This document shows, piece after piece, positions 1 to 64,000 of a stretch of 64,000 bases of DNA. Within the stretch, counting starts at the first letter, position 1. Each line of letters starts with the position of its first letter. The DNA is from an uncultured Sphingomonadaceae bacterium (GTDB lineage: Bacteria > Pseudomonadota > Alphaproteobacteria > Sphingomonadales > Sphingomonadaceae). The position numbers were made by a program, and so were the translations under genes. The notes below the pieces were generated by a model. The model searched no databases. It was not told where the DNA came from and saw nothing but the letters and a program-made list of their open reading frames with translations. Where the stretch lies: contig CANLQE010000004.1 of NCBI GenBank assembly GCA_947493215.1, positions 62,001 to 126,000 of the forward strand, in the 5' to 3' direction.

Positions 1-682
1 GCGTGCCGTTATACCGGAGCTTTTTGCCATGAGCGTCCGTAACCATTGCCCCAGCCTCTTCGACGATTACATGGGCTGCAGCGATATCCCATTCGCTACC
101 CCAGCGGGTCGAAACGACCAGATCGGCGCGATCATCGGCCACCATTGCCAGACGCAGAGCGATGCTATTGGGTTTGAATACGGCGGTAAGATCAATACCA
201 TCGGGTAACTCTTCCACCGGCAATCGCGCGCCATCATATTCCATGCGTTGACTGGCTTTGAGCGCTTTGCCATTTACCTCTGTATGGCTACCCGCCTTCG
301 CCGTCCAAATCTCATCCATTGCAGGCGCGTTGAGCACACCAAATACCGGGGCCCCATTTTGCACCAGCGCAACCGATACGCACCAGCCGGGCTTGCCCTT
401 TACAAAATCCTTGGTGCCGTCAATCGGATCAACGACCCATGCCATATCACGGCCAGGCAAAGATTTGTCTTCTGCGGTTTCCTCTGACAGCCAACCGGCT
501 TTTGGCAGTTGCGCTTCCAACTGTTCGCGAAGAAAGCGGTCAACCGCAATATCGGCGTCGCTAACAATCTGTCCGGGCGATTTTTCCCATGTATTTTCGG
601 TAACTTTTCCTGCCTGCCATTGCTGCATGGCAAGATCGCCTGCTTCTCTGGTTATTGCAATAATCTTATCAAAATCAATCAA
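1..682 (-). CDS. Inositol monophosphatase family protein (CysQ-like phosphatase), 3' end missing
   Basis: The frame is open from a TTG codon at 682 to the window edge, so the C-terminus lies outside. The translation carries the metal-binding signatures of the IMPase superfamily: SEETAED, then WVVDPIDGTKDF, then WGSEWDIAAAHVIVEEAG near the edge. Members dephosphorylate inositol monophosphate or 3'-phosphoadenosine 5'-phosphate using Mg2+. The family is clear, but the substrate (inositol phosphate, PAP or histidinol phosphate) cannot be settled here. No ATG is available: the next upstream in-frame codon of note is a TAA at 700, and a CGGAG-like ribosome site lies about 10 nt before the TTG. The neighbour pmbA runs in the same direction upstream. 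Confidence 0.85.
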   Translation of the reverse strand, partial: MIDFDKIIAITREAGDLAMQQWQAGKVTENTWEKSPGQIVSDADIAVDRFLREQLEAQLPKAGWLSEETAEDKSLPGRDMAWVVDPIDGTKDFVKGKPGWCVSVALVQNGAPVFGVLNAPAMDEIWTAKAGSHTEVNGKALKASQRMEYDGARLPVEELPDGIDLTAVFKPNSIALRLAMVADDRADLVVSTRWGSEWDIAAAHVIVEEAGAMVTDAHGKKLRYNGT

Positions 683-695
683 CCCAAAATAACTC

Positions 696-777
696 CGTTA
701 GCCCTGAGCCTGTCCCCTTCCCATTGGGAGGGCATTTCTTGTCTGATAGACGTGGTTCGACAAGCTCACCACTAACG
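696..777. repeat. REP-like imperfect inverted repeat pair
   Basis: A 19-nt arm at 696-714 (CGTTAGCCCTGAGCCTGTC) is matched on the opposite strand by the arm at 759-777, with 15 of 19 positions agreeing. A 44-nt spacer separates them. The right arm contains TTCGACAAGCTCA, a core seen in many proteobacterial REP elements. It fills the gap between pmbA and the phosphatase gene. It could fold into a long hairpin in the transcript and act as a processing or attenuation site. Confidence 0.6.
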
Positions 778-798
778 ATTTAGCGCTGGCCGAATTTC

Positions 799-2145
799 TC
801 AACCACCGGCGACCGTCATACTATCGGTGCGCAACGTCGGAGCGTTAACCGCATAGCGATATTCCAGATCATCAGCCGGGATCAAACTAGCAAACATGTC
901 CTTGAGGTTTCCGGCAATGGTAATTTCCGAAACCGGTGGACCAATTTCACCATCAGTTATCAGGAAGCCGCCAGCACCGCGGCTATAGTCACCCGTAACT
1001 GGATTGACGCCTTGGCCAATTAATTCAGTGATATAGACGCCATGTTTAATGTCTTTGATCAGATCGGCCTTGCTGACCGAGCCCGCATTCATGTGAAGAT
1101 TGGTCACACTGACACCAGGAGCGCCGCCAACGCCGCGAGAGGCATGACCGGTCGGTTGCAGTCCCAATTGCCGTGCCGAAGCGCTTTCCATGATCCACTG
1201 GGTCAGACGACCATTGTCGATTAATTTTGTCTTTGCGGTGGGTAGCCCCTCACCATCGAAAGCTTTTGATCGCAGGCCGCGTTTGCGGTGCGGGCAGTCG
1301 ATAATATTGATCGCGCTATCAAACAGCTGCGTATCGAGAGCGTCGAGCAAGAAACTTGTTTTCCGGGCAATCGCGCTACCAGCAATAGCTCCAACAAAGT
1401 GGCCGAGCATCGAACTGCTGATCCGCGGATCAAACACTACCGGCATCGCGCCCGATGTGAAGTCCACCGGGTTCAATCGGGAAACCGCACGTTCGCCAGC
1501 CTCTTTACCAATTGCTTCCGGCATATCCAAATCTTCAAAATGCCGCCTACTGTCGTAGGCATAATCGCGTTCCATACCATCGCCCTCACCGGCAATCACA
1601 CTGGCGTGGCAACTATAGCCACTGGTGGAATAGGCGCCCGAGAAGCCATGGCTGGTGGCCAACGCAACGATCGAACGGCCAGCACTGGCCCCGCCACCTT
1701 CGCTATTCGTGACGCCCTCTACGGCTCGCGCAGCATCTTCGGATTTTAGGGCCATCTCGCGAAGTATAGCTGGATCGGGATCAATACCATCGTCACCGTC
1801 AATCGGATGGGGAGCGGATTTCATGACCAGTTCTTCAGGGGCCAAGCCCGCATATTGGTCTTCTGGTGCTTCGCGCGCCATATCCATCGCCCGGCCAACC
1901 AGAGCCGAAAGAATTTCCGGGTCCATGTCCGAGGAGGATACGGTTGCCGACCGCTTACCGGCAAAGACCCGCAGGCCGATTTCTTCGCCTTCGGACCGTT
2001 CGACATCTTCCAGATTACCCAGCCGCATCTGCACTTGGGTGGCAGCATCACAGACGTAAATCGCGTCTGCGGCATCCGCACCGGCTTTTTTGGCTTGGGA
2101 GATAAGGGCGTCGGCGCGATCCTGCGCTTCTTGTGGCTTTAGCAT
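799..2145 (-). CDS. pmbA: TldD/PmbA family protein (PmbA/TldE type)
   Basis: A 448-residue protein of the PmbA/TldE type, close to the E. coli PmbA length of about 450. PmbA and TldD form a heteromeric metalloprotease that matures peptides such as microcin B17 and degrades CcdA. TldD carries the zinc site and PmbA is the partner subunit. In agreement, I see no HExxxH motif here. Recognisable family segments are the N-terminal GADAADAIY region with NLEDVERSEGEEIGLRV, and the C-terminal HASRGVGGAPGVSVTNLHM and TGDYSRGAGGFLI stretches. It lies upstream of the phosphatase gene on the same strand, separated by the REP-like element. The family is confident; the peptide substrate in this organism is unknown. 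Confidence 0.9.
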   Translation of the reverse strand: MLKPQEAQDRADALISQAKKAGADAADAIYVCDAATQVQMRLGNLEDVERSEGEEIGLRVFAGKRSATVSSSDMDPEILSALVGRAMDMAREAPEDQYAGLAPEELVMKSAPHPIDGDDGIDPDPAILREMALKSEDAARAVEGVTNSEGGGASAGRSIVALATSHGFSGAYSTSGYSCHASVIAGEGDGMERDYAYDSRRHFEDLDMPEAIGKEAGERAVSRLNPVDFTSGAMPVVFDPRISSSMLGHFVGAIAGSAIARKTSFLLDALDTQLFDSAINIIDCPHRKRGLRSKAFDGEGLPTAKTKLIDNGRLTQWIMESASARQLGLQPTGHASRGVGGAPGVSVTNLHMNAGSVSKADLIKDIKHGVYITELIGQGVNPVTGDYSRGAGGFLITDGEIGPPVSEITIAGNLKDMFASLIPADDLEYRYAVNAPTLRTDSMTVAGG

Positions 2146-2214
2146 GGGCAGGACATAGGTATCGCAGGCGGCTAGGTCAACGCCGCTATCAGTCTAAACC
2201 GATCAGGTAATATT

Positions 2215-2610
2215 TTAGACGATGGCGCCAATGCCCTTGATCAGCGCGACAAAAATAAATGGTAATCCCAACGCCAGCGCCCATAGAACGACCTGATCTT
2301 TGCGGAACCGCGCAGCGATACTCTGTTGACTTAGGCCAACTGAGGGCATGTTTTCCCAGCGCTTCTCATATTTCCGGCAAAATGGGATGATAATCGCGAC
2401 AAGCAGAACCAAACCGAAATAAGGTGCAATCGACATGCCTTTGGTTTCGATAAAACTCAGCACAAAAAAGATTTGCATCATTGTGTAAACAAGCAAAGCA
2501 GTCGCGCAATTGTTGCTCATCTTCTTGTCCCAACGGACCGAGTGCGTGGTCATCCTATCACCGTCGGGACGATGTTTCGTGACCGATTTACGGGATGCTG
2601 CTGCAACCAT
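2215..2610 (-). CDS. Small hypothetical inner-membrane protein
   Basis: I do not recognise this family. The 131-residue product has a basic, polar N-terminus and then three likely membrane segments: around ATALLVYTMMQIFFVLSF, around APYFGLVLLVAIIIPF, and a C-terminal one around VVLWALALGLPFIFVALI. Two ATG codons are close together (2616 and 2610). The second is preferred because an AAGGGG ribosome site sits 7 nt before it but only 1 nt before the first. It runs in the same direction as pmbA, about 70 nt upstream of it, and could share its transcript. No function is assigned. Confidence 0.65.
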   Translation of the reverse strand: MVAAASRKSVTKHRPDGDRMTTHSVRWDKKMSNNCATALLVYTMMQIFFVLSFIETKGMSIAPYFGLVLLVAIIIPFCRKYEKRWENMPSVGLSQQSIAARFRKDQVVLWALALGLPFIFVALIKGIGAIV

Positions 2611-2840
2611 TTTCATTCCCCTTCAACAGTCTCTCTCCGCGCTGTCGAATATTTTCTTCCGACTAAACGCTCCTGACACTATAACCGGTTTTCATGAAAA
2701 ACCAAATCGGCGGATTTCAGGCTTAAAATATCATTAATATGACATAGGACTTGCCAAAAATTACAAGCTCCTACAGAATCAGTTTTCATTCGCAATGCAA
2801 TTACCGTCGCTTTTACTAATATTATTATCGGGGCAAATTT

Positions 2841-4127
2841 ATGACTATCACTCTCGCCGATCCGCTCTCCCTGCCCTGTGGTGCAGTTTTGCCCAATCGC
2901 ATTGGCAAAGGTGCGATGACAGAAGGCATGGCGACCCCGGATGGTTTGCCCACGCCCGAACTTGAAAGGCTGTACGGTGTTTGGTCCGACGGCGGAGCGG
3001 GGATGTTGCTGAGCGGGAATATCCAGATTGATCGCGATCATCTCGAGCGGCCAGGTAATGTCGTGATCGACAAGCCGGCTGATGACGCAATGATGGCCGC
3101 CCTAAAGGCCTGGACGTCGGTCGCAACGCGAGGCGGCAATCATTTCTGGGCGCAGATAAGTCATGCCGGACGGCAAACTCAGAGCAATGTAAACAAGCAC
3201 CCTAAGGCACCTTCCGCTGTTAAACTTGGCCTGCCCGGTGGTCAGTTTGGCGAGCCGGTTGCACTCACGATTCAAGAGATTGAAGAGCTTGTCGATCGTT
3301 TTGCTCTCGCAGCGAAGACCTGTCAGGACGCTGGGTTTACCGGCGTGCAAATCCACAGCGCTCACGGCTATTTGCTAAGCAGTTTCCTCAGTCCTCGCGC
3401 GAACCAGCGCACCGATGACTATGGCGGCAATCTAGAAAACCGAGCACGCTTTCTATTGTCAGCGGTAGCAAAGGTTCGCGCCGCAGTCGGTCCCGATTTC
3501 CCTATTTCGGTAAAACTCAACAGCGCCGACTTTCAAAAAGGTGGCTTTGCTTTTGAGGACAGTTTGCAAGTGGTTCAATGGCTGGAAGCCGCTAGTGTCG
3601 ACTTGATCGAAATATCCGGCGGCACTTATGAACAGCCGGCCTTGATGGGCGCCGATGGACTTGAAGAAAAAGAGGAACAGAATGTTGCGCCCTCTACGCA
3701 AGCGCGCGAAGCTTATTTTGTCGATTTTGCAAAAGCAATGCAGGCGTCGGTAAAAGTCCCGCTAATGGTCACCGGTGGTTTTCGTACTCGCGCCGCGATG
3801 GAACAAGCGCTTTCTGGCGGCGCAGCCGATTTGATTGGACTCGGCCGTCCGATGTGCGTCATGACCGATGCTCCAAAACAGTTACTCGCTGGCCTTGACG
3901 AGCTTCCGCGTTACGAAAATACACTGCAGCTTATCCCCAATTGGCTGGGCTTTCTGAAGCGCTTTCAGATGGTCAAAGCGATAGATGGCTTCGCTACCAT
4001 CTATTGGTTTTACGAACAGCTGCACAACCTCGGCGAAAGCGGAAAAACCGACTCAAGCCTCAGTGTTTTCAAAGGCTTCCGAGCTGTGGAGGCACGAAAT
4101 AAAGAAATCATGGCGGCCCGCAGTTAG
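2841..4127 (+). CDS. NADH:flavin oxidoreductase, Old Yellow Enzyme family
   Basis: A 428-residue FMN-binding TIM-barrel oxidoreductase. Diagnostic stretches are WAQISHAGRQ, the substrate- and FMN-binding segment IHSAHGYLLSSFLSPRANQR followed by TDDYGGNLENRARF, and the phosphate-binding VTGGFRTR...GLGRPM near the C-terminus. Family members reduce activated C=C bonds of enones, nitro compounds or dienoyl-CoAs with NAD(P)H. The protein ends soon after the barrel, so it lacks the 4Fe-4S and second flavin domains of 2,4-dienoyl-CoA reductase. The substrate cannot be predicted. It probably forms a short rightward unit with the membrane protein gene 50 nt downstream. Confidence 0.9.
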   Translation: MTITLADPLSLPCGAVLPNRIGKGAMTEGMATPDGLPTPELERLYGVWSDGGAGMLLSGNIQIDRDHLERPGNVVIDKPADDAMMAALKAWTSVATRGGNHFWAQISHAGRQTQSNVNKHPKAPSAVKLGLPGGQFGEPVALTIQEIEELVDRFALAAKTCQDAGFTGVQIHSAHGYLLSSFLSPRANQRTDDYGGNLENRARFLLSAVAKVRAAVGPDFPISVKLNSADFQKGGFAFEDSLQVVQWLEAASVDLIEISGGTYEQPALMGADGLEEKEEQNVAPSTQAREAYFVDFAKAMQASVKVPLMVTGGFRTRAAMEQALSGGAADLIGLGRPMCVMTDAPKQLLAGLDELPRYENTLQLIPNWLGFLKRFQMVKAIDGFATIYWFYEQLHNLGESGKTDSSLSVFKGFRAVEARNKEIMAARS

Positions 4128-4180
4128 CGCCGCAATATATAGTGTTTGAATAGCAACAAGCGCGCGGGCACAGTCTGACG

Positions 4181-4831
4181 ATGAGACCTCTCCTGAAAAT
4201 TATGGTTGCGCTAACGCTGATATTTATAGCGATATTCCTACTTGGCCAGTTCTTCGGTTTACTGACCGTGGACAAGGTTCGTGTCCTGTTGGAAACAGCA
4301 CAACAAACTGATCCAACCTATATTTTTGCAGCGGTCATCATCATCCTTTTGCTAGATATTATCCTGTCTGTTCCAACACTTGCGACCATATTGCTAGCCG
4401 GCTTTTTCCTTGGCTTTCCTTTGGGAGCAGCGGCCGGCCTTGCCGGACTGACTTTGGCGATGCTCACTGGATATATGATCAGCCGCAAATATGGCGACAG
4501 GGCTATTAATCTTCTTATCAAAAATGAAACAGAACGGACCGAAATCGCCACCAGTTTTGCGCGCAACGGCCCTGCTATGATCATGCTCGCGCGCGCAGTC
4601 CCGATGGCCCCGGAAGTCACCGCGTGTATGGCTGGAGTCACCCATATGCCGTTGATGCGCTATATGATATTCTATGCATTGGGCACTCTGCCCTATGTAG
4701 CAATAGCCGCATATGCCGGTTCGATCAGCAGTCCGAACGATCCCAAGCCTGCGATATTTGCCGGCCTTGGACTATATGCTGCACTATGGATCGGCTGGTA
4801 CATCTATCAGCACCGACAGAAAAGCCGGTAG
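4181..4831 (+). CDS. TVP38/TMEM64 (DedA-like, VTT domain) membrane protein
   Basis: A 216-residue polytopic inner-membrane protein with an N-terminal membrane helix, a re-entrant-type segment (SVPTLATILLAGFFLGFPLG followed by AAAGLAGLTLA) and C-terminal helices. The pattern matches the SNARE-associated/VTT family (TVP38, DedA). The conserved arginine is in LARAVPMAPE. Bacterial relatives influence membrane homeostasis and undecaprenyl-phosphate or phospholipid flipping, but the role of this subgroup is not fixed. It starts about 50 nt after the Old Yellow Enzyme gene and points the same way. Confidence 0.8.
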   Translation: MRPLLKIMVALTLIFIAIFLLGQFFGLLTVDKVRVLLETAQQTDPTYIFAAVIIILLLDIILSVPTLATILLAGFFLGFPLGAAAGLAGLTLAMLTGYMISRKYGDRAINLLIKNETERTEIATSFARNGPAMIMLARAVPMAPEVTACMAGVTHMPLMRYMIFYALGTLPYVAIAAYAGSISSPNDPKPAIFAGLGLYAALWIGWYIYQHRQKSR

Positions 4832-5017
4832 AACCCCCTGATCCAAGACGAGATAAATACCGAAATATCGCCGGTACCAACGCGCAGAAGCCGATGTTAG
4901 ATTTCTTATGCCATTGGAACCACGCGTACCGGCATTTAGGCCCTTCGTCGACATTCACATACAAGCGCTGCATTAACACCATTGCCCCCGCCATCCGCCT
5001 CGCCTAATTATCCCGAT

Positions 5018-5794
5018 ATGAAAATGTTCAAGCTGCATCGTTTCGCTCTTCCCATCATGGCGCTTGTCACTCTAGCGGCCACCGCTCCGTTGTCCGGATG
5101 CAAGCGGTTGCCGGATGCTGATGCGAATCGACCAGAGACGGCCCGGGCCTATCCGCCGGCTTCGCGACCGGTTTCTGATTTGGCTGGCAACCAATGGTCC
5201 ACCGAAACCGCACGCGACAAGCGCGGTGAGGCAGAAGAAATTATGAAAGCGGCGGGACTCGAACCTGGCATGACGGTTGCCGACATTGGCGCCGGGGAAG
5301 GCTATTATACCGTACGTCTGGCTGAGAGAGTCGGGGCCGATGGCCGCGTATTGGCGCAAGATATTGACGAAGACGCGATTAAACGGTTGGCAGACCGAGT
5401 GGCGCGGGATGCACTCGACAATGTGTCCATCAAGCTGGGTGCGCCCGATGACCCTCGCATGCCCGAGGACAGTTTCGACCGCGTCTTTCTGGTCCATATG
5501 TATCATGAAGTGCGCGAGCCTTATGCCTTTCTTTCCCGACTACGCCCTTCAATCAGAGCGGATCGCGATGGCGGTGAATATGATGGCGGTGAAGTGATTG
5601 TCGTCGACGTTGATCGACCTTTTGCGCAGCACGGCATTCCGCCCAAGCAGCTTTTCTGCGAGTTTGAGGCCGTCGGATATCAATTGATCGGCTATATGGA
5701 GCGGCCTGAGCTGGGTGGCTATTTCGCGCGGTTCCGCCCCGTTGGCAAAGCACCTTTGCCAGGCAAAATCAAACCGTGCGAGTTAAAGCAATAA
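5018..5794 (+). CDS. Class I SAM-dependent methyltransferase with lipoprotein signal peptide
   Basis: A 258-residue protein from ATG 5018. Its N-terminus is a basic n-region (MKMFKLHR), a hydrophobic stretch and a lipobox LSGC near residue 27, typical of a lipoprotein signal. The mature part is a Rossmann-fold methyltransferase: motif I VADIGAGEGYYTVRLAE, an acidic residue in LAQDIDEDAIKRLA, and motif IV-like FDRVFLVHMYHEV. A TTG 12 codons earlier is also possible, but the ATG gives the better signal peptide. A methyltransferase exported to a compartment without SAM is odd: it may be anchored differently, have lost catalysis, or have another role. The fold is confident; the substrate and location are not. 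Confidence 0.75.
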   Translation: MKMFKLHRFALPIMALVTLAATAPLSGCKRLPDADANRPETARAYPPASRPVSDLAGNQWSTETARDKRGEAEEIMKAAGLEPGMTVADIGAGEGYYTVRLAERVGADGRVLAQDIDEDAIKRLADRVARDALDNVSIKLGAPDDPRMPEDSFDRVFLVHMYHEVREPYAFLSRLRPSIRADRDGGEYDGGEVIVVDVDRPFAQHGIPPKQLFCEFEAVGYQLIGYMERPELGGYFARFRPVGKAPLPGKIKPCELKQ

Positions 5795-5815
5795 CATTGT
5801 ATAACAAAGACTTGC

Positions 5816-7621
5816 CTAGCCGTCGTCACCCATTTTCAGAGCTGCGATAAATGCCTCTTGCGGAATACTGACATTGCCATATTCACGCATCTTGGCCTTA
5901 CCCTTTTTCTGCTTGTCGAGTAGTTTCTTCTTACGACTGATGTCGCCGCCATAGCATTTGGCCGTCACATCCTTGCGCATCGCTGCGATTGTTTCACGCG
6001 CAATGACCTTGCCGCCGATAGCAGCCTGGACCGGAATTTTGAACAGATGCCGCGGTATCAGGTCTTTGAGCCGTTCGCACATATGCCGTCCGCGCGCTTC
6101 GGCTGCATCGCGGTGGACAATCATGCTAAGAGCATCAACTGGATCACTGTTGACCATGATATTCATCTTGACCAAATTACCGGAGCGTAGACCGACTTGA
6201 TGATAGTCAAAACTCGCATAGCCGCGCGAGATACTTTTCAATCGGTCGTAAAAATCAAACACAACCTCGTTGAGCGGCAATTCATAAACCACCTGCGCAC
6301 GATCCCCGACATAGGTCAGGTTCTTCTGAATCCCGCGCCGGTCCTGACACAGTTTGAGGATACCGCCGAGATACTCATCAGGGCAGTAGATAGTCGCCTC
6401 AATCCAAGGCTCTTCGATATCGGCAATTTTGACGACATCAGGCATATCGGCCGGATTGTGGAGAAACTGCTCCGACCCGTCATTCATCACCATTCGGTAA
6501 ATCACCGATGGTGCGGTGGTGATCAGGTCAAGATCATATTCGCGGGTCAGACGCTCTTGAACAATCTCCAGATGCAACAGCCCCAAAAACCCGCAACGAA
6601 ACCCCTGCCCCAAAGCTGCGCTGCTTTCCATTTCGAAGGTGAAGCTCGCGTCATTCAAGCGCAGCTTGCTAATGCTTTCGCGCAGCTTTTCAAAATCCGC
6701 TGCATCGACCGGAAAGAGACCGCAGAACACAACCGATTGCACTTCCTTAAAGCCGGGCAATGCTTCTGCCGCGCCGCCCTTAACGGTTGTAATCGTATCA
6801 CCGACCGCGGTTTGCGATACTTCCTTTATCTGCGCTGTAATGAAGCCAATTTCTCCGGCAGCCAATTCAGGCAGCTGCTCAATCTTTGGTGTCATACAAC
6901 CAACGCGATCCACCAGATGCTCGGTTCCTTGCGCCATGAACTTGATCCGCTGACCTTTGGTCAATACGCCATCAATGACGCGGACAAGGATGACAACCCC
7001 CAGATAAGGGTCATACCAGCTATCGACCAGCATGGCTTTGAGCGGCGCATCACGGTCGCCACCGGGAGGCGGTATCTTGTCAACAATCTGCTCTAAAATA
7101 TCCTCGATACCGATGCCGGATTTGGCGGAAGCGAGCACGGCTTCCGAAGCATCCAAACCAATAATCTCTTCAATCTCATGGCGCACCCGTTCCGGTTCGG
7201 CTGCGGGCAGGTCGACTTTGTTCAGAACCGGAATAATCTCATGATCATGCTCAATCGACTGATAGACGTTCGCAAGCGTCTGCGCTTCTACTCCCTGCGC
7301 CGCGTCAACGACCAGCAAAGCGCCTTCACAGGCGGCGAGACTGCGGGACACTTCATAAGCAAAATCCACATGACCCGGCGTGTCCATCAGGCTGAGCTCA
7401 TAAGCTTCGCCGTTCTTGGCTGTGTAGTGAAGACGCACCGTCTGCGCCTTGATCGTAATGCCGCGCTCGCGCTCAATATCCATATTGTCGAGCACTTGCT
7501 CGCTCATCTCGCGCGCAGTCAGACCACCGGTATGCTGGATCAAACGATCCGCTAACGTTGATTTGCCGTGATCAATATGCGCGATGATCGAGAAATTACG
7601 AATATGGGAGCGTTCAGTCAT
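5816..7621 (-). CDS. lepA: Elongation factor 4 (LepA), ribosome-associated GTPase
   Basis: A 601-residue translational GTPase, matching the E. coli LepA length (599). The G1 motif [10 protein letters not shown]2 [13 protein letters not shown]3 DTPGH and G4 NKVD lie in order near the N-terminus. EF-G-like domains follow, and the LepA-specific C-terminal domain ends in the basic [16 protein letters not shown] region. LepA acts on the ribosome in biogenesis, initiation or back-translocation under stress. The start is placed at ATG 7621 ([13 protein letters not shown]), where homologues begin. An upstream ATG at 7672 would add 17 unsupported residues. It converges with the methyltransferase gene on its left. 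Confidence 0.97.
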
Positions 7622-7674
7622 GTCCGCGCCGATAGCAGGGCTAATGCGGCCTGTCAGTAGAGAAACACGCAAAA

Positions 7675-7713
7675 ATGCACGCTGCTCATTGAACGATATT
7701 AAGCAGCGTGCAT
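7675..7713 (-). terminator. Rho-independent terminator of the outer-membrane barrel gene
   Basis: A perfect 12-bp inverted repeat (ATGCACGCTGCT at 7675-7686 and AGCAGCGTGCAT at 7702-7713) encloses a 15-nt loop. Read on the minus strand, the stem is followed at once by TTTTT. It sits just after the barrel gene's stop and before lepA, so it probably insulates lepA. Confidence 0.85.
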
Positions 7714-7747
7714 CTGTTCAGTCTAAAGACGTTCTGTTAGCGAGAAT

Positions 7748-8530
7748 CTAACCGCCGCCAAGAGGGATGCGGAAGCCGACGTTGAAAAGGGATTGCTCGC
7801 TCTTCACGCCCAAAGTCGCCGGCAGAAGATTAACGTCATAATCCCCGCGATCCATGTTGCGATATGTATATTGCCCAAAAACCTCAAATGACGGGCTTAG
7901 CTTATACGTAACGCCAGCCATGGCCTGATAGGCGAAGCGGGTCTTTTCATCATCCACGACATCAATGCCTGAAGGCGCATATTCAACGTCCTGTCGCGCA
8001 AAGCCTACGCCTGCTCCAACATAGGGCACCAAAGTCTCGCTAATCTGGAAATCATAGAGAGCATTGGCGAACAGACCGTAGTTTTTGATCTGACCATCAT
8101 CCGTGCTCAAAACTGCGCCGACCGTCGGATTGGCCGGATCAGCAGCAGCCCGGGTCAGAACAGCAGAATCTAAAGCATCAATGCCAGTTCCACCAACAGC
8201 TAGATCGCGATGCAAATCGACATTAGCTTTGTTGTAAAAGCCCTGTAGCTCTAGCCGCACACCATTATCGAAGCGATAACCAGCCAGTAAATTAAGGTCG
8301 AGGCCGTTGTTGAGTTCCGTCGTCCAATCCAGATCGGTACCCGATGCTATGGCGTCAAAGTCGGCCGTTGCCGCGACGTCTTCGTCAAACTCTCCGCGAT
8401 TTTTTGAATCGCTCGGCATATTAAGTCCGGCCGATGCGCCTACATAAGGCTCTCCGGCATATGCGGTGCCACCGAACGCAAGAGACGTTCCGGCAGCTAG
8501 GACTGAAAATAATTTTATCGAACTACGCAT
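7748..8530 (-). CDS. Outer-membrane beta-barrel (porin-like) protein
   Basis: A 260-residue protein with a clear signal peptide (MRSSIKLFSVLAAGTSLAFG, cleaving after AYA) and then alternating beta-strand segments typical of small OmpA/Opa-like barrels: PYVGASAGLNMP, DLNLLAGYRFDNGVRLELQG, TLVPYVGAGVGFARQD, and a last strand SLFNVGFRIPL. The start at ATG 8530 is chosen because a GGAG sits 6 nt before it. It is monocistronic and followed by a strong terminator. The specific role (passive pore or structural barrel) cannot be told from sequence. Confidence 0.85.
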   Translation of the reverse strand: MRSSIKLFSVLAAGTSLAFGGTAYAGEPYVGASAGLNMPSDSKNRGEFDEDVAATADFDAIASGTDLDWTTELNNGLDLNLLAGYRFDNGVRLELQGFYNKANVDLHRDLAVGGTGIDALDSAVLTRAAADPANPTVGAVLSTDDGQIKNYGLFANALYDFQISETLVPYVGAGVGFARQDVEYAPSGIDVVDDEKTRFAYQAMAGVTYKLSPSFEVFGQYTYRNMDRGDYDVNLLPATLGVKSEQSLFNVGFRIPLGGG

Positions 8531-8716
8531 AATCAACTCCAAACCCCTGTTCGGTGTTGCCCCGCCAGCGTGAATTAGGGATGCCCTTGATTATTTCAAT
8601 AAGCAGGTAGCTCGATTCGTCGCAAAAAAGCCCAGTTTTTCGGCTTTTGCGGTTATCCGCCCTGTCTTGTCGCCGTGCTGAAACAAGTGATCCGAAGACC
8701 TGTGAAGATATCGCAG

Positions 8717-11257
8717 TTAGTAAATGCCGCCTTCGTCCTGAAGGAAGTCATTGTCATTTTGGGCCGGTCGATTGCCGCGCGCATTATTCGCATCCCGATT
8801 GCGGGCCGCAATTTTAGCAGCCCTGATTTGTGCTTTCTGGGCCTCCAAACGGGCGAGTAATTCTTCCTTGCGGATAGAACGCCGGGGTTCAGTTTCCGGT
8901 TTGAATACATCCCATATTACTGCGGATCGTGGATCATCGGATGGCCAGCCACCAAAGACACGTTTTCCGCTTTTGCGGTCCACCCTCACCATGCGGATGC
9001 CGCGCGGTGCAACGAATGGCGTTTTCGGCATACCAGCCATAGCTTTCTGCGCAAATTCTTTGAAAATTGGCGCTGCCAATGTACCGCCCTGTGCATAGCC
9101 ACCCATATTTGCCGGCTGATCAAATCCCATATAGACCCCGGCGACCATATCTGGCGATCCGCCTACAAACCAAACGTTGGTTGGACCGCTGGCCGTTCCC
9201 GTCTTACCAAACAGCGGACGGTTTAGGCTTTTCAGATTTTGCGCGGTCCCACGGGTAATAACCCCTTCAAGAATATTGACCATTTGATAAGCCGTCATCG
9301 GGTCCATCAATTGTTTGCCAGCTGGACGTGGACGCGGCATTGATTCGCCATTCCAGTCATCTTGATTGCAATCTTCGCAAATACGCTTGTCGGCCCGAAA
9401 AATAACTTTGCCTTTGCGGTCTTGAACAAAGTCGATGACAGTGGGTTTTAGCTCGCGGCCGTGATTGACAAGCATCGAATAGGCATTGGTCAGCTTGGCA
9501 ACTGTAGTGTCCCCTGCGCCCAATGCGAAGGCGAGATACGGCTTATAGTCACCGATGCCCATGGTCTTGATGGTTTGGACCACATTGTCCATGCCAGCGT
9601 CATTGGCAGCACGGACCGTCATTAGGTTACGAGACTGTTCGACGCCCCAGCGCAAGGTCTGTTCCCCTGCCCCGCGAGACCCGCCGAAGTTCCGAAAACA
9701 TTTCCGGCCCAAAGCGGCAGACTGATAAACACAGAACGGACTATCGACGATAATCGTTGCTGGCGTCATGCCCTGATCCAGTGCTGTCGCGTAGACGAAC
9801 GGTTTGATGGTCGAACCTGGTTGCCGCTCAGCCTGAGTCGCACGGTTGAACGAGCTCATACGGTCATCAAACCCGCCCTGCATCGCCCAGACACGTCCGT
9901 TGCGCGGATTTTGAACGACCATGCCGCCAGAAACCTTGGGAACGCTGCGTAAAATATAAGCGCTGCCACCTGCGGGGCTAACCGCAATAATATCGCCTGC
10001 CGCAAGCTTGCTGGGGGCGCTACCAAGACGCCCGGTTGTGCCATCGGTAAAACCGATTTCAGCGCCATTGCCTTGACGCTTTAACGCCACAGCAATCCGC
10101 CAGTCAGCATGATCGGTATTGATGAAGGTCGAAGCCAATCGCTGTGACCATTTGTCATCGATTTCAATTTTATTGATCGGGCCGCTCCAGCCCTTACCGC
10201 GACTATAGCGCAACAAACCGGTACGCAGGGCATCTTTGGTATATTCTTGCAGCTCGGGATTAAGCGATGTGCGCACCCACAAGCCGCCGGAATATACACT
10301 GTAAGGACCAGCTTCTTCATTTTCGCCAAATTGCTCGATCAATTGGCGGCGGACTTCTTCTATATAATAACCGCCTACACGCTCAAAGCGCGCGCCGCGC
10401 GAGCGGATCGCGCCCAACGGCTGCGCAACCGCTAGGTCATGCTGTTCTTTCTTGATCCAGCCATTTTCCAGCATTCGGCCCAGAGCCCAATCGCGCCGAT
10501 TAACAGCGCGCTGTTCATTATTTTCGGGGCGATAGTTGGATGGGCCTTTCGGCAAAATCGCCAGATAGGCCATTTCATGCAGCGCCAATTCGTCGACATC
10601 CTTACCGAAATAGGCTTGTGCTGCGGCCTGCACACCATAAGCGTTTCTCCCAAGGAATATCTGATTGAGATAAAGCTCCAGGATTTCCTGTTTGGTCAGC
10701 ACTTCTTCGATCCGGTAAGCAAGCAGTGCTTCACGCACTTTCCGTCGGTAAGATACTTCGTTGGTCAACAACAGGTTTTTGGCGACCTGCTGGGTTATCG
10801 TCGACGCACCAACCGGTCGGCCGCTGCTGGAAATATTGGTAACAATGGCCGTTGCTATGCCAGGATAATCAAGGCCACCATGTTCAAAAAACGTCCGGTC
10901 CTCTGCGGCCAGATAAGCGCGGACCAACATGGCCGGATATTCGGCATATTCTAACTGGACACGTCGTTCCCGGGCATAGCTGTGAACCGGTTCGCCATCA
11001 TAGGCACGTACCATTGTCGGCAGTGGAGGCTCATATTGCTGTAAAGTTTTCGCGTCAGGCAAGTCCCGCGCGAAAATGACCCAAATCAGCAACCACCCCA
11101 ATAAGCACAGCGCTACGAACACCAAAAACAGGCGAAATAACCGCTTCTGCCATAGCTTTTCCAGCCGGCTCAAAAAACCGCCAGTATTGCGTTCCAGCTT
11201 GTACGCCAGACTTTCTGCGGCTCCAGCGCCTTCGTTATCGGGTATATTGTCGACCAT
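8717..11257 (-). CDS. mrcA: Penicillin-binding protein 1A (bifunctional PBP)
   Basis: An 846-residue class A PBP that polymerises glycan strands and cross-links peptides in the periplasm. A cytoplasmic tail and one membrane helix (about residues 41-62) precede the GT51 transglycosylase domain, with its catalytic Glu in AAEDRTFFEHGG (E119). The transpeptidase domain has SxxK at S482-x-x-K485 (PGSTIKPF), the SRN triad in VEQSRNLM, and FGKTGTASG near residue 680. The C-terminal tail is Arg/Ala/Asn-rich. It lies downstream of an N-acetylmuramoyl-L-alanine amidase gene on the same strand, so a cell-wall synthesis and turnover pair is likely. Antibiotic targets of this class are beta-lactams. Confidence 0.96.
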   Translation of the reverse strand: MVDNIPDNEGAGAAESLAYKLERNTGGFLSRLEKLWQKRLFRLFLVFVALCLLGWLLIWVIFARDLPDAKTLQQYEPPLPTMVRAYDGEPVHSYARERRVQLEYAEYPAMLVRAYLAAEDRTFFEHGGLDYPGIATAIVTNISSSGRPVGASTITQQVAKNLLLTNEVSYRRKVREALLAYRIEEVLTKQEILELYLNQIFLGRNAYGVQAAAQAYFGKDVDELALHEMAYLAILPKGPSNYRPENNEQRAVNRRDWALGRMLENGWIKKEQHDLAVAQPLGAIRSRGARFERVGGYYIEEVRRQLIEQFGENEEAGPYSVYSGGLWVRTSLNPELQEYTKDALRTGLLRYSRGKGWSGPINKIEIDDKWSQRLASTFINTDHADWRIAVALKRQGNGAEIGFTDGTTGRLGSAPSKLAAGDIIAVSPAGGSAYILRSVPKVSGGMVVQNPRNGRVWAMQGGFDDRMSSFNRATQAERQPGSTIKPFVYATALDQGMTPATIIVDSPFCVYQSAALGRKCFRNFGGSRGAGEQTLRWGVEQSRNLMTVRAANDAGMDNVVQTIKTMGIGDYKPYLAFALGAGDTTVAKLTNAYSMLVNHGRELKPTVIDFVQDRKGKVIFRADKRICEDCNQDDWNGESMPRPRPAGKQLMDPMTAYQMVNILEGVITRGTAQNLKSLNRPLFGKTGTASGPTNVWFVGGSPDMVAGVYMGFDQPANMGGYAQGGTLAAPIFKEFAQKAMAGMPKTPFVAPRGIRMVRVDRKSGKRVFGGWPSDDPRSAVIWDVFKPETEPRRSIRKEELLARLEAQKAQIRAAKIAARNRDANNARGNRPAQNDNDFLQDEGGIY

Positions 11258-11399
11258 ATACTGCGCTATCTAGCACTATCAGAAGCATTTTCCAGCGAAT
11301 ATCGATGAAAATTTACATTGGTTCGGCATGGGACAAAGGCGCGTGCAACTTTACGGTGCCCAAAGCCCCACAAACATGAGCTCGACAGCAAGCAGTCAG

Positions 11400-12644
11400 T
11401 TAGCGTTGCGCCAATTTCCGAGCGAAATGCGCTTCGATCGCATTTGCGATGCCGATCGCGACTTTTGACTGACCAGAACGAGAGCTCAGCAACGCGACAT
11501 CTTCTTTGTTTGTCAGATAGCCGCTTTCAAACAATACCGAAGGTGTATCCGGCGCTTTCAGCACAACCAAAGACGCAAAGCGATGCGGGTTAGTCCGGAA
11601 CTTTATCATCCGCTCGCCTTCCCGGATCAACAATTTGGCGAAATCGGCAGATACGTTCATCGTCTCTCGCTGCGTCAAATCGATCAAGATAGAGGATACA
11701 TCCTGATTAGCGCCGCCGAGATTGACACCATTGATGATGTTCGCTCGGTTCTCCCGCGCTGCTAGTTTGGCAGCTTCTCGGTCAGATGCGACTTCGGACA
11801 ATGTATAAACGGTTGCTCCAGCAGCGGATTGGTTACCCGCGGAATCGGCATGGATCGAGATAAATAGATCAGCATCTAGTCGCCGAGCGATACCATAGCG
11901 TTCTTGTAGCACGAGATATTTGTCAGTGTCGCGAGTCATGGCGACGCGCACTCTTCCACTAGCGACCAGCTGGTCACGGACTGCGCGCGAGATAGCCAGT
12001 GTAATATTCTTCTCGCGCTGACTGCCATGAGGAGAAATAGCGCCAGGATCATGCCCGCCATGTCCGGCATCAATGACGACCAAAGGCCGGCTTGCGTCTT
12101 TCGGGCCGCTAACTTTCGGCAAAGCCACATTGTCCTGCGGCTTTCCGAGTGGAACCTTCACGCTATAACTGTTTTTCGGAGGTTCTGCACGAAACTTAGC
12201 TGGCGGCAGAAAAGACTTACGGCCCTTTCCGGCCGCATGACCACCAACAGACCTGAGGCTGAGCCTCAAGCTTTTGCCATCAGCAGAAAAACCACCACCG
12301 GTGATAACCGCTGGCCGATCCAAATCAAAAACAATCCTTGCGGTATTGGGGTCATATTGCCCTTGCCGTACAGATTTGACCATTCCGGTTGCGCGGCCGC
12401 CACGGCCAGCCTTACCGCCTTTGATATCAACAGCAATCCGGTCCGGGCCAACCAGAGAAAACGTCGATGCGCCTTCAACGAACCCATCAAAAGAAACAGT
12501 GATTTGGCCATCATTGCTATCAATGCGGCTAACAGATCCCGCATTTGCAGAGCTTAGGGTCAATAGCGAAGAAGCTAATATTGCTGCGAAAGGCATGGCG
12601 GTCTTATGCAATGCGCCTGCTATCCTGGTCCAGTTAAAATTCAT
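11400..12644 (-). CDS. N-acetylmuramoyl-L-alanine amidase (Amidase_3, AMIN domain)
   Basis: A 414-residue periplasmic amidase that cuts the bond between MurNAc and L-Ala in peptidoglycan, as in daughter-cell separation. The signal peptide ends near SSANA. An AMIN-type domain follows, then a glycine/lysine-rich linker. The Amidase_3 domain carries its zinc ligands in VVIDAGHGGHDPGA, REKNITL and SIHAD, and a catalytic Glu in LFESGYLTNKED. The start is taken at ATG 12644. A TTG further upstream would place extra arginines before the signal. It is transcribed toward mrcA, about 140 nt away, and divergently from rne. It is probably an AmiC-type enzyme, though no LytM activator gene is adjacent. 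Confidence 0.93.
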   Translation of the reverse strand: MNFNWTRIAGALHKTAMPFAAILASSLLTLSSANAGSVSRIDSNDGQITVSFDGFVEGASTFSLVGPDRIAVDIKGGKAGRGGRATGMVKSVRQGQYDPNTARIVFDLDRPAVITGGGFSADGKSLRLSLRSVGGHAAGKGRKSFLPPAKFRAEPPKNSYSVKVPLGKPQDNVALPKVSGPKDASRPLVVIDAGHGGHDPGAISPHGSQREKNITLAISRAVRDQLVASGRVRVAMTRDTDKYLVLQERYGIARRLDADLFISIHADSAGNQSAAGATVYTLSEVASDREAAKLAARENRANIINGVNLGGANQDVSSILIDLTQRETMNVSADFAKLLIREGERMIKFRTNPHRFASLVVLKAPDTPSVLFESGYLTNKEDVALLSSRSGQSKVAIGIANAIEAHFARKLAQR

Positions 12645-13179
12645 GTTGGCTACAACACCCCTAGTTTTTCGCCGCAAATCGCGGTGAAAACTGCATTAAG
12701 GATGTAATCGTAATCTCGCGTAAAATGAGTTGGTTAACGGCGGGTTTACCGTGTTCTAATCGAGTTTAACGGCGATCAAATGACTGAAGAAAAATAGTAG
12801 TCCGATCCGGCGATAGTTTGTGTTGCCGATTTGCTATTGCAGTGCTAGCACCCCACCTGTGTTGTGCGAGAATTTCTTGCAACGATACGAGCTAAGCTGG
12901 ATTTCTATTCAGTTCATACAGGTTGAAGCGACATGAGGCATGACATCTCCGGCTCCGAAACTCTTCCACAGGGAATTGTTTTTATGGACGGAAAGACCCT
13001 GGCTAACGGCCCGGGCCATGCATTTGTTGCAGACACATTTTTTTCAAAACTATTTGAACTTAACCGGATGACGCCGCCCGCTCCCCCTATTTCGGCAGCG
13101 CGCAAGAAGACGTCATCCCTTTTATATTGCATGGTCCCGCCGGGAGCATTCCCGCCGCATCATGCTAGGAGTATATTTA
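12645..13179. other. Long divergent intergenic region; leader of rne
   Basis: These 535 bases separate the leftward amidase gene from rne. I see no convincing gene: open frames here lack ribosome sites and protein-like composition. The region must hold both promoters. If transcription of rne starts in its left half, the rne mRNA would have a long 5' leader. That would fit RNase E autoregulating through its own leader, as known in enterobacteria. An AGGAG sits 7 nt before the rne ATG. Confidence 0.5.
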
Positions 13180-15894
13180 ATGACAACGCGCATGTTAATC
13201 GACGCGCGCCACCAGGAAGAAACCCGAGTGGCAGTCGTAAAAGGGAACAAAATTGAAGAATTCGACTTCGAGTCTTCGGAACATAAACAGTTAAAAGGCA
13301 ATATATATCTAGCGAAAGTAACCCGCGTAGAGCCCTCACTACAGGCCGCTTTCGTGGATTATGGCGGCAATCGTCATGGCTTTTTGGCCTTCAGCGAAAT
13401 CCATCCCGACTACTACCAGATTCCCAAAGAAGATCGCGAACGCCTGCTTGCCGAAGAGGCTGAGCATGCTGCGGAAGAAGCCCAGTTGCGCGAGCGCGAG
13501 GAAGAAGAAGGCGAAGGACCGGCAGACGTTATCGCTTCTGAAGCAACAGAAGAACTGGATGACGGCGTAGAAGATGTCGAGAAAGACGAAAGCGTCGATA
13601 CGATTGACGTTACTGAAGGTGAAGTGCCTGCCGAAGACGCCACTGACGAAGACGACGATGACGACAGTGACGAAGACAGTGATGAAGACAATGCGTCCGA
13701 AGAAGAATCAGCGAAAGATGATGCTAAACCGAAAGGTCGCGGCGGACGCGGCAAAGGCCGTAATCGGGGACGCGGCGGCCGTGGCGGCAAAGGTAATGTA
13801 GCAAAAGCGAGTGACCAAGCCCGCCAGAAACGTATGGCGCTACGCAAGCGTTACAAGATTCAAGACGTTATCCAACGCCGTCAGGTCGTCTTAGTGCAAG
13901 TCGTAAAAGAAGAGCGCGGTAATAAAGGCGCCGCCCTCACCAGCTATCTGAGCCTTGCTGGCCGTTATTGCGTGCTTATGCCGAACACCTCTCATGGTGG
14001 TGGTATCAGCCGGAAAATCAACAATGCCGGAGATCGCAAGCGGTTGAAAACCATTATAGCTGACCTCAATCTACCCAACACAATGGGCTGCATCGTGCGG
14101 ACAGCAGGCCTGTCCCGCACTAAGCCAGAAATTAAACGCGACTTTGACTATCTGGCACGGCTTTGGGACGAGGTTCGGGAAAACACCCTGGGCGCCGTGG
14201 CCCCAAAATTAATCCACAGCGACAGTGATCTGATCAAGCGGGCCATCCGCGATATCTACAATCGTGAGATTGAGGAAGTGTTGGTCGAGGGCGCTGACGG
14301 TTATGCGGCCGCAAAGAATTTCATGAAATTGCTGATGCCAAGCCACAGTCGACGGGTCAAAAGCTATGCCGACCCGGTCTCGCTGTTTCAACGCTATGGC
14401 GTCGAAGACCAACTCTCAGCCATGTATCAACCCGAGGTGCAGCTAAAATCGGGTGGCTATCTTGTAATCAATCCCACTGAGGCGTTAGTGTCGATCGATA
14501 TTAACTCAGGCCGTTCTACGCGCGAGCATGGCATCGAAGCCACTGCCGTAAAAACCAACCTTGAAGCGGCAGCAGAAATTGCTCGCCAATTACGCCTGCG
14601 CGATATGGCTGGCCTGGTGGTGATCGATTTCATCGACATGGACCGCCATGGTAATATTCGCAAAGTCGAAAGAGCAATGCGCGATGCGTTGAAAAATGAT
14701 CGCGCGCGCATTCAGGTTGGGCGCATCTCAAGCTTTGGCTTGCTAGAAATGAGCCGCCAACGTTTGCGTACCGGGGTCTTGGAAGCATCCACCAAAGTCT
14801 GCCCACATTGCGAGGGCACAGGCCTTGTTCGTACTGCCTCCTCTTCTGCGCTTTCAGCGCTACGGCTGCTTGAGGAAGAAGCAGCCAAGGGCAAAGCCAG
14901 CCAGATCACGCTTACCGCTAGTCAGGAAGCGACCATTTATGTGTTGAATAGCAAGCGGCATGAAATTGATGACATCGAAAAACGCTATGGCGTTTCGATT
15001 GCGATCACACCAGATGGTGAAATTGAAGGCGCCCGCATGGAAGTCAAAGGCTCCGGCGGTCCACCGAAAAATGCTCCGAAATTCGAACCCATTATAGACG
15101 AAGACGACGATGATGAGATTGTCGATTCAGCTGAACGTGAAGAAGAAGAGGCCGAAGAGCGTCCGCGCAAGCGTCGCCGTCGGCGCGGACGGCGTGGGCG
15201 CGGTGCTGATCGTAACAACGAAGGCAACAATGAAACTCGCGAAGGCGATAGCCGCGAGGTAGGCGATCAGTCGGATGAGGATTCCAAGACGGAAACCACC
15301 GAGCAAGGCAGTGATGATGATAGCGGCAAACCAAAACCACGCCGTTCACGTGGTGGACGCAACCGCAAGCCGACTGCCGATGCAGGTAAGACAACAGAAG
15401 ATGCGACAGAAACCAGCTCTGACGACACTGCTGAACCAGTAGAAAAGCCAAAGAAGGCAAGTCGTTCACGCAAGAAAGTCGACCCGCCCGCTGCAGCATC
15501 TGAAGCTGCGCCAGCAGCAGGCGATGGGGTAGCGGAACAGGCCGAAGAAAAGCCGAAACGCCGCCGCGCCCCGCGCAAAACGAAAGCGGTTTCTGAAATA
15601 GCGGATGGTTCAACCGAAACCGCTGATGCAGAAAAACCGGAAAAACCGGCGGCCAAAAGGGCGCCGCGATCAAGAGCGAAGAAAGCCGATACGGACGGAG
15701 CGGACTCTGCCGAGAAGCCGGCAGCCAAATCTGCTGCTAAACCTGCGCCTAAGAAAGCAGTTGCAAAAAAAACAGCGGCTAAAAAGGTGACGGAAGAAGC
15801 GTCTAAGAATACGCCAATAGATGCTGCGAAAGACACTGGCACAGAGAAAACCGCCCAGCCCCGTGGCGGCTGGTGGCAACGCACATTCGGTTGA
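13180..15894 (+). CDS. rne: Ribonuclease E/G family endoribonuclease (RNase E)
   Basis: A 904-residue RNase E that initiates mRNA decay and rRNA/tRNA processing. The N-terminal S1 domain (GNIYLAKVTRVEPSLQAAFV) is split by a long insert, first Asp/Glu-rich and then RGG-rich, as in alphaproteobacteria. The catalytic DNase I-like domain carries the metal-binding aspartates in VSIDINSGR and DFIDMDRHGN. The zinc-link CPHCEGTG follows. The C-terminal half is disordered, with Arg-rich patches, acidic stretches and Lys/Ala/Pro repeats, and ends in GGWWQRTFG. This half likely scaffolds a degradosome. The start ATG 13180 has AGGAG 7 nt upstream. A hairpin terminator follows the stop codon. Confidence 0.96.
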   Translation: MTTRMLIDARHQEETRVAVVKGNKIEEFDFESSEHKQLKGNIYLAKVTRVEPSLQAAFVDYGGNRHGFLAFSEIHPDYYQIPKEDRERLLAEEAEHAAEEAQLREREEEEGEGPADVIASEATEELDDGVEDVEKDESVDTIDVTEGEVPAEDATDEDDDDDSDEDSDEDNASEEESAKDDAKPKGRGGRGKGRNRGRGGRGGKGNVAKASDQARQKRMALRKRYKIQDVIQRRQVVLVQVVKEERGNKGAALTSYLSLAGRYCVLMPNTSHGGGISRKINNAGDRKRLKTIIADLNLPNTMGCIVRTAGLSRTKPEIKRDFDYLARLWDEVRENTLGAVAPKLIHSDSDLIKRAIRDIYNREIEEVLVEGADGYAAAKNFMKLLMPSHSRRVKSYADPVSLFQRYGVEDQLSAMYQPEVQLKSGGYLVINPTEALVSIDINSGRSTREHGIEATAVKTNLEAAAEIARQLRLRDMAGLVVIDFIDMDRHGNIRKVERAMRDALKNDRARIQVGRISSFGLLEMSRQRLRTGVLEASTKVCPHCEGTGLVRTASSSALSALRLLEEEAAKGKASQITLTASQEATIYVLNSKRHEIDDIEKRYGVSIAITPDGEIEGARMEVKGSGGPPKNAPKFEPIIDEDDDDEIVDSAEREEEEAEERPRKRRRRRGRRGRGADRNNEGNNETREGDSREVGDQSDEDSKTETTEQGSDDDSGKPKPRRSRGGRNRKPTADAGKTTEDATETSSDDTAEPVEKPKKASRSRKKVDPPAAASEAAPAAGDGVAEQAEEKPKRRRAPRKTKAVSEIADGSTETADAEKPEKPAAKRAPRSRAKKADTDGADSAEKPAAKSAAKPAPKKAVAKKTAAKKVTEEASKNTPIDAAKDTGTEKTAQPRGGWWQRTFG

Positions 15895-15904
15895 TATAAA
15901 TAAC

Positions 15905-15936
15905 CCGGTTTCCGCGCCTTATGGTGCGGAAACCGG
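15905..15936 (+). terminator. Hairpin terminator after rne
   Basis: An 11-bp perfect stem (CCGGTTTCCGC at 15905-15915, GCGGAAACCGG at 15926-15936) with a 10-nt loop lies about 10 nt after the rne stop codon. The downstream tract (TTCCGATTTC) is only weakly T-rich, so termination may be partial. Confidence 0.65.
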
Positions 15937-16026
15937 TTCCGATTTCATCGGACGTTCAGCCTGACTTGGCCAATAGGAAGGTATATTCGTAAGAATTTTA
16001 TCAAGAGGAAATTCCAAAGGAAATCT

Positions 16027-17430
16027 ATGTCATCGCCGAATGATAATATCCGCCAGCCCTTAGGTCACTTCTCTTTGGCCCGTATAGGACAGCTAATCAC
16101 AGCTTTCTTGACGATGATCGCGGTGACGGTTCAACCGGTGGCGGCACAATCTATTCTTCGTGACGCAGAAACCGAAGCGTTGTTTAGCGACATGGTTTCC
16201 CCCTTGGTCGCCGTGTCAGAACTCGACGCCAAAGATGTTGAAGTCATCCTTATTAACAGCAGCCAGATCAACGCTTTTGTGGCTGGCGGGCAGCGCATGT
16301 TTTTTTATTCCGGTACCATTGAAGCTGCCGATAGCGCCGTTGAAATTCAAGGCATCATGGCGCACGAGCTTGGTCATATTACTGGCGGTCATATCATCCG
16401 CTTCGACGAAGGCATCAAAACCGCAACCGGCATTACAATTCTCAGCCTCATTTTGGGCGCCGCGGCCATTGCCGCTGGTGCTGGCGACGCGGGTGCGGGC
16501 ATATTAGCGGCCGGCCAACAAGCCGCGACGGGCAAGTTTCTTGCCTTTAGCCGGATTCAGGAACGCAGCGCGGATAGCGCGGGGGCGCGCTATTTATCCG
16601 GTGCGGGTATTACTGGCAAAGGTTCGATTGATTTTTTCAAAAAGCTACAAAATTACGAATTCCGCCTCGGTATTCCGCAGGAAGATAGTTATGGACGAAC
16701 ACACCCATTGTCCGGCGAACGTGTGTCCCTGCTCCGTGATGTTTATCAGGCTGATCCAGCATGGGACACGCCTGTAAATCCCGATATCGAAGAGCGGTTT
16801 CAACGGGTGAAAGCGAAACTGCTAGGATTTACCAACGAACCGGCTGTAACGCTGCGCAAATTTCCGGAGAGCGACCAGAGCGTGCCGGCACGCTATGCCC
16901 GCGCTTATGCTTGGCATAAAAGTGCCTATCCCGATCGCGCCTTGCTGGAAGTTAACAATCTTCTGAAAGACGCGCCAAATGACCCCTATTTCTTGGAATT
17001 GCACGGACAGATATTGCTCGAGTCCGGCAAACCGGCAGAAGCGATCGCTTCTTTGCGCAAAGCTGTGCGACTGACTAACAACCAACCGCTAATCGCCAGT
17101 CTCTTTGGTCACGCGTTGATCGCGACCGAGGATGATACCCATTTTGAAGAAGCACAACGCGTGTTGAAAGCTGCTGTGGTCAAGGACAACCGAAATCCCT
17201 TTGCTTGGTATCAGCTGGGCGTAGTCTATTCACAGCAAGGTGACATTCCGCGCGCGCAATTGGCAACCGCAGAAAGCGCGCTGTTACAACGCAACTATGG
17301 TAGCGCTATCCGCAGCTCCCAAATTGCCATGTCCGGCATTCCAGAGAATACACCAGAATGGATCCGCGCGCAGGATATCTCTTTGATCGCAAAAAACGAA
17401 TTTGAACGGTCAGACCGTCGGCGCCGGTAG
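16027..17430 (+). CDS. M48 family metalloprotease with TPR repeats (BepA-like)
   Basis: A 467-residue exported zinc protease. The signal peptide ends near PVAAQS. The metal site HELGH is at residues 113-117 and the third ligand is in FSRIQERSAD. A Gly/Ala-rich hydrophobic segment lies between them. The C-terminal third has TPR-like helices (DPYFLELHGQILLESGKPAE and the following copies). This order matches BepA/YfgC, a periplasmic protease-chaperone for outer-membrane protein assembly such as LptD. It precedes a DsbA-like gene by about 100 nt in the same direction, which suggests a periplasmic protein quality-control unit. Confidence 0.9.
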   Translation: MSSPNDNIRQPLGHFSLARIGQLITAFLTMIAVTVQPVAAQSILRDAETEALFSDMVSPLVAVSELDAKDVEVILINSSQINAFVAGGQRMFFYSGTIEAADSAVEIQGIMAHELGHITGGHIIRFDEGIKTATGITILSLILGAAAIAAGAGDAGAGILAAGQQAATGKFLAFSRIQERSADSAGARYLSGAGITGKGSIDFFKKLQNYEFRLGIPQEDSYGRTHPLSGERVSLLRDVYQADPAWDTPVNPDIEERFQRVKAKLLGFTNEPAVTLRKFPESDQSVPARYARAYAWHKSAYPDRALLEVNNLLKDAPNDPYFLELHGQILLESGKPAEAIASLRKAVRLTNNQPLIASLFGHALIATEDDTHFEEAQRVLKAAVVKDNRNPFAWYQLGVVYSQQGDIPRAQLATAESALLQRNYGSAIRSSQIAMSGIPENTPEWIRAQDISLIAKNEFERSDRRRR

Positions 17431-17526
17431 CCCTCTGGCAGGCAATATTCGCTTAACCTCTGTAACAAATGTGGACAAGTGGACGAAGCTCCGACAAGGA
17501 AGCCTTGTCTCTTGAATTGGAAGAAC

Positions 17527-18309
17527 GTGGAAAATACAAACAGGAAGTGGATGATTATGGCAGGTGGCGGTTTGGCCATAGCAGCGGCTGCGGCCGTCTG
17601 GTTTATGCAGACAGGTGGCGCATCAGCAAGCGACGAAGCGGCACAAGCGGCTTTAGCAGCGGGCATTGATAGCAAGGAACAAGCGGCGATCGAAGCTATT
17701 GTCCGGGACTATATTCTCAAAAACCCCGAAATCATTCCTGAAGCCGTCGAGATATTACAAACCCGGCAAAAAGCTCAGGCGATTAATGAGATTCGTAAAG
17801 ACATCGAGGCACCATTTGCCGGCACCGCCTTTGCCGGCAATCCAAATGGCGATGTCATTGTGGTTGAATATTCAGACTTTGCTTGTCCGTATTGCAAGCA
17901 GACCACAGCAGATATCGGCAGAGTATTGAAAGAAGACAAGAATATCAAAGTGGTATTCCGCGAGCTTCCCATCCTGAGCGAAGCCAGCAATGATGCGGCG
18001 CTGATGGCACTGGCTGCCGCCAAGCAGGGCAAGTATTTTGCTTTTCACAAAACCATGTTCGCGACTGGACGGCCAACCCCTTCCACAATCGCAAATGCCG
18101 CAAAGGAAGTAGGTATAGACATGGCCGCTGCACGGAAATTTATGGCGACGCCAGAAGCACAAAAAGAGCTACAGAATAATATCGAAATCGCTCGAAAGCT
18201 GCAATTTACAGGCACCCCGGCTTTTGTGGTCGGTAATGAGACAGCAGTTGGTGCGGTCGGCTATGATGGCCTCAAAGATCTGATCGCAAAGGCACGGGGT
18301 TCAAAATAG
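17527..18309 (+). CDS. DsbA family thioredoxin-fold protein, membrane-anchored or exported
   Basis: A thiol-disulfide oxidoreductase of the DsbA/Com1 type, about 260 residues. An N-terminal hydrophobic segment (IMAGGGLAIAAAAAVWFM) serves as anchor or signal. A helical linker with LKNPEIIPEAVEILQTRQ precedes the thioredoxin fold, which has the redox pair CPYC (C120/C123 from this start) in YSDFACPYCKQ and a cis-proline in FTGTPAFVVG. Such proteins form or isomerise disulfides in the periplasm. The start is uncertain: GTG 17527 is chosen, while GTG 17479 and ATG 17551/17557 (with AGGAAG upstream) remain possible. It follows the M48 protease gene. Confidence 0.85.
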   Translation: MENTNRKWMIMAGGGLAIAAAAAVWFMQTGGASASDEAAQAALAAGIDSKEQAAIEAIVRDYILKNPEIIPEAVEILQTRQKAQAINEIRKDIEAPFAGTAFAGNPNGDVIVVEYSDFACPYCKQTTADIGRVLKEDKNIKVVFRELPILSEASNDAALMALAAAKQGKYFAFHKTMFATGRPTPSTIANAAKEVGIDMAAARKFMATPEAQKELQNNIEIARKLQFTGTPAFVVGNETAVGAVGYDGLKDLIAKARGSK

Positions 18310-18482
18310 GCGCAAGGTGAGTGCGGCGAGACCTGCGCTCAAAGCCGTTGATCTCACGAGGTTTTCTTAAAGACCGGGCTTTATGAAAAAATCCATCTGG
18401 CTCTTTTTCAGTTTTGAATATTAGCCGGCGAAGCAAATATCATACGCCGATCCGTTCAGAATTGTGTGAACTCCGAGGGAAA

Positions 18483-19157
18483 TTAACTGCCTTCTGGGCG
18501 ACCTTTGAAGCCCTGCGCCACGACATACCATTCGGAAGAACCCTTGCGGCTGGCAGGTGGCTTAGCATGCTTGACGGTCTTAAAATGCTTCTTGAGCAGA
18601 GCAAGCAGATCATTGTCGGTACCGCCCGCCAAAACCTTAGCCACAAACGCCCCGCCCTCTTGCAGATTTTCCACTGCAAAGTAAGCACCGGCCTCAACCA
18701 GGCCCATAGTGCGCAAATGGTCGGTCTGTTGATGGCCGACCGTGTTCGCTGCCATATCCGACAGCACGAGATCCGGAGCACAGCCCAGCGCGTCGATCAG
18801 TTTATCTGGCGCGCTGTCATCCATAAAGTCCATCTCGAAAATCGTCACGCCTTCAATGGCGTCCACCGGTAATATGTCGATACCGACGATCTTCGCTTTC
18901 GGGACAAATTTGCGGATGACCTGTGCCCAGCCGCCCGGCGCAATGCCCAAATCCACCACGGCCTTGGCCTTGCGAACAAATTTGAACCGCTCATCCAGTT
19001 CTAATATCTTATAGGCAGCGCGCGAGCGATAACCATCCGCCTTTGCCTGTTTGACATAAGGGTCGTTAAGCTGCCGCTCTAACCAGCGTGTGGAGCCAAT
19101 TTTTCGACCCTTCGCGGTCTTAACCTTTTCCCGCTGACCTGATCTGCCTCTGCTCAT
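18483..19157 (-). CDS. rlmE: 23S rRNA (uridine-2'-O-)-methyltransferase RlmE
   Basis: A 224-residue FtsJ/RrmJ-family enzyme that methylates the 2'-OH of U2552 in the 23S rRNA A-loop late in 50S assembly. Catalytic K-D-K-E elements are visible: the lysine in SRAAYKILELDE, Asp in LVLSDMAANTVG, Lys in FVAKVLAGG and Glu in SSEWYVVA. The SAM-binding motif is AVVDLGIAPGGWAQV. It starts 13 nt after the ppx/gppA stop on the same strand, so the two are probably cotranscribed. The N-terminus is basic, as expected for an rRNA-binding protein. Confidence 0.95.
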   Translation of the reverse strand: MSRGRSGQREKVKTAKGRKIGSTRWLERQLNDPYVKQAKADGYRSRAAYKILELDERFKFVRKAKAVVDLGIAPGGWAQVIRKFVPKAKIVGIDILPVDAIEGVTIFEMDFMDDSAPDKLIDALGCAPDLVLSDMAANTVGHQQTDHLRTMGLVEAGAYFAVENLQEGGAFVAKVLAGGTDNDLLALLKKHFKTVKHAKPPASRKGSSEWYVVAQGFKGRPEGS

Positions 19158-19170
19158 GCTAGCGTCCTGT

Positions 19171-20283
19171 TCATAACCGTGGCTTTCGTTCGTTAGAGGA
19201 CATTAGCGACCGCAATATACCTTCTCTGATCCCGCGATCAGCGACACCAACACGGCTCGCTGGCCAAATGTCGAGAATGGAGTCGAGTATCGCGCAACCA
19301 CCAACAACCAGATCGGCGCGCTCTTTGCCGATACAGGGTATTGCAGCACGTTCGTCCGGAGAACAAGCGGCCAGCATCGCACTAATATCACGCATCGAAT
19401 CTGCCGGTACGATCAAGCCATCAATCACCTTGCGGTCATAGTGGGGTAACTTAAGATGCAAGCTCGCAAGGGTTGTCACGGTTCCGCTTGTACCCAGCAA
19501 GCGAAAATCACTACGATCGGATAGCGGCAAGCGGCTGGCAAATTCCGCAAAGCTCTCTGTCACGCGCGCGCGCATATTGGCATAGGCTCGCTCGCGGGCC
19601 GGCGCGTCATTGCCGTCGTACCTTTCGCTCTCAGTCAGTGATACAACGCCCCATGGCGCACTTAACCAATCGATAATTTCGGGGGCAGTACCTGATGTAT
19701 CGACCAGAACAAGCTCCGTCGATCCGCCACCAATATCGAATATCAGCGCCGGCCCTTCGCCAGGTTCCAGCAAAATCTGGCAACCCAATACGGCCAGCCG
19801 AGCCTCTTCTTCAGCAGTAATGATATCAAGCGCTATCCCAGTTTCCCGCCGCACACGGTCGATAAATTTATCACCATTACTGGCGCGGCGGCAAGCCTCT
19901 GTCGCCACGGACCTCGCAAGTGTCACATTGCGCCGTTTTAGCTTGTCGGCACAGATGGATAATGCCGCAACGGCCCGGTCCATCGCACGGTTGCTGATCC
20001 GCCCGCTTTCAACCAAGCCCTCGCCTAGCCGTACGACACGGGAAAAGGCGTCGGTGACAATGAAACCGTCGGAAGAAGGCTTGGCAACTAATAAGCGGCA
20101 GTTATTCGTGCCCAAATCGATCGCGGCATAGGACCGCAGCTTTGGCCAGCGGCCGCCATTATTGTGAGAAGGAGACGCATTTCGCCTACCATTCTTATAT
20201 GTCGCCGCATTTTTCGGGCGTGCCATCCTTTCAGATTTTCCGCCGTCTTGTGTTTGCGGCGATGGGGATGCTTCATCCGCCAT
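19171..20283 (-). CDS. Ppx/GppA family phosphatase (exopolyphosphatase-like)
   Basis: A 370-residue member of the Ppx/GppA family, which hydrolyses polyphosphate or pppGpp. ASKHA-fold phosphate-binding elements are visible: AAIDLGTNNCRLLVA, ARSVATEACRRASNG, and FDIGGGSTELVLVD, followed by LLGTSGTVTTLA. The start is placed at ATG 20283 (MADEASPSPQT), since the upstream extension looks like untranslated sequence. Before the ASKHA fold lies a polar, low-complexity N-terminal tail of about 50 residues. It lies upstream of rlmE in a likely operon. The choice between Ppx and GppA cannot be made: it is shorter than the two-domain E. coli proteins. Confidence 0.9.
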   Translation of the reverse strand: MADEASPSPQTQDGGKSERMARPKNAATYKNGRRNASPSHNNGGRWPKLRSYAAIDLGTNNCRLLVAKPSSDGFIVTDAFSRVVRLGEGLVESGRISNRAMDRAVAALSICADKLKRRNVTLARSVATEACRRASNGDKFIDRVRRETGIALDIITAEEEARLAVLGCQILLEPGEGPALIFDIGGGSTELVLVDTSGTAPEIIDWLSAPWGVVSLTESERYDGNDAPARERAYANMRARVTESFAEFASRLPLSDRSDFRLLGTSGTVTTLASLHLKLPHYDRKVIDGLIVPADSMRDISAMLAACSPDERAAIPCIGKERADLVVGGCAILDSILDIWPASRVGVADRGIREGILRSLMSSNERKPRL

Positions 20284-20453
20284 GACCGTTACTCTTATAT
20301 TTCTCCGGATCGGGTAATGCCGCCGGTACTTGCCATTAGAGATAACCGTAGCCCGGCCGATGTGCAAGAGTTTAGCGATAAACCGGCTATCCATTCACTG
20401 ATTTGAAAAGCCTTGACCCACAATCCGGCTGGGCTTATTGCGCGCCCCGGCAC

Positions 20454-20527
20454 TCCCCTGTCGTATAATGGTAATACCACGGACTCTGACTCCGTTAATT
20501 GAGGTTCGAATCCTCACGGGGGATCCA
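20454..20527 (+). tRNA. tRNA-Gln (CTG anticodon)
   Basis: The cloverleaf is complete. The acceptor TCCCCTG pairs with CGGGGGA (one G-U). The anticodon stem ACGGA/TCCGT encloses the loop CTCTGAC with anticodon CTG at 20486-20488. The T-arm is GAGGTTCGAATCCTC, and CCA is encoded at 20525-20527. Confidence 0.95.
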
Positions 20528-20861
20528 TATTTTCTCATTATATTTCAGTTATATATAGAATTTGTGGACAGAAAACGTGCCGGTTTCTATGTTGCAGCGT
20601 CTCGCACTAAAAACCCCTGTTCACAGCCCATTTCGAAAGACTCCGGCGGCTCCATGCAACATGGACGCTGCATGGATGGGTACCAAAACGTTTATCCACA
20701 TTGACTGTCATCGACCTGCATTAACCTAGAGTAGCTCGTTGCTAGCGTCCGCTATGGGCGCAAAAGCGGACTCCAAAAACGTAACATTCAAGTAACATTG
20801 AATTAGAGTTGCAATGTGCTACTGATAACTACGCCCAAGAAATTAATTTGAGGACATCAAT
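20528..20861. other. Intergenic region upstream of the P450 gene
   Basis: These 334 bases hold no convincing gene. Near the right end lies one copy of a scattered palindromic repeat (20745-20771). The remainder up to the P450 start is AT-rich and presumably carries its promoter. The P450 ribosome site GAGG lies 8 nt before its ATG. Confidence 0.5.
20745..20771 (+). repeat. Dispersed palindromic repeat, copy 1
   Basis: The core GCTATGGGCGCAAAAGCGGA (20751-20770) is identical to the core of copy 2 at 22542-22561. The ends GTCCGCT and AGCGGAC are inverted complements, so the element can form a short hairpin. It lies about 90 nt upstream of the P450 start, in the same orientation as copy 2. Confidence 0.75.
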
Positions 20862-22130
20862 ATGACCGACGCGGCCACGGCAATGAATGCAGATGATGCT
20901 ATTCCCGATCCGTATTCGATCCCACTCGATCAAATTCGCATGAACCAAAGTCGCTTATTTCAAAACAATGCGCATGGTGAATATTTCCGGCGTCTACGAA
21001 AAGAAGACCCGGTTCATTATTGCGCAGAAAGCGAAGTAGGTCCCTTTTGGTCGATCACGAAATTTGATGACATCGTAAAAATTGATAGCAATCACAAACA
21101 GTTTTCTTCCGAACCTGCCATTTCTATCGGCAATCCGTCGGAAGACTTTACTACGCCGATGTTCATTGCCATGGACCCGCCGAAACACGACGTGCAGCGC
21201 AAAGCCGCGAACCCTGGCGTCGCGCCCGCCCGCCTTGCTGATCTTGAAGGACTCATTCGGGAACGCGCCGGAAAAATTTTGGATGGGCTACCCATTGGTG
21301 AGGAATTTAACTGGGTCGATCGTGTATCCATTGAACTGACAACGCAGATGCTTGCGACATTGTTTGACTTCCCGTTTGAGGATCGGCACTTGCTCACTCA
21401 GTGGTCGGACGTAACGACTAATGTGGATATGTTCGTTTCCGAAGAGAAAATTCAGGAACGGCGAGCAAGCCTTCGCGAGTGCCTCGCTTATTTTACCCGG
21501 CTTTGGCATGAGCGAGCGGACCAACCACCGAAATTCGATTTCATTTCGTTGATGGCTCATAATCCGGACACAAAGGATATGATCAACAATCCGATGGAAT
21601 TGCTAGGTAATCTGATACTTCTCATCGTCGGCGGTAATGACACAACCCGCAACAGCATCAGTGCCGGCATAGTTGGGCTTAATCAAAATCCGCAGGAATA
21701 TGACAAGCTGCTGGCCGATCCGACATTGATCCCCAACATGGTTTCAGAAATAATTCGCTGGCAAACACCTCTGGCTTACATGCGCCGCACCGCCAAGGAA
21801 GACATCGAATTCCAAGGCAAGCAGATCAAAAAGGGTGACAAGGTTGTTATGTGGTACGTTTCGGGCAACCGCGATGAGACCAAGATTGAGAATGCGGATG
21901 AATTGTTGATCGACCGTGCCCGCGCCCGTCAGCACATGTCGTTCGGCTTTGGCATTCATCGTTGCATGGGCAACCGTGTCGGCGAAATGCAGGTCCGCAT
22001 CCTCTGGGAAGAAATATTGAAGCGGTTTGAGCGTATCGAAATGGTGCGTGAACCCATTCGCGTGAACAGCAGCTTTGTTATGGGTTATTCAGAAGTGATG
22101 GTCCGCATTATGCCAAAGGATAAACACTAA
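20862..22130 (+). CDS. Cytochrome P450, CYP153-like (alkane/fatty-acid omega-hydroxylase)
   Basis: A 422-residue soluble P450. The I-helix has LIVGGNDTTRNSIS and the haem-binding loop is SFGFGIHRCMGNRVGE (Cys368). Both are the hallmark wording of the CYP153 family of terminal alkane and fatty-acid hydroxylases. The K-helix ExxR is in SEIIRWQTP. It would use electrons from a 2Fe-2S ferredoxin, and a ferredoxin gene starts directly at its stop codon. No ferredoxin reductase gene follows, unlike many CYP153 operons. The start ATG has GAGG 8 nt upstream. The CYP153 assignment is from motif memory; chain-length preference is unknown. Confidence 0.93.
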   Translation: MTDAATAMNADDAIPDPYSIPLDQIRMNQSRLFQNNAHGEYFRRLRKEDPVHYCAESEVGPFWSITKFDDIVKIDSNHKQFSSEPAISIGNPSEDFTTPMFIAMDPPKHDVQRKAANPGVAPARLADLEGLIRERAGKILDGLPIGEEFNWVDRVSIELTTQMLATLFDFPFEDRHLLTQWSDVTTNVDMFVSEEKIQERRASLRECLAYFTRLWHERADQPPKFDFISLMAHNPDTKDMINNPMELLGNLILLIVGGNDTTRNSISAGIVGLNQNPQEYDKLLADPTLIPNMVSEIIRWQTPLAYMRRTAKEDIEFQGKQIKKGDKVVMWYVSGNRDETKIENADELLIDRARARQHMSFGFGIHRCMGNRVGEMQVRILWEEILKRFERIEMVREPIRVNSSFVMGYSEVMVRIMPKDKH

Positions 22131-22451
22131 ATGCCCCGAGTTACCTTTATCGAGCATGATGAAACCATTCATGAAATATCCGCCGACAATGACGCGACTT
22201 TGATGGAAGCGGCCCTCGACAATTTAGTTCCGGGCATCGATGCGGATTGCGGCGGCCAATGTGCCTGCGCAACGTGCCACATCTTTATCAACGACGAATG
22301 GGCCACAAAAATTCCGGCCCGAGAAGAAACGGAAGAGACCATGCTCGAACTAGCAGAAGGCGTCACCGAATTTTCTCGCCTCGCCTGTCAAATTCGGGTG
22401 AACGACACATTGGATGGATTGACAGTACAGTTGCCAGAAGCGCAGCATTGA
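22131..22451 (+). CDS. 2Fe-2S ferredoxin (adrenodoxin/putidaredoxin type)
   Basis: A 106-residue ferredoxin whose iron-sulfur cysteines fit C-x5-C-x2-C...C: C40, C46 and C49 in DADCGGQCACATCH, and C86 in RLACQ. The acidic helix EETEETMLELAEGV matches the partner-docking face of putidaredoxin-like proteins. It begins immediately after the P450 stop, so the two are cotranscribed. It very likely delivers electrons from a reductase encoded elsewhere to the P450. Confidence 0.95.
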   Translation: MPRVTFIEHDETIHEISADNDATLMEAALDNLVPGIDADCGGQCACATCHIFINDEWATKIPAREETEETMLELAEGVTEFSRLACQIRVNDTLDGLTVQLPEAQH

Positions 22452-22532
22452 GCAAAGTGTGCTTTCAATATCTAAATCGTGAAGCAAACTGAATGATGTT
22501 CTGGCTTAAGAAACTAGAACAACTTGCATGGA

Positions 22533-22568
22533 CTAGTGTCTGCTATGGGCGCAAAAGCGGATGTTAGG
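22533..22568 (+). repeat. Dispersed palindromic repeat, copy 2
   Basis: Same orientation as copy 1 and identical to it over 20 bases (22542-22561). It lies about 80 nt past the ferredoxin stop, so copies 1 and 2 bracket the P450-ferredoxin pair as direct repeats. The outer bases extend the match to copy 3 on the other strand. Confidence 0.75.
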
Positions 22569-22632
22569 ATTTACTTTGATGCAGCAAGGTACTTATTGAT
22601 CACTCCCGTTTTGGGCAGAGAGGTAAATCACT

Positions 22633-22878
22633 GTGATTGGTCCGGAGGTCATTTCTGCAACCAAGAAAGATCGTGAACGGGCAATGTACTCCGTGGTGCT
22701 TAGTTTCGCTGCTGATCCGATGATGCGTTGGATGGTTCCTAATGCTGCTGATTATCTTGATTCATCCAATCCGCGCAATATTGCGTTTTATGAACGCCAC
22801 GGATTTAGAGTGATGGGTAAAATCCAGCACAGGAGCTCGCCTATGATTTATCCCATGCTTCGAAAAAATAACGGATAA
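22633..22878 (+). pseudogene. GNAT acetyltransferase remnant with internal deletion
   Basis: An 81-residue frame from GTG 22633. The first part (VISATKKDRERAMYSVVLSF and on to MVPNAADYL) resembles the N-terminus of a GNAT-family acetyltransferase. The last part (DSSNPRNIAFYERHGFRVMG) is the typical C-terminal GNAT segment where the acetyl-CoA fold ends. The central acetyl-CoA-binding motif (Q/RxxGxG/A) is missing, and the product is less than half the usual length. The simplest reading is an in-frame internal deletion leaving a non-functional gene. A short functional peptide is unlikely but not excluded. Confidence 0.7.
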
Positions 22879-22943
22879 AGACAAGCTCACGCCAAAGCGC
22901 AAAACGTGCATGAAACAATCCAACTGCCTCACTCATAAAAATA

Positions 22944-22971
22944 AACCCCGGCGTAGGGTGGCGCCGGGGTT
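22944..22971 (-). terminator. Rho-independent terminator after the UrcA gene
   Basis: A perfect 10-bp stem (AACCCCGGCG at 22944-22953, CGCCGGGGTT at 22962-22971) with an 8-nt loop. On the minus strand it is followed by TTTATTTTT, a good U-tract. It lies about 55 nt past the UrcA stop codon. Confidence 0.85.
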
Positions 22972-23027
22972 ATCAGGAGTTTGGTTTTCAGAAGTCGCTT
23001 GATTGGATGAGTATGGCTCCCGAGATT

Positions 23028-23381
23028 TTAGTTTTTGAAGGCCATCGCAGTTTCAATGGGTCTTCCCGCAGCTGCTGCGGCCATGATCGTCACGCTGGCG
23101 CGTTTTGCCGATAGATTAGCCTCGTCCACGCAATTGCTGTGATCCTTCCGTTCGTTGAGTTGACGGATGCTAAAGGTACCGCAAACCTTGCGTACTGCTC
23201 CTTTGATCCGACCCTGAAACGTCGAGCGGCCTTCATCGCTGTTAAGATCGAGATCGCTGTAATCAACAACCGCTGTCCGGGTAATCCGGGTTTCCGCATT
23301 GGCCGTGCTGGCAAAGCTAACGGTGGTCAGGGCAACCGCTGCGGCGGCCATCAGGGTTTTGCTCATAATTGTATTTGTCAT
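23028..23381 (-). CDS. UrcA family protein (exported)
   Basis: A 117-residue protein with a signal peptide ending at STANA. The mature part has the UrcA pattern: VVDYSDLDLNSDEGRSTFQG, then VRKVCG, then HSNCVDEA. The two cysteines probably form a disulfide. UrcA-family proteins are common in sphingomonads and other Proteobacteria; their function is not established. The start is taken at ATG 23381, with AGGAG about 8 nt upstream. It is a single-gene unit ending in a strong terminator. Confidence 0.85.
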   Translation of the reverse strand: MTNTIMSKTLMAAAAVALTTVSFASTANAETRITRTAVVDYSDLDLNSDEGRSTFQGRIKGAVRKVCGTFSIRQLNERKDHSNCVDEANLSAKRASVTIMAAAAAGRPIETAMAFKN

Positions 23382-24077
23382 TTCGTCACTCCTCGGAATA
23401 ATTTGGGGAAGCACCGGAAACATTGGGGGACCGACGCTGCCCACTTGGGGTTAAAGAACGGGAGCTGGGGTGTTCCAAAGCCCGAGAATGGACTGTGAGA
23501 CGTTTTGGGGTCGCTCCCGCCTCGCAATTGGAGATACGGGGGAGCGGTTCGGCGATCACCCCAAGTTCGATCAACCGCCATTGTCGTCGGCGAACGGTAA
23601 AAAGCTTCGACCAACGACATTTTTGTGTCGATCAATCTATGATCATATAACTTTTCTTACGATTCAGACAGTTACAAATGACGCCGAATCACATTGTATG
23701 TTAAGTCAAATTGGCCCTGACGGGGCGTTTAAAGGATCGACATACATCCGGTGGTCCATGCCGTCCGACAATTAGAAAGCCAATCCTAACGTCCGCATAC
23801 GGGATGCTGCAGAAACAACAACTGACGTCCGCTTTTGCGCCCAAAGTGGACACTAGGCTTATAGCAACTTAAAAAAAGGATGAATGACCCCGTCCCAGCT
23901 CATTGGTGGGTTAATGTGTGACTGGTGATAGATGATAGCGCTGAAGTCCACGGGTAAGCCGATGAGTTTTAGGATGGGATGGGGATCCAGCTTACCAAAC
24001 ATTCTTCACAATCGACGCCAGATTGGCGGCATTATTGATGCAGTTGAATAGGAGGTAATTCAGGAATGTCAGAAATC
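23382..24077. other. Gene-poor region between UrcA and tRNA-Cys
   Basis: About 700 bases with no convincing coding sequence: short frames on both strands lack ribosome sites and protein-like composition. It contains the UrcA promoter region on its left. Copy 3 of the palindromic repeat (23822-23857, inverted) lies on its right, with a partial copy of the half-site CCTAACGTCCGC at about 23785. It may be decayed accessory DNA. Confidence 0.45.
23822..23857 (-). repeat. Dispersed palindromic repeat, copy 3 (inverted)
   Basis: Read on the minus strand it gives CCTAGTGTCCACTTTGGGCG and then CAAAAGCGGACGTCAG. This aligns with copy 2 along nearly its whole length with a few substitutions. Copies 2 and 3 therefore bracket the GNAT remnant and UrcA as inverted repeats. 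Confidence 0.7.
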
Positions 24078-24151
24078 TGGAGGCCCGACCCGGAATCGAA
24101 CCGGGGTGCATGGATTTGCAATCCACTGCGTCACCACTCCGCCATCGGGCC
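24078..24151 (-). tRNA. tRNA-Cys (GCA anticodon)
   Basis: Read on the minus strand, the acceptor GGCCCGA pairs with TCGGGCC. The anticodon loop TTGCAAA carries GCA between GTGGA-like and TCCAT-like stem strands. The T-arm is CCCGGTTCGATTCCGGG, and CCA is encoded at the 3' end (24080-24078). Confidence 0.95.
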
Positions 24152-24378
24152 GGAGAGGGGGCGCAATTGCTTCGCTTTGACGCCAATGTCAACCCTAACT
24201 TATCCATAACCGTTGTTGAGAATGCCACGTAAAAGTGGCTATTACGGAAAAATCGCTGAAATCCGTCTTGGCGGCGTCGATAAGTGCGGTTAGAAGCGCA
24301 CGAAAAACATCCATGCTGTATTGCCTTAATAATACAGAGATGGCATAGGCAGAATATAAACACATCAAGGGTGGTATA

Positions 24379-25032
24379 GTGGGTCACGAAAATTTCAGAG
24401 AAATGCGCAAAGCGATGGTGGTTAGCCAATTGCGAACAACCGATGTCAGTGATCCTCGTGTCATTGCCGCAATGAGCCATGTGGCTCGTGAAGATTTTGT
24501 ACCCGCCGCATCACGCGAAGTCGCTTATTCTGATCGAGGGGTAAATGTTGGTGAAGGCCGTGCGCTCAATGCCCCTCTCGCGACTGGTCGCTTATTAAAT
24601 ACTGCAGAACTAACAAAAGACGATAACGTACTGCTTATCGGCGCAGCCACAGGATATACGGCGGCCGTGCTCGCTCAACTGGTCGGCGCGGTTATTGCCA
24701 TCGAGCAGTCAAGCAAACTGGTAACCAAGGCAAAGAAAAACCTTGATCGCCTGGATAATGTTCGGATTGAAAAAGCTGCTCATGTTGAAGGATATACTGA
24801 AGGCGCGCCTTATTCCGTGATCATCATTGACGGCATCGTCGAAACGATCCCAGCTAATTTGGCGGAACAACTGTCCGCGGATGGCCGACTGGTGGGAGCG
24901 GTTATGGATAAAGGGGTAGCACGCCTTGTCATCGGCCACAAAGTGGGAAATAGCATTGGTTATCAATATTTCGCAGATTGCGGAGGTGTAGCCCTGCCCG
25001 GCTTTGAACAGGCCAAGAGTTTCAGTTTCTAA
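24379..25032 (+). CDS. Protein-L-isoaspartate O-methyltransferase family protein
   Basis: A 217-residue PIMT-like protein from GTG 24379. The family layout is visible: an N-terminal MVVSQLRTTDVSDPRVIAAM segment, VAREDFVPA, a SAM-binding strand and loop VLLIGAATGYTAAVLAQLVG, and VIAIEQSSKLVTKAKKNL. The SAM motif reads GAATGY rather than the usual GxGSGY/GCGTGY, so repair activity on isoaspartate is not certain. The gene sits 43 nt before tolC in the same direction, a neighbourhood I have seen in alphaproteobacteria. Confident in family, moderate in activity. Confidence 0.85.
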   Translation: MGHENFREMRKAMVVSQLRTTDVSDPRVIAAMSHVAREDFVPAASREVAYSDRGVNVGEGRALNAPLATGRLLNTAELTKDDNVLLIGAATGYTAAVLAQLVGAVIAIEQSSKLVTKAKKNLDRLDNVRIEKAAHVEGYTEGAPYSVIIIDGIVETIPANLAEQLSADGRLVGAVMDKGVARLVIGHKVGNSIGYQYFADCGGVALPGFEQAKSFSF

Positions 25033-25075
25033 TATGCGGGCATTCCTGCAAACATATACCGGGAGACGTTTTTTA

Positions 25076-26542
25076 ATGAGTAAGCGCCATCTGTTGCTTA
25101 GCGCCGTCGCCATCGCGACCCTCTCCACCCCGGCTAATGCCGACACATTGCGCGAAGCATTCGTTGCGGCCTACAAAACCAACCCGACATTGTCTGGCGC
25201 TCAGGCTGGGCAGCGCGCAGAAGATGAAAATGTAGCAATTGCCAAAGCCGATGGCCGTCCAAATTCGGGCTCACGCTTTAACTTCCAAGAAAATTTCCTG
25301 CGCAACTCCAACAGCTTTACAGCCCCTCTCCGACAAGTCAGTGCAGGCGGAGAGATCAATGTACCAATCTATTCCGGCGGCAGAGTAAAAAATGCCGTGC
25401 GAGCCGCAAAAACCCGAGTTGTGGCCGGCCAATATGGCTTGCGCGGTACCGAGGCCAGCCTATTCAGCAACGTCGTCGCCGCCTATATGGATGTAATGCG
25501 CGATGAAGCCGTAGTTAAACTAAACCGGGCCAATGTTGGCGTGCTTACCGTCAACTTGGAAGCGACCAGTGACCGTTTTGAAATTGGTGATCTGACCCGC
25601 ACCGATGTTGCCCAATCCGAATCGCGACTGGAGGTTGCCAAGGGAGAACTGGAATCGGCCCGCGCTAATCTGATTAACAGTAAGGAAAACTATATCGCTT
25701 TGGTGGGACAGGTGCCCGGCGCGCTGGAATCACCACCACCACTTCCGAATCTACCGAAGACTCCAGATGAAGCGGCCGAAATTGCCTTACAATTTAATCC
25801 CGACCTGCTTGCAGCCAAAGAACGCAGCGCCGCTGCGGAAATCGACATTAAAGCTGCGCGCGGTGCCGTCAAACCAACAGTCGAGGCTTATGCGCAAGGC
25901 AGCTATGTAAACTTTCTGAATACTCTGGGCGGGAATATTTCCAACACAAACCTTGTTCAGGAACAATCCAATGCAGAAGCCGGTGTGCGCTTAACCGTTC
26001 CTATCTATCAAGGCGGCCGACCAGCAGCGCAAGTGCGGCAAGCACAGGCGCGATCTGGTCAAGCTTATGAACAGCTGATTGAAACTGAACGCGGCGTCAT
26101 CGCGCAAACGCGCGCAGCCTATTCCAGTTGGCGTGCGTCGGAACGTGTCATTCAGTCGTCAGAACGGGCCGTAGCCGCTAGCGCGCTGTCCCTTGAAGGC
26201 GTGCGGGCAGAAAATAGCGTAGGCAATCGAACCATTCTCGACATTTTGAATGCCGAGCAGGAACTGCTCAATGCGCAGGTACAATTGGTCACAGCGCGGC
26301 GAAACAGTTATGTTGCCGGCTTTACCCTATTGGCTGCCATGGGCCGGGCAGAAGCCCGTGATCTTGGCCTCGAAGGTGGACCGTTATATGATCCGCAAGT
26401 CAATTATGACCGGGTTCAAAACCAGTTTTATGACTTTCAGAGCGATTCCAATCCTAAACCGCAAGCGACTCGAACCGTTGATACTCCTGCGCAAACAGCG
26501 GAGATTGAACCACTACCGGAATCAAAAACACCAAATGAATAG
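25076..26542 (+). CDS. tolC: TolC family outer-membrane efflux/secretion channel
   Basis: A 488-residue outer-membrane factor. The signal peptide ends at PANADT. The two-fold repeat of the family is visible: TLREAFVAAYKTNPTLSGAQ at the start, mirrored by PDEAAEIALQFNPDLLAAK in the middle, each followed by a beta strand pair ending INVPIYSGGRVK and LTVPIYQGGRP. Long helical coiled-coil segments follow each pair. TolC trimers carry substrates of tripartite efflux pumps and type I secretion across the outer membrane. The start ATG 25076 has GGGAG upstream. No pump genes are adjacent. The C-terminal tail after GGPLYDPQ is Pro/Gln-rich and probably periplasmic. Confidence 0.93.
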   Translation: MSKRHLLLSAVAIATLSTPANADTLREAFVAAYKTNPTLSGAQAGQRAEDENVAIAKADGRPNSGSRFNFQENFLRNSNSFTAPLRQVSAGGEINVPIYSGGRVKNAVRAAKTRVVAGQYGLRGTEASLFSNVVAAYMDVMRDEAVVKLNRANVGVLTVNLEATSDRFEIGDLTRTDVAQSESRLEVAKGELESARANLINSKENYIALVGQVPGALESPPPLPNLPKTPDEAAEIALQFNPDLLAAKERSAAAEIDIKAARGAVKPTVEAYAQGSYVNFLNTLGGNISNTNLVQEQSNAEAGVRLTVPIYQGGRPAAQVRQAQARSGQAYEQLIETERGVIAQTRAAYSSWRASERVIQSSERAVAASALSLEGVRAENSVGNRTILDILNAEQELLNAQVQLVTARRNSYVAGFTLLAAMGRAEARDLGLEGGPLYDPQVNYDRVQNQFYDFQSDSNPKPQATRTVDTPAQTAEIEPLPESKTPNE

Positions 26543-26639
26543 CAATTGACTGGCGCGTAGTTGCCGATACGATGGTTATTAGGTTAAGGTGTTTCGATAG
26601 CAGCTAGCTTTTGCATTTTATGGATTTGAGGATTTTTAC

Positions 26640-27209
26640 ATGACGAAACAGAATAACGAATCGTCGATGGAAGAAATTTTGTCCTCCATTAAGCGCATCA
26701 TTGCCGAAGATAAGGCGATCGAGACGGATCGTTCATCTCAGAAAGATGAAGATGCCGCACATGCAGAAGAGTCCACGCCGCGTTTAAAATCTGTTCCAGA
26801 CAATGTAACGCCAATCTCCCCTTTGCCGAAAGACATCACGGCAAAAGCAGAAAGAGTCAAAAAGCCCACTATCAAACCCAGCGATAGCGACGACGGGGTG
26901 CTGGAACTGACCAACAAGATCAAGGACAATGGACCATCTTCCGCCCAAGGTGTCTTTGGTGACCGCCGCCAGCAAGAACGACTAATCAATGATCAAAAGC
27001 TCGATTCGATGCGCCAATCGCTTTCTGCGCTTGTGGCCATGGAGGGAGCTAACAATCCTGCTCCTAAAAAAACAACCAGCGATACCTCGCTAGAAGACCT
27101 CACCCGCGATCTTATGCGGCCAATGCTCAAAGAGTGGCTGGATGAGAATTTGCCCAAGCTGGTAGAGGAAATGGTCGCCCGTGAAATTCAGCGGATTAAC
27201 GACAAATAA
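26640..27209 (+). CDS. popZ: Polar organizing protein PopZ (DUF2497)
   Basis: A 189-residue protein with the PopZ architecture. A short N-terminal helix (SMEEILSSIKRIIAED) is followed by a Pro/Asp/Lys-rich disordered middle and then the C-terminal helical oligomerisation region (LEDLTRDLMRPMLKEWLDEN followed by LPKLVEEMVAREIQRI). PopZ self-assembles at cell poles in alphaproteobacteria and anchors ParB-parS and other partners. In many relatives it lies directly upstream of valS. Here an S9 peptidase and an enoyl-CoA hydratase gene stand between them. Confidence 0.92.
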   Translation: MTKQNNESSMEEILSSIKRIIAEDKAIETDRSSQKDEDAAHAEESTPRLKSVPDNVTPISPLPKDITAKAERVKKPTIKPSDSDDGVLELTNKIKDNGPSSAQGVFGDRRQQERLINDQKLDSMRQSLSALVAMEGANNPAPKKTTSDTSLEDLTRDLMRPMLKEWLDENLPKLVEEMVAREIQRINDK

Positions 27210-27264
27210 CGCCACCGATACAATCACAATTGCCATAGTTTCCAGGCATGCTAAGCCTGTGATC

Positions 27265-29358
27265 ATGAAAATTATATCCAAAGCATCATGCATAGCCTTG
27301 CTCATGATGGGCACATTATTTTCCAACCCAATCGCCTCCGCGAGACCAATGACCGCACAGGATCTGGCGACGCTGAAACGCGCTGGTGCGCCAACCGTAT
27401 CGCCGGACGAGAATTGGATTGCTTTTGGCGTTACCGAAACCGATCCCGAAAGCTATGAACGCTCAACCGCGCTTTACTTGCTCGACCTAACAACACCTAG
27501 TGCAGTACCGGTTCGTATTGCCGACAAAGCGGGTGCGAGCGAACACAGTCCGTCCTTTTCTGCCGACGGTAAAACGCTTTACTATCTGTCCGATGCCAAC
27601 AAGTCCGAACAGCTTTGGCAGATTGCGATAAACCAGGGAGGTCAGGAAGGTGAACCGGTTCAAGCCAGTGACCTCAAAACTGATATCGCGGGTTTCAAGC
27701 TCTCCCCAAAAGGCGACAAGGTCGCGATCTGGGGTGATATTGCGAAAGACTGCCCAACATTTGGTTGCGGTGAAACAGAAGGCGGAGATGGTAACAACGC
27801 CTTGCCCGGTCCCGGCACAGGCCGTGAATATGACGAACTGTTCGTCCGCCACTGGTCTAGCTGGGAAACACCCGGCAATTACAGCCGCATATTTGGATTT
27901 GATTTGCAGGACGGCAAGTTAAGCGGCGGTGGCAAGGCACTGGATGGTGATCTGATCGGAGACAGCCCATCAAAACCATTTGGTGGCGGCGAGGAGATTT
28001 CGTGGTCGCCAAGCGGAAACGACTTGGCTTTCACACTTCGCAAAGCAGACCGCAACGAACCCAAGTCCACGGATTTGAACATCTACAGCGTCGGTATCGA
28101 TAGCCCTGAACCAAAACCGATGCCTGGCAATGGGGATGCAACCGACAACCTGCCGACTTTCTCTCCCGATGACAAATGGCTGGCGTGGGCAGCGATGGAG
28201 CGTCCTGGATATGAAAGCGATCGCATGGTCGTTAAACTGCTGAGGAAAGGTGAGAAAGAACCGCTGGAATTAACGGGTGACTGGGATCGCTCGGTGAGTT
28301 CGATAGCGTGGGCCAAGGACAGCAAGGCATTGATCGTTACGGCAGCGGAGATTCTCGATTATGCCGCATTTCATGTTGATATAACCGACGGAAAAGTGAC
28401 CCGGCTGACCAAAAGTGGCAGGGTGGGAAATATCACACCGCTCAATGACGGTTCGATGATTTTCACGAAGAGGAGCCTGCAGGCACCGGATGATATTTAT
28501 CGCAGAGCGGCTGATGGGACGGTTACACAGCTGACCAATATCAATGGAAAAGCCTTAGCGGAAATTGACGAAGTTTCCGTGCAACGGTTTGATTTTAAGG
28601 GTGCTGGAGGCGATCAGGTCTGGGGGCAGATCATCAAACCGAAAGGTGCCAAGGGCAAGCTGCCGATGGCGTTTCTGGTCCATGGCGGACCGCAGGGTAG
28701 CTTTGGCGATAGCTGGTCAACCCGTTGGAATCCCAAGGTAATGGCAGCGCAAGGCTATGCTGTCGTCACGATCGATTTCCATGGTTCGGCGGGCTATGGT
28801 CAGGAATTTATGGATAGCATCAATCAGGACTGGGGCGGCAAACCGCTTGAAGATCTGAAACTTGGTCATGAAGCAGCGCTAAAAATCGACAAGCAGATTG
28901 ATGGGACACGTTCCTGCGCATTGGGCGCCTCTTATGGCGGCTATATGATGAACTGGATTGCGGGCCAATGGCCGGACCAGTTTGACTGTATCATCAACCA
29001 TGCCGGTATATTTGATTTGCGCAGCTTTGCTTTTTCAACCGAGGAGCTGTGGTTCGATCAATGGGATCATGGCGGCCCCTGGTGGGAGCGCGCTGATCCG
29101 GAAAAATGGAACCCGATCCAGCATATCGACAAATGGAAAACACCGACTCTGTTCATCCATGGCGAGAAGGATTTCCGCATTCCCTATACCCAGTCGCTCA
29201 TGCCGTTCACTTACGCGCAGGAACGAAATATCCCATCCAAACTATTGATTTTCCCGGATGAAAATCACTGGGTGCTGAAAGCCAAGAACAGCATACAATG
29301 GCATAAAACAGTGTTCGACTGGATGGCCCGCTGGACAAAAGAAGGGCAAAGCGAATGA
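27265..29358 (+). CDS. S9 family prolyl-oligopeptidase-type serine peptidase (exported)
   Basis: A 697-residue peptidase. The signal peptide (MKIISKASCIALLMMGTLFS, cleaving near ASA) is followed by a WD/beta-propeller region with repeats such as SPSFSADGKTLYYLSD and LPTFSPDDKWLAW. The C-terminal alpha/beta hydrolase domain has the nucleophile in ALGASYGGYMM (Ser556), Asp in HGEKDFRIP and His in PDENHWVL. The type resembles acylaminoacyl-/dipeptidyl-peptidases that trim short peptides in the periplasm. Start ATG 27265 is chosen because it begins the signal peptide. Its stop overlaps the next start by 4 nt (ATGA), so the two are translationally coupled. Confidence 0.92.
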   Translation: MKIISKASCIALLMMGTLFSNPIASARPMTAQDLATLKRAGAPTVSPDENWIAFGVTETDPESYERSTALYLLDLTTPSAVPVRIADKAGASEHSPSFSADGKTLYYLSDANKSEQLWQIAINQGGQEGEPVQASDLKTDIAGFKLSPKGDKVAIWGDIAKDCPTFGCGETEGGDGNNALPGPGTGREYDELFVRHWSSWETPGNYSRIFGFDLQDGKLSGGGKALDGDLIGDSPSKPFGGGEEISWSPSGNDLAFTLRKADRNEPKSTDLNIYSVGIDSPEPKPMPGNGDATDNLPTFSPDDKWLAWAAMERPGYESDRMVVKLLRKGEKEPLELTGDWDRSVSSIAWAKDSKALIVTAAEILDYAAFHVDITDGKVTRLTKSGRVGNITPLNDGSMIFTKRSLQAPDDIYRRAADGTVTQLTNINGKALAEIDEVSVQRFDFKGAGGDQVWGQIIKPKGAKGKLPMAFLVHGGPQGSFGDSWSTRWNPKVMAAQGYAVVTIDFHGSAGYGQEFMDSINQDWGGKPLEDLKLGHEAALKIDKQIDGTRSCALGASYGGYMMNWIAGQWPDQFDCIINHAGIFDLRSFAFSTEELWFDQWDHGGPWWERADPEKWNPIQHIDKWKTPTLFIHGEKDFRIPYTQSLMPFTYAQERNIPSKLLIFPDENHWVLKAKNSIQWHKTVFDWMARWTKEGQSE

Positions 29359-30026
29359 GCTTTTTTCCAACCCAAACGGATGGCGACACCGTCATCGTCA
29401 CCCTGACCAATGCCCCGCGCAATACGCTGTCGTCAGAATTGCTCGAAGAGGGCATCCGCGTCTTTGAAAAACTCGCGCAGGACAAACCCAAGGGCGGCGT
29501 TGTGCTAACCGGTGCCGGCGAGCATTTTACCTGCGGCATGGATATCAAGATCGCGGCTTCGCTCGATGAAGCGGGCCAGGAACAAGCCATTGCCGCCATC
29601 AATGCTTATGCCGCTGCGCTCCACCGCCTGCCCTGCGCACTCGTATGTGCGGTCAATGGCAACGCCATTGGCGCTGGCGGGATTATGATGCTGTGCGCCG
29701 ACTGGATTTACGCCGCCTCTGGCCATTATAAAATCGGCTTGCCGGAAGCCAAAGCTGGCCTGCCCTTCCCGCCCGTCCCCCAAGCGATATTGGACCATTG
29801 GCTGGAACCATCGTGGCGGCGGCGGTTGGCGCTGTCGAGCATGTTGCTGAAACCCAATGAAGCCATTGGGGCCGGACTGGTTGAAGCAACCTTGATGCCC
29901 GGCGATTTGATCGAGAAATCCGTGGCAAAGGCGCATGAATTAAATGCACAACCCGGTTTCGCCGCCTGCAAACGCCAGCTGCGCGCCAAAGCCAATGCGG
30001 AAATTGACGCAATTTTGAACGGTTGA
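29355..30026 (+). CDS. Enoyl-CoA hydratase/isomerase family protein
   Basis: A 223-residue crotonase-fold protein. The oxyanion-hole segments are GAGEHFTCGMDIK and VNGNAIGAGGIMMLCADW. The usual second catalytic acid region reads GLPEAKAGLPFPP. It is somewhat shorter than a standard enoyl-CoA hydratase (about 260 residues). Crotonases hydrate, isomerise or hydrolyse acyl-CoA thioesters; which reaction applies here is not clear. It overlaps the S9 peptidase stop by 4 nt and precedes valS by about 30 nt, so all three may be on one transcript. Confidence 0.88.
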   Translation: MSFFPTQTDGDTVIVTLTNAPRNTLSSELLEEGIRVFEKLAQDKPKGGVVLTGAGEHFTCGMDIKIAASLDEAGQEQAIAAINAYAAALHRLPCALVCAVNGNAIGAGGIMMLCADWIYAASGHYKIGLPEAKAGLPFPPVPQAILDHWLEPSWRRRLALSSMLLKPNEAIGAGLVEATLMPGDLIEKSVAKAHELNAQPGFAACKRQLRAKANAEIDAILNG

Positions 30027-30057
30027 ATAACGGCGCAAGCGCTGGCAAAGGCAGCGC

Positions 30058-32949
30058 ATGACATTAGATAAAAATTTCGATCCAGCGGCCATTGAACAAC
30101 GCTGGTATGCGCATTGGGAACAATCCGGCCAGTTTCGCCCTGAACGCGGCAATGCGGAGCCGTTTACGATCGTCAATCCCCCGCCAAACGTCACCGGAAG
30201 TTTGCACATTGGTCACGCGCTCGACAATACGTTGCAGGATATCGTCATCCGCCATGAACGGCTGAAGGGCAAAGATGCGCTTTGGGTTGTCGGCATGGAC
30301 CATGCCGGTATCGCGACCCAGATGGTCGTCGAACGGCAAATGAATGAGCGCCAGCAAAAGCGCACCGATTTTACCCGCGAAGAATTTGTTGAAAAAGTCT
30401 GGGAATGGAAAGAGGAATCCGGTGGCACGATCACCGGACAACTGCGCCGTCTGGGCTGTTCGATGGACTGGTCCAACGAGCGCTTCACCATGGACGAAGG
30501 CATGAATGAAGCCGTGCTCAAGGTGTTTGTTGATCTTTATAATGATGGCCTGATCTATCGCGACAAACGCTTGGTCAACTGGGATCCGGCGCTGAAGACC
30601 GCAATTTCCGATCTGGAAGTCGAGACCACCGATACCAAGGGCAGCTTCTGGCATTTCAAATATCCGCTGGCGGATGGCGTAACGCTCGACAACGGGCAAG
30701 ACTATATTGAAGTCGCGACCACACGTCCGGAAACGATGCTGGCCGATATGGCCGTCGCCGTGCACCCTAGTGACGAGCGCTATCAAAGCGTGATCGGCAA
30801 AGAGATTGAGCAACCGATCACCGGTCGCCGTTTCAGGATTGTGGCAGACGAACATGCTGATCCGGAACTGGGCAGCGGTGCGGTGAAGATCACACCGGGC
30901 CATGATTTCAACGATTTCGAGGTCGGAAAGCGCGCCGGTTTTGCGGCGGGCGAGATGCTCAACATGCTCGATGGTGAAGCCAATGTTTGCCAATCCGCTG
31001 ACGGTCTGGTGCCGGACGAATTTATCGGGCTTCATCGTTTCAAGAAAGATGGTGTGAGCGGCGCACGCGAACTGGTGGTGCAGCGGATGAAGGAACTGGG
31101 ATGCCTGATCCCGCATGTTTCCAAAAACAAAGATGGCGAAACACAAGAACATGATGCTGAACCACGCACCATTGCGACTCCCTTTGGGGATCGCGGCGGC
31201 GTAGTGATTGAGCCTTGGCTCACCGATCAATGGTATGTCGATGCGGAGGCGTTAGCGCAACCTGCGATCAAGGCGGTGCGCGATGGCAGCATCGAAATTG
31301 TTCCCAAGACCTGGGAGAAGACATGGTTTAACTGGATGGAAAATATCCAGCCTTGGTGCGTATCGCGCCAGCTTTGGTGGGGACACCGGATACCCGCTTG
31401 GTTTGGTTTCGAACTGCACGGTGACAATCGACTTTCTATTCACATTCCTGATAACGACGAGCTTCGCAACGTTGGATCAACGAACGATGACAAGGTCTTT
31501 GTCTCAGAATCCGAAAGTAATATGATTGATGCTGCGAAAGAGTTCTACCAGCGCGAGATCGTCGTGGTTGCAGATAGAACAGCAGCCGTAGCATACACAT
31601 TAGATAACCCTGAAAAGATGGCTACTCATGCCCCTGTATGGCAAGATTCAGACGTCCTCGACACATGGTTCTCCTCTGCCCTCTGGCCCTTCGGCACACT
31701 CGGCTGGCCCGAAGAAACCAAAGACCTGAAACGCCATTACCCGAACGATCTGCTGATCTCCGGCTTTGACATCCTGTTCTTCTGGGATGCGCGGATGGCG
31801 ATGCAGGGCATACAGTTTATGAAGGACGTGCCGTGGAAGCGGCTCTATCTGCACGGGCTGGTGCGCGCCGAAGACGGTTCGAAAATGTCCAAATCCAAGG
31901 GCAATGTCGTCGATCCGCTCGGCCTGATTGATCAATATGGCGCCGATGCCTTACGCTTCTTCATGGCGGCGATGGAAAGCCAGGGTCGCGACATTAAAAT
32001 GGATGACAAGCGGGTTGAAGGCTATCGCAATTTCGCGACCAAGCTCTGGAATGCCTCGCGCTTCTGCGAAGTGAACGGCATTGGTGCGAGCAAGACGCTG
32101 CGCGCGCCAGAGGCCAAGCTGCCCGTCAACCGCTGGATCATTTCCGAAGTGACCGAAACCCTCGCCACGCTCGACAAGGCGCTTGGTGACCTGCGCTTTG
32201 ATGCCGCAGCCAATACCATTTATCATTTCACATGGGACCGGTTCTGCGACTGGTATCTCGAACTGATCAAACCCGTCTTGCAAGGCGACGATGCCGACGC
32301 AGCCGAAGAAACCCGAGCGGTGGCCGGTTGGGTGCTCGACCAGATCATCGTCATGCTGCACCCGTTCATGCCGTTTATCACGGAGGAATTGTGGCACAGC
32401 ATGGCTTCTGAAACCGGTGGCCGAAACTACGACCTGATCGTCGCGAAATGGCCGGAACCGAAAGCGGAAATCGATGCCGACGCGAAGGCAGAGGTCGATT
32501 GGTTGATCCGTTTGATTTCAGCAACCCGTACAGCAAAAGTCGAACTCAATATCGCGCCGGGCACGAAGATGACCGCCCATGTCCGCGATGGTGATGATGC
32601 CTTGCGGGCACGCATTGCGCGGCAGACGTCTGCTCTGGATCGGGTGGGCCGGCTTGAGAGTTTCTCCTTTGATCCGGCCCCTGAGGGGGCGACGGCTCAG
32701 ATTGTCATTGATGGCGCAACCTATGTGCTGCCGCTGGCTGGCGCGATTGATATTGATGCGGAAAAAGCGCGTCTTGGCAAAGCGCTGGAAGGTGTTTCCA
32801 AGGAAGCCAAGTCTCTTGAGGGCCGTCTGGGTAACGCCAATTTTGTTGAGAAAGCCAAACCGGAAGCGGTTGAGAAAGCCCGTGCAGATCTTGCCGATAA
32901 AAGCGCGGAGGCTGAAAGGCTGCAAGCTGCTCTTGCACGTTTGGGGTAA
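30058..32949 (+). CDS. valS: Valyl-tRNA synthetase
   Basis: A 963-residue class I synthetase that charges tRNA-Val and edits mis-activated threonine. The HIGH signature is at residues 50-53 ([14 protein letters not shown]) and KMSKS at 609-613. The editing domain lies between them ([37 protein letters not shown]). The anticodon-binding domain and a C-terminal coiled coil (ending [12 protein letters not shown]) complete it. Between [11 protein letters not shown] and [13 protein letters not shown] the protein carries about 50 more residues than E. coli ValS, and the codons there look AT-richer than the flanks (about 31420-31650). Function is certain; the insert is unexplained. Confidence 0.97.
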
Positions 32950-32992
32950 GGGTTTTGCGCGAAGGACGCTAAGATTCTCAAGAGGGCATTTT

Positions 32993-33382
32993 ATGGTCGA
33001 TCTTGAGGGAATAGCGAGCCGGGTCATTGATACCGCTATGGGTGTGCATGTTGATTTGGGGCCGGGTTTGCTGGAGTCGGTTTATGAGCAAGTTCTTGCT
33101 AACCGGTTGCGCAAACAAGGCATGACGGTTGACCGGCAGATGCCGGTCGGTACGCGGATTGATGGTCTGGATTTTGCAGCAGCATTTCGCGCAGACATAT
33201 TGGTTCAGAACAGGTTGCTGCTGGAAATCAAAGCCGTGGAACGGCTCTTCCCTGTCCACACCCGTCAGACGCTAACCTATCTCCGGCTCATGAAACTGCC
33301 GTTGGGACTGCTTATCAACTTCGGCGGCATCACCCTGAAAGAAGGACTCAAACGCGTAGCAAACAACTACCGCCTGCCCTGA
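32993..33382 (+). CDS. GxxExxY family protein
   Basis: A 129-residue protein with the family signature in GPGLLESVYEQVL and a conserved core that looks PD-(D/E)xK nuclease-like (FRADILVQNRLLLEIKAVE, with E-x-K). The function of the family is not established. The start is ATG 32993, with AAGAGGG about 8 nt upstream. The frame is open further upstream, but that part overlaps the valS 3' end and has no ribosome site. The gene is bracketed by short sequences (GCGAAGGACGCTAAGATTCT before it) that recur just downstream around a decayed second copy, so it behaves like a small mobile or repeated unit. Confidence 0.82.
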   Translation: MVDLEGIASRVIDTAMGVHVDLGPGLLESVYEQVLANRLRKQGMTVDRQMPVGTRIDGLDFAAAFRADILVQNRLLLEIKAVERLFPVHTRQTLTYLRLMKLPLGLLINFGGITLKEGLKRVANNYRLP

Positions 33383-33488
33383 TTCATTAGATACCAATCT
33401 CAAATTCCTTCGCTAACCTCTTCAAAATCTTTGCGTACATAGCGTAAAACCTGTCCGTGGAGCGGGCTTTTTAAGTTTCGGCGATGGG

Positions 33489-33700
33489 TTTACGCGAAGT
33501 GCGCTAAGATTTTTAAGAGGGCGGGTTTTGTGGTCGATCTTGGGATAGAACCAGTGGGGTGATTAAGGCGGCTATCGCCGGGGATAAGAACTCAAACGCG
33601 TAGCGAACAACTGCCGTCCCCCTGATTCAATAGGCACCAATCTCAAACTCCTCCACTGACCTCTTCAAAATCCTAGTGCTCTTCGCGTAAAAAACCACAG
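33489..33700 (+). pseudogene. Decayed partial copy of the GxxExxY unit
   Basis: Two blocks repeat the intact neighbour and its flanks. Bases from about 33489 to 33549 (GCTAAGATTTTTAAGAGGGC and then GTGGTCGATCTTG) match 32950-33012. Bases from about 33589 to 33690 (ACTCAAACGCGTAGCGAACA and on through the 3' flank CACCAATCTCAAACTCC) match 33345-33448. Everything between is deleted or unalignable. Only the start and stop regions of the gene plus its flanking DNA survive, so the copy cannot encode the protein. Confidence 0.8.
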
Positions 33701-33714
33701 AACCGCCCTGGCAC

Positions 33715-34152
33715 CTAGTTGGTATCACCGCGCCGCATTTTTTCAGCTGCTCTTCGCATTTCCACTGCACCTTCGCGCATCTCTGTGGCACCGCGCCGAA
33801 ACTCGGGCGCCTGCTCCAGCAATTCGTCCGCTGTCAGATTCCCCTCGTTCCACTTATTCCGCTTGGCAGCTTCTGCCTCGCGAAAAGCCGCATCGCCTTC
33901 CAGTCGGTCGGCATAAGCTTCCATCTTATCAGCACCGCGCAGCATTTTCTCTGCGCCTTTTTCCATGCCCGTAGCGCCCTTGGCCATGCCGGCGGTAACC
34001 CTGGCCTCGATCTTCTGGGCCAGGTTTTTACTCCATTTCTTGTCATACTTGTGCTTGCCGTCATGCGCCTTACTGGCGGCAAGAGGGACGATTGATGTCA
34101 TTGCAATGACCGCCAGTCCTGCAATTGCTCCTGTGAATTTTCCAGTTGCCAT
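33715..34152 (-). CDS. Hypothetical exported helical protein
   Basis: I do not recognise a named family. The 145-residue product has a signal peptide (MATGKFTGAIAGLAVIAMTS, then LAASKAHDG). The mature part is entirely helical and charged, with a repeating pattern of methionine plus Lys/Arg-Gly-Ala-(Glu/Asp): GMAKGATGMEKGAEKMLRGA and later FRRGATEMREGAVEMRRAAE. These resemble short heptad-like repeats that could form a coiled coil. The start ATG 34152 has GGAG upstream. It stands alone between the GxxExxY remnant and a HerA-like gene. No function is assigned. Confidence 0.75.
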   Translation of the reverse strand: MATGKFTGAIAGLAVIAMTSIVPLAASKAHDGKHKYDKKWSKNLAQKIEARVTAGMAKGATGMEKGAEKMLRGADKMEAYADRLEGDAAFREAEAAKRNKWNEGNLTADELLEQAPEFRRGATEMREGAVEMRRAAEKMRRGDTN

Positions 34153-34280
34153 TTTTCTTCTCCATCCAACGGGCGGGCAACATGCCTCGCCTTTCGACTA
34201 CAAATGTAATCGATAGAGATGGTGGCGCTATTGGTGTTCGACCAACAACCTACGAATAAAGACAAATGTCAGATTGGGGA

Positions 34281-35993
34281 TTAGCGTCCCTGACTTCTCC
34301 AGCGCTTGATAACCCGCTGGATAATCTCTTCCTCGCCACCTTGCTCTCGCCACAGTTCAGAGAAGAGCGGATCTTCGGACGCCGGACGCTTTTCTTCGAC
34401 CAGCGTATCGAGCGATACACGAATGGGAATAGCCACACCCTCACCGCAACAAATAATCTCACGGTTTCTAAGCGCAGGAATGGAATCCAGAAAACCACGT
34501 GCGCCCTCTGGCATCGCTGCTTTCACAAAGGCTTGGTCGCGGTCATTGTTCAGACGCATGGAGAGGATGGTACCACATTGCGATAGCACGCCCTCAGCCA
34601 AATCCGATGGCCGCTGGGTAATCAAGCCTAGCGAAACGCCATATTTACGGCCTTCCTTGGCGATCCGACTGAGAATATCGCGGACACTGCTTTCGCCAGC
34701 AATATCGTCATTGGGAATATAACGGTGAGCCTCTTCGCAAACGAGTAGGATAGGACGGCTCGGTTCATTTTTTGCCCAGATGGAATAGTCAAATACCAAC
34801 CGGCTCAAAACCGCGACCACTGTCGGGGTTATTTCGGAAGGTACCGCCGATACGTCAATAATCGAAATCGGTTTGCCATCAGCAGGCAGACGGAAAATCT
34901 TTGAAAGAAAATCGGCCATCGTGTCACCAACCAACATGCCGGAGAACATGAAGCTATAACGGGGATCAGCCTTGATCTCGTCAATCTTGGTCTTCAACCG
35001 CATGAAAGGAGCGGTATTGGTGGATTTGTCGAGCTTACCCATCTCATTTTGAATGATGTTGGTCAGGTCGGACAACAGATAAGGCACCGGACTGTCCACG
35101 GTCAGCTTGGCAACGCCCTGCGCGGCCTGGCTCTTTGCCTTGGCGGCCAGCAAACATTTTGCAAGAATATCACAATCCATCTGTTTCGCATCGCCCGTGG
35201 ACTGGACAAACACTTCGCAATGTTCGCGAAAGTTCATCAACCAATAGGGCAGGTTCAGGTTATTCACATCGAACAAGCGACCATTGGTTTTGAACGCTGC
35301 GGAATATTCCCCGTGGGGATCGATCATCAAAATGTGACCTTCTGGCGCAATATCACAGATCTTGTGCAGGATCAGCGCAGCCGATGTAGATTTACCGGTA
35401 CCGGTTGAACCCAGCAGAGCGAAATGCTTGCCGAGCATAGCATCGACATAAAGCGCGCCGCGAATATCGTCGGTTGGATAGACTGTACCGATCTCAACAT
35501 TGGCGCGGCCATCAGACGCATAAACTTGTTTCAGGTCGGGGGTTGTTACAGCATAGATAACAGAACCGGGAACCGGATAACGGGTAACACCGCGACGGAA
35601 ATTATAAATATGCCCGGTCAAGCGCTCTTCGTCGCCCTCACCCAGAAAATCGATTTCGGCAATGATCAGACCGGCCTGTCCTTCATAGAGTTTTTGGGTA
35701 CGGATATTGGCGAGCAACCATGTCTGGCCAACCCGGATTTTAACTTGGCTACCAACCTGACCGGCCATTTTGACCGTTGCATCAGGATGTTCGGTCAGGC
35801 CAGCGAGAACCACCGCGTCCATGACGATGCGTGATCCTGATCCGGCAATTTCAATGACTTCGCCAATTTTATGGCCTTCGGTCCGTTTCGGCGTCGGTGT
35901 CGGCGCGTGGGATGCTACTGGCGCGTCCACCTCGTCACCAACTGGAGAAGACGGCCGAGCCGCTGGAAAATTATGGGAACCCATATCTGACAT
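34281..35993 (-). CDS. HerA-like ATP-binding protein (DUF87)
   Basis: A 570-residue P-loop ATPase of the HerA/FtsK superfamily. A HAS-barrel-like N-terminal domain (IGEVIEIAGSGSRIVMDAV) leads to Walker A GSTGTGKS (195-202) and IDPHGEYS. Walker B is ILLVCEEAHRYIP, followed by SRIAKEGRKYGVSLGLITQR, the sensor/arginine region. HerA proteins form hexameric translocases that move DNA, often with the nuclease NurA. No NurA gene is beside it, so it may serve in repair alone or with partners elsewhere. The first 40 residues are Pro/Ala-rich and probably unstructured. It is a single gene, transcribed leftwards. Confidence 0.88.
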   Translation of the reverse strand: MSDMGSHNFPAARPSSPVGDEVDAPVASHAPTPTPKRTEGHKIGEVIEIAGSGSRIVMDAVVLAGLTEHPDATVKMAGQVGSQVKIRVGQTWLLANIRTQKLYEGQAGLIIAEIDFLGEGDEERLTGHIYNFRRGVTRYPVPGSVIYAVTTPDLKQVYASDGRANVEIGTVYPTDDIRGALYVDAMLGKHFALLGSTGTGKSTSAALILHKICDIAPEGHILMIDPHGEYSAAFKTNGRLFDVNNLNLPYWLMNFREHCEVFVQSTGDAKQMDCDILAKCLLAAKAKSQAAQGVAKLTVDSPVPYLLSDLTNIIQNEMGKLDKSTNTAPFMRLKTKIDEIKADPRYSFMFSGMLVGDTMADFLSKIFRLPADGKPISIIDVSAVPSEITPTVVAVLSRLVFDYSIWAKNEPSRPILLVCEEAHRYIPNDDIAGESSVRDILSRIAKEGRKYGVSLGLITQRPSDLAEGVLSQCGTILSMRLNNDRDQAFVKAAMPEGARGFLDSIPALRNREIICCGEGVAIPIRVSLDTLVEEKRPASEDPLFSELWREQGGEEEIIQRVIKRWRSQGR

Positions 35994-36103
35994 GAAGGCG
36001 CAATCCTGTATTGTTGATGTGCGCTCAGGACTACGCCTTCATGGTTAAGGAATATTTACCAGCCTTTCAAAAAGGTGAAGCGCGCTTCAGACAGACGCTT
36101 TTG

Positions 36104-36877
36104 TCAGATTTTTCGGAAAAAATAGCCAGCTGCCCAGCCGAACAGGACAGAAATCAAAACCGCCAACAAACCATAGATAAAGCCGTTTTCCTGCGACAAA
36201 TTGGTGATGAAACGCCCCAATCCAATCTTCTCGATCGTGATGTCCTTTATTTCTGCTGCTTCAACCCGCCCATCGATGATGAGAAATGTCTCGGCAGAAT
36301 ATTTGCCAACCGGTACGCTGGCGGGCAAATTAATGCGGGCCTGATATAGAACAGAATCGGTGATTTCGACGGTGTTTGGCAAGTTTTTGTACAAGCGGCC
36401 ACGGCGATTCAGGTCCACCAGGCCGTTGGTAAAACGATCCAGTTCTTTGCTGTCAATTGCACCCGCGGGAGATAATTGCAGATGGTTGAGACCGAGTTCG
36501 TAAATATCCGCCGTTTTGTCATCGACAAGCTCCTCAATGGGTCGCGAGGAAGCGACGGCATAATAGCCGGGAGCCGATCTAAACTCGCTACTGGCCGCGT
36601 TAATCCAGATACCGGCAACCTGTTTCTTCTCTCGCAGGACAATCGATTCTGTCGGGCCCTTCAAGACCACGACGATATCCGCGCGGTCACGATTACGGGT
36701 TCCCGGAGGATATGTAATGGCCCCGAATAACAAGAGCTGGGCACCGTTAAAATCGCCCTGAATGCTAATCTTGTCCTGCGAGACATCAGGAACCAGAACT
36801 GGCGTGTTGCCCACGGTCATGAACAAGATGCCGAGGCTGCCTAATATTGTTGCGAATTTCGATCTCAAACCGGTCAT
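36104..36877 (-). CDS. TIGR02186 family membrane protein
   Basis: A 257-residue protein with an N-terminal signal or anchor, a soluble beta-rich region (IVVVLKGPTESIVLREKKQ, ASSEFRSAPGYYAVASSRPI) and one C-terminal membrane helix (IYGLLAVLISVLFGWAAGYF) ending in a basic tail. This matches TIGR02186, an alphaproteobacterial family of unknown function. Its ATG overlaps the TGA of the upstream TauE-type permease gene by 4 nt (ATGA), as is typical for this pair. A joint role with the permease in exporting a small anion such as sulfite is an inference from the pairing. Confidence 0.85.
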   Translation of the reverse strand: MTGLRSKFATILGSLGILFMTVGNTPVLVPDVSQDKISIQGDFNGAQLLLFGAITYPPGTRNRDRADIVVVLKGPTESIVLREKKQVAGIWINAASSEFRSAPGYYAVASSRPIEELVDDKTADIYELGLNHLQLSPAGAIDSKELDRFTNGLVDLNRRGRLYKNLPNTVEITDSVLYQARINLPASVPVGKYSAETFLIIDGRVEAAEIKDITIEKIGLGRFITNLSQENGFIYGLLAVLISVLFGWAAGYFFRKI

Positions 36878-37788
36878 AATGGCTGTACCGTAAAAATCTC
36901 ATCGGGCTGAAATCCAAGTCCCAGCGCCATACGAACGGCAACCAGCAACACCATGATAGCTAGGGCCAGTCGCAAATATTCCGGCCGCATCCGCTGAGCA
37001 AATTTTGCGCCCAATTGCGCGCCGGTGACGCTTCCAATCAACAGCAGCCCAGCCAGCACGATATCAACCGCCCTTGTGGTCATACTGTGCATCATGGTCG
37101 AAGCAATGGTCACGAACAATATCTGGAAAAGCGATGTGCCAACCACAACCTGAGCGCCCATGCCCAATAGGTACAGCATCGCCGGGACCATGATAAACCC
37201 GCCGCCGACCCCAAGCAGCATCGTCAATATCCCGGTCATCAAACCCAGCATGAATGGAGCGATGGGAGAAATATAAAGCCCCGACCGATAAAATCGCCAG
37301 CGCATTGGCAAATTTGCAACCAAAGGATGGTGTCGCCGTTTACGGGCGGGCAACGGCTTACCAGACCGAACCGCTTTTACGCTGCCCCAGGATTCTCTGG
37401 CCATCATCCCGCCAATACTGCCAAGCATCAGGACATATAAAACCGAAATAACCGTATCAATCTGACCCCAGCGTTGCAGTATCTGAAACAGGCCCGTGCC
37501 AATGAACGTGCCGAATATTCCGCCAACGACAAGGACAGCACCCATCCGGAAATCGACGCCTTTGCGCCGCATATGGGCAGCCACACCGGAAATACTGGCG
37601 CCTGTTACTTGCGTTGATGCCGAGGCCGCTGCGACGGTTGGCGGAATGCCATAGAAGATCAAAAGCGGCGTCGTCAAAAATCCGCCGCCCACACCAAACA
37701 TACCGGACAGGATACCCACCAGCCCGCCGAGCAGCACGATGACAAATGCGTCCACCGACAAATTGGCTATTGGGAGGTAAATATCCAT
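36874..37788 (-). CDS. Sulfite exporter TauE/SafE family permease
   Basis: A 304-residue inner-membrane permease with about eight membrane segments. The two-fold repeat of the family is clear: LGGLVGILSGMFGVGGGFLTTPLL at the start, mirrored by MTGILTMLLGVGGGFIMVPA in the second half. A cytoplasmic basic loop (SGKPLPARKRRHHP) separates them. Members export sulfite, sulfoacetate or other organic anions. It is coupled to the TIGR02186 gene through a 4-nt overlap. The substrate is not determined. Confidence 0.9.
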   Translation of the reverse strand: MDIYLPIANLSVDAFVIVLLGGLVGILSGMFGVGGGFLTTPLLIFYGIPPTVAAASASTQVTGASISGVAAHMRRKGVDFRMGAVLVVGGIFGTFIGTGLFQILQRWGQIDTVISVLYVLMLGSIGGMMARESWGSVKAVRSGKPLPARKRRHHPLVANLPMRWRFYRSGLYISPIAPFMLGLMTGILTMLLGVGGGFIMVPAMLYLLGMGAQVVVGTSLFQILFVTIASTMMHSMTTRAVDIVLAGLLLIGSVTGAQLGAKFAQRMRPEYLRLALAIMVLLVAVRMALGLGFQPDEIFTVQPL

Positions 37789-37890
37789 ATTTCCAAGGAC
37801 TAATCTCTTTTCGTTACGGGATAAAGGGACTTGATCTCTGCTGGGCCAAGAAATTTAGGGAAACGATCCGAAATTGCGATTGAAAGGCAA

Positions 37891-38991
37891 TCAGAAACCG
37901 GTCGTCACGGTAACGGCGACACCCGAATTCGGAACGGCATTGCCGCCAATCCGCTGCCGCCAATCAAGCGAAAAGCGCACGTCCAATCCGCTGATCGGGA
38001 TGTCGGCGTTAACGCGCGGCCCGATATCCAGCCGCGTCACCCCTTGCTGACCGCCGGCCCAAACCCCTGCCCCGGCCGTAATTTTATAATTGCCTTGATC
38101 CCATATTTTCCGTTGCAAGGTCGCTGAGCCATCAAAGAAATAACTGCTATCATCGGCCATTAAAAAACCGGCTTGGCCATAGGTTTCCAGGCTAGTATGG
38201 GCGATCAACATATCTGGTCCGGTTCCGCCCGCGACATAAAATGCTGTTCCCCGATCACTCAATTTCGTTGCTCCAACCCGTTGCTCAACGAACAGAGCTA
38301 TTGGCATGTTCGTCCAAGGTTTTGTCTTGATTCCGATTGCCACCTCTTCTTCACCCGCCGAAGAGAGAGCGGTGGATGCCCGAACAAAAGCAGATAGATT
38401 GCGCCGCGGGCTGCCCGCCAATCGATAGGTTAATATGGCTCCCGCCTGACTGCCCCCATATTGCCCGCCGGGAGATTGCAGTGGCGCAGCTCTCAACCCC
38501 AACGCAGCACCACTATCCTGACGTCCGAAAGCCCAGAAATAACCCGATAGCGGATTTGATGATGAAGAAAGACTAGGGCCCCTCCCCGATTCCAACACTT
38601 CGCGTGCCTGAATCAAAAACGCACTACTTGCCAAGTCTGGCTTTACCGACTTCCCATTTGGCCCTCCAGGCGCGGGGGGCCGTTCCAAAGAACCTCTTGA
38701 AGGAGCCGTCGCCAAAAACCTGGGCGGCAAACCCAAAAACACACTTTCAACAGGGTCATGTTTAGGTGAAACCGACAGCATTTTTCCGGGCCCATGATTG
38801 GGCCGAAGGCGCGGTGGAATGAGCAGCGCCGCCGTCATAGAATTGGCCGGTAACGTCGTTTCGGCTTCAGCAATTGGTATGGGCATCATTTTTTCCGCCG
38901 GAGAACCAAGTTCCCAAATAATCCGGCCCAATATCCAAAAACCAGCGATGGATGACAGCGCTCTTAGTGGCGCACCTTTACTCACCGACAT
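37891..38991 (-). CDS. NfrA C-terminal-domain-like outer-membrane protein
   Basis: A 366-residue protein. The N-terminus has one hydrophobic segment and a long Pro/Ser/Gly-rich, low-complexity stretch. From about residue 160 it becomes beta-rich (YGGSQAGAILTYRLAG, RNLSAFVRASTALSS, TAGAGVWAGGQQGVTRLDIG) and ends with VRFSLDWRQRIGGNAVPNSG and a final aromatic residue, as in outer-membrane barrels. These strands resemble the C-terminal domain of NfrA, the phage N4 adsorption protein that works with the glycosyltransferase NfrB in exopolysaccharide export. An NfrB-like gene lies 5 nt upstream on the same strand. The large TPR part of NfrA is absent. The assignment is from pattern and context. Confidence 0.65.
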   Translation of the reverse strand: MSVSKGAPLRALSSIAGFWILGRIIWELGSPAEKMMPIPIAEAETTLPANSMTAALLIPPRLRPNHGPGKMLSVSPKHDPVESVFLGLPPRFLATAPSRGSLERPPAPGGPNGKSVKPDLASSAFLIQAREVLESGRGPSLSSSSNPLSGYFWAFGRQDSGAALGLRAAPLQSPGGQYGGSQAGAILTYRLAGSPRRNLSAFVRASTALSSAGEEEVAIGIKTKPWTNMPIALFVEQRVGATKLSDRGTAFYVAGGTGPDMLIAHTSLETYGQAGFLMADDSSYFFDGSATLQRKIWDQGNYKITAGAGVWAGGQQGVTRLDIGPRVNADIPISGLDVRFSLDWRQRIGGNAVPNSGVAVTVTTGF

Positions 38992-38996
38992 ATCGT

Positions 38997-40421
38997 TTAA
39001 AGATTCCGGCGAACACTATCGGTAGGCCGCAGCCTTTTAACGTCGATCACATCGGGATGGAAATGACTGGTCTTTTCCCATCGCATCGGCGCGCCAGAGA
39101 GAATTTTGAGATACTCTATCATCGCTCGTCTCGTCGCCAATATGTTGATCATATTCGCGACAAATGTCCGTGGTACCGATAGCAATGCTTCGCGCAAGCC
39201 ATAGAGCGCAAAAACAAAATAACCTTTGATTGCCAGTCGCCAGAACAGAAATAGGCCATTGAAGACGAGCATAGTTTTGAGAAAGTCAGAAATCGGTCGA
39301 GGCCGATAGATATCGGCTAAAGCCATGATATGGAGAACACCGGTCAACAGGATGGCAACATAGGCAAGTGCGACAATAATGGCGGAAAAGCTGGCTTTTC
39401 GATCACGCAGGCGTATCCAGTTTTCGCGCCAGCAGGACTTCCAACCAAGCCGGTCCCATCCTGAAAAGGCTATGCCGACCATCCAGCGGCTTTTCTGCCT
39501 TATCGCATCTTCGAAATTGTCAGGGAAAAATTCTTGTGTCGCGACCCATTGTCCATTTTGATCTTTAAGTCGCGCAAAAATCCCTCGCGCCTCCCCTTCC
39601 GTCAGGTTGAGCCCCAATTCATAATCCTCGGTGAGACTGGCAGCGTCAAAAGGCTTGCCATGCGTTCGAGCAGAAAGTTTGCCCAAAGCGTCGCGCCGAA
39701 AGGCGCATCCCACACCTGCCGAAGGAATGGACACACCCAGAGCCTCCCTCAGGACCATTTGTTTGCCATGCATTTCGGCAAACTCGTCGCCATAATGCCC
39801 GGCGACCCATATCGACCGGGAAGCACGGCGAGGAATTACTGGTATCTGCACTAGCGATGCACGATCGATAAGATAGTCGAAAAGATTGAGTGCTTTAGGG
39901 TGCACTAAATCTTCTGCATCTTGCAGAATAACCGCCTTAAAACTGATTGATTCAAGAATTTCATCTTCACACAAAGCGCGCCACAGACGGTTCAGACAAT
40001 CCGCTTTGGACGTCGGTCCATCTTGTTCACAAACAATGATCCGGATATTTTCAACGCCGCTCGCTGCATCCGCGGCGGCAGCAATGGTATCATTATCGTT
40101 GGGATAACAACCCACATAGATACGATAATCATCATAGTCCCATTGATCCAGACAACGACGCAACATCGCCCCAATAACAGGTGCTTCATTCCAAGCCGGA
40201 ACAAATATCGCCAGTGGTTGTGTTCGGTCCGAAGCTGGCAATTGTTCGACAAATGCGCGATCATATCGCGTGTAAATCAAAAATTTGCGTTTCATGGAAT
40301 GCAGGATCCACATGATGTCAAATATGATGTCATCGATGGATCCAATGATGAAACACAGGCTTGCGAAAAGGAGCAATTCCTTTTGCGCGACGTCCAAGGC
40401 CGATAGAATAAAATAATCCAT
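38997..40421 (-). CDS. NfrB-like family 2 glycosyltransferase (membrane)
   Basis: A 474-residue membrane glycosyltransferase. The GT2 catalytic motifs are AIFVPAWNEAPVIGAMLRRC, KADCLNRLWRAL and the metal-binding AVILQDAEDLVHP. An acceptor-side SLTEDYELGLNL and the processivity-type QKSRWMVGIAFSGWDRLGW follow. One membrane helix near the N-terminus and three or four at the C-terminus fit an inner-membrane synthase. The wording matches NfrB, which makes an exopolysaccharide used by phage N4. The c-di-GMP-binding MshEN domain that ends E. coli NfrB is missing here. It heads a two-gene unit with the NfrA-like gene. Confidence 0.85.
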   Translation of the reverse strand: MDYFILSALDVAQKELLLFASLCFIIGSIDDIIFDIMWILHSMKRKFLIYTRYDRAFVEQLPASDRTQPLAIFVPAWNEAPVIGAMLRRCLDQWDYDDYRIYVGCYPNDNDTIAAAADAASGVENIRIIVCEQDGPTSKADCLNRLWRALCEDEILESISFKAVILQDAEDLVHPKALNLFDYLIDRASLVQIPVIPRRASRSIWVAGHYGDEFAEMHGKQMVLREALGVSIPSAGVGCAFRRDALGKLSARTHGKPFDAASLTEDYELGLNLTEGEARGIFARLKDQNGQWVATQEFFPDNFEDAIRQKSRWMVGIAFSGWDRLGWKSCWRENWIRLRDRKASFSAIIVALAYVAILLTGVLHIMALADIYRPRPISDFLKTMLVFNGLFLFWRLAIKGYFVFALYGLREALLSVPRTFVANMINILATRRAMIEYLKILSGAPMRWEKTSHFHPDVIDVKRLRPTDSVRRNL

Positions 40422-40645
40422 GTGCTGTGACGCCCCGACGTTTCGGCAAACCTAACGTTCCAATTCACCATTCGAAACAACAATGCTGCAACCGCCCCCT
40501 GCGGAAATGAGCCTACTTGATCATATATCTAGTTGTAACATCGTGTAACGTACTCAGAAATAATTTATTTAACAAGCCCGTAATGGACGCTGGACTTGCC
40601 GAACAGATACGGCCATCATCCGAAAAAATATTTCTAGGAGATGAT

Positions 40646-42070
40646 ATGAGCGCAACCCAGGCCCAGGGCTCGCCCGCCACAAATACCGGACAAGCATTTG
40701 GTTCCAGTGGATATCGCAATTATGTAATCATCTCTCTGATGTTGCTCTACACGTTGAACTTCATCGATCGAATTTTGATCGGTGTGGTGGCACAACCCAT
40801 CATTGAAGAGTTCAAATTACAGGATTGGCAATTCGGCCTACTCTCTGGCTTTGGGTTTGCCCTGATGTACACGGTGATGGGAATTCCCATCGCGCGGCTG
40901 GCCGAGAAATGGAACCGGGTCAAAATCATCGCGGCGAGCGTCGTATTGTGGTCGTTGATGACCGCTCTATGCGGCATTGCCGGCAGCTTCATTGCCTTAC
41001 TAGTGTTCAGGATCGGCGTTGGCATTGGGGAAGCCGGGCTGACGCCAGCGGCTAACTCGATCATTTCTGACTATTTTCCCCCGCGCAGCCGCGCTCGCGC
41101 AATTGCGATTTATACCATGGGCATCACTTTGGGCGGCGTGCTTGCCAATGCCTTTGGCGGGCCGATTACGGAAATGTTCTCTTGGCGCGAAGCGTTTCTG
41201 GCGCTTGGTATACCTGGCGTTCTCTTTGGCTTGATTTTCCTCTGGACGGTGAAGGAACCGCCGCGGGGCTATGCCGATCCGCCGACCGCCACCAAGCCCG
41301 AGAAAATGGGCATGGGCGAAACGGTCAAGGAATTGTCCGCCAAGCCAACCTTCTGGATTAATATGTTCGCCGCGGCGCTGGTGGCCTTTGTCGGCTATGG
41401 CGTTAGCAATTTTCAAGTTGCCTTTTTCCAGCGTGTCCATGAAATGTCGATATCCGAGGTCGCATTGCAAATTGCAGTACCCCTGGGTCTTGCCGCGTCG
41501 TTTGGCGCGTTTATGACTGGCTATATGACCGAGAAGCTCAGCGGTCGTTATCCTAACGTCGTCGCGTGGCTTCCCGGTATCATGCTGATTGCCTGTGTTC
41601 CGCTCTACTGGATAGGTTTCACCACGGAGAGCGTCCCGTTTGCCTTGGTTGTATTGATCGTTGGAGCCGCCCTTCATTATGGCTATCTCGGCGCGCAATA
41701 TACAATTTGCCAGGGCGTCGCGAGCCCGCAATCTCGGGCAACCGCAGTGGCCTTGTTCCTGTTTGTTGTAAATCTGATTGGCTATGGCTGTGGCCCACTG
41801 GCGATCGGGATATTGAGCGATATTTTGATGAATGCCGATCTGGCGGCATCGCAATTTGCCGCCGAACTGACGCCGCAAATCTGTAAAGGCAGACCAGATG
41901 AGCTGATCGCTGCTCTAGGCGCTGACAAGGCACAAGCCTGCCTCACCGCCAGTGCTGAGGGCTTACGCTGGTCGATGATATATATCGTCAGCATCTTCAT
42001 TGTTGCCGGCGGCATGTATGTCTATGCCTGCAAGACTTTGCAGAAAGACCTCGTCGCTAAAATGAGCTAA
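40646..42070 (+). CDS. MFS transporter, Spinster-like
   Basis: A 474-residue major facilitator with about twelve membrane helices. The first helix pair carries [19 protein letters not shown], and the loop 2-3 signature is [37 protein letters not shown] follows, a wording found in Spinster-type transporters of sphingomonads. The start is ATG 40646, preceded by GGAG at 6 nt. It heads a rightward pair with a thioesterase gene and lies next to crotonase and GST genes, so it probably moves an aromatic or lipid-type compound or an organic acid. The substrate is unknown. Confidence 0.88.
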
Positions 42071-42100
42071 AATCTTCGACCACAACTCAAAGAGCATATC

Positions 42101-42535
42101 ATGTCCAAACCTGAACCTTGGCAGCTGTCCAAAGCCAGCTATCCCTTTTCCAATGTCACCCAGACCCGCTTTGGCGATATGGATTTGCTCGGCCATATCA
42201 ACAATGTGGCGATGGCCGACCTGTTCGAAAACGGCCGGGTCCGTTTCAACCGATCCATGGGCATGGAAAACCGCGCGCATGGCGATCGCTGGCTGATAGC
42301 AGCGGTGCAGATCAATTATCTCCGCGAGGCGCATTTCCCCGATGATGCCGAAATTTGTAGCGGCATTGGCCGCATCGGCAATTCCTCATGGGATATTTTG
42401 TCTGCAGCCTTCCAGAACGATCAATGTGTTGCGACCTGCACCACAACTTTGGTCTTGACCAACAAGCAAGGCGCCAAAGCGATTGATGCGGAATTTCAAG
42501 CCGTATTGGAAGCGCAGATGGTCCAACGCGGCTAG
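42101..42535 (+). CDS. Acyl-CoA thioesterase, 4HBT hot-dog fold
   Basis: A 144-residue hot-dog thioesterase. The 4-hydroxybenzoyl-CoA thioesterase-type motif is TRFGDMDLLGHINNVAMADL, with the catalytic Asp followed by the HxNN element. A second strand reads VQINYLREAHFPDDAEICSG. It hydrolyses a short acyl-CoA or aryl-CoA. It follows the MFS transporter gene by 30 nt in the same direction and converges with an enoyl-CoA hydratase gene. The group suggests breakdown of an imported acid through CoA thioesters. Confidence 0.9.
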   Translation: MSKPEPWQLSKASYPFSNVTQTRFGDMDLLGHINNVAMADLFENGRVRFNRSMGMENRAHGDRWLIAAVQINYLREAHFPDDAEICSGIGRIGNSSWDILSAAFQNDQCVATCTTTLVLTNKQGAKAIDAEFQAVLEAQMVQRG

Positions 42536-42538
42536 CGT

Positions 42539-43321
42539 TTAGTCGTTAAAATTCGCGGCCCGTTTCTGCATGAAGGCCATGACTGCCTCTTTCTGATTGG
42601 GTTCGCGGCTGACATTATTCTGTTCAACGCTTTCCATCATCAAAATCTCGTCTTCATTCATATCGGGCAGTTTGTTCATCAGCCGCTTGGCAGCTTTGAT
42701 CGCATCCGGATTTTTGCCCGCAATTTCTGCGGCCAGTTCCATGGCCTTGGCCAGCGGATCATCTGCAACATGAGAAACAAAGCCCAGCTCTTTGCCCTCC
42801 TCACCTGAAAAAATCCGGTTGGTGTAGGTCAGTTCGCGCAAAATATCGTCCCGCACAAAACTGCGCCATGTCGTGTAGCTGCCCATGTCCGGGATCAAAC
42901 CCCAACGCATTTCCATGATCGACAATTTGGAATCCGGCGTGGCAATCCGGACATCCGCTGCGGACGCAAATTGCAGACCACCGCCCACGCAAGCACCATG
43001 AATAGCCACAATGACCGGAGCTGCCAGCCGCCGCCATTGCAACACCACGTGCTGATATTTATTCGCGTTACCATGGCTACGATCGGTCAAGCTGCTGGTC
43101 GTACCCGAACTGGTAAAGCTCGACATATCGAGACCTGCACAAAATCCTTTGCCATTACCGGACAGGACAATCGCCCGGACATCCTTCATCTCCGCGAGCT
43201 TGTCGGTCGCGTCAATAATCGCGTCAATCTGCTCCGGGTCGAGTGCGTTCATCTTGTCAGGGCGGTTAAACCGAACATCGGCAATATGATTTTCAACTGA
43301 AATAGTGACGCGTTCTGACAT
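42539..43321 (-). CDS. Enoyl-CoA hydratase/isomerase family protein
   Basis: A 260-residue crotonase of standard length. The oxyanion-hole segments are LSGNGKGFCAGLDMSSF and IHGACVGGGLQFASAADVRI. The catalytic region is IMEMRWGLIPDMGSY, where the aspartate recalls the dienoyl-CoA isomerase-type MxxxxGxxxD pattern. The start ATG 43321 has GGAG 7 nt upstream; a longer open frame upstream has no ribosome site and lies over the next gene. It probably belongs to the leftward group with the isomerase and GST genes. Confidence 0.9.
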   Translation of the reverse strand: MSERVTISVENHIADVRFNRPDKMNALDPEQIDAIIDATDKLAEMKDVRAIVLSGNGKGFCAGLDMSSFTSSGTTSSLTDRSHGNANKYQHVVLQWRRLAAPVIVAIHGACVGGGLQFASAADVRIATPDSKLSIMEMRWGLIPDMGSYTTWRSFVRDDILRELTYTNRIFSGEEGKELGFVSHVADDPLAKAMELAAEIAGKNPDAIKAAKRLMNKLPDMNEDEILMMESVEQNNVSREPNQKEAVMAFMQKRAANFND

Positions 43322-43349
43322 ATTTAAGCTCCGTAGCAGCTGGATTCGT

Positions 43350-43976
43350 TTATGATTTAGATGCCAGTTTAATCGCTCGATTAACCAACGGCAACTGGTC
43401 ATTGCCAAAATACATCCGCTCCCCGTCTTGATAAGGCACAAAGATGCTAGGGGAACCATAAGCTCCTCGCGCAATTGCCTCCTCGGTATTGGCTCGCAGC
43501 CGATCCTTGACCGCCTGCTCCTGTGTTCGCGACGCCAGTGCCTCTCCATCCATGCCAATTTCATTCGCAATGGCGATCAAGACCGCCGGATCATCGAGAT
43601 TGCGTTGATCCGTATAATAAGCATTGAACGCCGCGGTCGCGAATTTATGCAATGCGGCCTGGTCGTCTTCCAGCGCACAACAGACCCGCATCGCATGCAC
43701 GGATTTGACCGGATGATGCGCGCTGGGAAAATTCATCGGTACACCGGCCAGTGCAGCCCAGTCTTTCATCACCCGGAAACTGTGCACAAATTTGGGATTG
43801 TCGGCATTTTCTCGCGCGGCGTAGACGCTTTGGTTCACGGCGTTGAACACGCCTCCGACAAGGAAGGGCTTCCAGATAATGTCCGCGCCGGTTTCCTTGA
43901 TAATCGGTTGAATATTATGGAACGCCAAACAGGTCCATGGGCTCGATAGATCAAAGTAAAATTCAACGGTTGTCAT
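43350..43976 (-). CDS. 2-hydroxychromene-2-carboxylate isomerase (DsbA fold, kappa-GST type)
   Basis: A 208-residue DsbA-fold oxidoreductase without a CxxC pair. The N-terminus TVEFYFDLSSPWTCLAFHNI carries the serine that binds glutathione. GVPMNFPSAHHPVKSVHAMR and the cis-Pro segment GAYGSPSIFV, then FGNDQLPLVNRAI, match 2-hydroxychromene-2-carboxylate isomerases of aromatic degradation. No naphthalene-pathway genes are adjacent, so it may act on another glutathione-dependent isomerisation. It stands between the crotonase and a GST gene on the same strand, with short spacers. Confidence 0.88.
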   Translation of the reverse strand: MTTVEFYFDLSSPWTCLAFHNIQPIIKETGADIIWKPFLVGGVFNAVNQSVYAARENADNPKFVHSFRVMKDWAALAGVPMNFPSAHHPVKSVHAMRVCCALEDDQAALHKFATAAFNAYYTDQRNLDDPAVLIAIANEIGMDGEALASRTQEQAVKDRLRANTEEAIARGAYGSPSIFVPYQDGERMYFGNDQLPLVNRAIKLASKS

Positions 43977-43978
43977 GG

Positions 43979-44668
43979 CTATTCCTTTATCCCGAACAAA
44001 GTTTTCCGCACCTCAGCATCATCCTGTGGGTTACGATTAATCTTGTCGCGCCCCAAAGCCATTCCGCGCCGCAATCCTTCGCGCTGCTTCAAACTCTCAT
44101 ACCAACGCTGTACATGCGGAAAATCCGCAAGTGCGATTTCCTGCCGCTTGTAGGTTTGCACCCATGGAAAACAGGCCATATCGGCAATACTATAATCTGC
44201 GCCAGCAAGATGGGCGTGCTCCGCCAACCGGCGATCCATCACCCCGAACAGCCGCAATACCTCATTACGATAGCGCTCGGTGGCATAGGCAATCCGCTCG
44301 GGCGCATAGAGTTTGAAATGGCCATGCTGCCCCATCATCGGCCCCAACCCGCCCATTTGCCACATCAACCATTCGGTCGCGGCAATCTGGCCTTGCAGGT
44401 CTTCAGGCAGGAATTTCTCGGCCTTATTCGCCAGATAGAGCAGAATTGCGCCCGTTTCGAACACGCTGACCGGCTCATCCCCTTCCACGGGATCATGGTC
44501 GACAATCGCCGGTATCCGGTTGTTCGGACTAATCGCCAGAAAATCCGGCTCAAACTGCTCGCCAGCGCCAATATTGACCCATTTCACCCGGTAATCGAGC
44601 CCGGATTCTTCCAGCATAACGCTGATTTTCCAACCATTGGGCGTGGGCGCAAAATAGAGATCGATCAT
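43979..44668 (-). CDS. Glutathione S-transferase family protein (YfcG/Ure2-like)
   Basis: A 229-residue GST. The thioredoxin-like N-terminal domain begins IDLYFAPTPNGWKISVMLEE and contains the cis-Pro NRIPAIVDH and FETGAILLYLA. The C-terminal helical domain has WLMWQMGGLGPMMGQHGHF and the structural YSIADMACFPW. The wording is close to YfcG-type disulfide-bond oxidoreductases that use glutathione. The start is ATG 44668; an upstream alternative lacks protein-like sequence. It stops 2 nt before the isomerase gene starts, so the two are coupled. Confidence 0.92.
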   Translation of the reverse strand: MIDLYFAPTPNGWKISVMLEESGLDYRVKWVNIGAGEQFEPDFLAISPNNRIPAIVDHDPVEGDEPVSVFETGAILLYLANKAEKFLPEDLQGQIAATEWLMWQMGGLGPMMGQHGHFKLYAPERIAYATERYRNEVLRLFGVMDRRLAEHAHLAGADYSIADMACFPWVQTYKRQEIALADFPHVQRWYESLKQREGLRRGMALGRDKINRNPQDDAEVRKTLFGIKE

Positions 44669-44992
44669 CTTAAAAACACTCCTTCGGCCCAAAAGACCCC
44701 ATGACAAGATCATTGTCAAAAGTGACAAATGGTACGCGATTTGACGGTGGAATTCGTTTGAGCCAAATATTCATGGCGGCGCATGAAAGTTTTGAATCGA
44801 ATAGGTTCACTTTGATCATGAGCCATGGTTGCACAAAAGCGACTACGTGGGACAGCAAAATTGTGAAAATTCGCGCGCAGAAAGATCAACATCTCATTGA
44901 AAACGAACAATGGGCAGATGAACGTGAGAAGAATGTCAGGGGTTGGTTGACAATCATTGCCCCCCTAGCCTAATGGCTCGCCTCTATCCCGT
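44669..44992. other. Intergenic region before tRNA-Leu
   Basis: These 324 bases hold the upstream region of the leftward GST gene and the promoter side of tRNA-Leu. Short frames on both strands have no ribosome site and do not look like proteins. I see no strong hairpin. Confidence 0.45.
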
Positions 44993-45079
44993 GCCCAGAT
45001 GGCGGAATTGGTAGACGCGCTAGCTTCAGGTGCTAGTATTCGCAAGGATGTGGAGGTTCGAGTCCTCTTCTGGGCACCA
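44993..45079 (+). tRNA. tRNA-Leu (CAG anticodon), island attachment site
   Basis: An 87-nt class II tRNA with a long variable arm. The acceptor GCCCAGA pairs with TCTGGGC. The anticodon stem CTAGC/GCTAG encloses the loop TTCAGGT with anticodon CAG. The T-arm is GAGGTTCGAGTCCTC, and CCA is encoded at 45077-45079. Its 3' end is repeated, imperfectly, at 56024-56039, and a tyrosine integrase gene starts 91 nt further on. Confidence 0.96.
45063..45079 (+). repeat. Left attachment core (attL) within tRNA-Leu
   Basis: TCCTCTTCTGGGCACCA, the last 17 nt of the tRNA gene. The right-end copy is TCCTCTTCTGGCACCA, one G shorter. The tRNA stays complete, as expected when an element integrates at a tRNA 3' end and restores it. 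Confidence 0.75.
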
Positions 45080-45145
45080 CACTCGTTCGAGTTCCGCAGA
45101 AAACCTTGAAACCCTTGCTTTTCCTTAACTTATTACCTCAATTGA

Positions 45146-45167
45146 GGTACAAGAGAGGGTACAAAAG
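45146..45167 (+). promoter_or_regulatory. Left arm-type integrase site pair (GGTACAA motifs)
   Basis: GGTACAAG at 45146-45153 and GGTACAAAAG at 45158-45167 lie between the tRNA and the integrase start. The same two words recur at the right end. Paired direct motifs just inside both ends are what arm-type integrase-binding sites look like; the role is inferred. Confidence 0.5.
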
Positions 45168-45170
45168 TCA

Positions 45171-46907
45171 GTGGGAATTATTGTGAAATTTGTTTCAAAA
45201 AACCCCAATACCGGACGTCTGGATTACCGTAGAGTATTTCCTGCGGCCCTCCGACTACATATTCCTAGCCAGCCGAAGCAGTTGAAGCGCTCGTTGAAAG
45301 CAAACGATATAAACGCTCCCGGTGCATTGGACCGCTACCATGAGGCTCATGCAGAATATGAGAGGTTGGTTGCTTTGGCGGTGAAGAAAAGAGACCGCTC
45401 CTTTGATGTCTTGGATGCACCGAAAGTTGCCTATCTCGCTGCCATATTTGAGAATGAATGGCGAAAAGAAGCGGATTCTATCCGATGGCAAGGCGCAGAT
45501 GCCAAGTCACGGCAAGATGCGGGCGTTGATGAATGGTTGGATGAATTTCGGACATGGAGCACGGAAGGTGATCTCACAGAAGTCCACGAGCGATGGCGTG
45601 GTGATGCTGAGGCCCTCTTAGAGCGGCAACAGATCGTCTTGGACCCAAGTGACCTAGACAGGCTAGACCCGCTCTGTATAGCTCTAAACGAGGCTGCAAT
45701 AAGTGTCTGTGAGGCAATTCAGAAGGGAAGGCAGGGTAAGCTGAAAGTCGTTCCCGATACCCCGTTGCCCAACAGTTCTAGTAAGTCTGCCACGATTGGG
45801 GGATTGTCATTCGATTCCCGTGTGCGCTCTTATATGGAAAACCCGCGCTTGCAGGTGTCGCCTTCCGTCCGGCAAGGGAACCGGACAGCCTTGAGGTTTT
45901 TTAAAGAGGCGCACGGTGAGCCCGTCCCTGACGCTATCAGCCGAACACTGGTTTCGGAATGGTTGGACCTCATATCCAAGCGGCCTACGCGTCTTCCTAA
46001 GGCACAGCTGTCAATGCCCATAAGGCAGCTTGTTGAGCGATATAAAGGGCACCCAGAAGTACCTCGAATGTCCCCAAAGACACAAAGACAGCATATTTCC
46101 TCATTGTCCAAGTGCTGGAAAGACCTTGCCAGTGAAGGTCGTATATCTGTTGAACTACAAAACCCGTTCGCAGGTCACCGTATGGCTAAGCCTGTCCCCT
46201 CCTCAGCTACCAAAGGCTTCGCCACTGAAGAACTTCAAGCCATCTTTCGGCTTCCGATCTTCACCCAAGGCGAGCGGCCACGAGCGGGGAAGGGAGAGGC
46301 TTGTTTCTGGATACCGCTCATCCTGTTGTGGACTGGCGCAAGGCCTGAGGAAGTAGCGCAGCTATTAGTGGATGACGTTTTTAAGGACGCGATTACTGGA
46401 GTTTGGTTGATCCGTTTCACCAATGAGGGGCGGCATCCTCATAAGGGGCCGCAGGTCCTGAAAACAGGCGAGGCGGGCCGCAGGACTTTTCCGGTGCCCA
46501 AGGTTCTTCTGGACTTAAATCTGCCGGACTACCTAGCGCACCTTGAAGCGACGGGGGAGGTGGCACTGTTCCCTAAGTTGCGGACGCGAGGAGAACGAAA
46601 CGTTCTTTTCGCTGGGTTTAGTGAGTGGTGGTCAAATCATCTTCAAGAGGCACAAATACTGCCTAAGGACCGCAGGGCATCCAGAGAGTTCCGGCACGTC
46701 TGGGCGACCGCTGCTAGGGCTTCCGGTATCCCGCAAGACGCCCGAATGTACATCATGGGTCATAAGAATCCCCAGACGGAAATTAGTGATCGATATGGCG
46801 TCGCAACTCCCTTGGGCAACCATATCCAGAAATTGGAATTTCCAGATCTTGATTTATCTAAAATATTGCCGTGGGGTCACAGTTGGTCCTCTACTAAGGA
46901 GTCTTGA
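45171..46907 (+). CDS. Tyrosine site-specific integrase
   Basis: A 578-residue tyrosine recombinase. The C-terminal catalytic domain shows the first arginine in LWTGARPEEVAQLLVDDV, the H-x-x-R-equivalent region as SREFRHVWATAARASG, the second His in MGHKNPQTEISDRYG and the nucleophile Tyr in that same segment (about residue 542). The long N-terminal part carries a core-binding domain (SPSVRQGNRTALRFFKEAHG). The box II histidine position is unusual, reading FRH-V-W-A-T rather than HxLRHT. The gene starts with GTG 45171, next to tRNA-Leu, and should excise and integrate the island. Confidence 0.92.
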   Translation: MGIIVKFVSKNPNTGRLDYRRVFPAALRLHIPSQPKQLKRSLKANDINAPGALDRYHEAHAEYERLVALAVKKRDRSFDVLDAPKVAYLAAIFENEWRKEADSIRWQGADAKSRQDAGVDEWLDEFRTWSTEGDLTEVHERWRGDAEALLERQQIVLDPSDLDRLDPLCIALNEAAISVCEAIQKGRQGKLKVVPDTPLPNSSSKSATIGGLSFDSRVRSYMENPRLQVSPSVRQGNRTALRFFKEAHGEPVPDAISRTLVSEWLDLISKRPTRLPKAQLSMPIRQLVERYKGHPEVPRMSPKTQRQHISSLSKCWKDLASEGRISVELQNPFAGHRMAKPVPSSATKGFATEELQAIFRLPIFTQGERPRAGKGEACFWIPLILLWTGARPEEVAQLLVDDVFKDAITGVWLIRFTNEGRHPHKGPQVLKTGEAGRRTFPVPKVLLDLNLPDYLAHLEATGEVALFPKLRTRGERNVLFAGFSEWWSNHLQEAQILPKDRRASREFRHVWATAARASGIPQDARMYIMGHKNPQTEISDRYGVATPLGNHIQKLEFPDLDLSKILPWGHSWSSTKES

Positions 46908-46909
46908 AT

Positions 46910-48031
46910 CTACTGGCTACCACCAGCGTCTAAAGTGTATTGAAAGCTCAATGGCTGGAGTTGCTCATCGCGGATTAGCCATGGCTGAAAGACTACCAAT
47001 TCTCCGGAACTGGCTATCGTTGTTTGTCGATCCAAATCGATAGAATGAACCACGAGCAAAGCATTTGTTGGAAAACGGTTTTGATGAAGTTCCACTTCAT
47101 TTTTGGTTACGAGAATTGTTCCTAAGCCTCCAGTGGTGCCTTTAACTTCGATAACATATTCAACACCGTCTTTTTTTGCCTCAAAGTCACAAGACTTATT
47201 CTTATGAACATCCCTGTAATCATATCCTTCCCGCTGCAGCCAATCTTCCGCGATCTCCATCGCTCTAGTTTCAACAGCAATTCTTTGCGGGCCTGACAGT
47301 CCCCGTCCTTGGCCTCGTGTCTTTGATTTGGAACTATTCGGACGAGCAAGCGCTTGAATAGCGTCTACAGCTTCGACGATTTCCGGAGAAGGAGCTCCCG
47401 GCTCTTGGCCGCTTTGAGCAGCCGAGTAAAGATGCTCAAGCATGCGAAGGGCTGTGCTCAGGTCTTTTTGGAGAGTTGCTTCATTGGGGATATTGTTGGT
47501 GTCATACATTATTGAAAATGCGGTAGTTGCCTCATAGGCTCTAGCCAGGTCTTCTTTGGAGCCTAAATCCAAGCCCTCTGACATGCCGGCTCTCGCGGCT
47601 TCATCGCCCCCTATTTTTCTGGCCCAAGTCATCAAAGCTGCTGCTTCTGTTGCAGCTCTAGGCTTAAAGGTCATCCCGTCCCAAATCGTTGACCCATGGC
47701 CAAGCACAAGAGCCACGCCGCTGGCGTCAGGCCTAAATAAGTAAACAACGTACCAGCCTACTCTGGGTGAAGGCGATAGTTCGGGATTAAAAATGCGTAC
47801 CCAAGGCACCCGCGATTTTTGGCCGGTTCCGTCCTTACCTTGAACCTTCAATTCGCCCACAATCCGGTCACCAATTGCAGTTTCGAGTACACCGCTCGCG
47901 CGTATCCAATTTGGGATTTCGTTGCGAATAACGAGCCCGCGTCGATCCATGGCTGGCGTTTTCAGAGATGAATAGTCAAGCTGCAATAACAGCACATCTT
48001 CTAAATGTTTCTTCAATCTGTTTGCTCCCAC
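46910..48031 (-). CDS. MrcB_N (DUF3578) / DUF3883 domain protein, likely nuclease
   Basis: A 373-residue two-domain protein. The N-terminal half (VGWYVVYLFRPDASGVALVLGHGST) resembles the MrcB_N/DUF3578 domain of McrBC-type DNA-sensing restriction systems. The C-terminal half is DUF3883-like, with a PD-(D/E)xK core: Asp in KSCDFEAKKDGVEY and E-x-K in VIEVKGTTGG. A lysine/arginine/glycine-rich linker joins them. Such proteins are found in defence islands and may recognise modified DNA and cut it. No AAA GTPase or methyltransferase gene accompanies it, so it may act alone or with the divergent gene on the other side of a 174-nt gap. Domains are inferred by eye. Confidence 0.75.
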   Translation of the reverse strand: MGANRLKKHLEDVLLLQLDYSSLKTPAMDRRGLVIRNEIPNWIRASGVLETAIGDRIVGELKVQGKDGTGQKSRVPWVRIFNPELSPSPRVGWYVVYLFRPDASGVALVLGHGSTIWDGMTFKPRAATEAAALMTWARKIGGDEAARAGMSEGLDLGSKEDLARAYEATTAFSIMYDTNNIPNEATLQKDLSTALRMLEHLYSAAQSGQEPGAPSPEIVEAVDAIQALARPNSSKSKTRGQGRGLSGPQRIAVETRAMEIAEDWLQREGYDYRDVHKNKSCDFEAKKDGVEYVIEVKGTTGGLGTILVTKNEVELHQNRFPTNALLVVHSIDLDRQTTIASSGELVVFQPWLIRDEQLQPLSFQYTLDAGGSQ

Positions 48032-48205
48032 TCAACCTCCACCAGCCAAATAGTCGATAAAGATTGAAACGCTTTTCACAAAGGCTAATAGTTGCGCTTT
48101 CCTATATATACCTCTTGAAGACACGGTCTTGATTGTCACTTGATGGCTATCGCGCAATTGCGGGACTGTGCAACAAGCATCGAATAGCAAAAAGGGTTGA
48201 ATTGA

Positions 48206-49744
48206 ATGACAAAAGAAGTGGTGCGAGGAACAGGTTTCACCGAATCCGAGCGCTATCTTGCTTCGCTCGCGGACAAAGCGTTCCTGAGGCTGTGGTCGTA
48301 TCCGAACACCTTCATTGACAAAAAATCTGGCGGTAAAGGAGACGGTAAAGAACTAGCAGACCTTTTGGTCGTGTTTGGGGATGATGTAATCATCTTTAGC
48401 GACAAGGAGATTGAATGGCCGAGCAGCGAGGACAAGGATTTAGCGTGGTCACGTTGGTATCGTCGTGCTGTTGCGAAATCTGCGGATCAAGTTCGGGGCG
48501 CTGAACGCTGGCTAACCAAATTCGAGAAACGTGTCTTTATTGACAAATGTTGTGAGCACCCATTCCCGATTGACTTACCTCCACTCGCTAGCCGAAGGGT
48601 GCACGGCATTGTTGTTGCGCTCGGAGCAAACGACATGGCTAGGCAACACTTCAACGATCCGCGTGGAACGTTCGCAGTGATTCCTTCAATTGAGGGCAAT
48701 GATCACGTAAATAAAACCGCAAAGGATTATCATCCATTCGCAATTGGCGACGTCAATCCAAACGGTTCATTTGTTCATGTTTTCGACCCCGTGGCATTGG
48801 ACCTTGTCTTAGCGGAATTGGATACTGTTTCAGACTTTTTAGACTATCTAACAAAACGAGAGGCGTTCATCCGATCAGGGCGTTTGCTGGTGGCGGGGGG
48901 AGAGGAAGACCTTGTCGCTGCGTTCATTCAGAACGGCACTCCGACCGGTGAGCGCTCCTTTTTACCCGCTGACTTGCCGGCCGACATTACCGATCATTCT
49001 ATCGTGATACCGGCTGGTGAATACGATGGCTTTATTGCACTGCCGGAGTATCGACGGAAGAAAGAGGCTGATGAGGTTTCCTACAATTGGGATCGGTTGA
49101 TTGAAATATTTGTTGAGCACGTTTTAGCCGGAACGTCAGTAGAGATATTGGAGACCGCGCCTGACGTAACTTTAGCTGAGCGCGGATTGCGCTTTATGGC
49201 CGCAGAAAACCGGATCTATCGTCGAGTTCTTGGTCAAAATGTAGAAGAGGCGCTTCAAGTTGCAGAAGCAGAAAAAGCAACGCGCTTCATCCGAAATATG
49301 ATTCCAACTTCGGAGCCGAGGCAACACCCGGTAGGGTATGTTTTTCTAATCCTGGCATATCCTGGTGATGACGTTCTTGAAAATGGGTACACTCAGTATC
49401 GCGAACACAGGACGTCAATGCTGCAGACTTATTGTTATAATTTGTTTGATATGCGGTCTGATCTTGAAACCGTAGTTGGCATCGCTGTTGATGCTTCAGA
49501 GAAGGTGACTGGGCGGCCTGGCGGATCGGAAGACCTGCTAGTGGTAGCGAAGCCCGAGTGGACTGTAGAATTTAAAGACCAGTTCGAGCGGGCAAGAAAG
49601 CACTATGGACTGAAGCCGAGCAGTGAATTGCGTACACGCCATGCGCGGCATGACGAGTTCCCACTGGAGGGCGCTCCTTTCGCATCTCGCCAACAACGTC
49701 GTGCAGCTGAACGAAAAGCAGCGAAAAAACGGCGGAAAATTTGA
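48206..49744 (+). CDS. Unrecognised protein, possible N-terminal nuclease-like domain
   Basis: A 512-residue protein that I cannot name. The N-terminal region contains GKELADLLVVFGDDVIIFSD (E49, D52, D66) followed by KEIEW, then SRWYRRAVAKSADQVRGAER. This recalls a nuclease core that some defence-island proteins share, but the last element reads S-D-K rather than D/E-x-K, so it is uncertain. Later parts are mixed alpha/beta. The C-terminus ends in a basic helix (RQQRRAAERKAAKKRRKI). An AGGG lies before the ATG. It is transcribed divergently from the MrcB_N/DUF3883 gene, suggesting shared regulation. Confidence 0.7.
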   Translation: MTKEVVRGTGFTESERYLASLADKAFLRLWSYPNTFIDKKSGGKGDGKELADLLVVFGDDVIIFSDKEIEWPSSEDKDLAWSRWYRRAVAKSADQVRGAERWLTKFEKRVFIDKCCEHPFPIDLPPLASRRVHGIVVALGANDMARQHFNDPRGTFAVIPSIEGNDHVNKTAKDYHPFAIGDVNPNGSFVHVFDPVALDLVLAELDTVSDFLDYLTKREAFIRSGRLLVAGGEEDLVAAFIQNGTPTGERSFLPADLPADITDHSIVIPAGEYDGFIALPEYRRKKEADEVSYNWDRLIEIFVEHVLAGTSVEILETAPDVTLAERGLRFMAAENRIYRRVLGQNVEEALQVAEAEKATRFIRNMIPTSEPRQHPVGYVFLILAYPGDDVLENGYTQYREHRTSMLQTYCYNLFDMRSDLETVVGIAVDASEKVTGRPGGSEDLLVVAKPEWTVEFKDQFERARKHYGLKPSSELRTRHARHDEFPLEGAPFASRQQRRAAERKAAKKRRKI

Positions 49745-50077
49745 CTTAAACGTCAATCTACTCGCAAGCTATGCCGTCTCTATCGCGGCTTAACTGCCTG
49801 CCGTAGCCTCACTGTCCCTGTAGATCACAAGTCAGCATATATAAGTCGAATCTCTGGGCGTTTTGAAGTTTGACAGTTTCGGTCGAGCTGATTGCTAATA
49901 AAAAGTGGTTTGCTTGGTCTTGCAGAATAAAGATTGGCCGTATCGGCTAATGGACGAAGTTCTGGCCTGTTCTTGGAGATAAAGAACGAGAGAAAGGTTA
50001 GCTTTATTGCGAAATACTCGGAATTAATTGACCCGCTCGTCAAGATTCACTATATGTTCTATAGGAGCCGTACCGAC
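49745..50077. other. Intergenic region before the Panacea gene
   Basis: Some 333 bases without a convincing gene. A frame continuous with the Panacea gene is open from 49934, but the extra N-terminus is not conserved-looking. The preferred start at 50078 has a GGAG before it. The promoter of the pair is presumably here. Confidence 0.4.
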
Positions 50078-50515
50078 ATGACAATTACATCAGCTGCCGC
50101 CTTACGCAGAATGTGCGAGGTTAAAGATTGGAACATTACCAATCTTGAAGCCAACAAACTGCTGTATTTTGCGCAAATGATTGCGTTAGGCGAATTTGAT
50201 AAGCCTCTTGTTGATGAATATTTTGAGGCTTGGGACCTCGGCCCGGTCTTGCCGGGAGCTTACCACAAAGCAAAAATGTTTGGCGATAAGCCCATCAAGA
50301 AATTTATTTTCTCATCGCGTGGGCCAATTGCATCTTGGGAAGCGATTTTTCAGCGAACTCTCGAAGAATTTGGGCACCTAAAAAGCGGTCAGCTTGTTGC
50401 AGATTCACACTGGCCCCAAGGTGCATGGGCGGAACATTATACACGGGGAGCGCGAGGCGTAGAAATTCCGAATGACGACATCCTCAAAGAATACAGACGC
50501 CGAACAGCTAACTAA
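50078..50515 (+). CDS. Panacea-domain (DUF4065/SocA-like) protein, putative antitoxin
   Basis: A 145-residue protein of the Panacea/DUF4065 type. LEANKLLYFAQMIALGEFDK, then LVDEYFEAWDLGPVLPGAYH and KAKMFGDKPIKK are the recognised core. Panacea domains serve as antitoxins against many unrelated toxins, including small membrane proteins, and as SocA-like adaptors. Start ATG 50078 is chosen because a GGAG lies upstream. The 3' end overlaps the next gene by 44 nt, which ties the two together. I infer a type II-like pair with that gene product as the toxin. Confidence 0.85.
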   Translation: MTITSAAALRRMCEVKDWNITNLEANKLLYFAQMIALGEFDKPLVDEYFEAWDLGPVLPGAYHKAKMFGDKPIKKFIFSSRGPIASWEAIFQRTLEEFGHLKSGQLVADSHWPQGAWAEHYTRGARGVEIPNDDILKEYRRRTAN

Positions 50516-50840
50516 TCCGCCTGTTATACATCAGGGTTCACTTGCAAAGGTCGCAGAACCGACTGTCGGTGATATTCAAGTAGGCGAATTACAGGGCAAG
50601 CTGGCTAAGTCAGAAGATGACCGCAAAGAAGAGCGTTTCTTGTGGTTTATGGTCAGTGGTGCGTTATTTGTTCTCCTCAGCTTTATGGCCGGAGGTGCCG
50701 CCGCTGGAGGAGTTATTTCACTAATTTACATTGGAATGCTCTTGGTTCTCAGTCGCAGATGGGGCTTTGAAGACTTGTGGGAGGCATTGTATGCAGCCAA
50801 AAGCCTGTTGCCCGGCGGCAAAGAAAAAGACGAGGAGTAA
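50472..50840 (+). CDS. Small two-helix membrane protein, candidate toxin of the Panacea pair
   Basis: A 122-residue protein. The first 50 residues are polar and acidic. A hydrophobic hairpin follows (FLWFMVSGALFVLLSFMAGG, then AAAGGVISLIYIGMLLVLS). The tail is amphipathic (GFEDLWEALYAAKSLLPGG) and ends in a charged segment. The start lies inside the Panacea gene, in another frame. Small membrane proteins paired with Panacea antitoxins are known to depolarise membranes. I infer a toxin role from pairing and topology only; no sequence signature proves it. Confidence 0.7.
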   Translation: MTTSSKNTDAEQLTNPPVIHQGSLAKVAEPTVGDIQVGELQGKLAKSEDDRKEERFLWFMVSGALFVLLSFMAGGAAAGGVISLIYIGMLLVLSRRWGFEDLWEALYAAKSLLPGGKEKDEE

Positions 50841-50846
50841 TCCTTT

Positions 50847-51425
50847 TTACAAGGCTATCTCGCCTGAACTACCTGTATATGTTAGCTCCCAAGATGCCTG
50901 ACCGAGGCCACCACCGCCCATACCACTGTCAAACCACTTAAATCGCTTTGTAACACCGTTTTGAGTTCCCCAGACGGCGGTGCTTCCCTGTCGTCTAAAA
51001 AGAGAACCTCGCTTGTTTGTTGTTATGCTTGGTTGCCCATATTTTGCCGATAAGGCCGAAAGGACTTTGTCGGAACAACGACCCCCTAAGCTGCCTTTCC
51101 CTTTGACTTTTACAGCATCGACGCGTCCGCTTTCGTGCTGAATTTCAACCTCTGCTTCGCAGCCTTCGATAATGACAACATCTTCAACTTCCGTTTGCTT
51201 CATCTTATGCCATTTTATTTTCTTACCGTCTTTCGGATAGAAGGCTCTAACTTCATCAATGGTCATGTCTGCTCTAACTTTATCCCAAAGCACGGGACGG
51301 TTATCTGTTGGGGTTTCGTCTACTGTTTGAACAACTACTTGCGTACTTTTGATACTCTGACCAGCTTCTGATGCCGCGGCCACTTGAGCCACAGTTGAAA
51401 TAGCCATAATGACTGTTGAAATCAT
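50847..51425 (-). CDS. Hypothetical secreted protein
   Basis: A 192-residue protein that I do not recognise. It begins with a short hydrophobic signal-like segment (MISTVIMAISTVAQVAAAS). The mature part has ADMTIDEVRAFYPKDGKKIK, a segment like those that open small periplasmic ligand-binding domains. It contains two cysteines (EGCEAEVEI and GGRCSDKVL) that may pair, and a Gly-rich C-terminal region (WFDSGMGGGGLGQASWELTY). The start has GGGGGG 8 nt upstream. It converges with the small membrane-protein gene, 6 nt apart. A role in the island is not evident. Confidence 0.65.
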   Translation of the reverse strand: MISTVIMAISTVAQVAAASEAGQSIKSTQVVVQTVDETPTDNRPVLWDKVRADMTIDEVRAFYPKDGKKIKWHKMKQTEVEDVVIIEGCEAEVEIQHESGRVDAVKVKGKGSLGGRCSDKVLSALSAKYGQPSITTNKRGSLFRRQGSTAVWGTQNGVTKRFKWFDSGMGGGGLGQASWELTYTGSSGEIAL

Positions 51426-51624
51426 TGTTCATCCCCCCTCGATAATAAAACCTAATTACTCAATCTAACCTTACACTTCAATTGGATAACTTACAAAAAA
51501 GCCCAATGTATGGAATATTTTGGCTATGAATTTTATATAGACCCGCCTTTATTTGCAAAAGCAATATAGTCACCGGGTAGATAAAGTGTTAATCTGATGA
51601 TTATTCTTGCGAGGAGAGCAAAAA

Positions 51625-52080
51625 GTGACCCAGACAGTCGTCGAAGAAGATCAACCCGTTGACCCACCTGAACAGATCAATATTGATTGGTTTCTGCAAA
51701 GTACGGTAGAGTTAATTAATAGAACAGGGTTGCAAATGGGCATCACTTTAACGGTAGGAGGCGCGAAAATAGCAGGTACGTTGGTCAGCGGTAAGAGCTA
51801 CTTTGAAGATATCAGCTCCGCAGTTAATGCTGTTTCTAAAAAGCCTGATGATATCCCGAAGGCGCTGAGCGATTTGTGGTCTTCTTATACCGAGTTTTAT
51901 GAGAAGCCGGAAGATGCGGACGATAGCTGGGCCCCTCCTCCCGCTGGTTACATTCACCTAAAGGATGCCTATTACTTTGAACCCGGAGTTGATCGTATGC
52001 CAACCAACGAAGGACTGACTTGGCGAGGACAGCTGTCGTCCGTGGATGGATTTAGCATAGGAGCTCTTCAACCCGGCTAA
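51625..52080 (+). CDS. GvpU-like protein (gas-vesicle accessory family)
   Basis: A 151-residue protein from GTG 51625 (GGAG upstream). The segment GLQMGITLTVGGAKIAGTLV followed by SGKSYFEDI, and the C-terminal AGYIHLKDAYYFEPG and WRGQLSSVDGFSIGAL, recall the GvpU family. GvpU is encoded in gas-vesicle clusters of some bacteria, but homologues often occur without gas vesicles, and no gvpA is visible here. The true role is unknown. The assignment rests on memory of the family's shape, so it is tentative. Confidence 0.55.
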   Translation: MTQTVVEEDQPVDPPEQINIDWFLQSTVELINRTGLQMGITLTVGGAKIAGTLVSGKSYFEDISSAVNAVSKKPDDIPKALSDLWSSYTEFYEKPEDADDSWAPPPAGYIHLKDAYYFEPGVDRMPTNEGLTWRGQLSSVDGFSIGALQPG

Positions 52081-52179
52081 TCTTCGTCAAACGTTTCTAT
52101 GCTTCTGACCTCTTACGGCTCTTAGTACACGTAAGGGGTCCATTAAGAGGCCACTCATCTGCCCGTTTATGTGTCCTTG

Positions 52180-53475
52180 TTATGATCTAATCATAGCATA
52201 AACCTTAGGTCCTCCGGTCTCCATCATGAGCACTTTTGAATAGGCATCCAACATAGCTTCTCTCAAAGAATCTTGATGGTGCAATGCTACAATAAAACTA
52301 TCATGGACAGGAAGGCATGTGACCCCTTTTCTGGATAGTTGCACTAGAACTTCGCAGGCAATTTGGCTGTCGATATACTGAAGTTCCGTTCCTTTGCCAG
52401 AGCCTAGCCACTGGTTGATGTCGGCGTAGCAACACTCAACGGCCTTACGGAGTTTAGCAGTAGTCCAACCTTCACTGAGCTGTTCTCTGATCTTTGGCTC
52501 AGGAGAGGGCATTCGCTTCCCATTGTCCAAATTCACCAAAACCAGCAGACACCACTTCACCGCTTCCCTCATACCTTCGAGCCCCTCAATGGCGTATAGG
52601 TCATCCTGTGAGGGTGCTTCCAAGCCTGATAGGTGATAGCAAAGTCGCAGGTGCAATGCAGAGTAGTCCAGTTCAACAGTTGGCTCTCCATCTATCGTGA
52701 TTAGCTTCCTACTATCCTGCCTTTCACCTATCCACCAACCGCCATAGAACCGACCGCCGCGATCAAACCGGCCATCATTGAACACGCGGTATAGACGCTT
52801 TGCAGTTAGATCGGGCTTAGATTTACCTTCTGGACCCGATAAGCTAATAGCGGCGCTGCCTATCAGATCGTTTAGCGTCTCAAGCTGTTTGCGCATCCGC
52901 TTAGTATCCGCAGTCTCCATATAGTCCTGCCAGTTCTTTCCGGCATCCTTCAGTCGGATGAGTTCCCCTTCCTCTCTTCGCCCAATATGATCCGGCTGGG
53001 CACCGTGAGTGCCCTCTAAGAAGGAAATGAGTTCAGGGGTGGCCCTAAGACGTGAACGCTCTCCGGCATTACCCCAAGCATCCTGCAGCTTATCAGACCT
53101 GCGGTAGTATCCAGCTGTATGTTCGGCATACCCATTGGCGGTAAGAAAGTCCGCCGAGGTCTTTACCGTTGTCAGGCTCCCCACACTGTTCCGATAGCGC
53201 GGCGCAACATTGTAGTCGTTGCTGTTGCGGGAATAGCCGAGCGCTAACGAGGGGCTTGTTGAATAGGCAGCATACAAGTCCGCCACCATTGCTTCGAGTG
53301 TCACCGCAAGATTGTTACGGTCCCGTCCCTTCCGCTTCCGCTTTCGGGTTACCTCTGTGGCTTCAAGTTGACCTAGAAGGTCCGACACGGCCTCAGTGAA
53401 GGGGGTGCGCACACCCCTTCTGTCCAATCTCATCAATCGGCTGTTATCACGGTCAATGGGAGTGTAGTCGTGCAT
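52180..53475 (-). CDS. Compact protein with family-A polymerase-like palm motifs
   Basis: A 431-residue protein with three motifs in the order and spacing of family-A DNA polymerases and single-subunit RNA polymerases. Motif A is PTVELDYSALHLRLCYHLSG (D270), compare DYSQIELR. An O-helix-like motif B is REAVKWCLLVLVN, with R303-x3-K307-x7-N315 (PolA has R-x3-K-x7-YG). Motif C is TCLPVHDSFIVALH (D392), compare VHDE and T7-type IHDSFG. The start ATG overlaps the serine-recombinase stop by one base (TAATG), so the two are translationally coupled. No exonuclease or primase domain is visible. The polymerase role is inferred and unproven. Confidence 0.6.
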   Translation of the reverse strand: MHDYTPIDRDNSRLMRLDRRGVRTPFTEAVSDLLGQLEATEVTRKRKRKGRDRNNLAVTLEAMVADLYAAYSTSPSLALGYSRNSNDYNVAPRYRNSVGSLTTVKTSADFLTANGYAEHTAGYYRRSDKLQDAWGNAGERSRLRATPELISFLEGTHGAQPDHIGRREEGELIRLKDAGKNWQDYMETADTKRMRKQLETLNDLIGSAAISLSGPEGKSKPDLTAKRLYRVFNDGRFDRGGRFYGGWWIGERQDSRKLITIDGEPTVELDYSALHLRLCYHLSGLEAPSQDDLYAIEGLEGMREAVKWCLLVLVNLDNGKRMPSPEPKIREQLSEGWTTAKLRKAVECCYADINQWLGSGKGTELQYIDSQIACEVLVQLSRKGVTCLPVHDSFIVALHHQDSLREAMLDAYSKVLMMETGGPKVYAMIRS

Positions 53476-54026
53476 TACTTTGCTGATCCTTCTAGTGCTC
53501 GATAGACACTGGCACGGCCAATTCCCATCTCCCTCGCTATCTCTGAGGCTCCCATGCCTTCTGCTTTCAACTGCTGGACCTTTGAGGCATCTATAGAAGC
53601 TGGACGACCCTTGTACTTGCCTGCAGCTTTGGCTTTGGCGATGCCTTCCATCTGCCGTTCTTTCCGGATATCCAGCTCAAACTCAGCAAAACTGGCTAGG
53701 ATGTTCAACAGCAGCTTACCGTCTGACCTTGTGGTATCAATGGCCCCTTGCTGTAAACAGGTGAACCCTGCATCCTTAGCGTCCAGCCGGTCCACAATGT
53801 TCCGCAAGTCCATCACTGAGCGGGCCAGCCGGTCCAACCGGGTTACTACAAGAGCATCGCCGTCCCGCACGAACTCCAAGGCTTCCTCAAGGGCCTTACG
53901 GTCCTGTTGCGATGCCCCGCTTCTTTTCTCAGCGAATATCTTCTCACAGCCAGCGGCCCGTAAGGTCTCCTCTTGAATGTCCAGCGATTGTCCCACGGTG
54001 CTTACCCTTGCATATCCAACCAACAT
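53475..54026 (-). CDS. Serine recombinase (resolvase/invertase family)
   Basis: A 183-residue resolvase-type recombinase. It begins LVGYARVSTVGQSLDIQ, with the nucleophile Ser in that segment. Further catalytic and dimer parts are VVTRLDRLARSVMDLRNIV and LLNILASFAEFELDIRKERQ. A C-terminal helix-turn-helix (GMGASEIAREMGIGRASVYR) binds DNA. Start ATG 54026 fits homologues, and an upstream ATG at 54047 falls inside a putative binding site. Its stop is fused with the start of the polymerase-like gene. It probably acts on the TGTCTCA sites just upstream, and may repress its own promoter. Confidence 0.93.
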   Translation of the reverse strand: MLVGYARVSTVGQSLDIQEETLRAAGCEKIFAEKRSGASQQDRKALEEALEFVRDGDALVVTRLDRLARSVMDLRNIVDRLDAKDAGFTCLQQGAIDTTRSDGKLLLNILASFAEFELDIRKERQMEGIAKAKAAGKYKGRPASIDASKVQQLKAEGMGASEIAREMGIGRASVYRALEGSAK

Positions 54027-54039
54027 AGTCTGTTTATCC

Positions 54040-54122
54040 TGTCTCATTAGGCTTTAAGACCTATGACCTACACTGTCTCATATATCTCGTCAATACCCTA
54101 ATGAGACAATTATTGTGTCTCA
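54040..54122. promoter_or_regulatory. Putative res-type site of the serine recombinase
   Basis: TGTCTCA occurs at 54040-54046, 54074-54080 and 54116-54122, and as TGAGACA at 54102-54108. TGTCTCATTAGG (54040-54051) and CCTAATGAGACA (54097-54108) are perfect 12-bp inverted complements. The half-sites resemble the TGTCYRNTA consensus of Tn3/gamma-delta resolvases. They span the recombinase promoter, as resolvase sites often do. Confidence 0.65.
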
Positions 54123-54281
54123 CCAACATGGACCGCATGGCTATACCTGTCCGAAACATCTAGGGCTGTGGCCTAAATGGGTTTTTGAAGTAAGGTCCAT
54201 CGGCGGACCAACTAAACGCTATGGCCACCATACATTGCTGCGGCAGCTTGCTATTCCGCACTATAGAGATAGATTGAGTTG

Positions 54282-55031
54282 ATGTCTCAGATTCAACTCG
54301 CTGCTCCTTCATTCCAGTCATTACATATAAAAATGCGCTTCGGCTCACAGGATTTATCAACCGGCACAGGTTTTGTGGTGCAGAGTGGAAGTGGTCCTTT
54401 GCTTGTGACAAACCGCCACAACGTAACTGGACGAAATCCGCATACTGGCCAGCCACTCTCAAAGACGGCCGGAGTACCTGACAACATTGTGATCATGCAT
54501 AATCAAAAGGGACGACTCGGTAATTGGATCAGCCGTGAAGAGCCTTTATTCGTGGCCGAAAATCAACCAAGGTGGCATGAGCATCCTCAAATGGGCGCGA
54601 AAGCCGACTTTGTGGCGTTGCCCCTATCCAATACTATCGATGTCGATTTCTACATGTATGACCCGTCACAGCCCGGGGCTGACATTCTGGTTGGCCCAGC
54701 GGACGTTTTGAGCGTGGTCGGTTTCCCGTTTGGCCTAACAGGTGGCGGAAGTCTTGCAATATGGGCTACCGGCTTCGTAGCCTCTGAACCGGATTTGCCG
54801 GATCAACCTACCTTCCTGATCGACTGTCGCAGCCGACAAGGTCAATCGGGATCGGCTGTGATCGCTCACCGTGGGGGTGGTATGGTCGCCATGGCCGGTG
54901 GCGGTAGTTCGGTATTCAGCGGCCCAGTTACGCGCTTTTTGGGAATCTACAGCGGTCGGATCAATGCCGAGTCCGATTTGGGTATTGTGTGGAAGGCCTC
55001 GGCAATCGCGGAACTGATCGCAGATGTATAG
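54282..55031 (+). CDS. Trypsin-like serine peptidase
   Basis: A 249-residue chymotrypsin-fold protease without an obvious signal peptide, so probably cytoplasmic. The catalytic triad can be read in order: His in LLVTNRHNVTG, Asp in KADFVALPL and Ser in DCRSRQGQSGSAVIAH. The N-terminus has GTGFVVQSGSGPLLVTNRHN, the usual first barrel. Trypsin-like peptidases occur as effectors or regulators in some mobile and defence loci. It is transcribed rightwards, opposite to the recombinase, from beyond the res-like site. No clear target or partner is nearby. Confidence 0.85.
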   Translation: MSQIQLAAPSFQSLHIKMRFGSQDLSTGTGFVVQSGSGPLLVTNRHNVTGRNPHTGQPLSKTAGVPDNIVIMHNQKGRLGNWISREEPLFVAENQPRWHEHPQMGAKADFVALPLSNTIDVDFYMYDPSQPGADILVGPADVLSVVGFPFGLTGGGSLAIWATGFVASEPDLPDQPTFLIDCRSRQGQSGSAVIAHRGGGMVAMAGGGSSVFSGPVTRFLGIYSGRINAESDLGIVWKASAIAELIADV

Positions 55032-55563
55032 CGTTTCGTACATCTGCCCGTAAGTTCAACTAACACACTCTGTGTGCTCCTCCCGCCCGTTGAAACCTCA
55101 GAAAATAGCAGGCATGCCGTTGTATTAAAACAAGCTAGTCGATAGGCCCCTCAAGGGCCTCGTTAGCCGCCTATCCTCATCGCTAAATGAAACACTAAGT
55201 AAATAATGACCGCCCGAGTGGTGGCGAATGTCTAGCGGAGCCTGCCCCTAACGTACCCAGTATTCCACAGGAGCCTCAAGCTGTCTGCGGCCGCACAAGA
55301 CCGCTTCGTTTATGCCTTATCGATATGTATTTGTTCTCAAAGCCTTCGCGGCCTTTGGGTCCCTTAGCGGGTCCCCTATTCGTCTGCCGATGGGACCTGT
55401 CAGAAATCGACCCAGCACAGTTCAAAATTGGCTGGTTCGCTGAGTTGATGGAGATTTTGGTCCGAGCTTGAGTAACAAGCAATGATATTATGGTGAATTT
55501 GAGTACCCGATTATTTTCATCAGTCTAGCAGCTAATCTAGCCATTAGAGGGGCTTTGTCTGCA
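55032..55563. other. Gene-poor stretch inside the island
   Basis: About 530 bases with no convincing gene. A small hairpin (AGGCCC at 55144-55149, GGGCCT at 55155-55160) lies about 110 nt after the protease gene and lacks a U-tract. Further on are Gly/Cys-codon-rich fragments and short direct repeats of GGGTCCC around 55355-55375. It may be decayed sequence or carry regulatory RNA that I cannot identify. Confidence 0.4.
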
Positions 55564-55896
55564 TCAACTTGAAATCATCATGGCTGCAATAACTCCCAAA
55601 ACAATTGGCGCACCGAACAGAAGCGTCTTCTGCTTCCGTGATAAGCTGATTTTGTTTTTGAAGGCTTCAATATTGAAACGGACAGTTGGATGGATTTGTT
55701 CGTACCTCTCTTTTTTCTTCTGCTTGTCATAGTCCTCCGATGTCATGCCGCATTTATCTAGCATCCACTTATCCAAATGAGGTGTCGGTGTTCGGGGGGA
55801 ATTCCTCAGGGGGCCATCATGGCCTCCGGGTGTAAAGCGATCCCAGATCATCCCTATGATGGCTAAGCCTATCAGACCTGTTATCATGTATATCAT
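55564..55896 (-). CDS. Small hypothetical membrane protein at the right end of the island
   Basis: A 110-residue protein, family not recognised. The N-terminus is one membrane helix (MIYMITGLIGLAIIGMIWDR). The middle is polar, with KQKKKERYEQIHPTVRFNIE. The C-terminus is a second helix (LLFGAPIVLGVIAAMMISS). This leaves a cytoplasmic or periplasmic loop of about 65 residues. Start ATG 55896 is chosen; a longer open frame upstream would run across the right attachment site, so that part is unlikely to be coding. It is the last gene before the island end and points inward. Confidence 0.6.
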   Translation of the reverse strand: MIYMITGLIGLAIIGMIWDRFTPGGHDGPLRNSPRTPTPHLDKWMLDKCGMTSEDYDKQKKKERYEQIHPTVRFNIEAFKNKISLSRKQKTLLFGAPIVLGVIAAMMISS

Positions 55897-55941
55897 TTCG
55901 TGCTTTCTGTCGGTTCCCCAAGTTGTTCTCTGCTTGAATAG

Positions 55942-55962
55942 GGTACAAAAGTAAGGTACAAG
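55942..55962 (+). promoter_or_regulatory. Right arm-type integrase site pair (GGTACAA motifs)
   Basis: GGTACAAAAG at 55942-55951 and GGTACAAG at 55955-55962 repeat the two words found at the left end, in the reverse order but the same orientation. They lie about 60-80 nt inside the right attachment core. Binding by the integrase or a directionality factor is inferred. Confidence 0.5.
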
Positions 55963-56023
55963 TAAGACAGATTTAATGTTAATAAATGTTGAAAAACAAG
56001 GGTTTATTTCAAGGCGGGGCCAA

Positions 56024-56039
56024 TCCTCTTCTGGCACCA
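56024..56039 (+). repeat. Right attachment core (attR)
   Basis: TCCTCTTCTGGCACCA copies the tRNA-Leu 3' end apart from one missing G. It marks the likely right boundary of the island. The next chromosomal gene (a GST) starts at 56226. The gap 55897-56225 otherwise shows only a diverged copy (about 56131-56160) of the palindromic repeat family seen near the P450 gene. Confidence 0.75.
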
Positions 56040-56225
56040 TTTTTCCTCATAAGCTCACATACGACCACGCTGTCGCGCTTGGCTATCCCCTACGCCCCGC
56101 CTTTCCTGCCCTTCTCAGTATAACGCGACTGCCCGCTGTGCGCGAAAAAGCGGACATTAATACTGTCGGACCGGTCGAATATAGCTTATCGGACACGGAC
56201 AGCGTTTGTTTACAATGGGAACCCG

Positions 56226-56987
56226 ATGACAAATATAAAATTATATGGCTATTCAACCAGCCCATTTGTGCGGAAGGTCGCGGCCTGTCTTTATTATAAG
56301 AAACTGACGTTCGAACATATCCCCGTCAATCCCGCAAATCCCAAAGAAACCATTGGATTCACAGGTGCAAACCAAGTTCCGGTTTTGATGATTGGTGACG
56401 AATGGAAGGTGGATTCGACGCCGATTGCGCTATGGCTGGATGATCGTTTTCCGCATCGCCCGTTGCTGCCTGAAAACCAAGAGATGCGGACAAAGATTCT
56501 CAATATTGATCGCTGGCTGAATGAAAGTTTTCTGCCCTCCGGTTTCCGAGGCGCCGTTGATGGCAAGAATAATCTTGCTTTCAAATTTATGGGCTGGCGT
56601 CTTGCCGCAATTGTCAGTGCCCATACTCCGCTTCCCGAAAATATCCGCAATCAATGGCCCGACTTGCTGCGCAAAGCGCCGTTTATTCTTGAAATGGTCG
56701 AACAATTGGACCGTGATGAAAGCCTGTCGGACATGCAAATGCGTTTGGGTATGGAAATGATCAAGCATCTGGGAAACGGCCCCTTCTTTGGCGAGTCCGA
56801 TAGCCCCACTTTGGTCGACTTTGCCTTGTTCCAGCAACTCGTCTTTCCTTACATGGCAGGTTTAACTGATAAGATGCAGATAGACGCCGTTCCGCCGCTA
56901 AAAGCATGGAGCCGCAATGTCGCAAAACATCTTCCCAAAAACCCTGTTCTGATACCGGATAGTTTTGTCGTAGCCTATTTGGATTAG
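56226..56987 (+). CDS. Glutathione S-transferase-like protein
   Basis: A 253-residue protein with a GST-type N-terminal thioredoxin domain: IKLYGYSTSPFVRKVAACLY, the cis-Pro segment NQVPVLMIGDEW and DSTPIALWLDDRFP (the usual ES/DS motif). The C-terminal helical domain is longer than usual and includes SPTLVDFALFQQLVFPYM. The SPFVRKV start is like GST families that lack a classic catalytic serine and act as glutathione-dependent detoxification or maleylacetoacetate isomerase-type enzymes. It is the first gene right of the island and probably belongs to the ancestral chromosome together with the GST left of tRNA-Leu. Confidence 0.88.
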   Translation: MTNIKLYGYSTSPFVRKVAACLYYKKLTFEHIPVNPANPKETIGFTGANQVPVLMIGDEWKVDSTPIALWLDDRFPHRPLLPENQEMRTKILNIDRWLNESFLPSGFRGAVDGKNNLAFKFMGWRLAAIVSAHTPLPENIRNQWPDLLRKAPFILEMVEQLDRDESLSDMQMRLGMEMIKHLGNGPFFGESDSPTLVDFALFQQLVFPYMAGLTDKMQIDAVPPLKAWSRNVAKHLPKNPVLIPDSFVVAYLD

Positions 56988-57052
56988 GAGAGCTGCGTCC
57001 TAACGACCGGCCAAACGACCGACGCACCTTGCTATTTTGGCCTCATTATATA

Positions 57053-57068
57053 TGATGTTATATCATCA
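57053..57068. promoter_or_regulatory. Operator-like palindrome upstream of exbD
   Basis: TGATGTTATATCATCA matches its own reverse complement at 14 of 16 positions. It lies in an AT-rich stretch 41 nt before the ExbD start codon. The shape recalls metal-regulator boxes (Zur/Fur-type), with a TGTTATA half, but the regulator cannot be named from the sequence. Confidence 0.5.
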
Positions 57069-57109
57069 CACATAATATCTGGAGTATATCGCCAAAACAG
57101 GAGAGAAAA

Positions 57110-57577
57110 ATGCCAACATATAGACCAACGTTTAAGCCAATGTTCCGCCAGCATGGTATCGGCTTGTCTCATAGCCAGCCAATGTCGCAGCTTAATATTA
57201 CGCCGCTTATTGACGTGCTTCTGGTTCTGTTGGTCATGATGATGCTCTCTATCCCTATCGCCACGCACAAGGTTGAGGTCGCGCTGCCGCCCCCTGGAGC
57301 TGGATCGGGCGAACCGCCCAAGGTCAACATGTTACGCATCAACAATGCTGGCCAAACCCTCTGGAATGGCGAAGCAGTGACCGAGCCAAAGCTGAAATCG
57401 CTGCTTGCTGTGATGGCCAAGGACCCTGACCTGCCACAGTTACACATGCAAACAGATGGCAATGCCCGTTATGAAATATTCGACCACATGATTGCCACCG
57501 TGAAACGCTCTGGTGTTCAGGCCATCGGTTTTGTGGGTAACAAGCAATTTGCCAATTGGGATGGCGCCCCGAATTGA
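57110..57577 (+). CDS. exbD: ExbD/TolR family biopolymer transport protein
   Basis: A 155-residue ExbD-type protein. A short cytoplasmic N-terminus precedes one membrane helix, LNITPLIDVLLVLLVMMML, with the proton-relay Asp in LIDV. The periplasmic domain (LPQLHMQTDGNARYEIFDHM) follows. ExbD works with ExbB and TonB to energise outer-membrane transport. No exbB or tonB gene is next to it, so it is an orphan subunit here and may serve a complex encoded elsewhere. The start has GGAGAG just upstream. A palindromic operator-like site precedes it. Confidence 0.9.
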   Translation: MPTYRPTFKPMFRQHGIGLSHSQPMSQLNITPLIDVLLVLLVMMMLSIPIATHKVEVALPPPGAGSGEPPKVNMLRINNAGQTLWNGEAVTEPKLKSLLAVMAKDPDLPQLHMQTDGNARYEIFDHMIATVKRSGVQAIGFVGNKQFANWDGAPN

Positions 57578-57622
57578 CTCCCCTGCTCCGGGCTGACAGA
57601 TTGGAATCCTATTGGGGAGACT

Positions 57623-58282
57623 ATGATGATTGGCCCGGAGCTTTTCGACTTTCTGCGGGAGTTGGAGCAGAATAATAACCGCGAGTGGTTCAAGGCGCGC
57701 AAGAAGCGCTATGAGGCCGAAGTTGTTGATCCGGTTACAGATTTCATCGCCAATATGGTGCCCCGGGTCGCCGCCATTAGCCCCCATATAACCGTTGATC
57801 CGCGCCCCAATGGCGGCAGCCGCTTTCGCATTTATCGCGACACGCGTTTTTCAAAAGACAAGAGCCCCTATAAAACCCATGTCGGGTGCCAGTTCCGCCA
57901 TGCCGCGGGAAAGGACGCCCATGCACCGGGATTTTACGTCCATCTTGGCCCCGGCGAAGTCTTTTTCGGTGGGGGCGTTTGGGGGCCGCAGGGAGAGGCC
58001 TTGCGCAATATCCGTCAACGCATTGTCGACAAGTCCGCGCGCTGGGAAGAGGTTGTCGAAAGCATCGACTTGCGCGGAGATCAATTGGTGCGTGCGCCCA
58101 AGGGTTTCGACGCCGATCATCCGCTCATTGATGACCTGCGCCGCAAGAGTTTTTTCAGCTTTCAGGACGCGGACGAAAAGCTCGCAACATCGGCAAATTT
58201 TGAAGATGCCGTAGAAGCGCAATTTGAAAAAGTCGCGCCGCTCATGGGTTTTATTGCCGATGCTTTGGGTGTCGAGTTTTAA
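57623..58282 (+). CDS. DUF2461 domain-containing protein
   Basis: A 219-residue protein of the DUF2461 family (TIGR02453). LFDFLRELEQNNNREWFKAR opens it, with GGSRFRIYRDTRFSKDKSPY and KTHVGCQFRH as the characteristic middle. GFYVHLGPGEVFFGGGVWGP then leads to a helical C-terminus. The function of the family is unknown. There are two ATGs in a row; GGAG spacing favours the second (57626) slightly. It follows exbD by about 45 nt in the same direction and converges with an SDR gene. Confidence 0.9.
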   Translation: MMIGPELFDFLRELEQNNNREWFKARKKRYEAEVVDPVTDFIANMVPRVAAISPHITVDPRPNGGSRFRIYRDTRFSKDKSPYKTHVGCQFRHAAGKDAHAPGFYVHLGPGEVFFGGGVWGPQGEALRNIRQRIVDKSARWEEVVESIDLRGDQLVRAPKGFDADHPLIDDLRRKSFFSFQDADEKLATSANFEDAVEAQFEKVAPLMGFIADALGVEF

Positions 58283-58294
58283 CGCTCCCCCGCC

Positions 58295-59050
58295 CTAGAT
58301 ACTCAACCCGCCATCCACAGCGAAAGCGGCACCGGTGGCAAACTTACTCTCATCAGAAGCCAGATAGACCAGCAAATGCGCAATATCGTCGGGCTCGCCC
58401 ATATGCCCAACCGGCTGAGCGAGCGCAAAAGACTCTTTAGTCGCAGCCGGATCAGGGGTGCCATCGATCACGCTTTGAACATTGGGTGTCATGATGGTTC
58501 CGGGCAAAACCGCATTGACCCGCACGCCATTTTTCTCCCTCGCGCAGTAAAGCGCGATGGATTTCGTCAGCATCGGGATCGCTGCTTTTGCAGAATTATA
58601 GGCGACGAGAGCCGCGCTCGCGTTGATCGCGGCGGCGGACGAGAAATTGATCATCGAACCGCCGGTCTTGCTCATTAAATCCATCGCGGATTTGCAGCCG
58701 AGAAAAATGGAATCAACGTCCACAGTGTAACAGCGTTTGAAATCTTCGTAGCTGACATCGGCAATGGAACCGAAAACCGTAACAGCAGCGTTGTTGATCA
58801 AAACATCCAGCCGGCCATATTGTGCTTCCATATACGCGATCACCTCGATCCAGCGATCAGGATGCGTCACGTCCTGTTCGAGAAATTCGACATTGTCGCC
58901 GAGTTCCCGAGCCGTCTTTTCGCCCGCCGCTACATTATGATCGGTGATGACGATGCGCGCGCCTTCTTCCACCAAACGGGTAGCCGCAGCCTTGCCCAAT
59001 CCCATTGCGCCGCCCGTCAGTAAAATAACTTTGTCCTGCACGCGCCCCAT
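58295..59050 (-). CDS. Short-chain dehydrogenase/reductase (SDR)
   Basis: A 251-residue classical SDR. The NAD(P)-binding TGGAMGLGKAAATRLVEEGA, the structural NNAAV, the catalytic Ser in INFSSAAAINAS and YNSAK (Tyr/Lys) are present in order, with the C-terminal SDESKFATGAAFAVDGGLSI. An Asp after the second strand (ITDHN) suggests NAD(H) use. It probably oxidises a hydroxyl or reduces a ketone of an unknown metabolite. It is transcribed divergently from the molybdopterin oxidoreductase gene, with about 160 nt between them, so they may share regulation. Confidence 0.93.
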   Translation of the reverse strand: MGRVQDKVILLTGGAMGLGKAAATRLVEEGARIVITDHNVAAGEKTARELGDNVEFLEQDVTHPDRWIEVIAYMEAQYGRLDVLINNAAVTVFGSIADVSYEDFKRCYTVDVDSIFLGCKSAMDLMSKTGGSMINFSSAAAINASAALVAYNSAKAAIPMLTKSIALYCAREKNGVRVNAVLPGTIMTPNVQSVIDGTPDPAATKESFALAQPVGHMGEPDDIAHLLVYLASDESKFATGAAFAVDGGLSI

Positions 59051-59208
59051 GTTTCATCTCCTTGTTGATCGCTGTGGAATATGGTGTGATCATATTGATC
59101 GGACGATTGCAATGAGCAGAATAGATATTGGCACCGGCGTCCTGCACAGTTTTGCCAGTCGCGCTGTTTGCTCCCGCTGATATTGATATGGCAATTAGGA
59201 GAGAAATT

Positions 59209-61347
59209 GTGGCTGTTGAAACCAAACGAAGCTTTTGCCGATTCTGTCATGCCAGCTGCGCGATGCTGGTGGATGTCGAAGACAATAAGATCAAAGCGGT
59301 GCGCGGGGACAAGGAAGATCATCTGTTCAACGGCTATACCTGCATCAAGGGTCGCCAGCTGACCGATATGCACAATTTGCCCGACCGGATGATCACCAGC
59401 AAGCTCCGCCAGCCTGACGGCACGTTCAAGGATATCTCGACCGCTGACGCGCTCGCACTAGCAGGCGCGCAGATGAAAAAGATGGTCGAGGAACACGGCC
59501 CCCACAGCGTCGCGGTTTATTGCGGCACCAATGCGTTTCAAAACAGCGCGGTGCTTGGTACGTCTTATGCCTTTGCGCAGGGTATCGGCTCGCGCAACTG
59601 GTATACCAGCGTCACCGTCGATCAGCCCGCGAAGGTTTTTACTACCGCGCGTTATGGGATGTGGATGGGGGGCGGCAATGCCTTCACTGATTCTGATGTC
59701 GCGATGTTTGTCGGCAATAACCCGATTGTATCGCATTATTCCGGCGGCATGCCGACGTCCTCGCCTTCACGCGGCCTGCAGGACGCCCAGAAACGCGGCC
59801 TCAAGTTAATCGTTGCCGATCCGCGTGTCAGTGACATGGCCAAACGGGCCGACGTTCATCTGCCCGTAAAACCGGGCGAAGATCCTGCTCTGCTCGCTGG
59901 CATGCTCAATGTGATTTTTGAAGAAAAGCTGTTCGATCAAAATTTCGTCGCCGCCCATGTCGATGGCGTGGAAGAACTGGAAGCGGCCGTCAAATCAATG
60001 ACGCCCGACGTTGCCGCCAAACGCGCTGGGGTCGACAAAGACGAGCTGATCAAGGCTGCGCGCATGTTCGCAGGCGCCAATAAAGGCCGTGTTGTAACCG
60101 GCACGGGTCCGGAAATGGCGGGCAATGGCACGCTGACCGAGTATCTGGTCGCGTCGCTTAACATATTGTGCGCGCGCTTCAATCAGGAAGGCGAAAAAGT
60201 TTCCGCTCCGATGGTTTTCAATCCAGTCAGTGGCGCACCCAAAAAAGCGCAGGTCGCACCGCCCGTTCCAATGTTTGGTGAAGGTTTTGAGAAAAGCCGG
60301 ATCCGCGGTCTTGGTGTGTTGGGCAAAGAGATGCCATGTAACGTGCTGGCTGACGAGATTTTGACGCCGGGAGAAGGCCAGATCAAGGCGCTGATCTCCA
60401 TCGGTGGCAATCCCGAAATTGCTTTCCCCGACCAACATAAGGTCCGCCGTGCGCTCGAAGAATGCGAACTCTTCATTCAGGTCGACCCGTGGATGTCGGC
60501 CAGTGCCAAGCGCGCGGATATGATCCTGGCACCCAGCATGTGTCTGGAACGCGAAGACATTAACAACGTCTCTGATGCCTTCACCGAGGAAGCCTATGCC
60601 CATTATACCGAGGCGATGGTTCCGCCACCCGGCGACACGATGGACGAATATGAAATGCTCTGGTGGCTTGCCAAACATATGGGTATCGAAATGAACTATC
60701 CCGGCGGTTCCGTATCGATGGATGAATGCCCAGACAAAGCGACAGTGCTTGATCTGATATCCGAAGGCTCCCTGCTGAAACCGAGCAAGGCCAAGGCCGA
60801 TGCTTTGGCGTTGGATCGCAAAGGCGCGGCCATCACCTATGACGAGTTACACCCGGTCGTCGGCCCCGCCGACCCGGATAGCGAAAACCGCTTCAACCTG
60901 AACGCAGGCGCTATGCCAAGCGAGTTGATTGACTATGCCATCAATGACCCGTTGAAAGACGGCTTTGACTTCCGCCTGATATCCCGCCGGTCCAAGCACC
61001 GTTACAACAGCAACGGTCACCCCTTCCCCAAACTGGTCGAAAAAATGCCAACCAATCCGGCCTTTATCAATCCCGATGACATGGCCAAGGCGGGCATCGA
61101 TGATGGCGCCATTATCGAAATCACCTCTCCCACTGCATCGATTTTCGGCATGGCCAAGGCGGATGAAAAAGTCCGCCCCGGTGTAATCTCAATGAGCCAC
61201 GCCTTTGGCGATAGCGAGGCGGGCAAGGATGATGTGATGACCAAGGGTGGATCGACCAACCGGTTGATTGTCGACAATGACCATCTTGATCCGATTACCG
61301 GTCAGGCGGTGCAAAGCGCAATCCCCGTGCGGGTGAGTGCAGCCTAG
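59209..61347 (+). CDS. Molybdopterin-dependent oxidoreductase (DMSO-reductase superfamily)
   Basis: A 712-residue catalytic subunit. The [4Fe-4S] site is CRFCHASC (C-x2-C-x3-C), with the fourth cysteine in NGYTCIKGRQL. Molybdopterin domains are visible at VAMFVGNNPIVSHYSGGMPT, LKLIVADPRVSD, KALISIGGNPEIAFPD and the C-terminal RSKHRYNSNGHP. The start is GTG 59209 with GGAG 8 nt upstream. No twin-arginine signal is seen, so it is probably cytoplasmic. The substrate is unknown (formate, nitrate and others are possible). No electron-transfer subunit or cofactor-synthesis gene is nearby, so the partner must be encoded elsewhere. Divergent from an SDR gene. Confidence 0.9.
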   Translation: MAVETKRSFCRFCHASCAMLVDVEDNKIKAVRGDKEDHLFNGYTCIKGRQLTDMHNLPDRMITSKLRQPDGTFKDISTADALALAGAQMKKMVEEHGPHSVAVYCGTNAFQNSAVLGTSYAFAQGIGSRNWYTSVTVDQPAKVFTTARYGMWMGGGNAFTDSDVAMFVGNNPIVSHYSGGMPTSSPSRGLQDAQKRGLKLIVADPRVSDMAKRADVHLPVKPGEDPALLAGMLNVIFEEKLFDQNFVAAHVDGVEELEAAVKSMTPDVAAKRAGVDKDELIKAARMFAGANKGRVVTGTGPEMAGNGTLTEYLVASLNILCARFNQEGEKVSAPMVFNPVSGAPKKAQVAPPVPMFGEGFEKSRIRGLGVLGKEMPCNVLADEILTPGEGQIKALISIGGNPEIAFPDQHKVRRALEECELFIQVDPWMSASAKRADMILAPSMCLEREDINNVSDAFTEEAYAHYTEAMVPPPGDTMDEYEMLWWLAKHMGIEMNYPGGSVSMDECPDKATVLDLISEGSLLKPSKAKADALALDRKGAAITYDELHPVVGPADPDSENRFNLNAGAMPSELIDYAINDPLKDGFDFRLISRRSKHRYNSNGHPFPKLVEKMPTNPAFINPDDMAKAGIDDGAIIEITSPTASIFGMAKADEKVRPGVISMSHAFGDSEAGKDDVMTKGGSTNRLIVDNDHLDPITGQAVQSAIPVRVSAA

Positions 61348-61870
61348 CGCTGTCAGAGTTTGCGAAACCAGCTTGAGGTGGCGCCATCGGCTGTGTCCCC
61401 AAAACGGACATTGGTTTATGCTCTAATTCCATTCGACTGACTTGCTTCTCTAGCCCCGGGAATCCAGCTTTGAGGCGTAATATGTTGACTTTATGGTAAG
61501 CTAAAGCAACCAATTTTCTTTGGAAATAGAGGCCTTTGTGACGTCTTTCGCTGGATCCCGAGTCTCTCGCCAGCATGGATCATTTTAAAGCGCATGGTCG
61601 CACGTATGTGCAGCCTAGTCCGTAACGGTTCGTCGCACGCTGCACTCCGATTATCCGCAGAACCGGTGGTGATACCGGTTGTGTTCATGCGCCAGAAAGG
61701 ATGACCTGACCACTCAGGGGATCGATATGTTCATGCGCGGCTTCGATGCCGCCTCATATTGTGGCGGGGGTTGAGGGGAACCCAACAGATGCAACGGCCA
61801 TCACGGGTCCGGTCGGATGAAACGCGACAAATACGCGGGGGCAAACGTTATTGTTTGAAGGAGAAATATA
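61348..61870. other. Intergenic stretch before the OmpA-family gene
   Basis: About 520 bases. Frames on the minus strand are shadows with no ribosome site. I see no strong hairpin or tRNA. A GGAG stands 6-9 nt before the start of the next gene, so its promoter and leader are at the right end. Confidence 0.4.
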
Positions 61871-62749
61871 ATGAGCGACATTTCTAAAAGTCGGAAAATC
61901 ACGTTAATGCTTGCCACGCTTGCAATATTAGCGCCAAGCAGCGTTTCTGCGCAGCAGGAAATGCCAGAAGCCGAAACCGATATTACCGTAACTGGTTTGC
62001 CGCCGGCTGACCTATCTGGCTTGGCGGAAGGGCCAGAGATCGAAGGCTTTATTTCCGCGCGTAAAGCCGACAGGATGCAAGTCACGAGTGTCGATGGCAC
62101 CAACACAGCAATCACTGTTGCTGAAGCCACCGAAATCAAAGCCAGCAAGGGCTTTTTAGGCATAGGTCGCAGCAAACTTGGTGCCGACTCGCTGCTGAAC
62201 GGCCTGCCGGTTACCGTCGAGACCGTGCAATGGGGCGATGGCCTGGTAGCTAGCAAGGTCAAATTGCGTAACAATGACCTTAAGACGGCGACTATGATCC
62301 GTACGGGCACGAACCAGGGCTTTGCAGAGCAGACGGCGGCGACCGACGCACTCCGCAGCCGCGTAGGTGACATTGATCAGTATAATATCAAAGGCACGAC
62401 AAACGTGAATTTCGATACTGGCAAGGCGGTGCTTTCCGCTCAGGACAAAGCCGAGCTTTGCAATACCGCGGCCCAGGCCGAGGCGATGGACAATGCGCTC
62501 CTTCTGGTTGTCGGTTATACGGATTCAACTGGAGACTATGAATTTAACCAACGGCTCAGCGAAAAACGAGCCAGTCGCGTTGTCAATTATATGCAACAAG
62601 AATGCGGCTGGAAACCCTATCGTATGCTGACCCCCACCGGGATGGCCGAAGCGGATCCGCTGGCGGACAATAGCACACGAGAAGGCAAGGCACAGAACCG
62701 CCGCGTTGCAGTGAATATTATGGTCAGCAAGAGCGTTGAAGGCCTGTAA
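61871..62749 (+). CDS. OmpA family protein
   Basis: A 292-residue exported protein. The signal peptide ends near SVSAQQ. An N-terminal beta domain of about 130 residues (ITVTGLPPADLSG, EIEGFISARKADRMQVTSVD) precedes the OmpA C-terminal peptidoglycan-binding domain: NVNFDTGKAVLSAQDKAEL, then LLVVGYTDSTGDYEFNQRLS and EKRASRVVNYM, ending with AQNRRVAVNI. That domain carries the Asp and Arg that bind diaminopimelate. It would tether the envelope to peptidoglycan or serve as a structural lipoprotein-like factor. It is followed by a terminator. Confidence 0.92.
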   Translation: MSDISKSRKITLMLATLAILAPSSVSAQQEMPEAETDITVTGLPPADLSGLAEGPEIEGFISARKADRMQVTSVDGTNTAITVAEATEIKASKGFLGIGRSKLGADSLLNGLPVTVETVQWGDGLVASKVKLRNNDLKTATMIRTGTNQGFAEQTAATDALRSRVGDIDQYNIKGTTNVNFDTGKAVLSAQDKAELCNTAAQAEAMDNALLLVVGYTDSTGDYEFNQRLSEKRASRVVNYMQQECGWKPYRMLTPTGMAEADPLADNSTREGKAQNRRVAVNIMVSKSVEGL

Positions 62750-62755
62750 ATAGCG

Positions 62756-62778
62756 CGGGGTGGGCTTTGTCCACCCCG
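62756..62778 (+). terminator. Rho-independent terminator after the OmpA-family gene
   Basis: An 8-bp stem (CGGGGTGG at 62756-62763, CCACCCCG at 62771-62778) with a 7-nt loop, six bases after the stop codon, is followed by TGATTTTC. The short T-run makes it a reasonable but not strong terminator. Confidence 0.75.
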
Positions 62779-63099
62779 TGATTTTCGACAGGGAACAGCC
62801 AGTCTGGTCCTGCCTTAAAATCCAAACTTAGCGGCATTGATAACGGCATGAATCTGGGTTGGCCAAACACAGCTGCCTATCTCCTTTCTACCCTTTGTGC
62901 ATCACAACTGGGTCGAAAAGGAATATCTGACATTCAAAATTTGAACAGGACTAGGGTTATGTCTGTTTAATCTCGAAGGCAGACATTGGGATTAGCTCGC
63001 TTCCACACAAGACATGGTTGGGTATTTAAATCATATTTGTTGTGCTGAAAATCGCGATTTTCGCATATATTTTCCAGCTGGTCACGCATGAGATAGGAG
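62779..63099. other. Intergenic region between OmpA-family and M23 peptidase genes
   Basis: About 320 bases between converging genes. I see no gene or strong structure here beyond the terminator at the left end. Confidence 0.45.
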
Positions 63100-64000
63100 T
63101 TACAGGCAGTCTCCACGAGAGAGGTATTTCCCATTGAAACGCATTACAACTGGTTTTCGGTATGTGCGAGTATCATCGGGAGAAATTATCGTTTGGGCAT
63201 TGATGTGAAGATGCGGCTCTTCAGTGTTTCCAGAATTTCCAACTAATCCTATCTGCGCACCAGCTTCAATATTTTGTCCTTCTTCGACCGTTACCGTGCC
63301 CTTTTTTAGATGGGCCAAAACAACATACTTGTTGTCGCACCGAAGTGTCACTTGATTGCTGCCTGATGTATCTCGAAAGCGGTTACCTGCAGGGTGATCC
63401 TCTTTGGTATTTTCCGAGGACACAACAGAGCCAGAACATGGAGCAAACACGGGTTGGTCATAAACCAAATACTCATCTGGTTCTTTGGGTTGAGGGTTAA
63501 ACACCCACGGTGACCTTGTTCTAACACCAAGATCATCTTGACGCGTGAAGTCTATCGAGTGCTTTTCATAGCGGCCTTCTGGCGACAGGGCGAGGAGATA
63601 GTGCAAGTTAAGGGCCAAAGATGCGCCACCGGACATAACACAAACACCATCGCGTTCCTTCATGGGAGATGCCAAGTCGATGTAATCACCAGCAGGGGAA
63701 AATCGTCCGCTTAAGCCCTGCCATAACAAGATGGCACCGAGACAAATACATAGAAGCGTCGGACTGTGCTTCAGCCGAAACAGGCTTAAGGAACCGGTCT
63801 GATCCGATCGATAAATGTGGATGATGGTCGCACCCGCGATTACAAAAGCATAAACCACTTTTCCAATGTTTGGCGGGTAAAACCAAAGTCCGGCTGCGAG
63901 TGTGCCAAAATACACTATCCAAGTTGCGATCAGTCGGGCAACAAGTTCCGACCGCGTTGTCGATTTCGTCAATGCCAAACCAATTATCACTAGAATCAAT
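63100..64000 (-). CDS. M23 family metallopeptidase, N-terminus beyond the window
   Basis: A 300-residue fragment that runs off the right edge. Several membrane helices (LIATWIVYFGTLAAGLWFY, VVYAFVIAGATIIHIY, and LLCICLGAILLWQGL) lead to a peptidase domain. The M23 zinc motif can be read as HSIDF (H-x-x-D), with the HxH in GNTEEPHLHI and the lysostaphin-like VLAHLKKGTVTV...GQNIEAGAQIGLVGNSG. Members cut peptide bonds in peptidoglycan or in other cell-wall peptides. The domain is followed by a short basic tail. Being membrane-bound suggests an activator or a periplasm-facing hydrolase. The true start is outside. Confidence 0.85.
   Translation of the reverse strand, partial: LILVIIGLALTKSTTRSELVARLIATWIVYFGTLAAGLWFYPPNIGKVVYAFVIAGATIIHIYRSDQTGSLSLFRLKHSPTLLCICLGAILLWQGLSGRFSPAGDYIDLASPMKERDGVCVMSGGASLALNLHYLLALSPEGRYEKHSIDFTRQDDLGVRTRSPWVFNPQPKEPDEYLVYDQPVFAPCSGSVVSSENTKEDHPAGNRFRDTSGSNQVTLRCDNKYVVLAHLKKGTVTVEEGQNIEAGAQIGLVGNSGNTEEPHLHINAQTIISPDDTRTYRKPVVMRFNGKYLSRGDCL

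Follow-up and report, generated by a model that had tools for sequence, protein, structure and literature searches.

The 64,000-nt stretch of DNA analysed here (the window, from an uncultured Sphingomonadaceae bacterium) encodes a small and well-conserved relative of the family-A DNA polymerases, whose gene overlaps that of a serine recombinase and is carried on a mobile island. An earlier note on this DNA took the pair for a system not yet described. It is not a new one: the polymerase fits the description of TV-Pol (PMC2579912), and the divPolA2 proteins of phages belong to the same sequence family (PMC11348598). The protein probably serves as the island's own polymerase, which would prime or copy element DNA alongside the recombinase.

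The two genes are tightly joined, the junction reading ...CAAAGTAATGCAC..., with the resolvase stop and the polymerase ATG sharing one A (TAATG). The one-base overlap reported in the earlier note is therefore correct, as are its coordinates, lengths and strand (Table 1), and all the residues it singled out are present in the 431-aa protein: D270 in VELDYSALHLRL, R303-x3-K307-x7-N315, and D392 in LPVHDSFIV. PHROGs assigns the polymerase to phrog_4756, where the function is given as unknown, and a text search of the literature found no mention of that family. Pfam and NCBIfam scans of the 431-aa protein gave no match; PADLOC has no model for the recombinase-polymerase pair and did not match the polymerase itself. 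The host genome encodes its own PolA besides the island polymerase, which counts against the reading of the latter as a polymerase for the island.

Table 1. Features of the polymerase, its partner gene and the island, in window coordinates
Feature	Position	Strand	Basis
tRNA-Leu(CAG)	44993..45079	+	
Tyrosine integrase at the island's tRNA end, 578 aa	45171..46907	+	PF00589 E 9.9e-5, 22.6 bits, under the curated cut-off of 27.1
Island block missing from two relatives (limits approximate)	44875..57046	.	Flank spacing, alignment ends
Small serine recombinase (resolvase/invertase type), 190 aa	53475..54047	-	PF00239 E 7.9e-40, HTH_7 E 3.7e-7
Family-A polymerase fitting the TV-Pol type, 431 aa	52180..53475	-	ORF; phrog_4756 E 1e-47; AlphaFold pLDDT 89.7; Foldseek matches among family-A polymerases
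N-terminal domain of the polymerase (aa 1-221, approximate limit)	52813..53475	-	Separate predicted fold aa 1-226, pLDDT 85.4
Winged-helix-like part (aa 101-166)	52978..53175	-	Secondary structure; weak Foldseek and profile matches; suggestive only
GGRFYGGWWI box (aa 240-249)	52729..52758	-	hhalign to Pol I TGR...NLQ; R242 109/115
Motif A (aa 268-277): D270; H275 at the Klenow E710 position	52645..52674	-	hhalign, family counts
Motif B (aa 303-315): R303, K307, L311 (F762 position), N315 (Y766 position)	52531..52569	-	
Motif C LPVHDSFIV (aa 388-396): D392	52288..52314	-	hhalign, family counts

The family-A fold and motifs of this protein are seen in its predicted structure and in profile alignments. 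The AlphaFold model (77 sequences, pTM 0.87) matched 87 PDB chains in Foldseek at E <= 0.001, and the best 50 of these 87 are all family-A DNA polymerases. The query-normalised TM-scores are low (0.25 to 0.35) and rmsd values are mostly >10, so that only the polymerase core matches these structures. In the viral structure library, the 11 top-ranking rows (E <= 6.5e-17) have lengths close to that of the query and include one named "DNA polymerase," from a Rheinheimera Barba phage; later rows with informative names are mostly PolA-type DNA polymerases, with one phage RNA polymerase. An hhalign comparison with 14 PolA sequences (E 0.0055, probability only 6.6) showed co-linear motifs, pairing D270 with the motif A Asp, R303 and K307 with the O-helix Arg and Lys, N315 with a Tyr, and HD392 with the HD of PolA. 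The aligned Tyr is Klenow Y766. A PDB profile search returned 17 weak rows, of which 13 are DNA polymerase I entries (E 1.2 to 2.4), and a search with the single protein returned one row at chance level. PF00476 was matched neither by the window protein (E up to 10) nor by any of 24 family members (E up to 1), and the T7-like RNA polymerase model of Pfam was matched by none of these proteins. Thus, the compact family-A palm protein of the earlier note is borne out by the model, Foldseek, and the co-linearity with Pol I; the palm match is there at the level of fold, to family-A structures, but no Pfam polymerase model matches.

With tblastn, the protein matched 116 of 50,697 phage records (89 from Vibrio, 13 from Aeromonas, and others, all at <60% identity) and 4 of 72,556 plasmid records. 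The phrog_4756 profile had matches in 32 of the 385 genomes searched from the class, and in none of the 14 controls. Among 98 near relatives, 4 have a match, the window's own genome counted. Scans of viral and genome contigs with the single protein found no relatives. Scanning named genomes for peptide patterns yielded 190, of which 80 were kept, and viral contigs added 4. Of the 115 distinct full-length members aligned for residue counts, 77 came from this pattern scan and 28 from the genome survey; 4 are viral, 5 were taken from plasmid or phage records, and the last is the window protein. The alignment includes two L064 copies that differ in one residue and excludes 4 duplicate loci, as well as 18 of 137 matches that were fragments or fell outside 380-700 aa or 180 bits. 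The pattern scan selected for the peptides FYG[GP]WWQ or [LT][QM][NFY][IRL]DS..., which inflates conservation at positions 243-249 and 365-374 and over-represents closer relatives; counts for the 38 members obtained outside it are therefore given separately.

Both palm aspartates, D270 and D392, are present in 115/115 members, and homologues lacking either one, which the earlier note had held to count against its proposal, were not found. Other highly conserved residues include K307 (112/115), R303 (110), N315 (101), G241 (114), R242 (109), R256 (112), N202 (111), H391 (109), and D292 (106). Outside the pattern scan, D270 and D392 are found in all 38 members, K307, R303, and R242 in 35 each, H391 in 34, N315 in 25, H275 in 22, and L311 in 12. 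A chance occurrence of the motifs was rejected in view of the invariant D270 and D392. K307 and H391 are both missing from three members of one family with 1.4-Mb genomes (L072-L074), a loss that we count against the reading of the protein as an island polymerase. The earlier note overlooked a box upstream of motif A, GGRFYG-WWI (WWQ in the family form). In hhalign, GGR of this box pairs with Pol I TGR, and WW(Q) pairs with NLQ; R256 sits one residue beyond the last Arg of the aligned TGR...NLQ element.

The N-terminal domain may contain a winged helix, as suggested by the model. Foldseek with this domain alone found nothing at E <= 0.001, and the 50 rows listed (E 0.05 to 0.49) are mostly winged-helix proteins (MarR, Fur/Zur, GntR, PadR, and eS10, itself a winged-helix protein). 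The two best PDB profile matches are metal-dependent regulators (E 0.29 and 0.39). Pfam returned single matches near E 0.009 for 2 of 73 N-terminal domains and none at 0.01 for the others, that of the window included. At one locus (L149), this domain is encoded as a separate adjacent gene.

Three active-site positions set the family apart from Pol I. At the Klenow E710 position, Glu is found in 0/115 members and His in 96 (H275 in the window); the F762 position has Phe in 2 and Leu in 83 (L311), and the Y766 position has Tyr in 1 and Asn in 101 (N315), with His and Asn occurring together in 93. As only 22, 12, and 25 of the 38 members outside the pattern scan have this His, Leu, and Asn, respectively, the loss of Glu appears to be general and its replacement less uniform; the lower uniformity of H275 and N315 is also counted against the island-polymerase reading. 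According to the accessible passages of PMC7581432, E710 and F762 are the residues that discriminate against ribonucleotides. Their loss would be expected to relax the choice of sugar, and the polymerase is possibly RNA-competent, given these substitutions and the RNase HI genes next to some of its relatives.

These RNase HI genes were examined in 27 genomes that were chosen for carrying the polymerase and represent a part of all carriers. RNase HI was found in 26 of them, with a second copy in three. The second copies (L050, L060, and L061) lie 36, 162, and 227 bp from the polymerase, on the same strand, and each of these neighbor genes matches Pfam RNase_H. With one RNase HI as the query against all loci, no further polymerase neighbors were detected. 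On the tree, long paths (4.4 to 5.0) separate the three polymerases, and the RNase HI gene is upstream in one locus and downstream in two, so RNase HI was probably gained more than once. In L061, comparison by eye shows Asn at two of the four positions that we take to be the catalytic acids of RNase HI, so this enzyme may be inactive.

It is possible, though on balance doubtful, that the protein is a small single-subunit enzyme with rNTPs as its substrates, acting chiefly as an RNA polymerase or RNA primase whose RNA is removed by RNase HI in some elements. The absence of Glu at the E710 position and near-absence of Phe at the F762 position are consistent with this possibility: T7 RNAP has Gly542 and Met635 there (by spacing from motif residues), and CcPol, which uses only dNTPs, retains E710 and F762, according to the passages of PMC7581432 available to us. 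Just 51 columns of the C-terminal motif region align with 7 T7-type RNA polymerases (E 0.0018, probability 14.8), and two RNA polymerase PHROGs are weakly matched by 5/24 and 4/24 members (best E 0.015 and 0.0059); a DNA polymerase PHROG, however, is also weakly matched by 2/24. The adjacent RNase HI genes point in the same direction but are limited to 3 loci, one of them apparently without two of the four catalytic acids. In addition, the best 50 PDB fold matches are all DNA polymerases, the position of the T7 RNAP motif B Tyr (Y639) is occupied by Asn in the window protein and by Tyr in just 1/115 members, and Leu at the F762 position occurs in only 12 of the 38 members outside the pattern scan.

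The association of the polymerase with recombinases recurs across the family. In the stretches retrieved for 120 loci, a tyrosine recombinase of one BLAST cluster is present in 72 and a serine recombinase of another in 24 (clusters were built by single linkage and checked against Pfam in part). The genome survey comprises 29 loci: of 34 retrieved, 4 were duplicates that are included in the pattern-scan counts, and one (L076) had no match. Some of the contigs end early, and genes were called crudely (greedy choice of ORFs of >=80 aa). A tyrosine recombinase lies within 2 kb of the polymerase in 13/29 of these loci and within 8 kb in 18/29, a serine recombinase in 7/29 and 9/29, and either type in 16/29 and 19/29, respectively. 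The background expectation for Phage_integrase, from 209 matches in 22 genomes (83.9 Mb), is ~0.37/29 within 2 kb and ~1.2/29 within 8 kb. Among the 80 pattern-scan loci, 49 have a tyrosine and 10 a serine recombinase within 8 kb. The Pfam tally of 118 neighbor proteins from 26 loci is likewise headed by Phage_integrase (15), followed by DUF6538 (7), Resolvase (6), RNase_H (3), and Methylase_S (3), among the 25 of 83 families listed. The locus survey and this tally thus support the association with recombinases on an island that the earlier note described, but not a conserved pairing with a serine recombinase.

Among 58 labelled members, 17 with a serine and 41 with a tyrosine recombinase, the tree (a single FastTree with many long branches) shows at least 12 switches of recombinase type, a count made without a shuffled control. 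In L043, the nearest tree row to the window, albeit through a long-branch join at 36% identity, a tyrosine recombinase occupies the coupled slot and overlaps the polymerase start by four bases (GTGA). A strict resolvase-polymerase system was rejected because of this swapping between serine and tyrosine types. No single gene order is conserved across the loci, nor are the small ORFs upstream of the polymerase; some loci have restriction-modification genes close by.

That the polymerase is carried on a mobile island follows from comparison with relatives. The genes flanking the block are 12.95 kb apart in the window versus 2.5 kb in two genomes of the same genus (G019 and G020), and the alignments with relatives end near 44.87 kb and restart near 57.05 kb. 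Spacings of 3.6 to 20.7 kb in other relatives indicate that the site also accepts further inserts. In addition to the recombinase and polymerase, the block encodes the tyrosine integrase, an MrcB_N/NOV_C protein, a Panacea-domain protein, and a trypsin-like protein. The description of the island as tRNA-borne holds in part. In its favor, the integrase follows tRNA-Leu(CAG), and the block is missing from two relatives; against it, the matching stretches of eight relatives yielded no tRNA (that of G017 stops short of the far flank), and no att repeat of >=14 nt matching the tRNA region was detected downstream in the window. The same tRNA-Leu is located at another site in 7/7 of those relatives searched; together with its absence from the stretch in all eight, this indicates that the left end of the island involves a rearrangement.

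All six phages tested have another PolA-type match (3 over the curated cut-off; the weakest at E 6.5e-5) alongside 1 to 3 copies of the polymerase family each, 10 in total, two of which have internal stops. The polymerase is therefore accessory in phages, which we count against the island-polymerase reading. The gene is annotated as hypothetical in all seven phage regions opened, and the phage regions vary too much for a search for empty sites to be decisive. The D5_N helicase was found in 2/27 genomes, and never beside the polymerase as far as the contigs reach: in G379 it is 134 kb away, and in G214 it is on another contig near the contig end, where adjacency is possible. The near-absence of D5_N, the sole helicase searched for and the basis of the prim-pol argument, also counts against the island-polymerase reading, under which the helicase would have to be a different one or come from the host.

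An accessory repair or anti-phage enzyme, that is, island cargo rather than the island replicase, would account for the phage copies in variable neighborhoods, for the nearby restriction-modification genes, and for the lack of an adjacent D5 helicase within contig limits. We consider this unlikely, as the association with recombinases is far above background, although island cargo would show some of it too, and the polymerase has no PADLOC match. A degraded enzyme was rejected in view of the retained catalytic residues. It is also very unlikely that a decayed, noncatalytic fold serves as a mere DNA-binding partner of the recombinase: the O-helix Tyr-Gly is lost and L072-L074 lack K307 and H391, but both metal-binding Asp residues are kept in every member and R303 and K307 in nearly all. 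Another very unlikely reading is a self-priming island or family-A counterpart of a retroelement, whose polymerase has given up ribonucleotide exclusion and makes or copies RNA. RNase HI, in the elements that have it, would clear the hybrid, and insertion of the product would fall to the recombinase; such an island would resemble DIRS elements, which combine a reverse transcriptase, RNase H, and a tyrosine recombinase, but on a DNA polymerase I palm.

We favor a minimal family-A polymerase that is encoded by, and works for, an integrative mobile island. Element DNA would be bound by the N-terminal domain of the protein, perhaps through a winged helix, and the palm/fingers core would synthesize primers and short strands, of DNA or of mixed RNA and DNA, on the element once excised or while recombining. 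Priming or copying of element DNA would thus take place during excision, transfer, or integration, with the coupled recombinase excising, resolving, or integrating the element and handling its ends, and a host polymerase would complete replication. Polymerase chemistry is suggested here by the conserved residues and priming by the related CcPol. These steps are, taken jointly, rather probable; to our knowledge, no activity is known for any member of the TV-Pol subset that has an N-terminal domain.

Several known systems resemble the window island. Pipolins have a tyrosine recombinase, tRNA sites, and restriction-modification cargo. They are integrative elements with a polymerase of their own, piPolB, in the passages of PMC7385651 and PMC9710591 at hand; this polymerase belongs to family B, whereas the window protein has the family-A fold, and membership in the pipolins was rejected on these grounds. 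CcPol-MP of SCC elements is a primase that in biochemical tests used dNTPs only; in the accessible parts of PMC7581432 and PMC10061031, it is a family-A polymerase of a mobile element near serine recombinases, like the window protein, but it keeps the E710 and F762 residues that the window family has lost, and it works with an OB-fold partner and has a helicase nearby.

The divPolA2 proteins of Caudoviricetes, described in 2024, were left as either repair DNA polymerases or RNA polymerases in the available text of PMC11348598, section 13 of which places the phage copies in variable neighborhoods. A divPolA2 example (AUR84708) matches the window family profile with an hmmsearch E of 6.5e-38, and, like the phage copies found here, divPolA2 is additional to the regular polymerase. 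It was described in phages only, and the words "recombinase" and "integrase" are absent from the main text as available; TV-Pol is cited there for small viruses, in passages that do not link it to divPolA2.

TV-Pol, the minimal family-A polymerases of mobile elements, were defined by Iyer, Abhiman and Aravind in 2008 and proposed to be primase-polymerases of replicative elements (PMC2579912). One subset has an N-terminal domain and a gamma-delta resolvase, lambda-type integrase, or transposase as the neighbor (PMC2579912). The window protein fits this family by its published description, rather than by sequence alignment: both have two palm Asp residues, a fingers Asp and RxxxK (D292, R303, and K307), an N-terminal globular domain, gamma-delta resolvase or lambda integrase neighbors, restriction-modification genes nearby, and representatives in Alphaproteobacteria. 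An Arg before motif A is also shared; we read R242, aligned with the Arg of Pol I TGR, as the template-hairpin Arg of that paper. TV-Pol have a two-helix coiled-coil thumb. In the model of the window protein, long helices are predicted at residues 24-42, 50-73, and 189-207. There are also differences: the N-terminal domain was predicted to be all-helical (PMC2579912), whereas the model here has helices and a winged-helix-like part, and the D5-linked TV-Pol subset has a D5 helicase beside or fused to the polymerase, whereas the genes tested here have none adjacent. In the first 50 kb of the 162-kb Ma-LMM01 genome, the best ORF (E 1.8) overlaps gp030, beside transposase genes, which at a guess is the published TV-Pol protein; hhalign with this ORF aligned other parts (E 0.1).

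In literature searches and the source passages available to us, we found no account of the E710/F762 swap, the swap of recombinase types, the RNase HI link, or the union of TV-Pol and divPolA2. If the TV-Pol assignment holds, the bacterial island genes (TV-Pol, 2008) and the phage genes (divPolA2, 2024) form one family, and the choice between a DNA and an RNA polymerase posed for divPolA2 comes down to three positions (H275, L311, and N315 in the window protein), for which CcPol provides the dNTP-only comparison. Should rNTPs be used, the family would show how, in mobile DNA, a Pol I fold becomes an RNA polymerase or a primase.

One group among the polymerase relatives comprises three loci (L072, L073, and L074), all from 1.4-Mb genomes of a single family, which we would guess to be SAR11-like. 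The gene order around these diverged family members is fixed, with identical neighbor clusters in all three. Their proteins retain the equivalents of both Asp270 and Asp392, carry Cys at the position of the motif B Lys307, and have Arg or Lys in place of His391, which precedes the motif C Asp; they are perhaps a domesticated, non-polymerase version of the family.

Some loci encode more than one polymerase. The 21-kb contig of L064 contains two copies (7588-9381 and 16537-18330) that lie ~9 kb apart and differ in a single residue, as well as a polymerase fragment. The two full-length copies in L156 (8923-10602 and 14716-16464) are unlike and point toward one another, and the stretch between them contains both a tyrosine and a serine type of recombinase. 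In Vibrio phages OX241444.1 (region W01, 128683-129951) and OX241423.1 (region W05, 120038-121306), polymerase copies are interrupted by internal stops, one TAG and one TAA, and coexist with open copies in the same phage.

The tRNA-Leu(CAG) at the island edge is the only full-length match in its own genome and is located elsewhere in the 7 relatives searched, a putative rearrangement. Among the other genes (see the table), the 512-aa protein had no matches in a Pfam search, the MrcB_N and NOV_C domain combination is restriction-like, and the trypsin-like peptidase matches the PADLOC candidate PDC-S45 (E value of 2.2e-11).

Additional features on the island or at its edge (window coordinates)
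Feature	Position	Location
tRNA-Leu(CAG)	44993-45079	island edge
Protein with MrcB_N and NOV_C domains	46910-48031	on island
512-aa protein	48206-49744	on island
Trypsin-like peptidase (PF13365)	54279-55031	beyond resolvase
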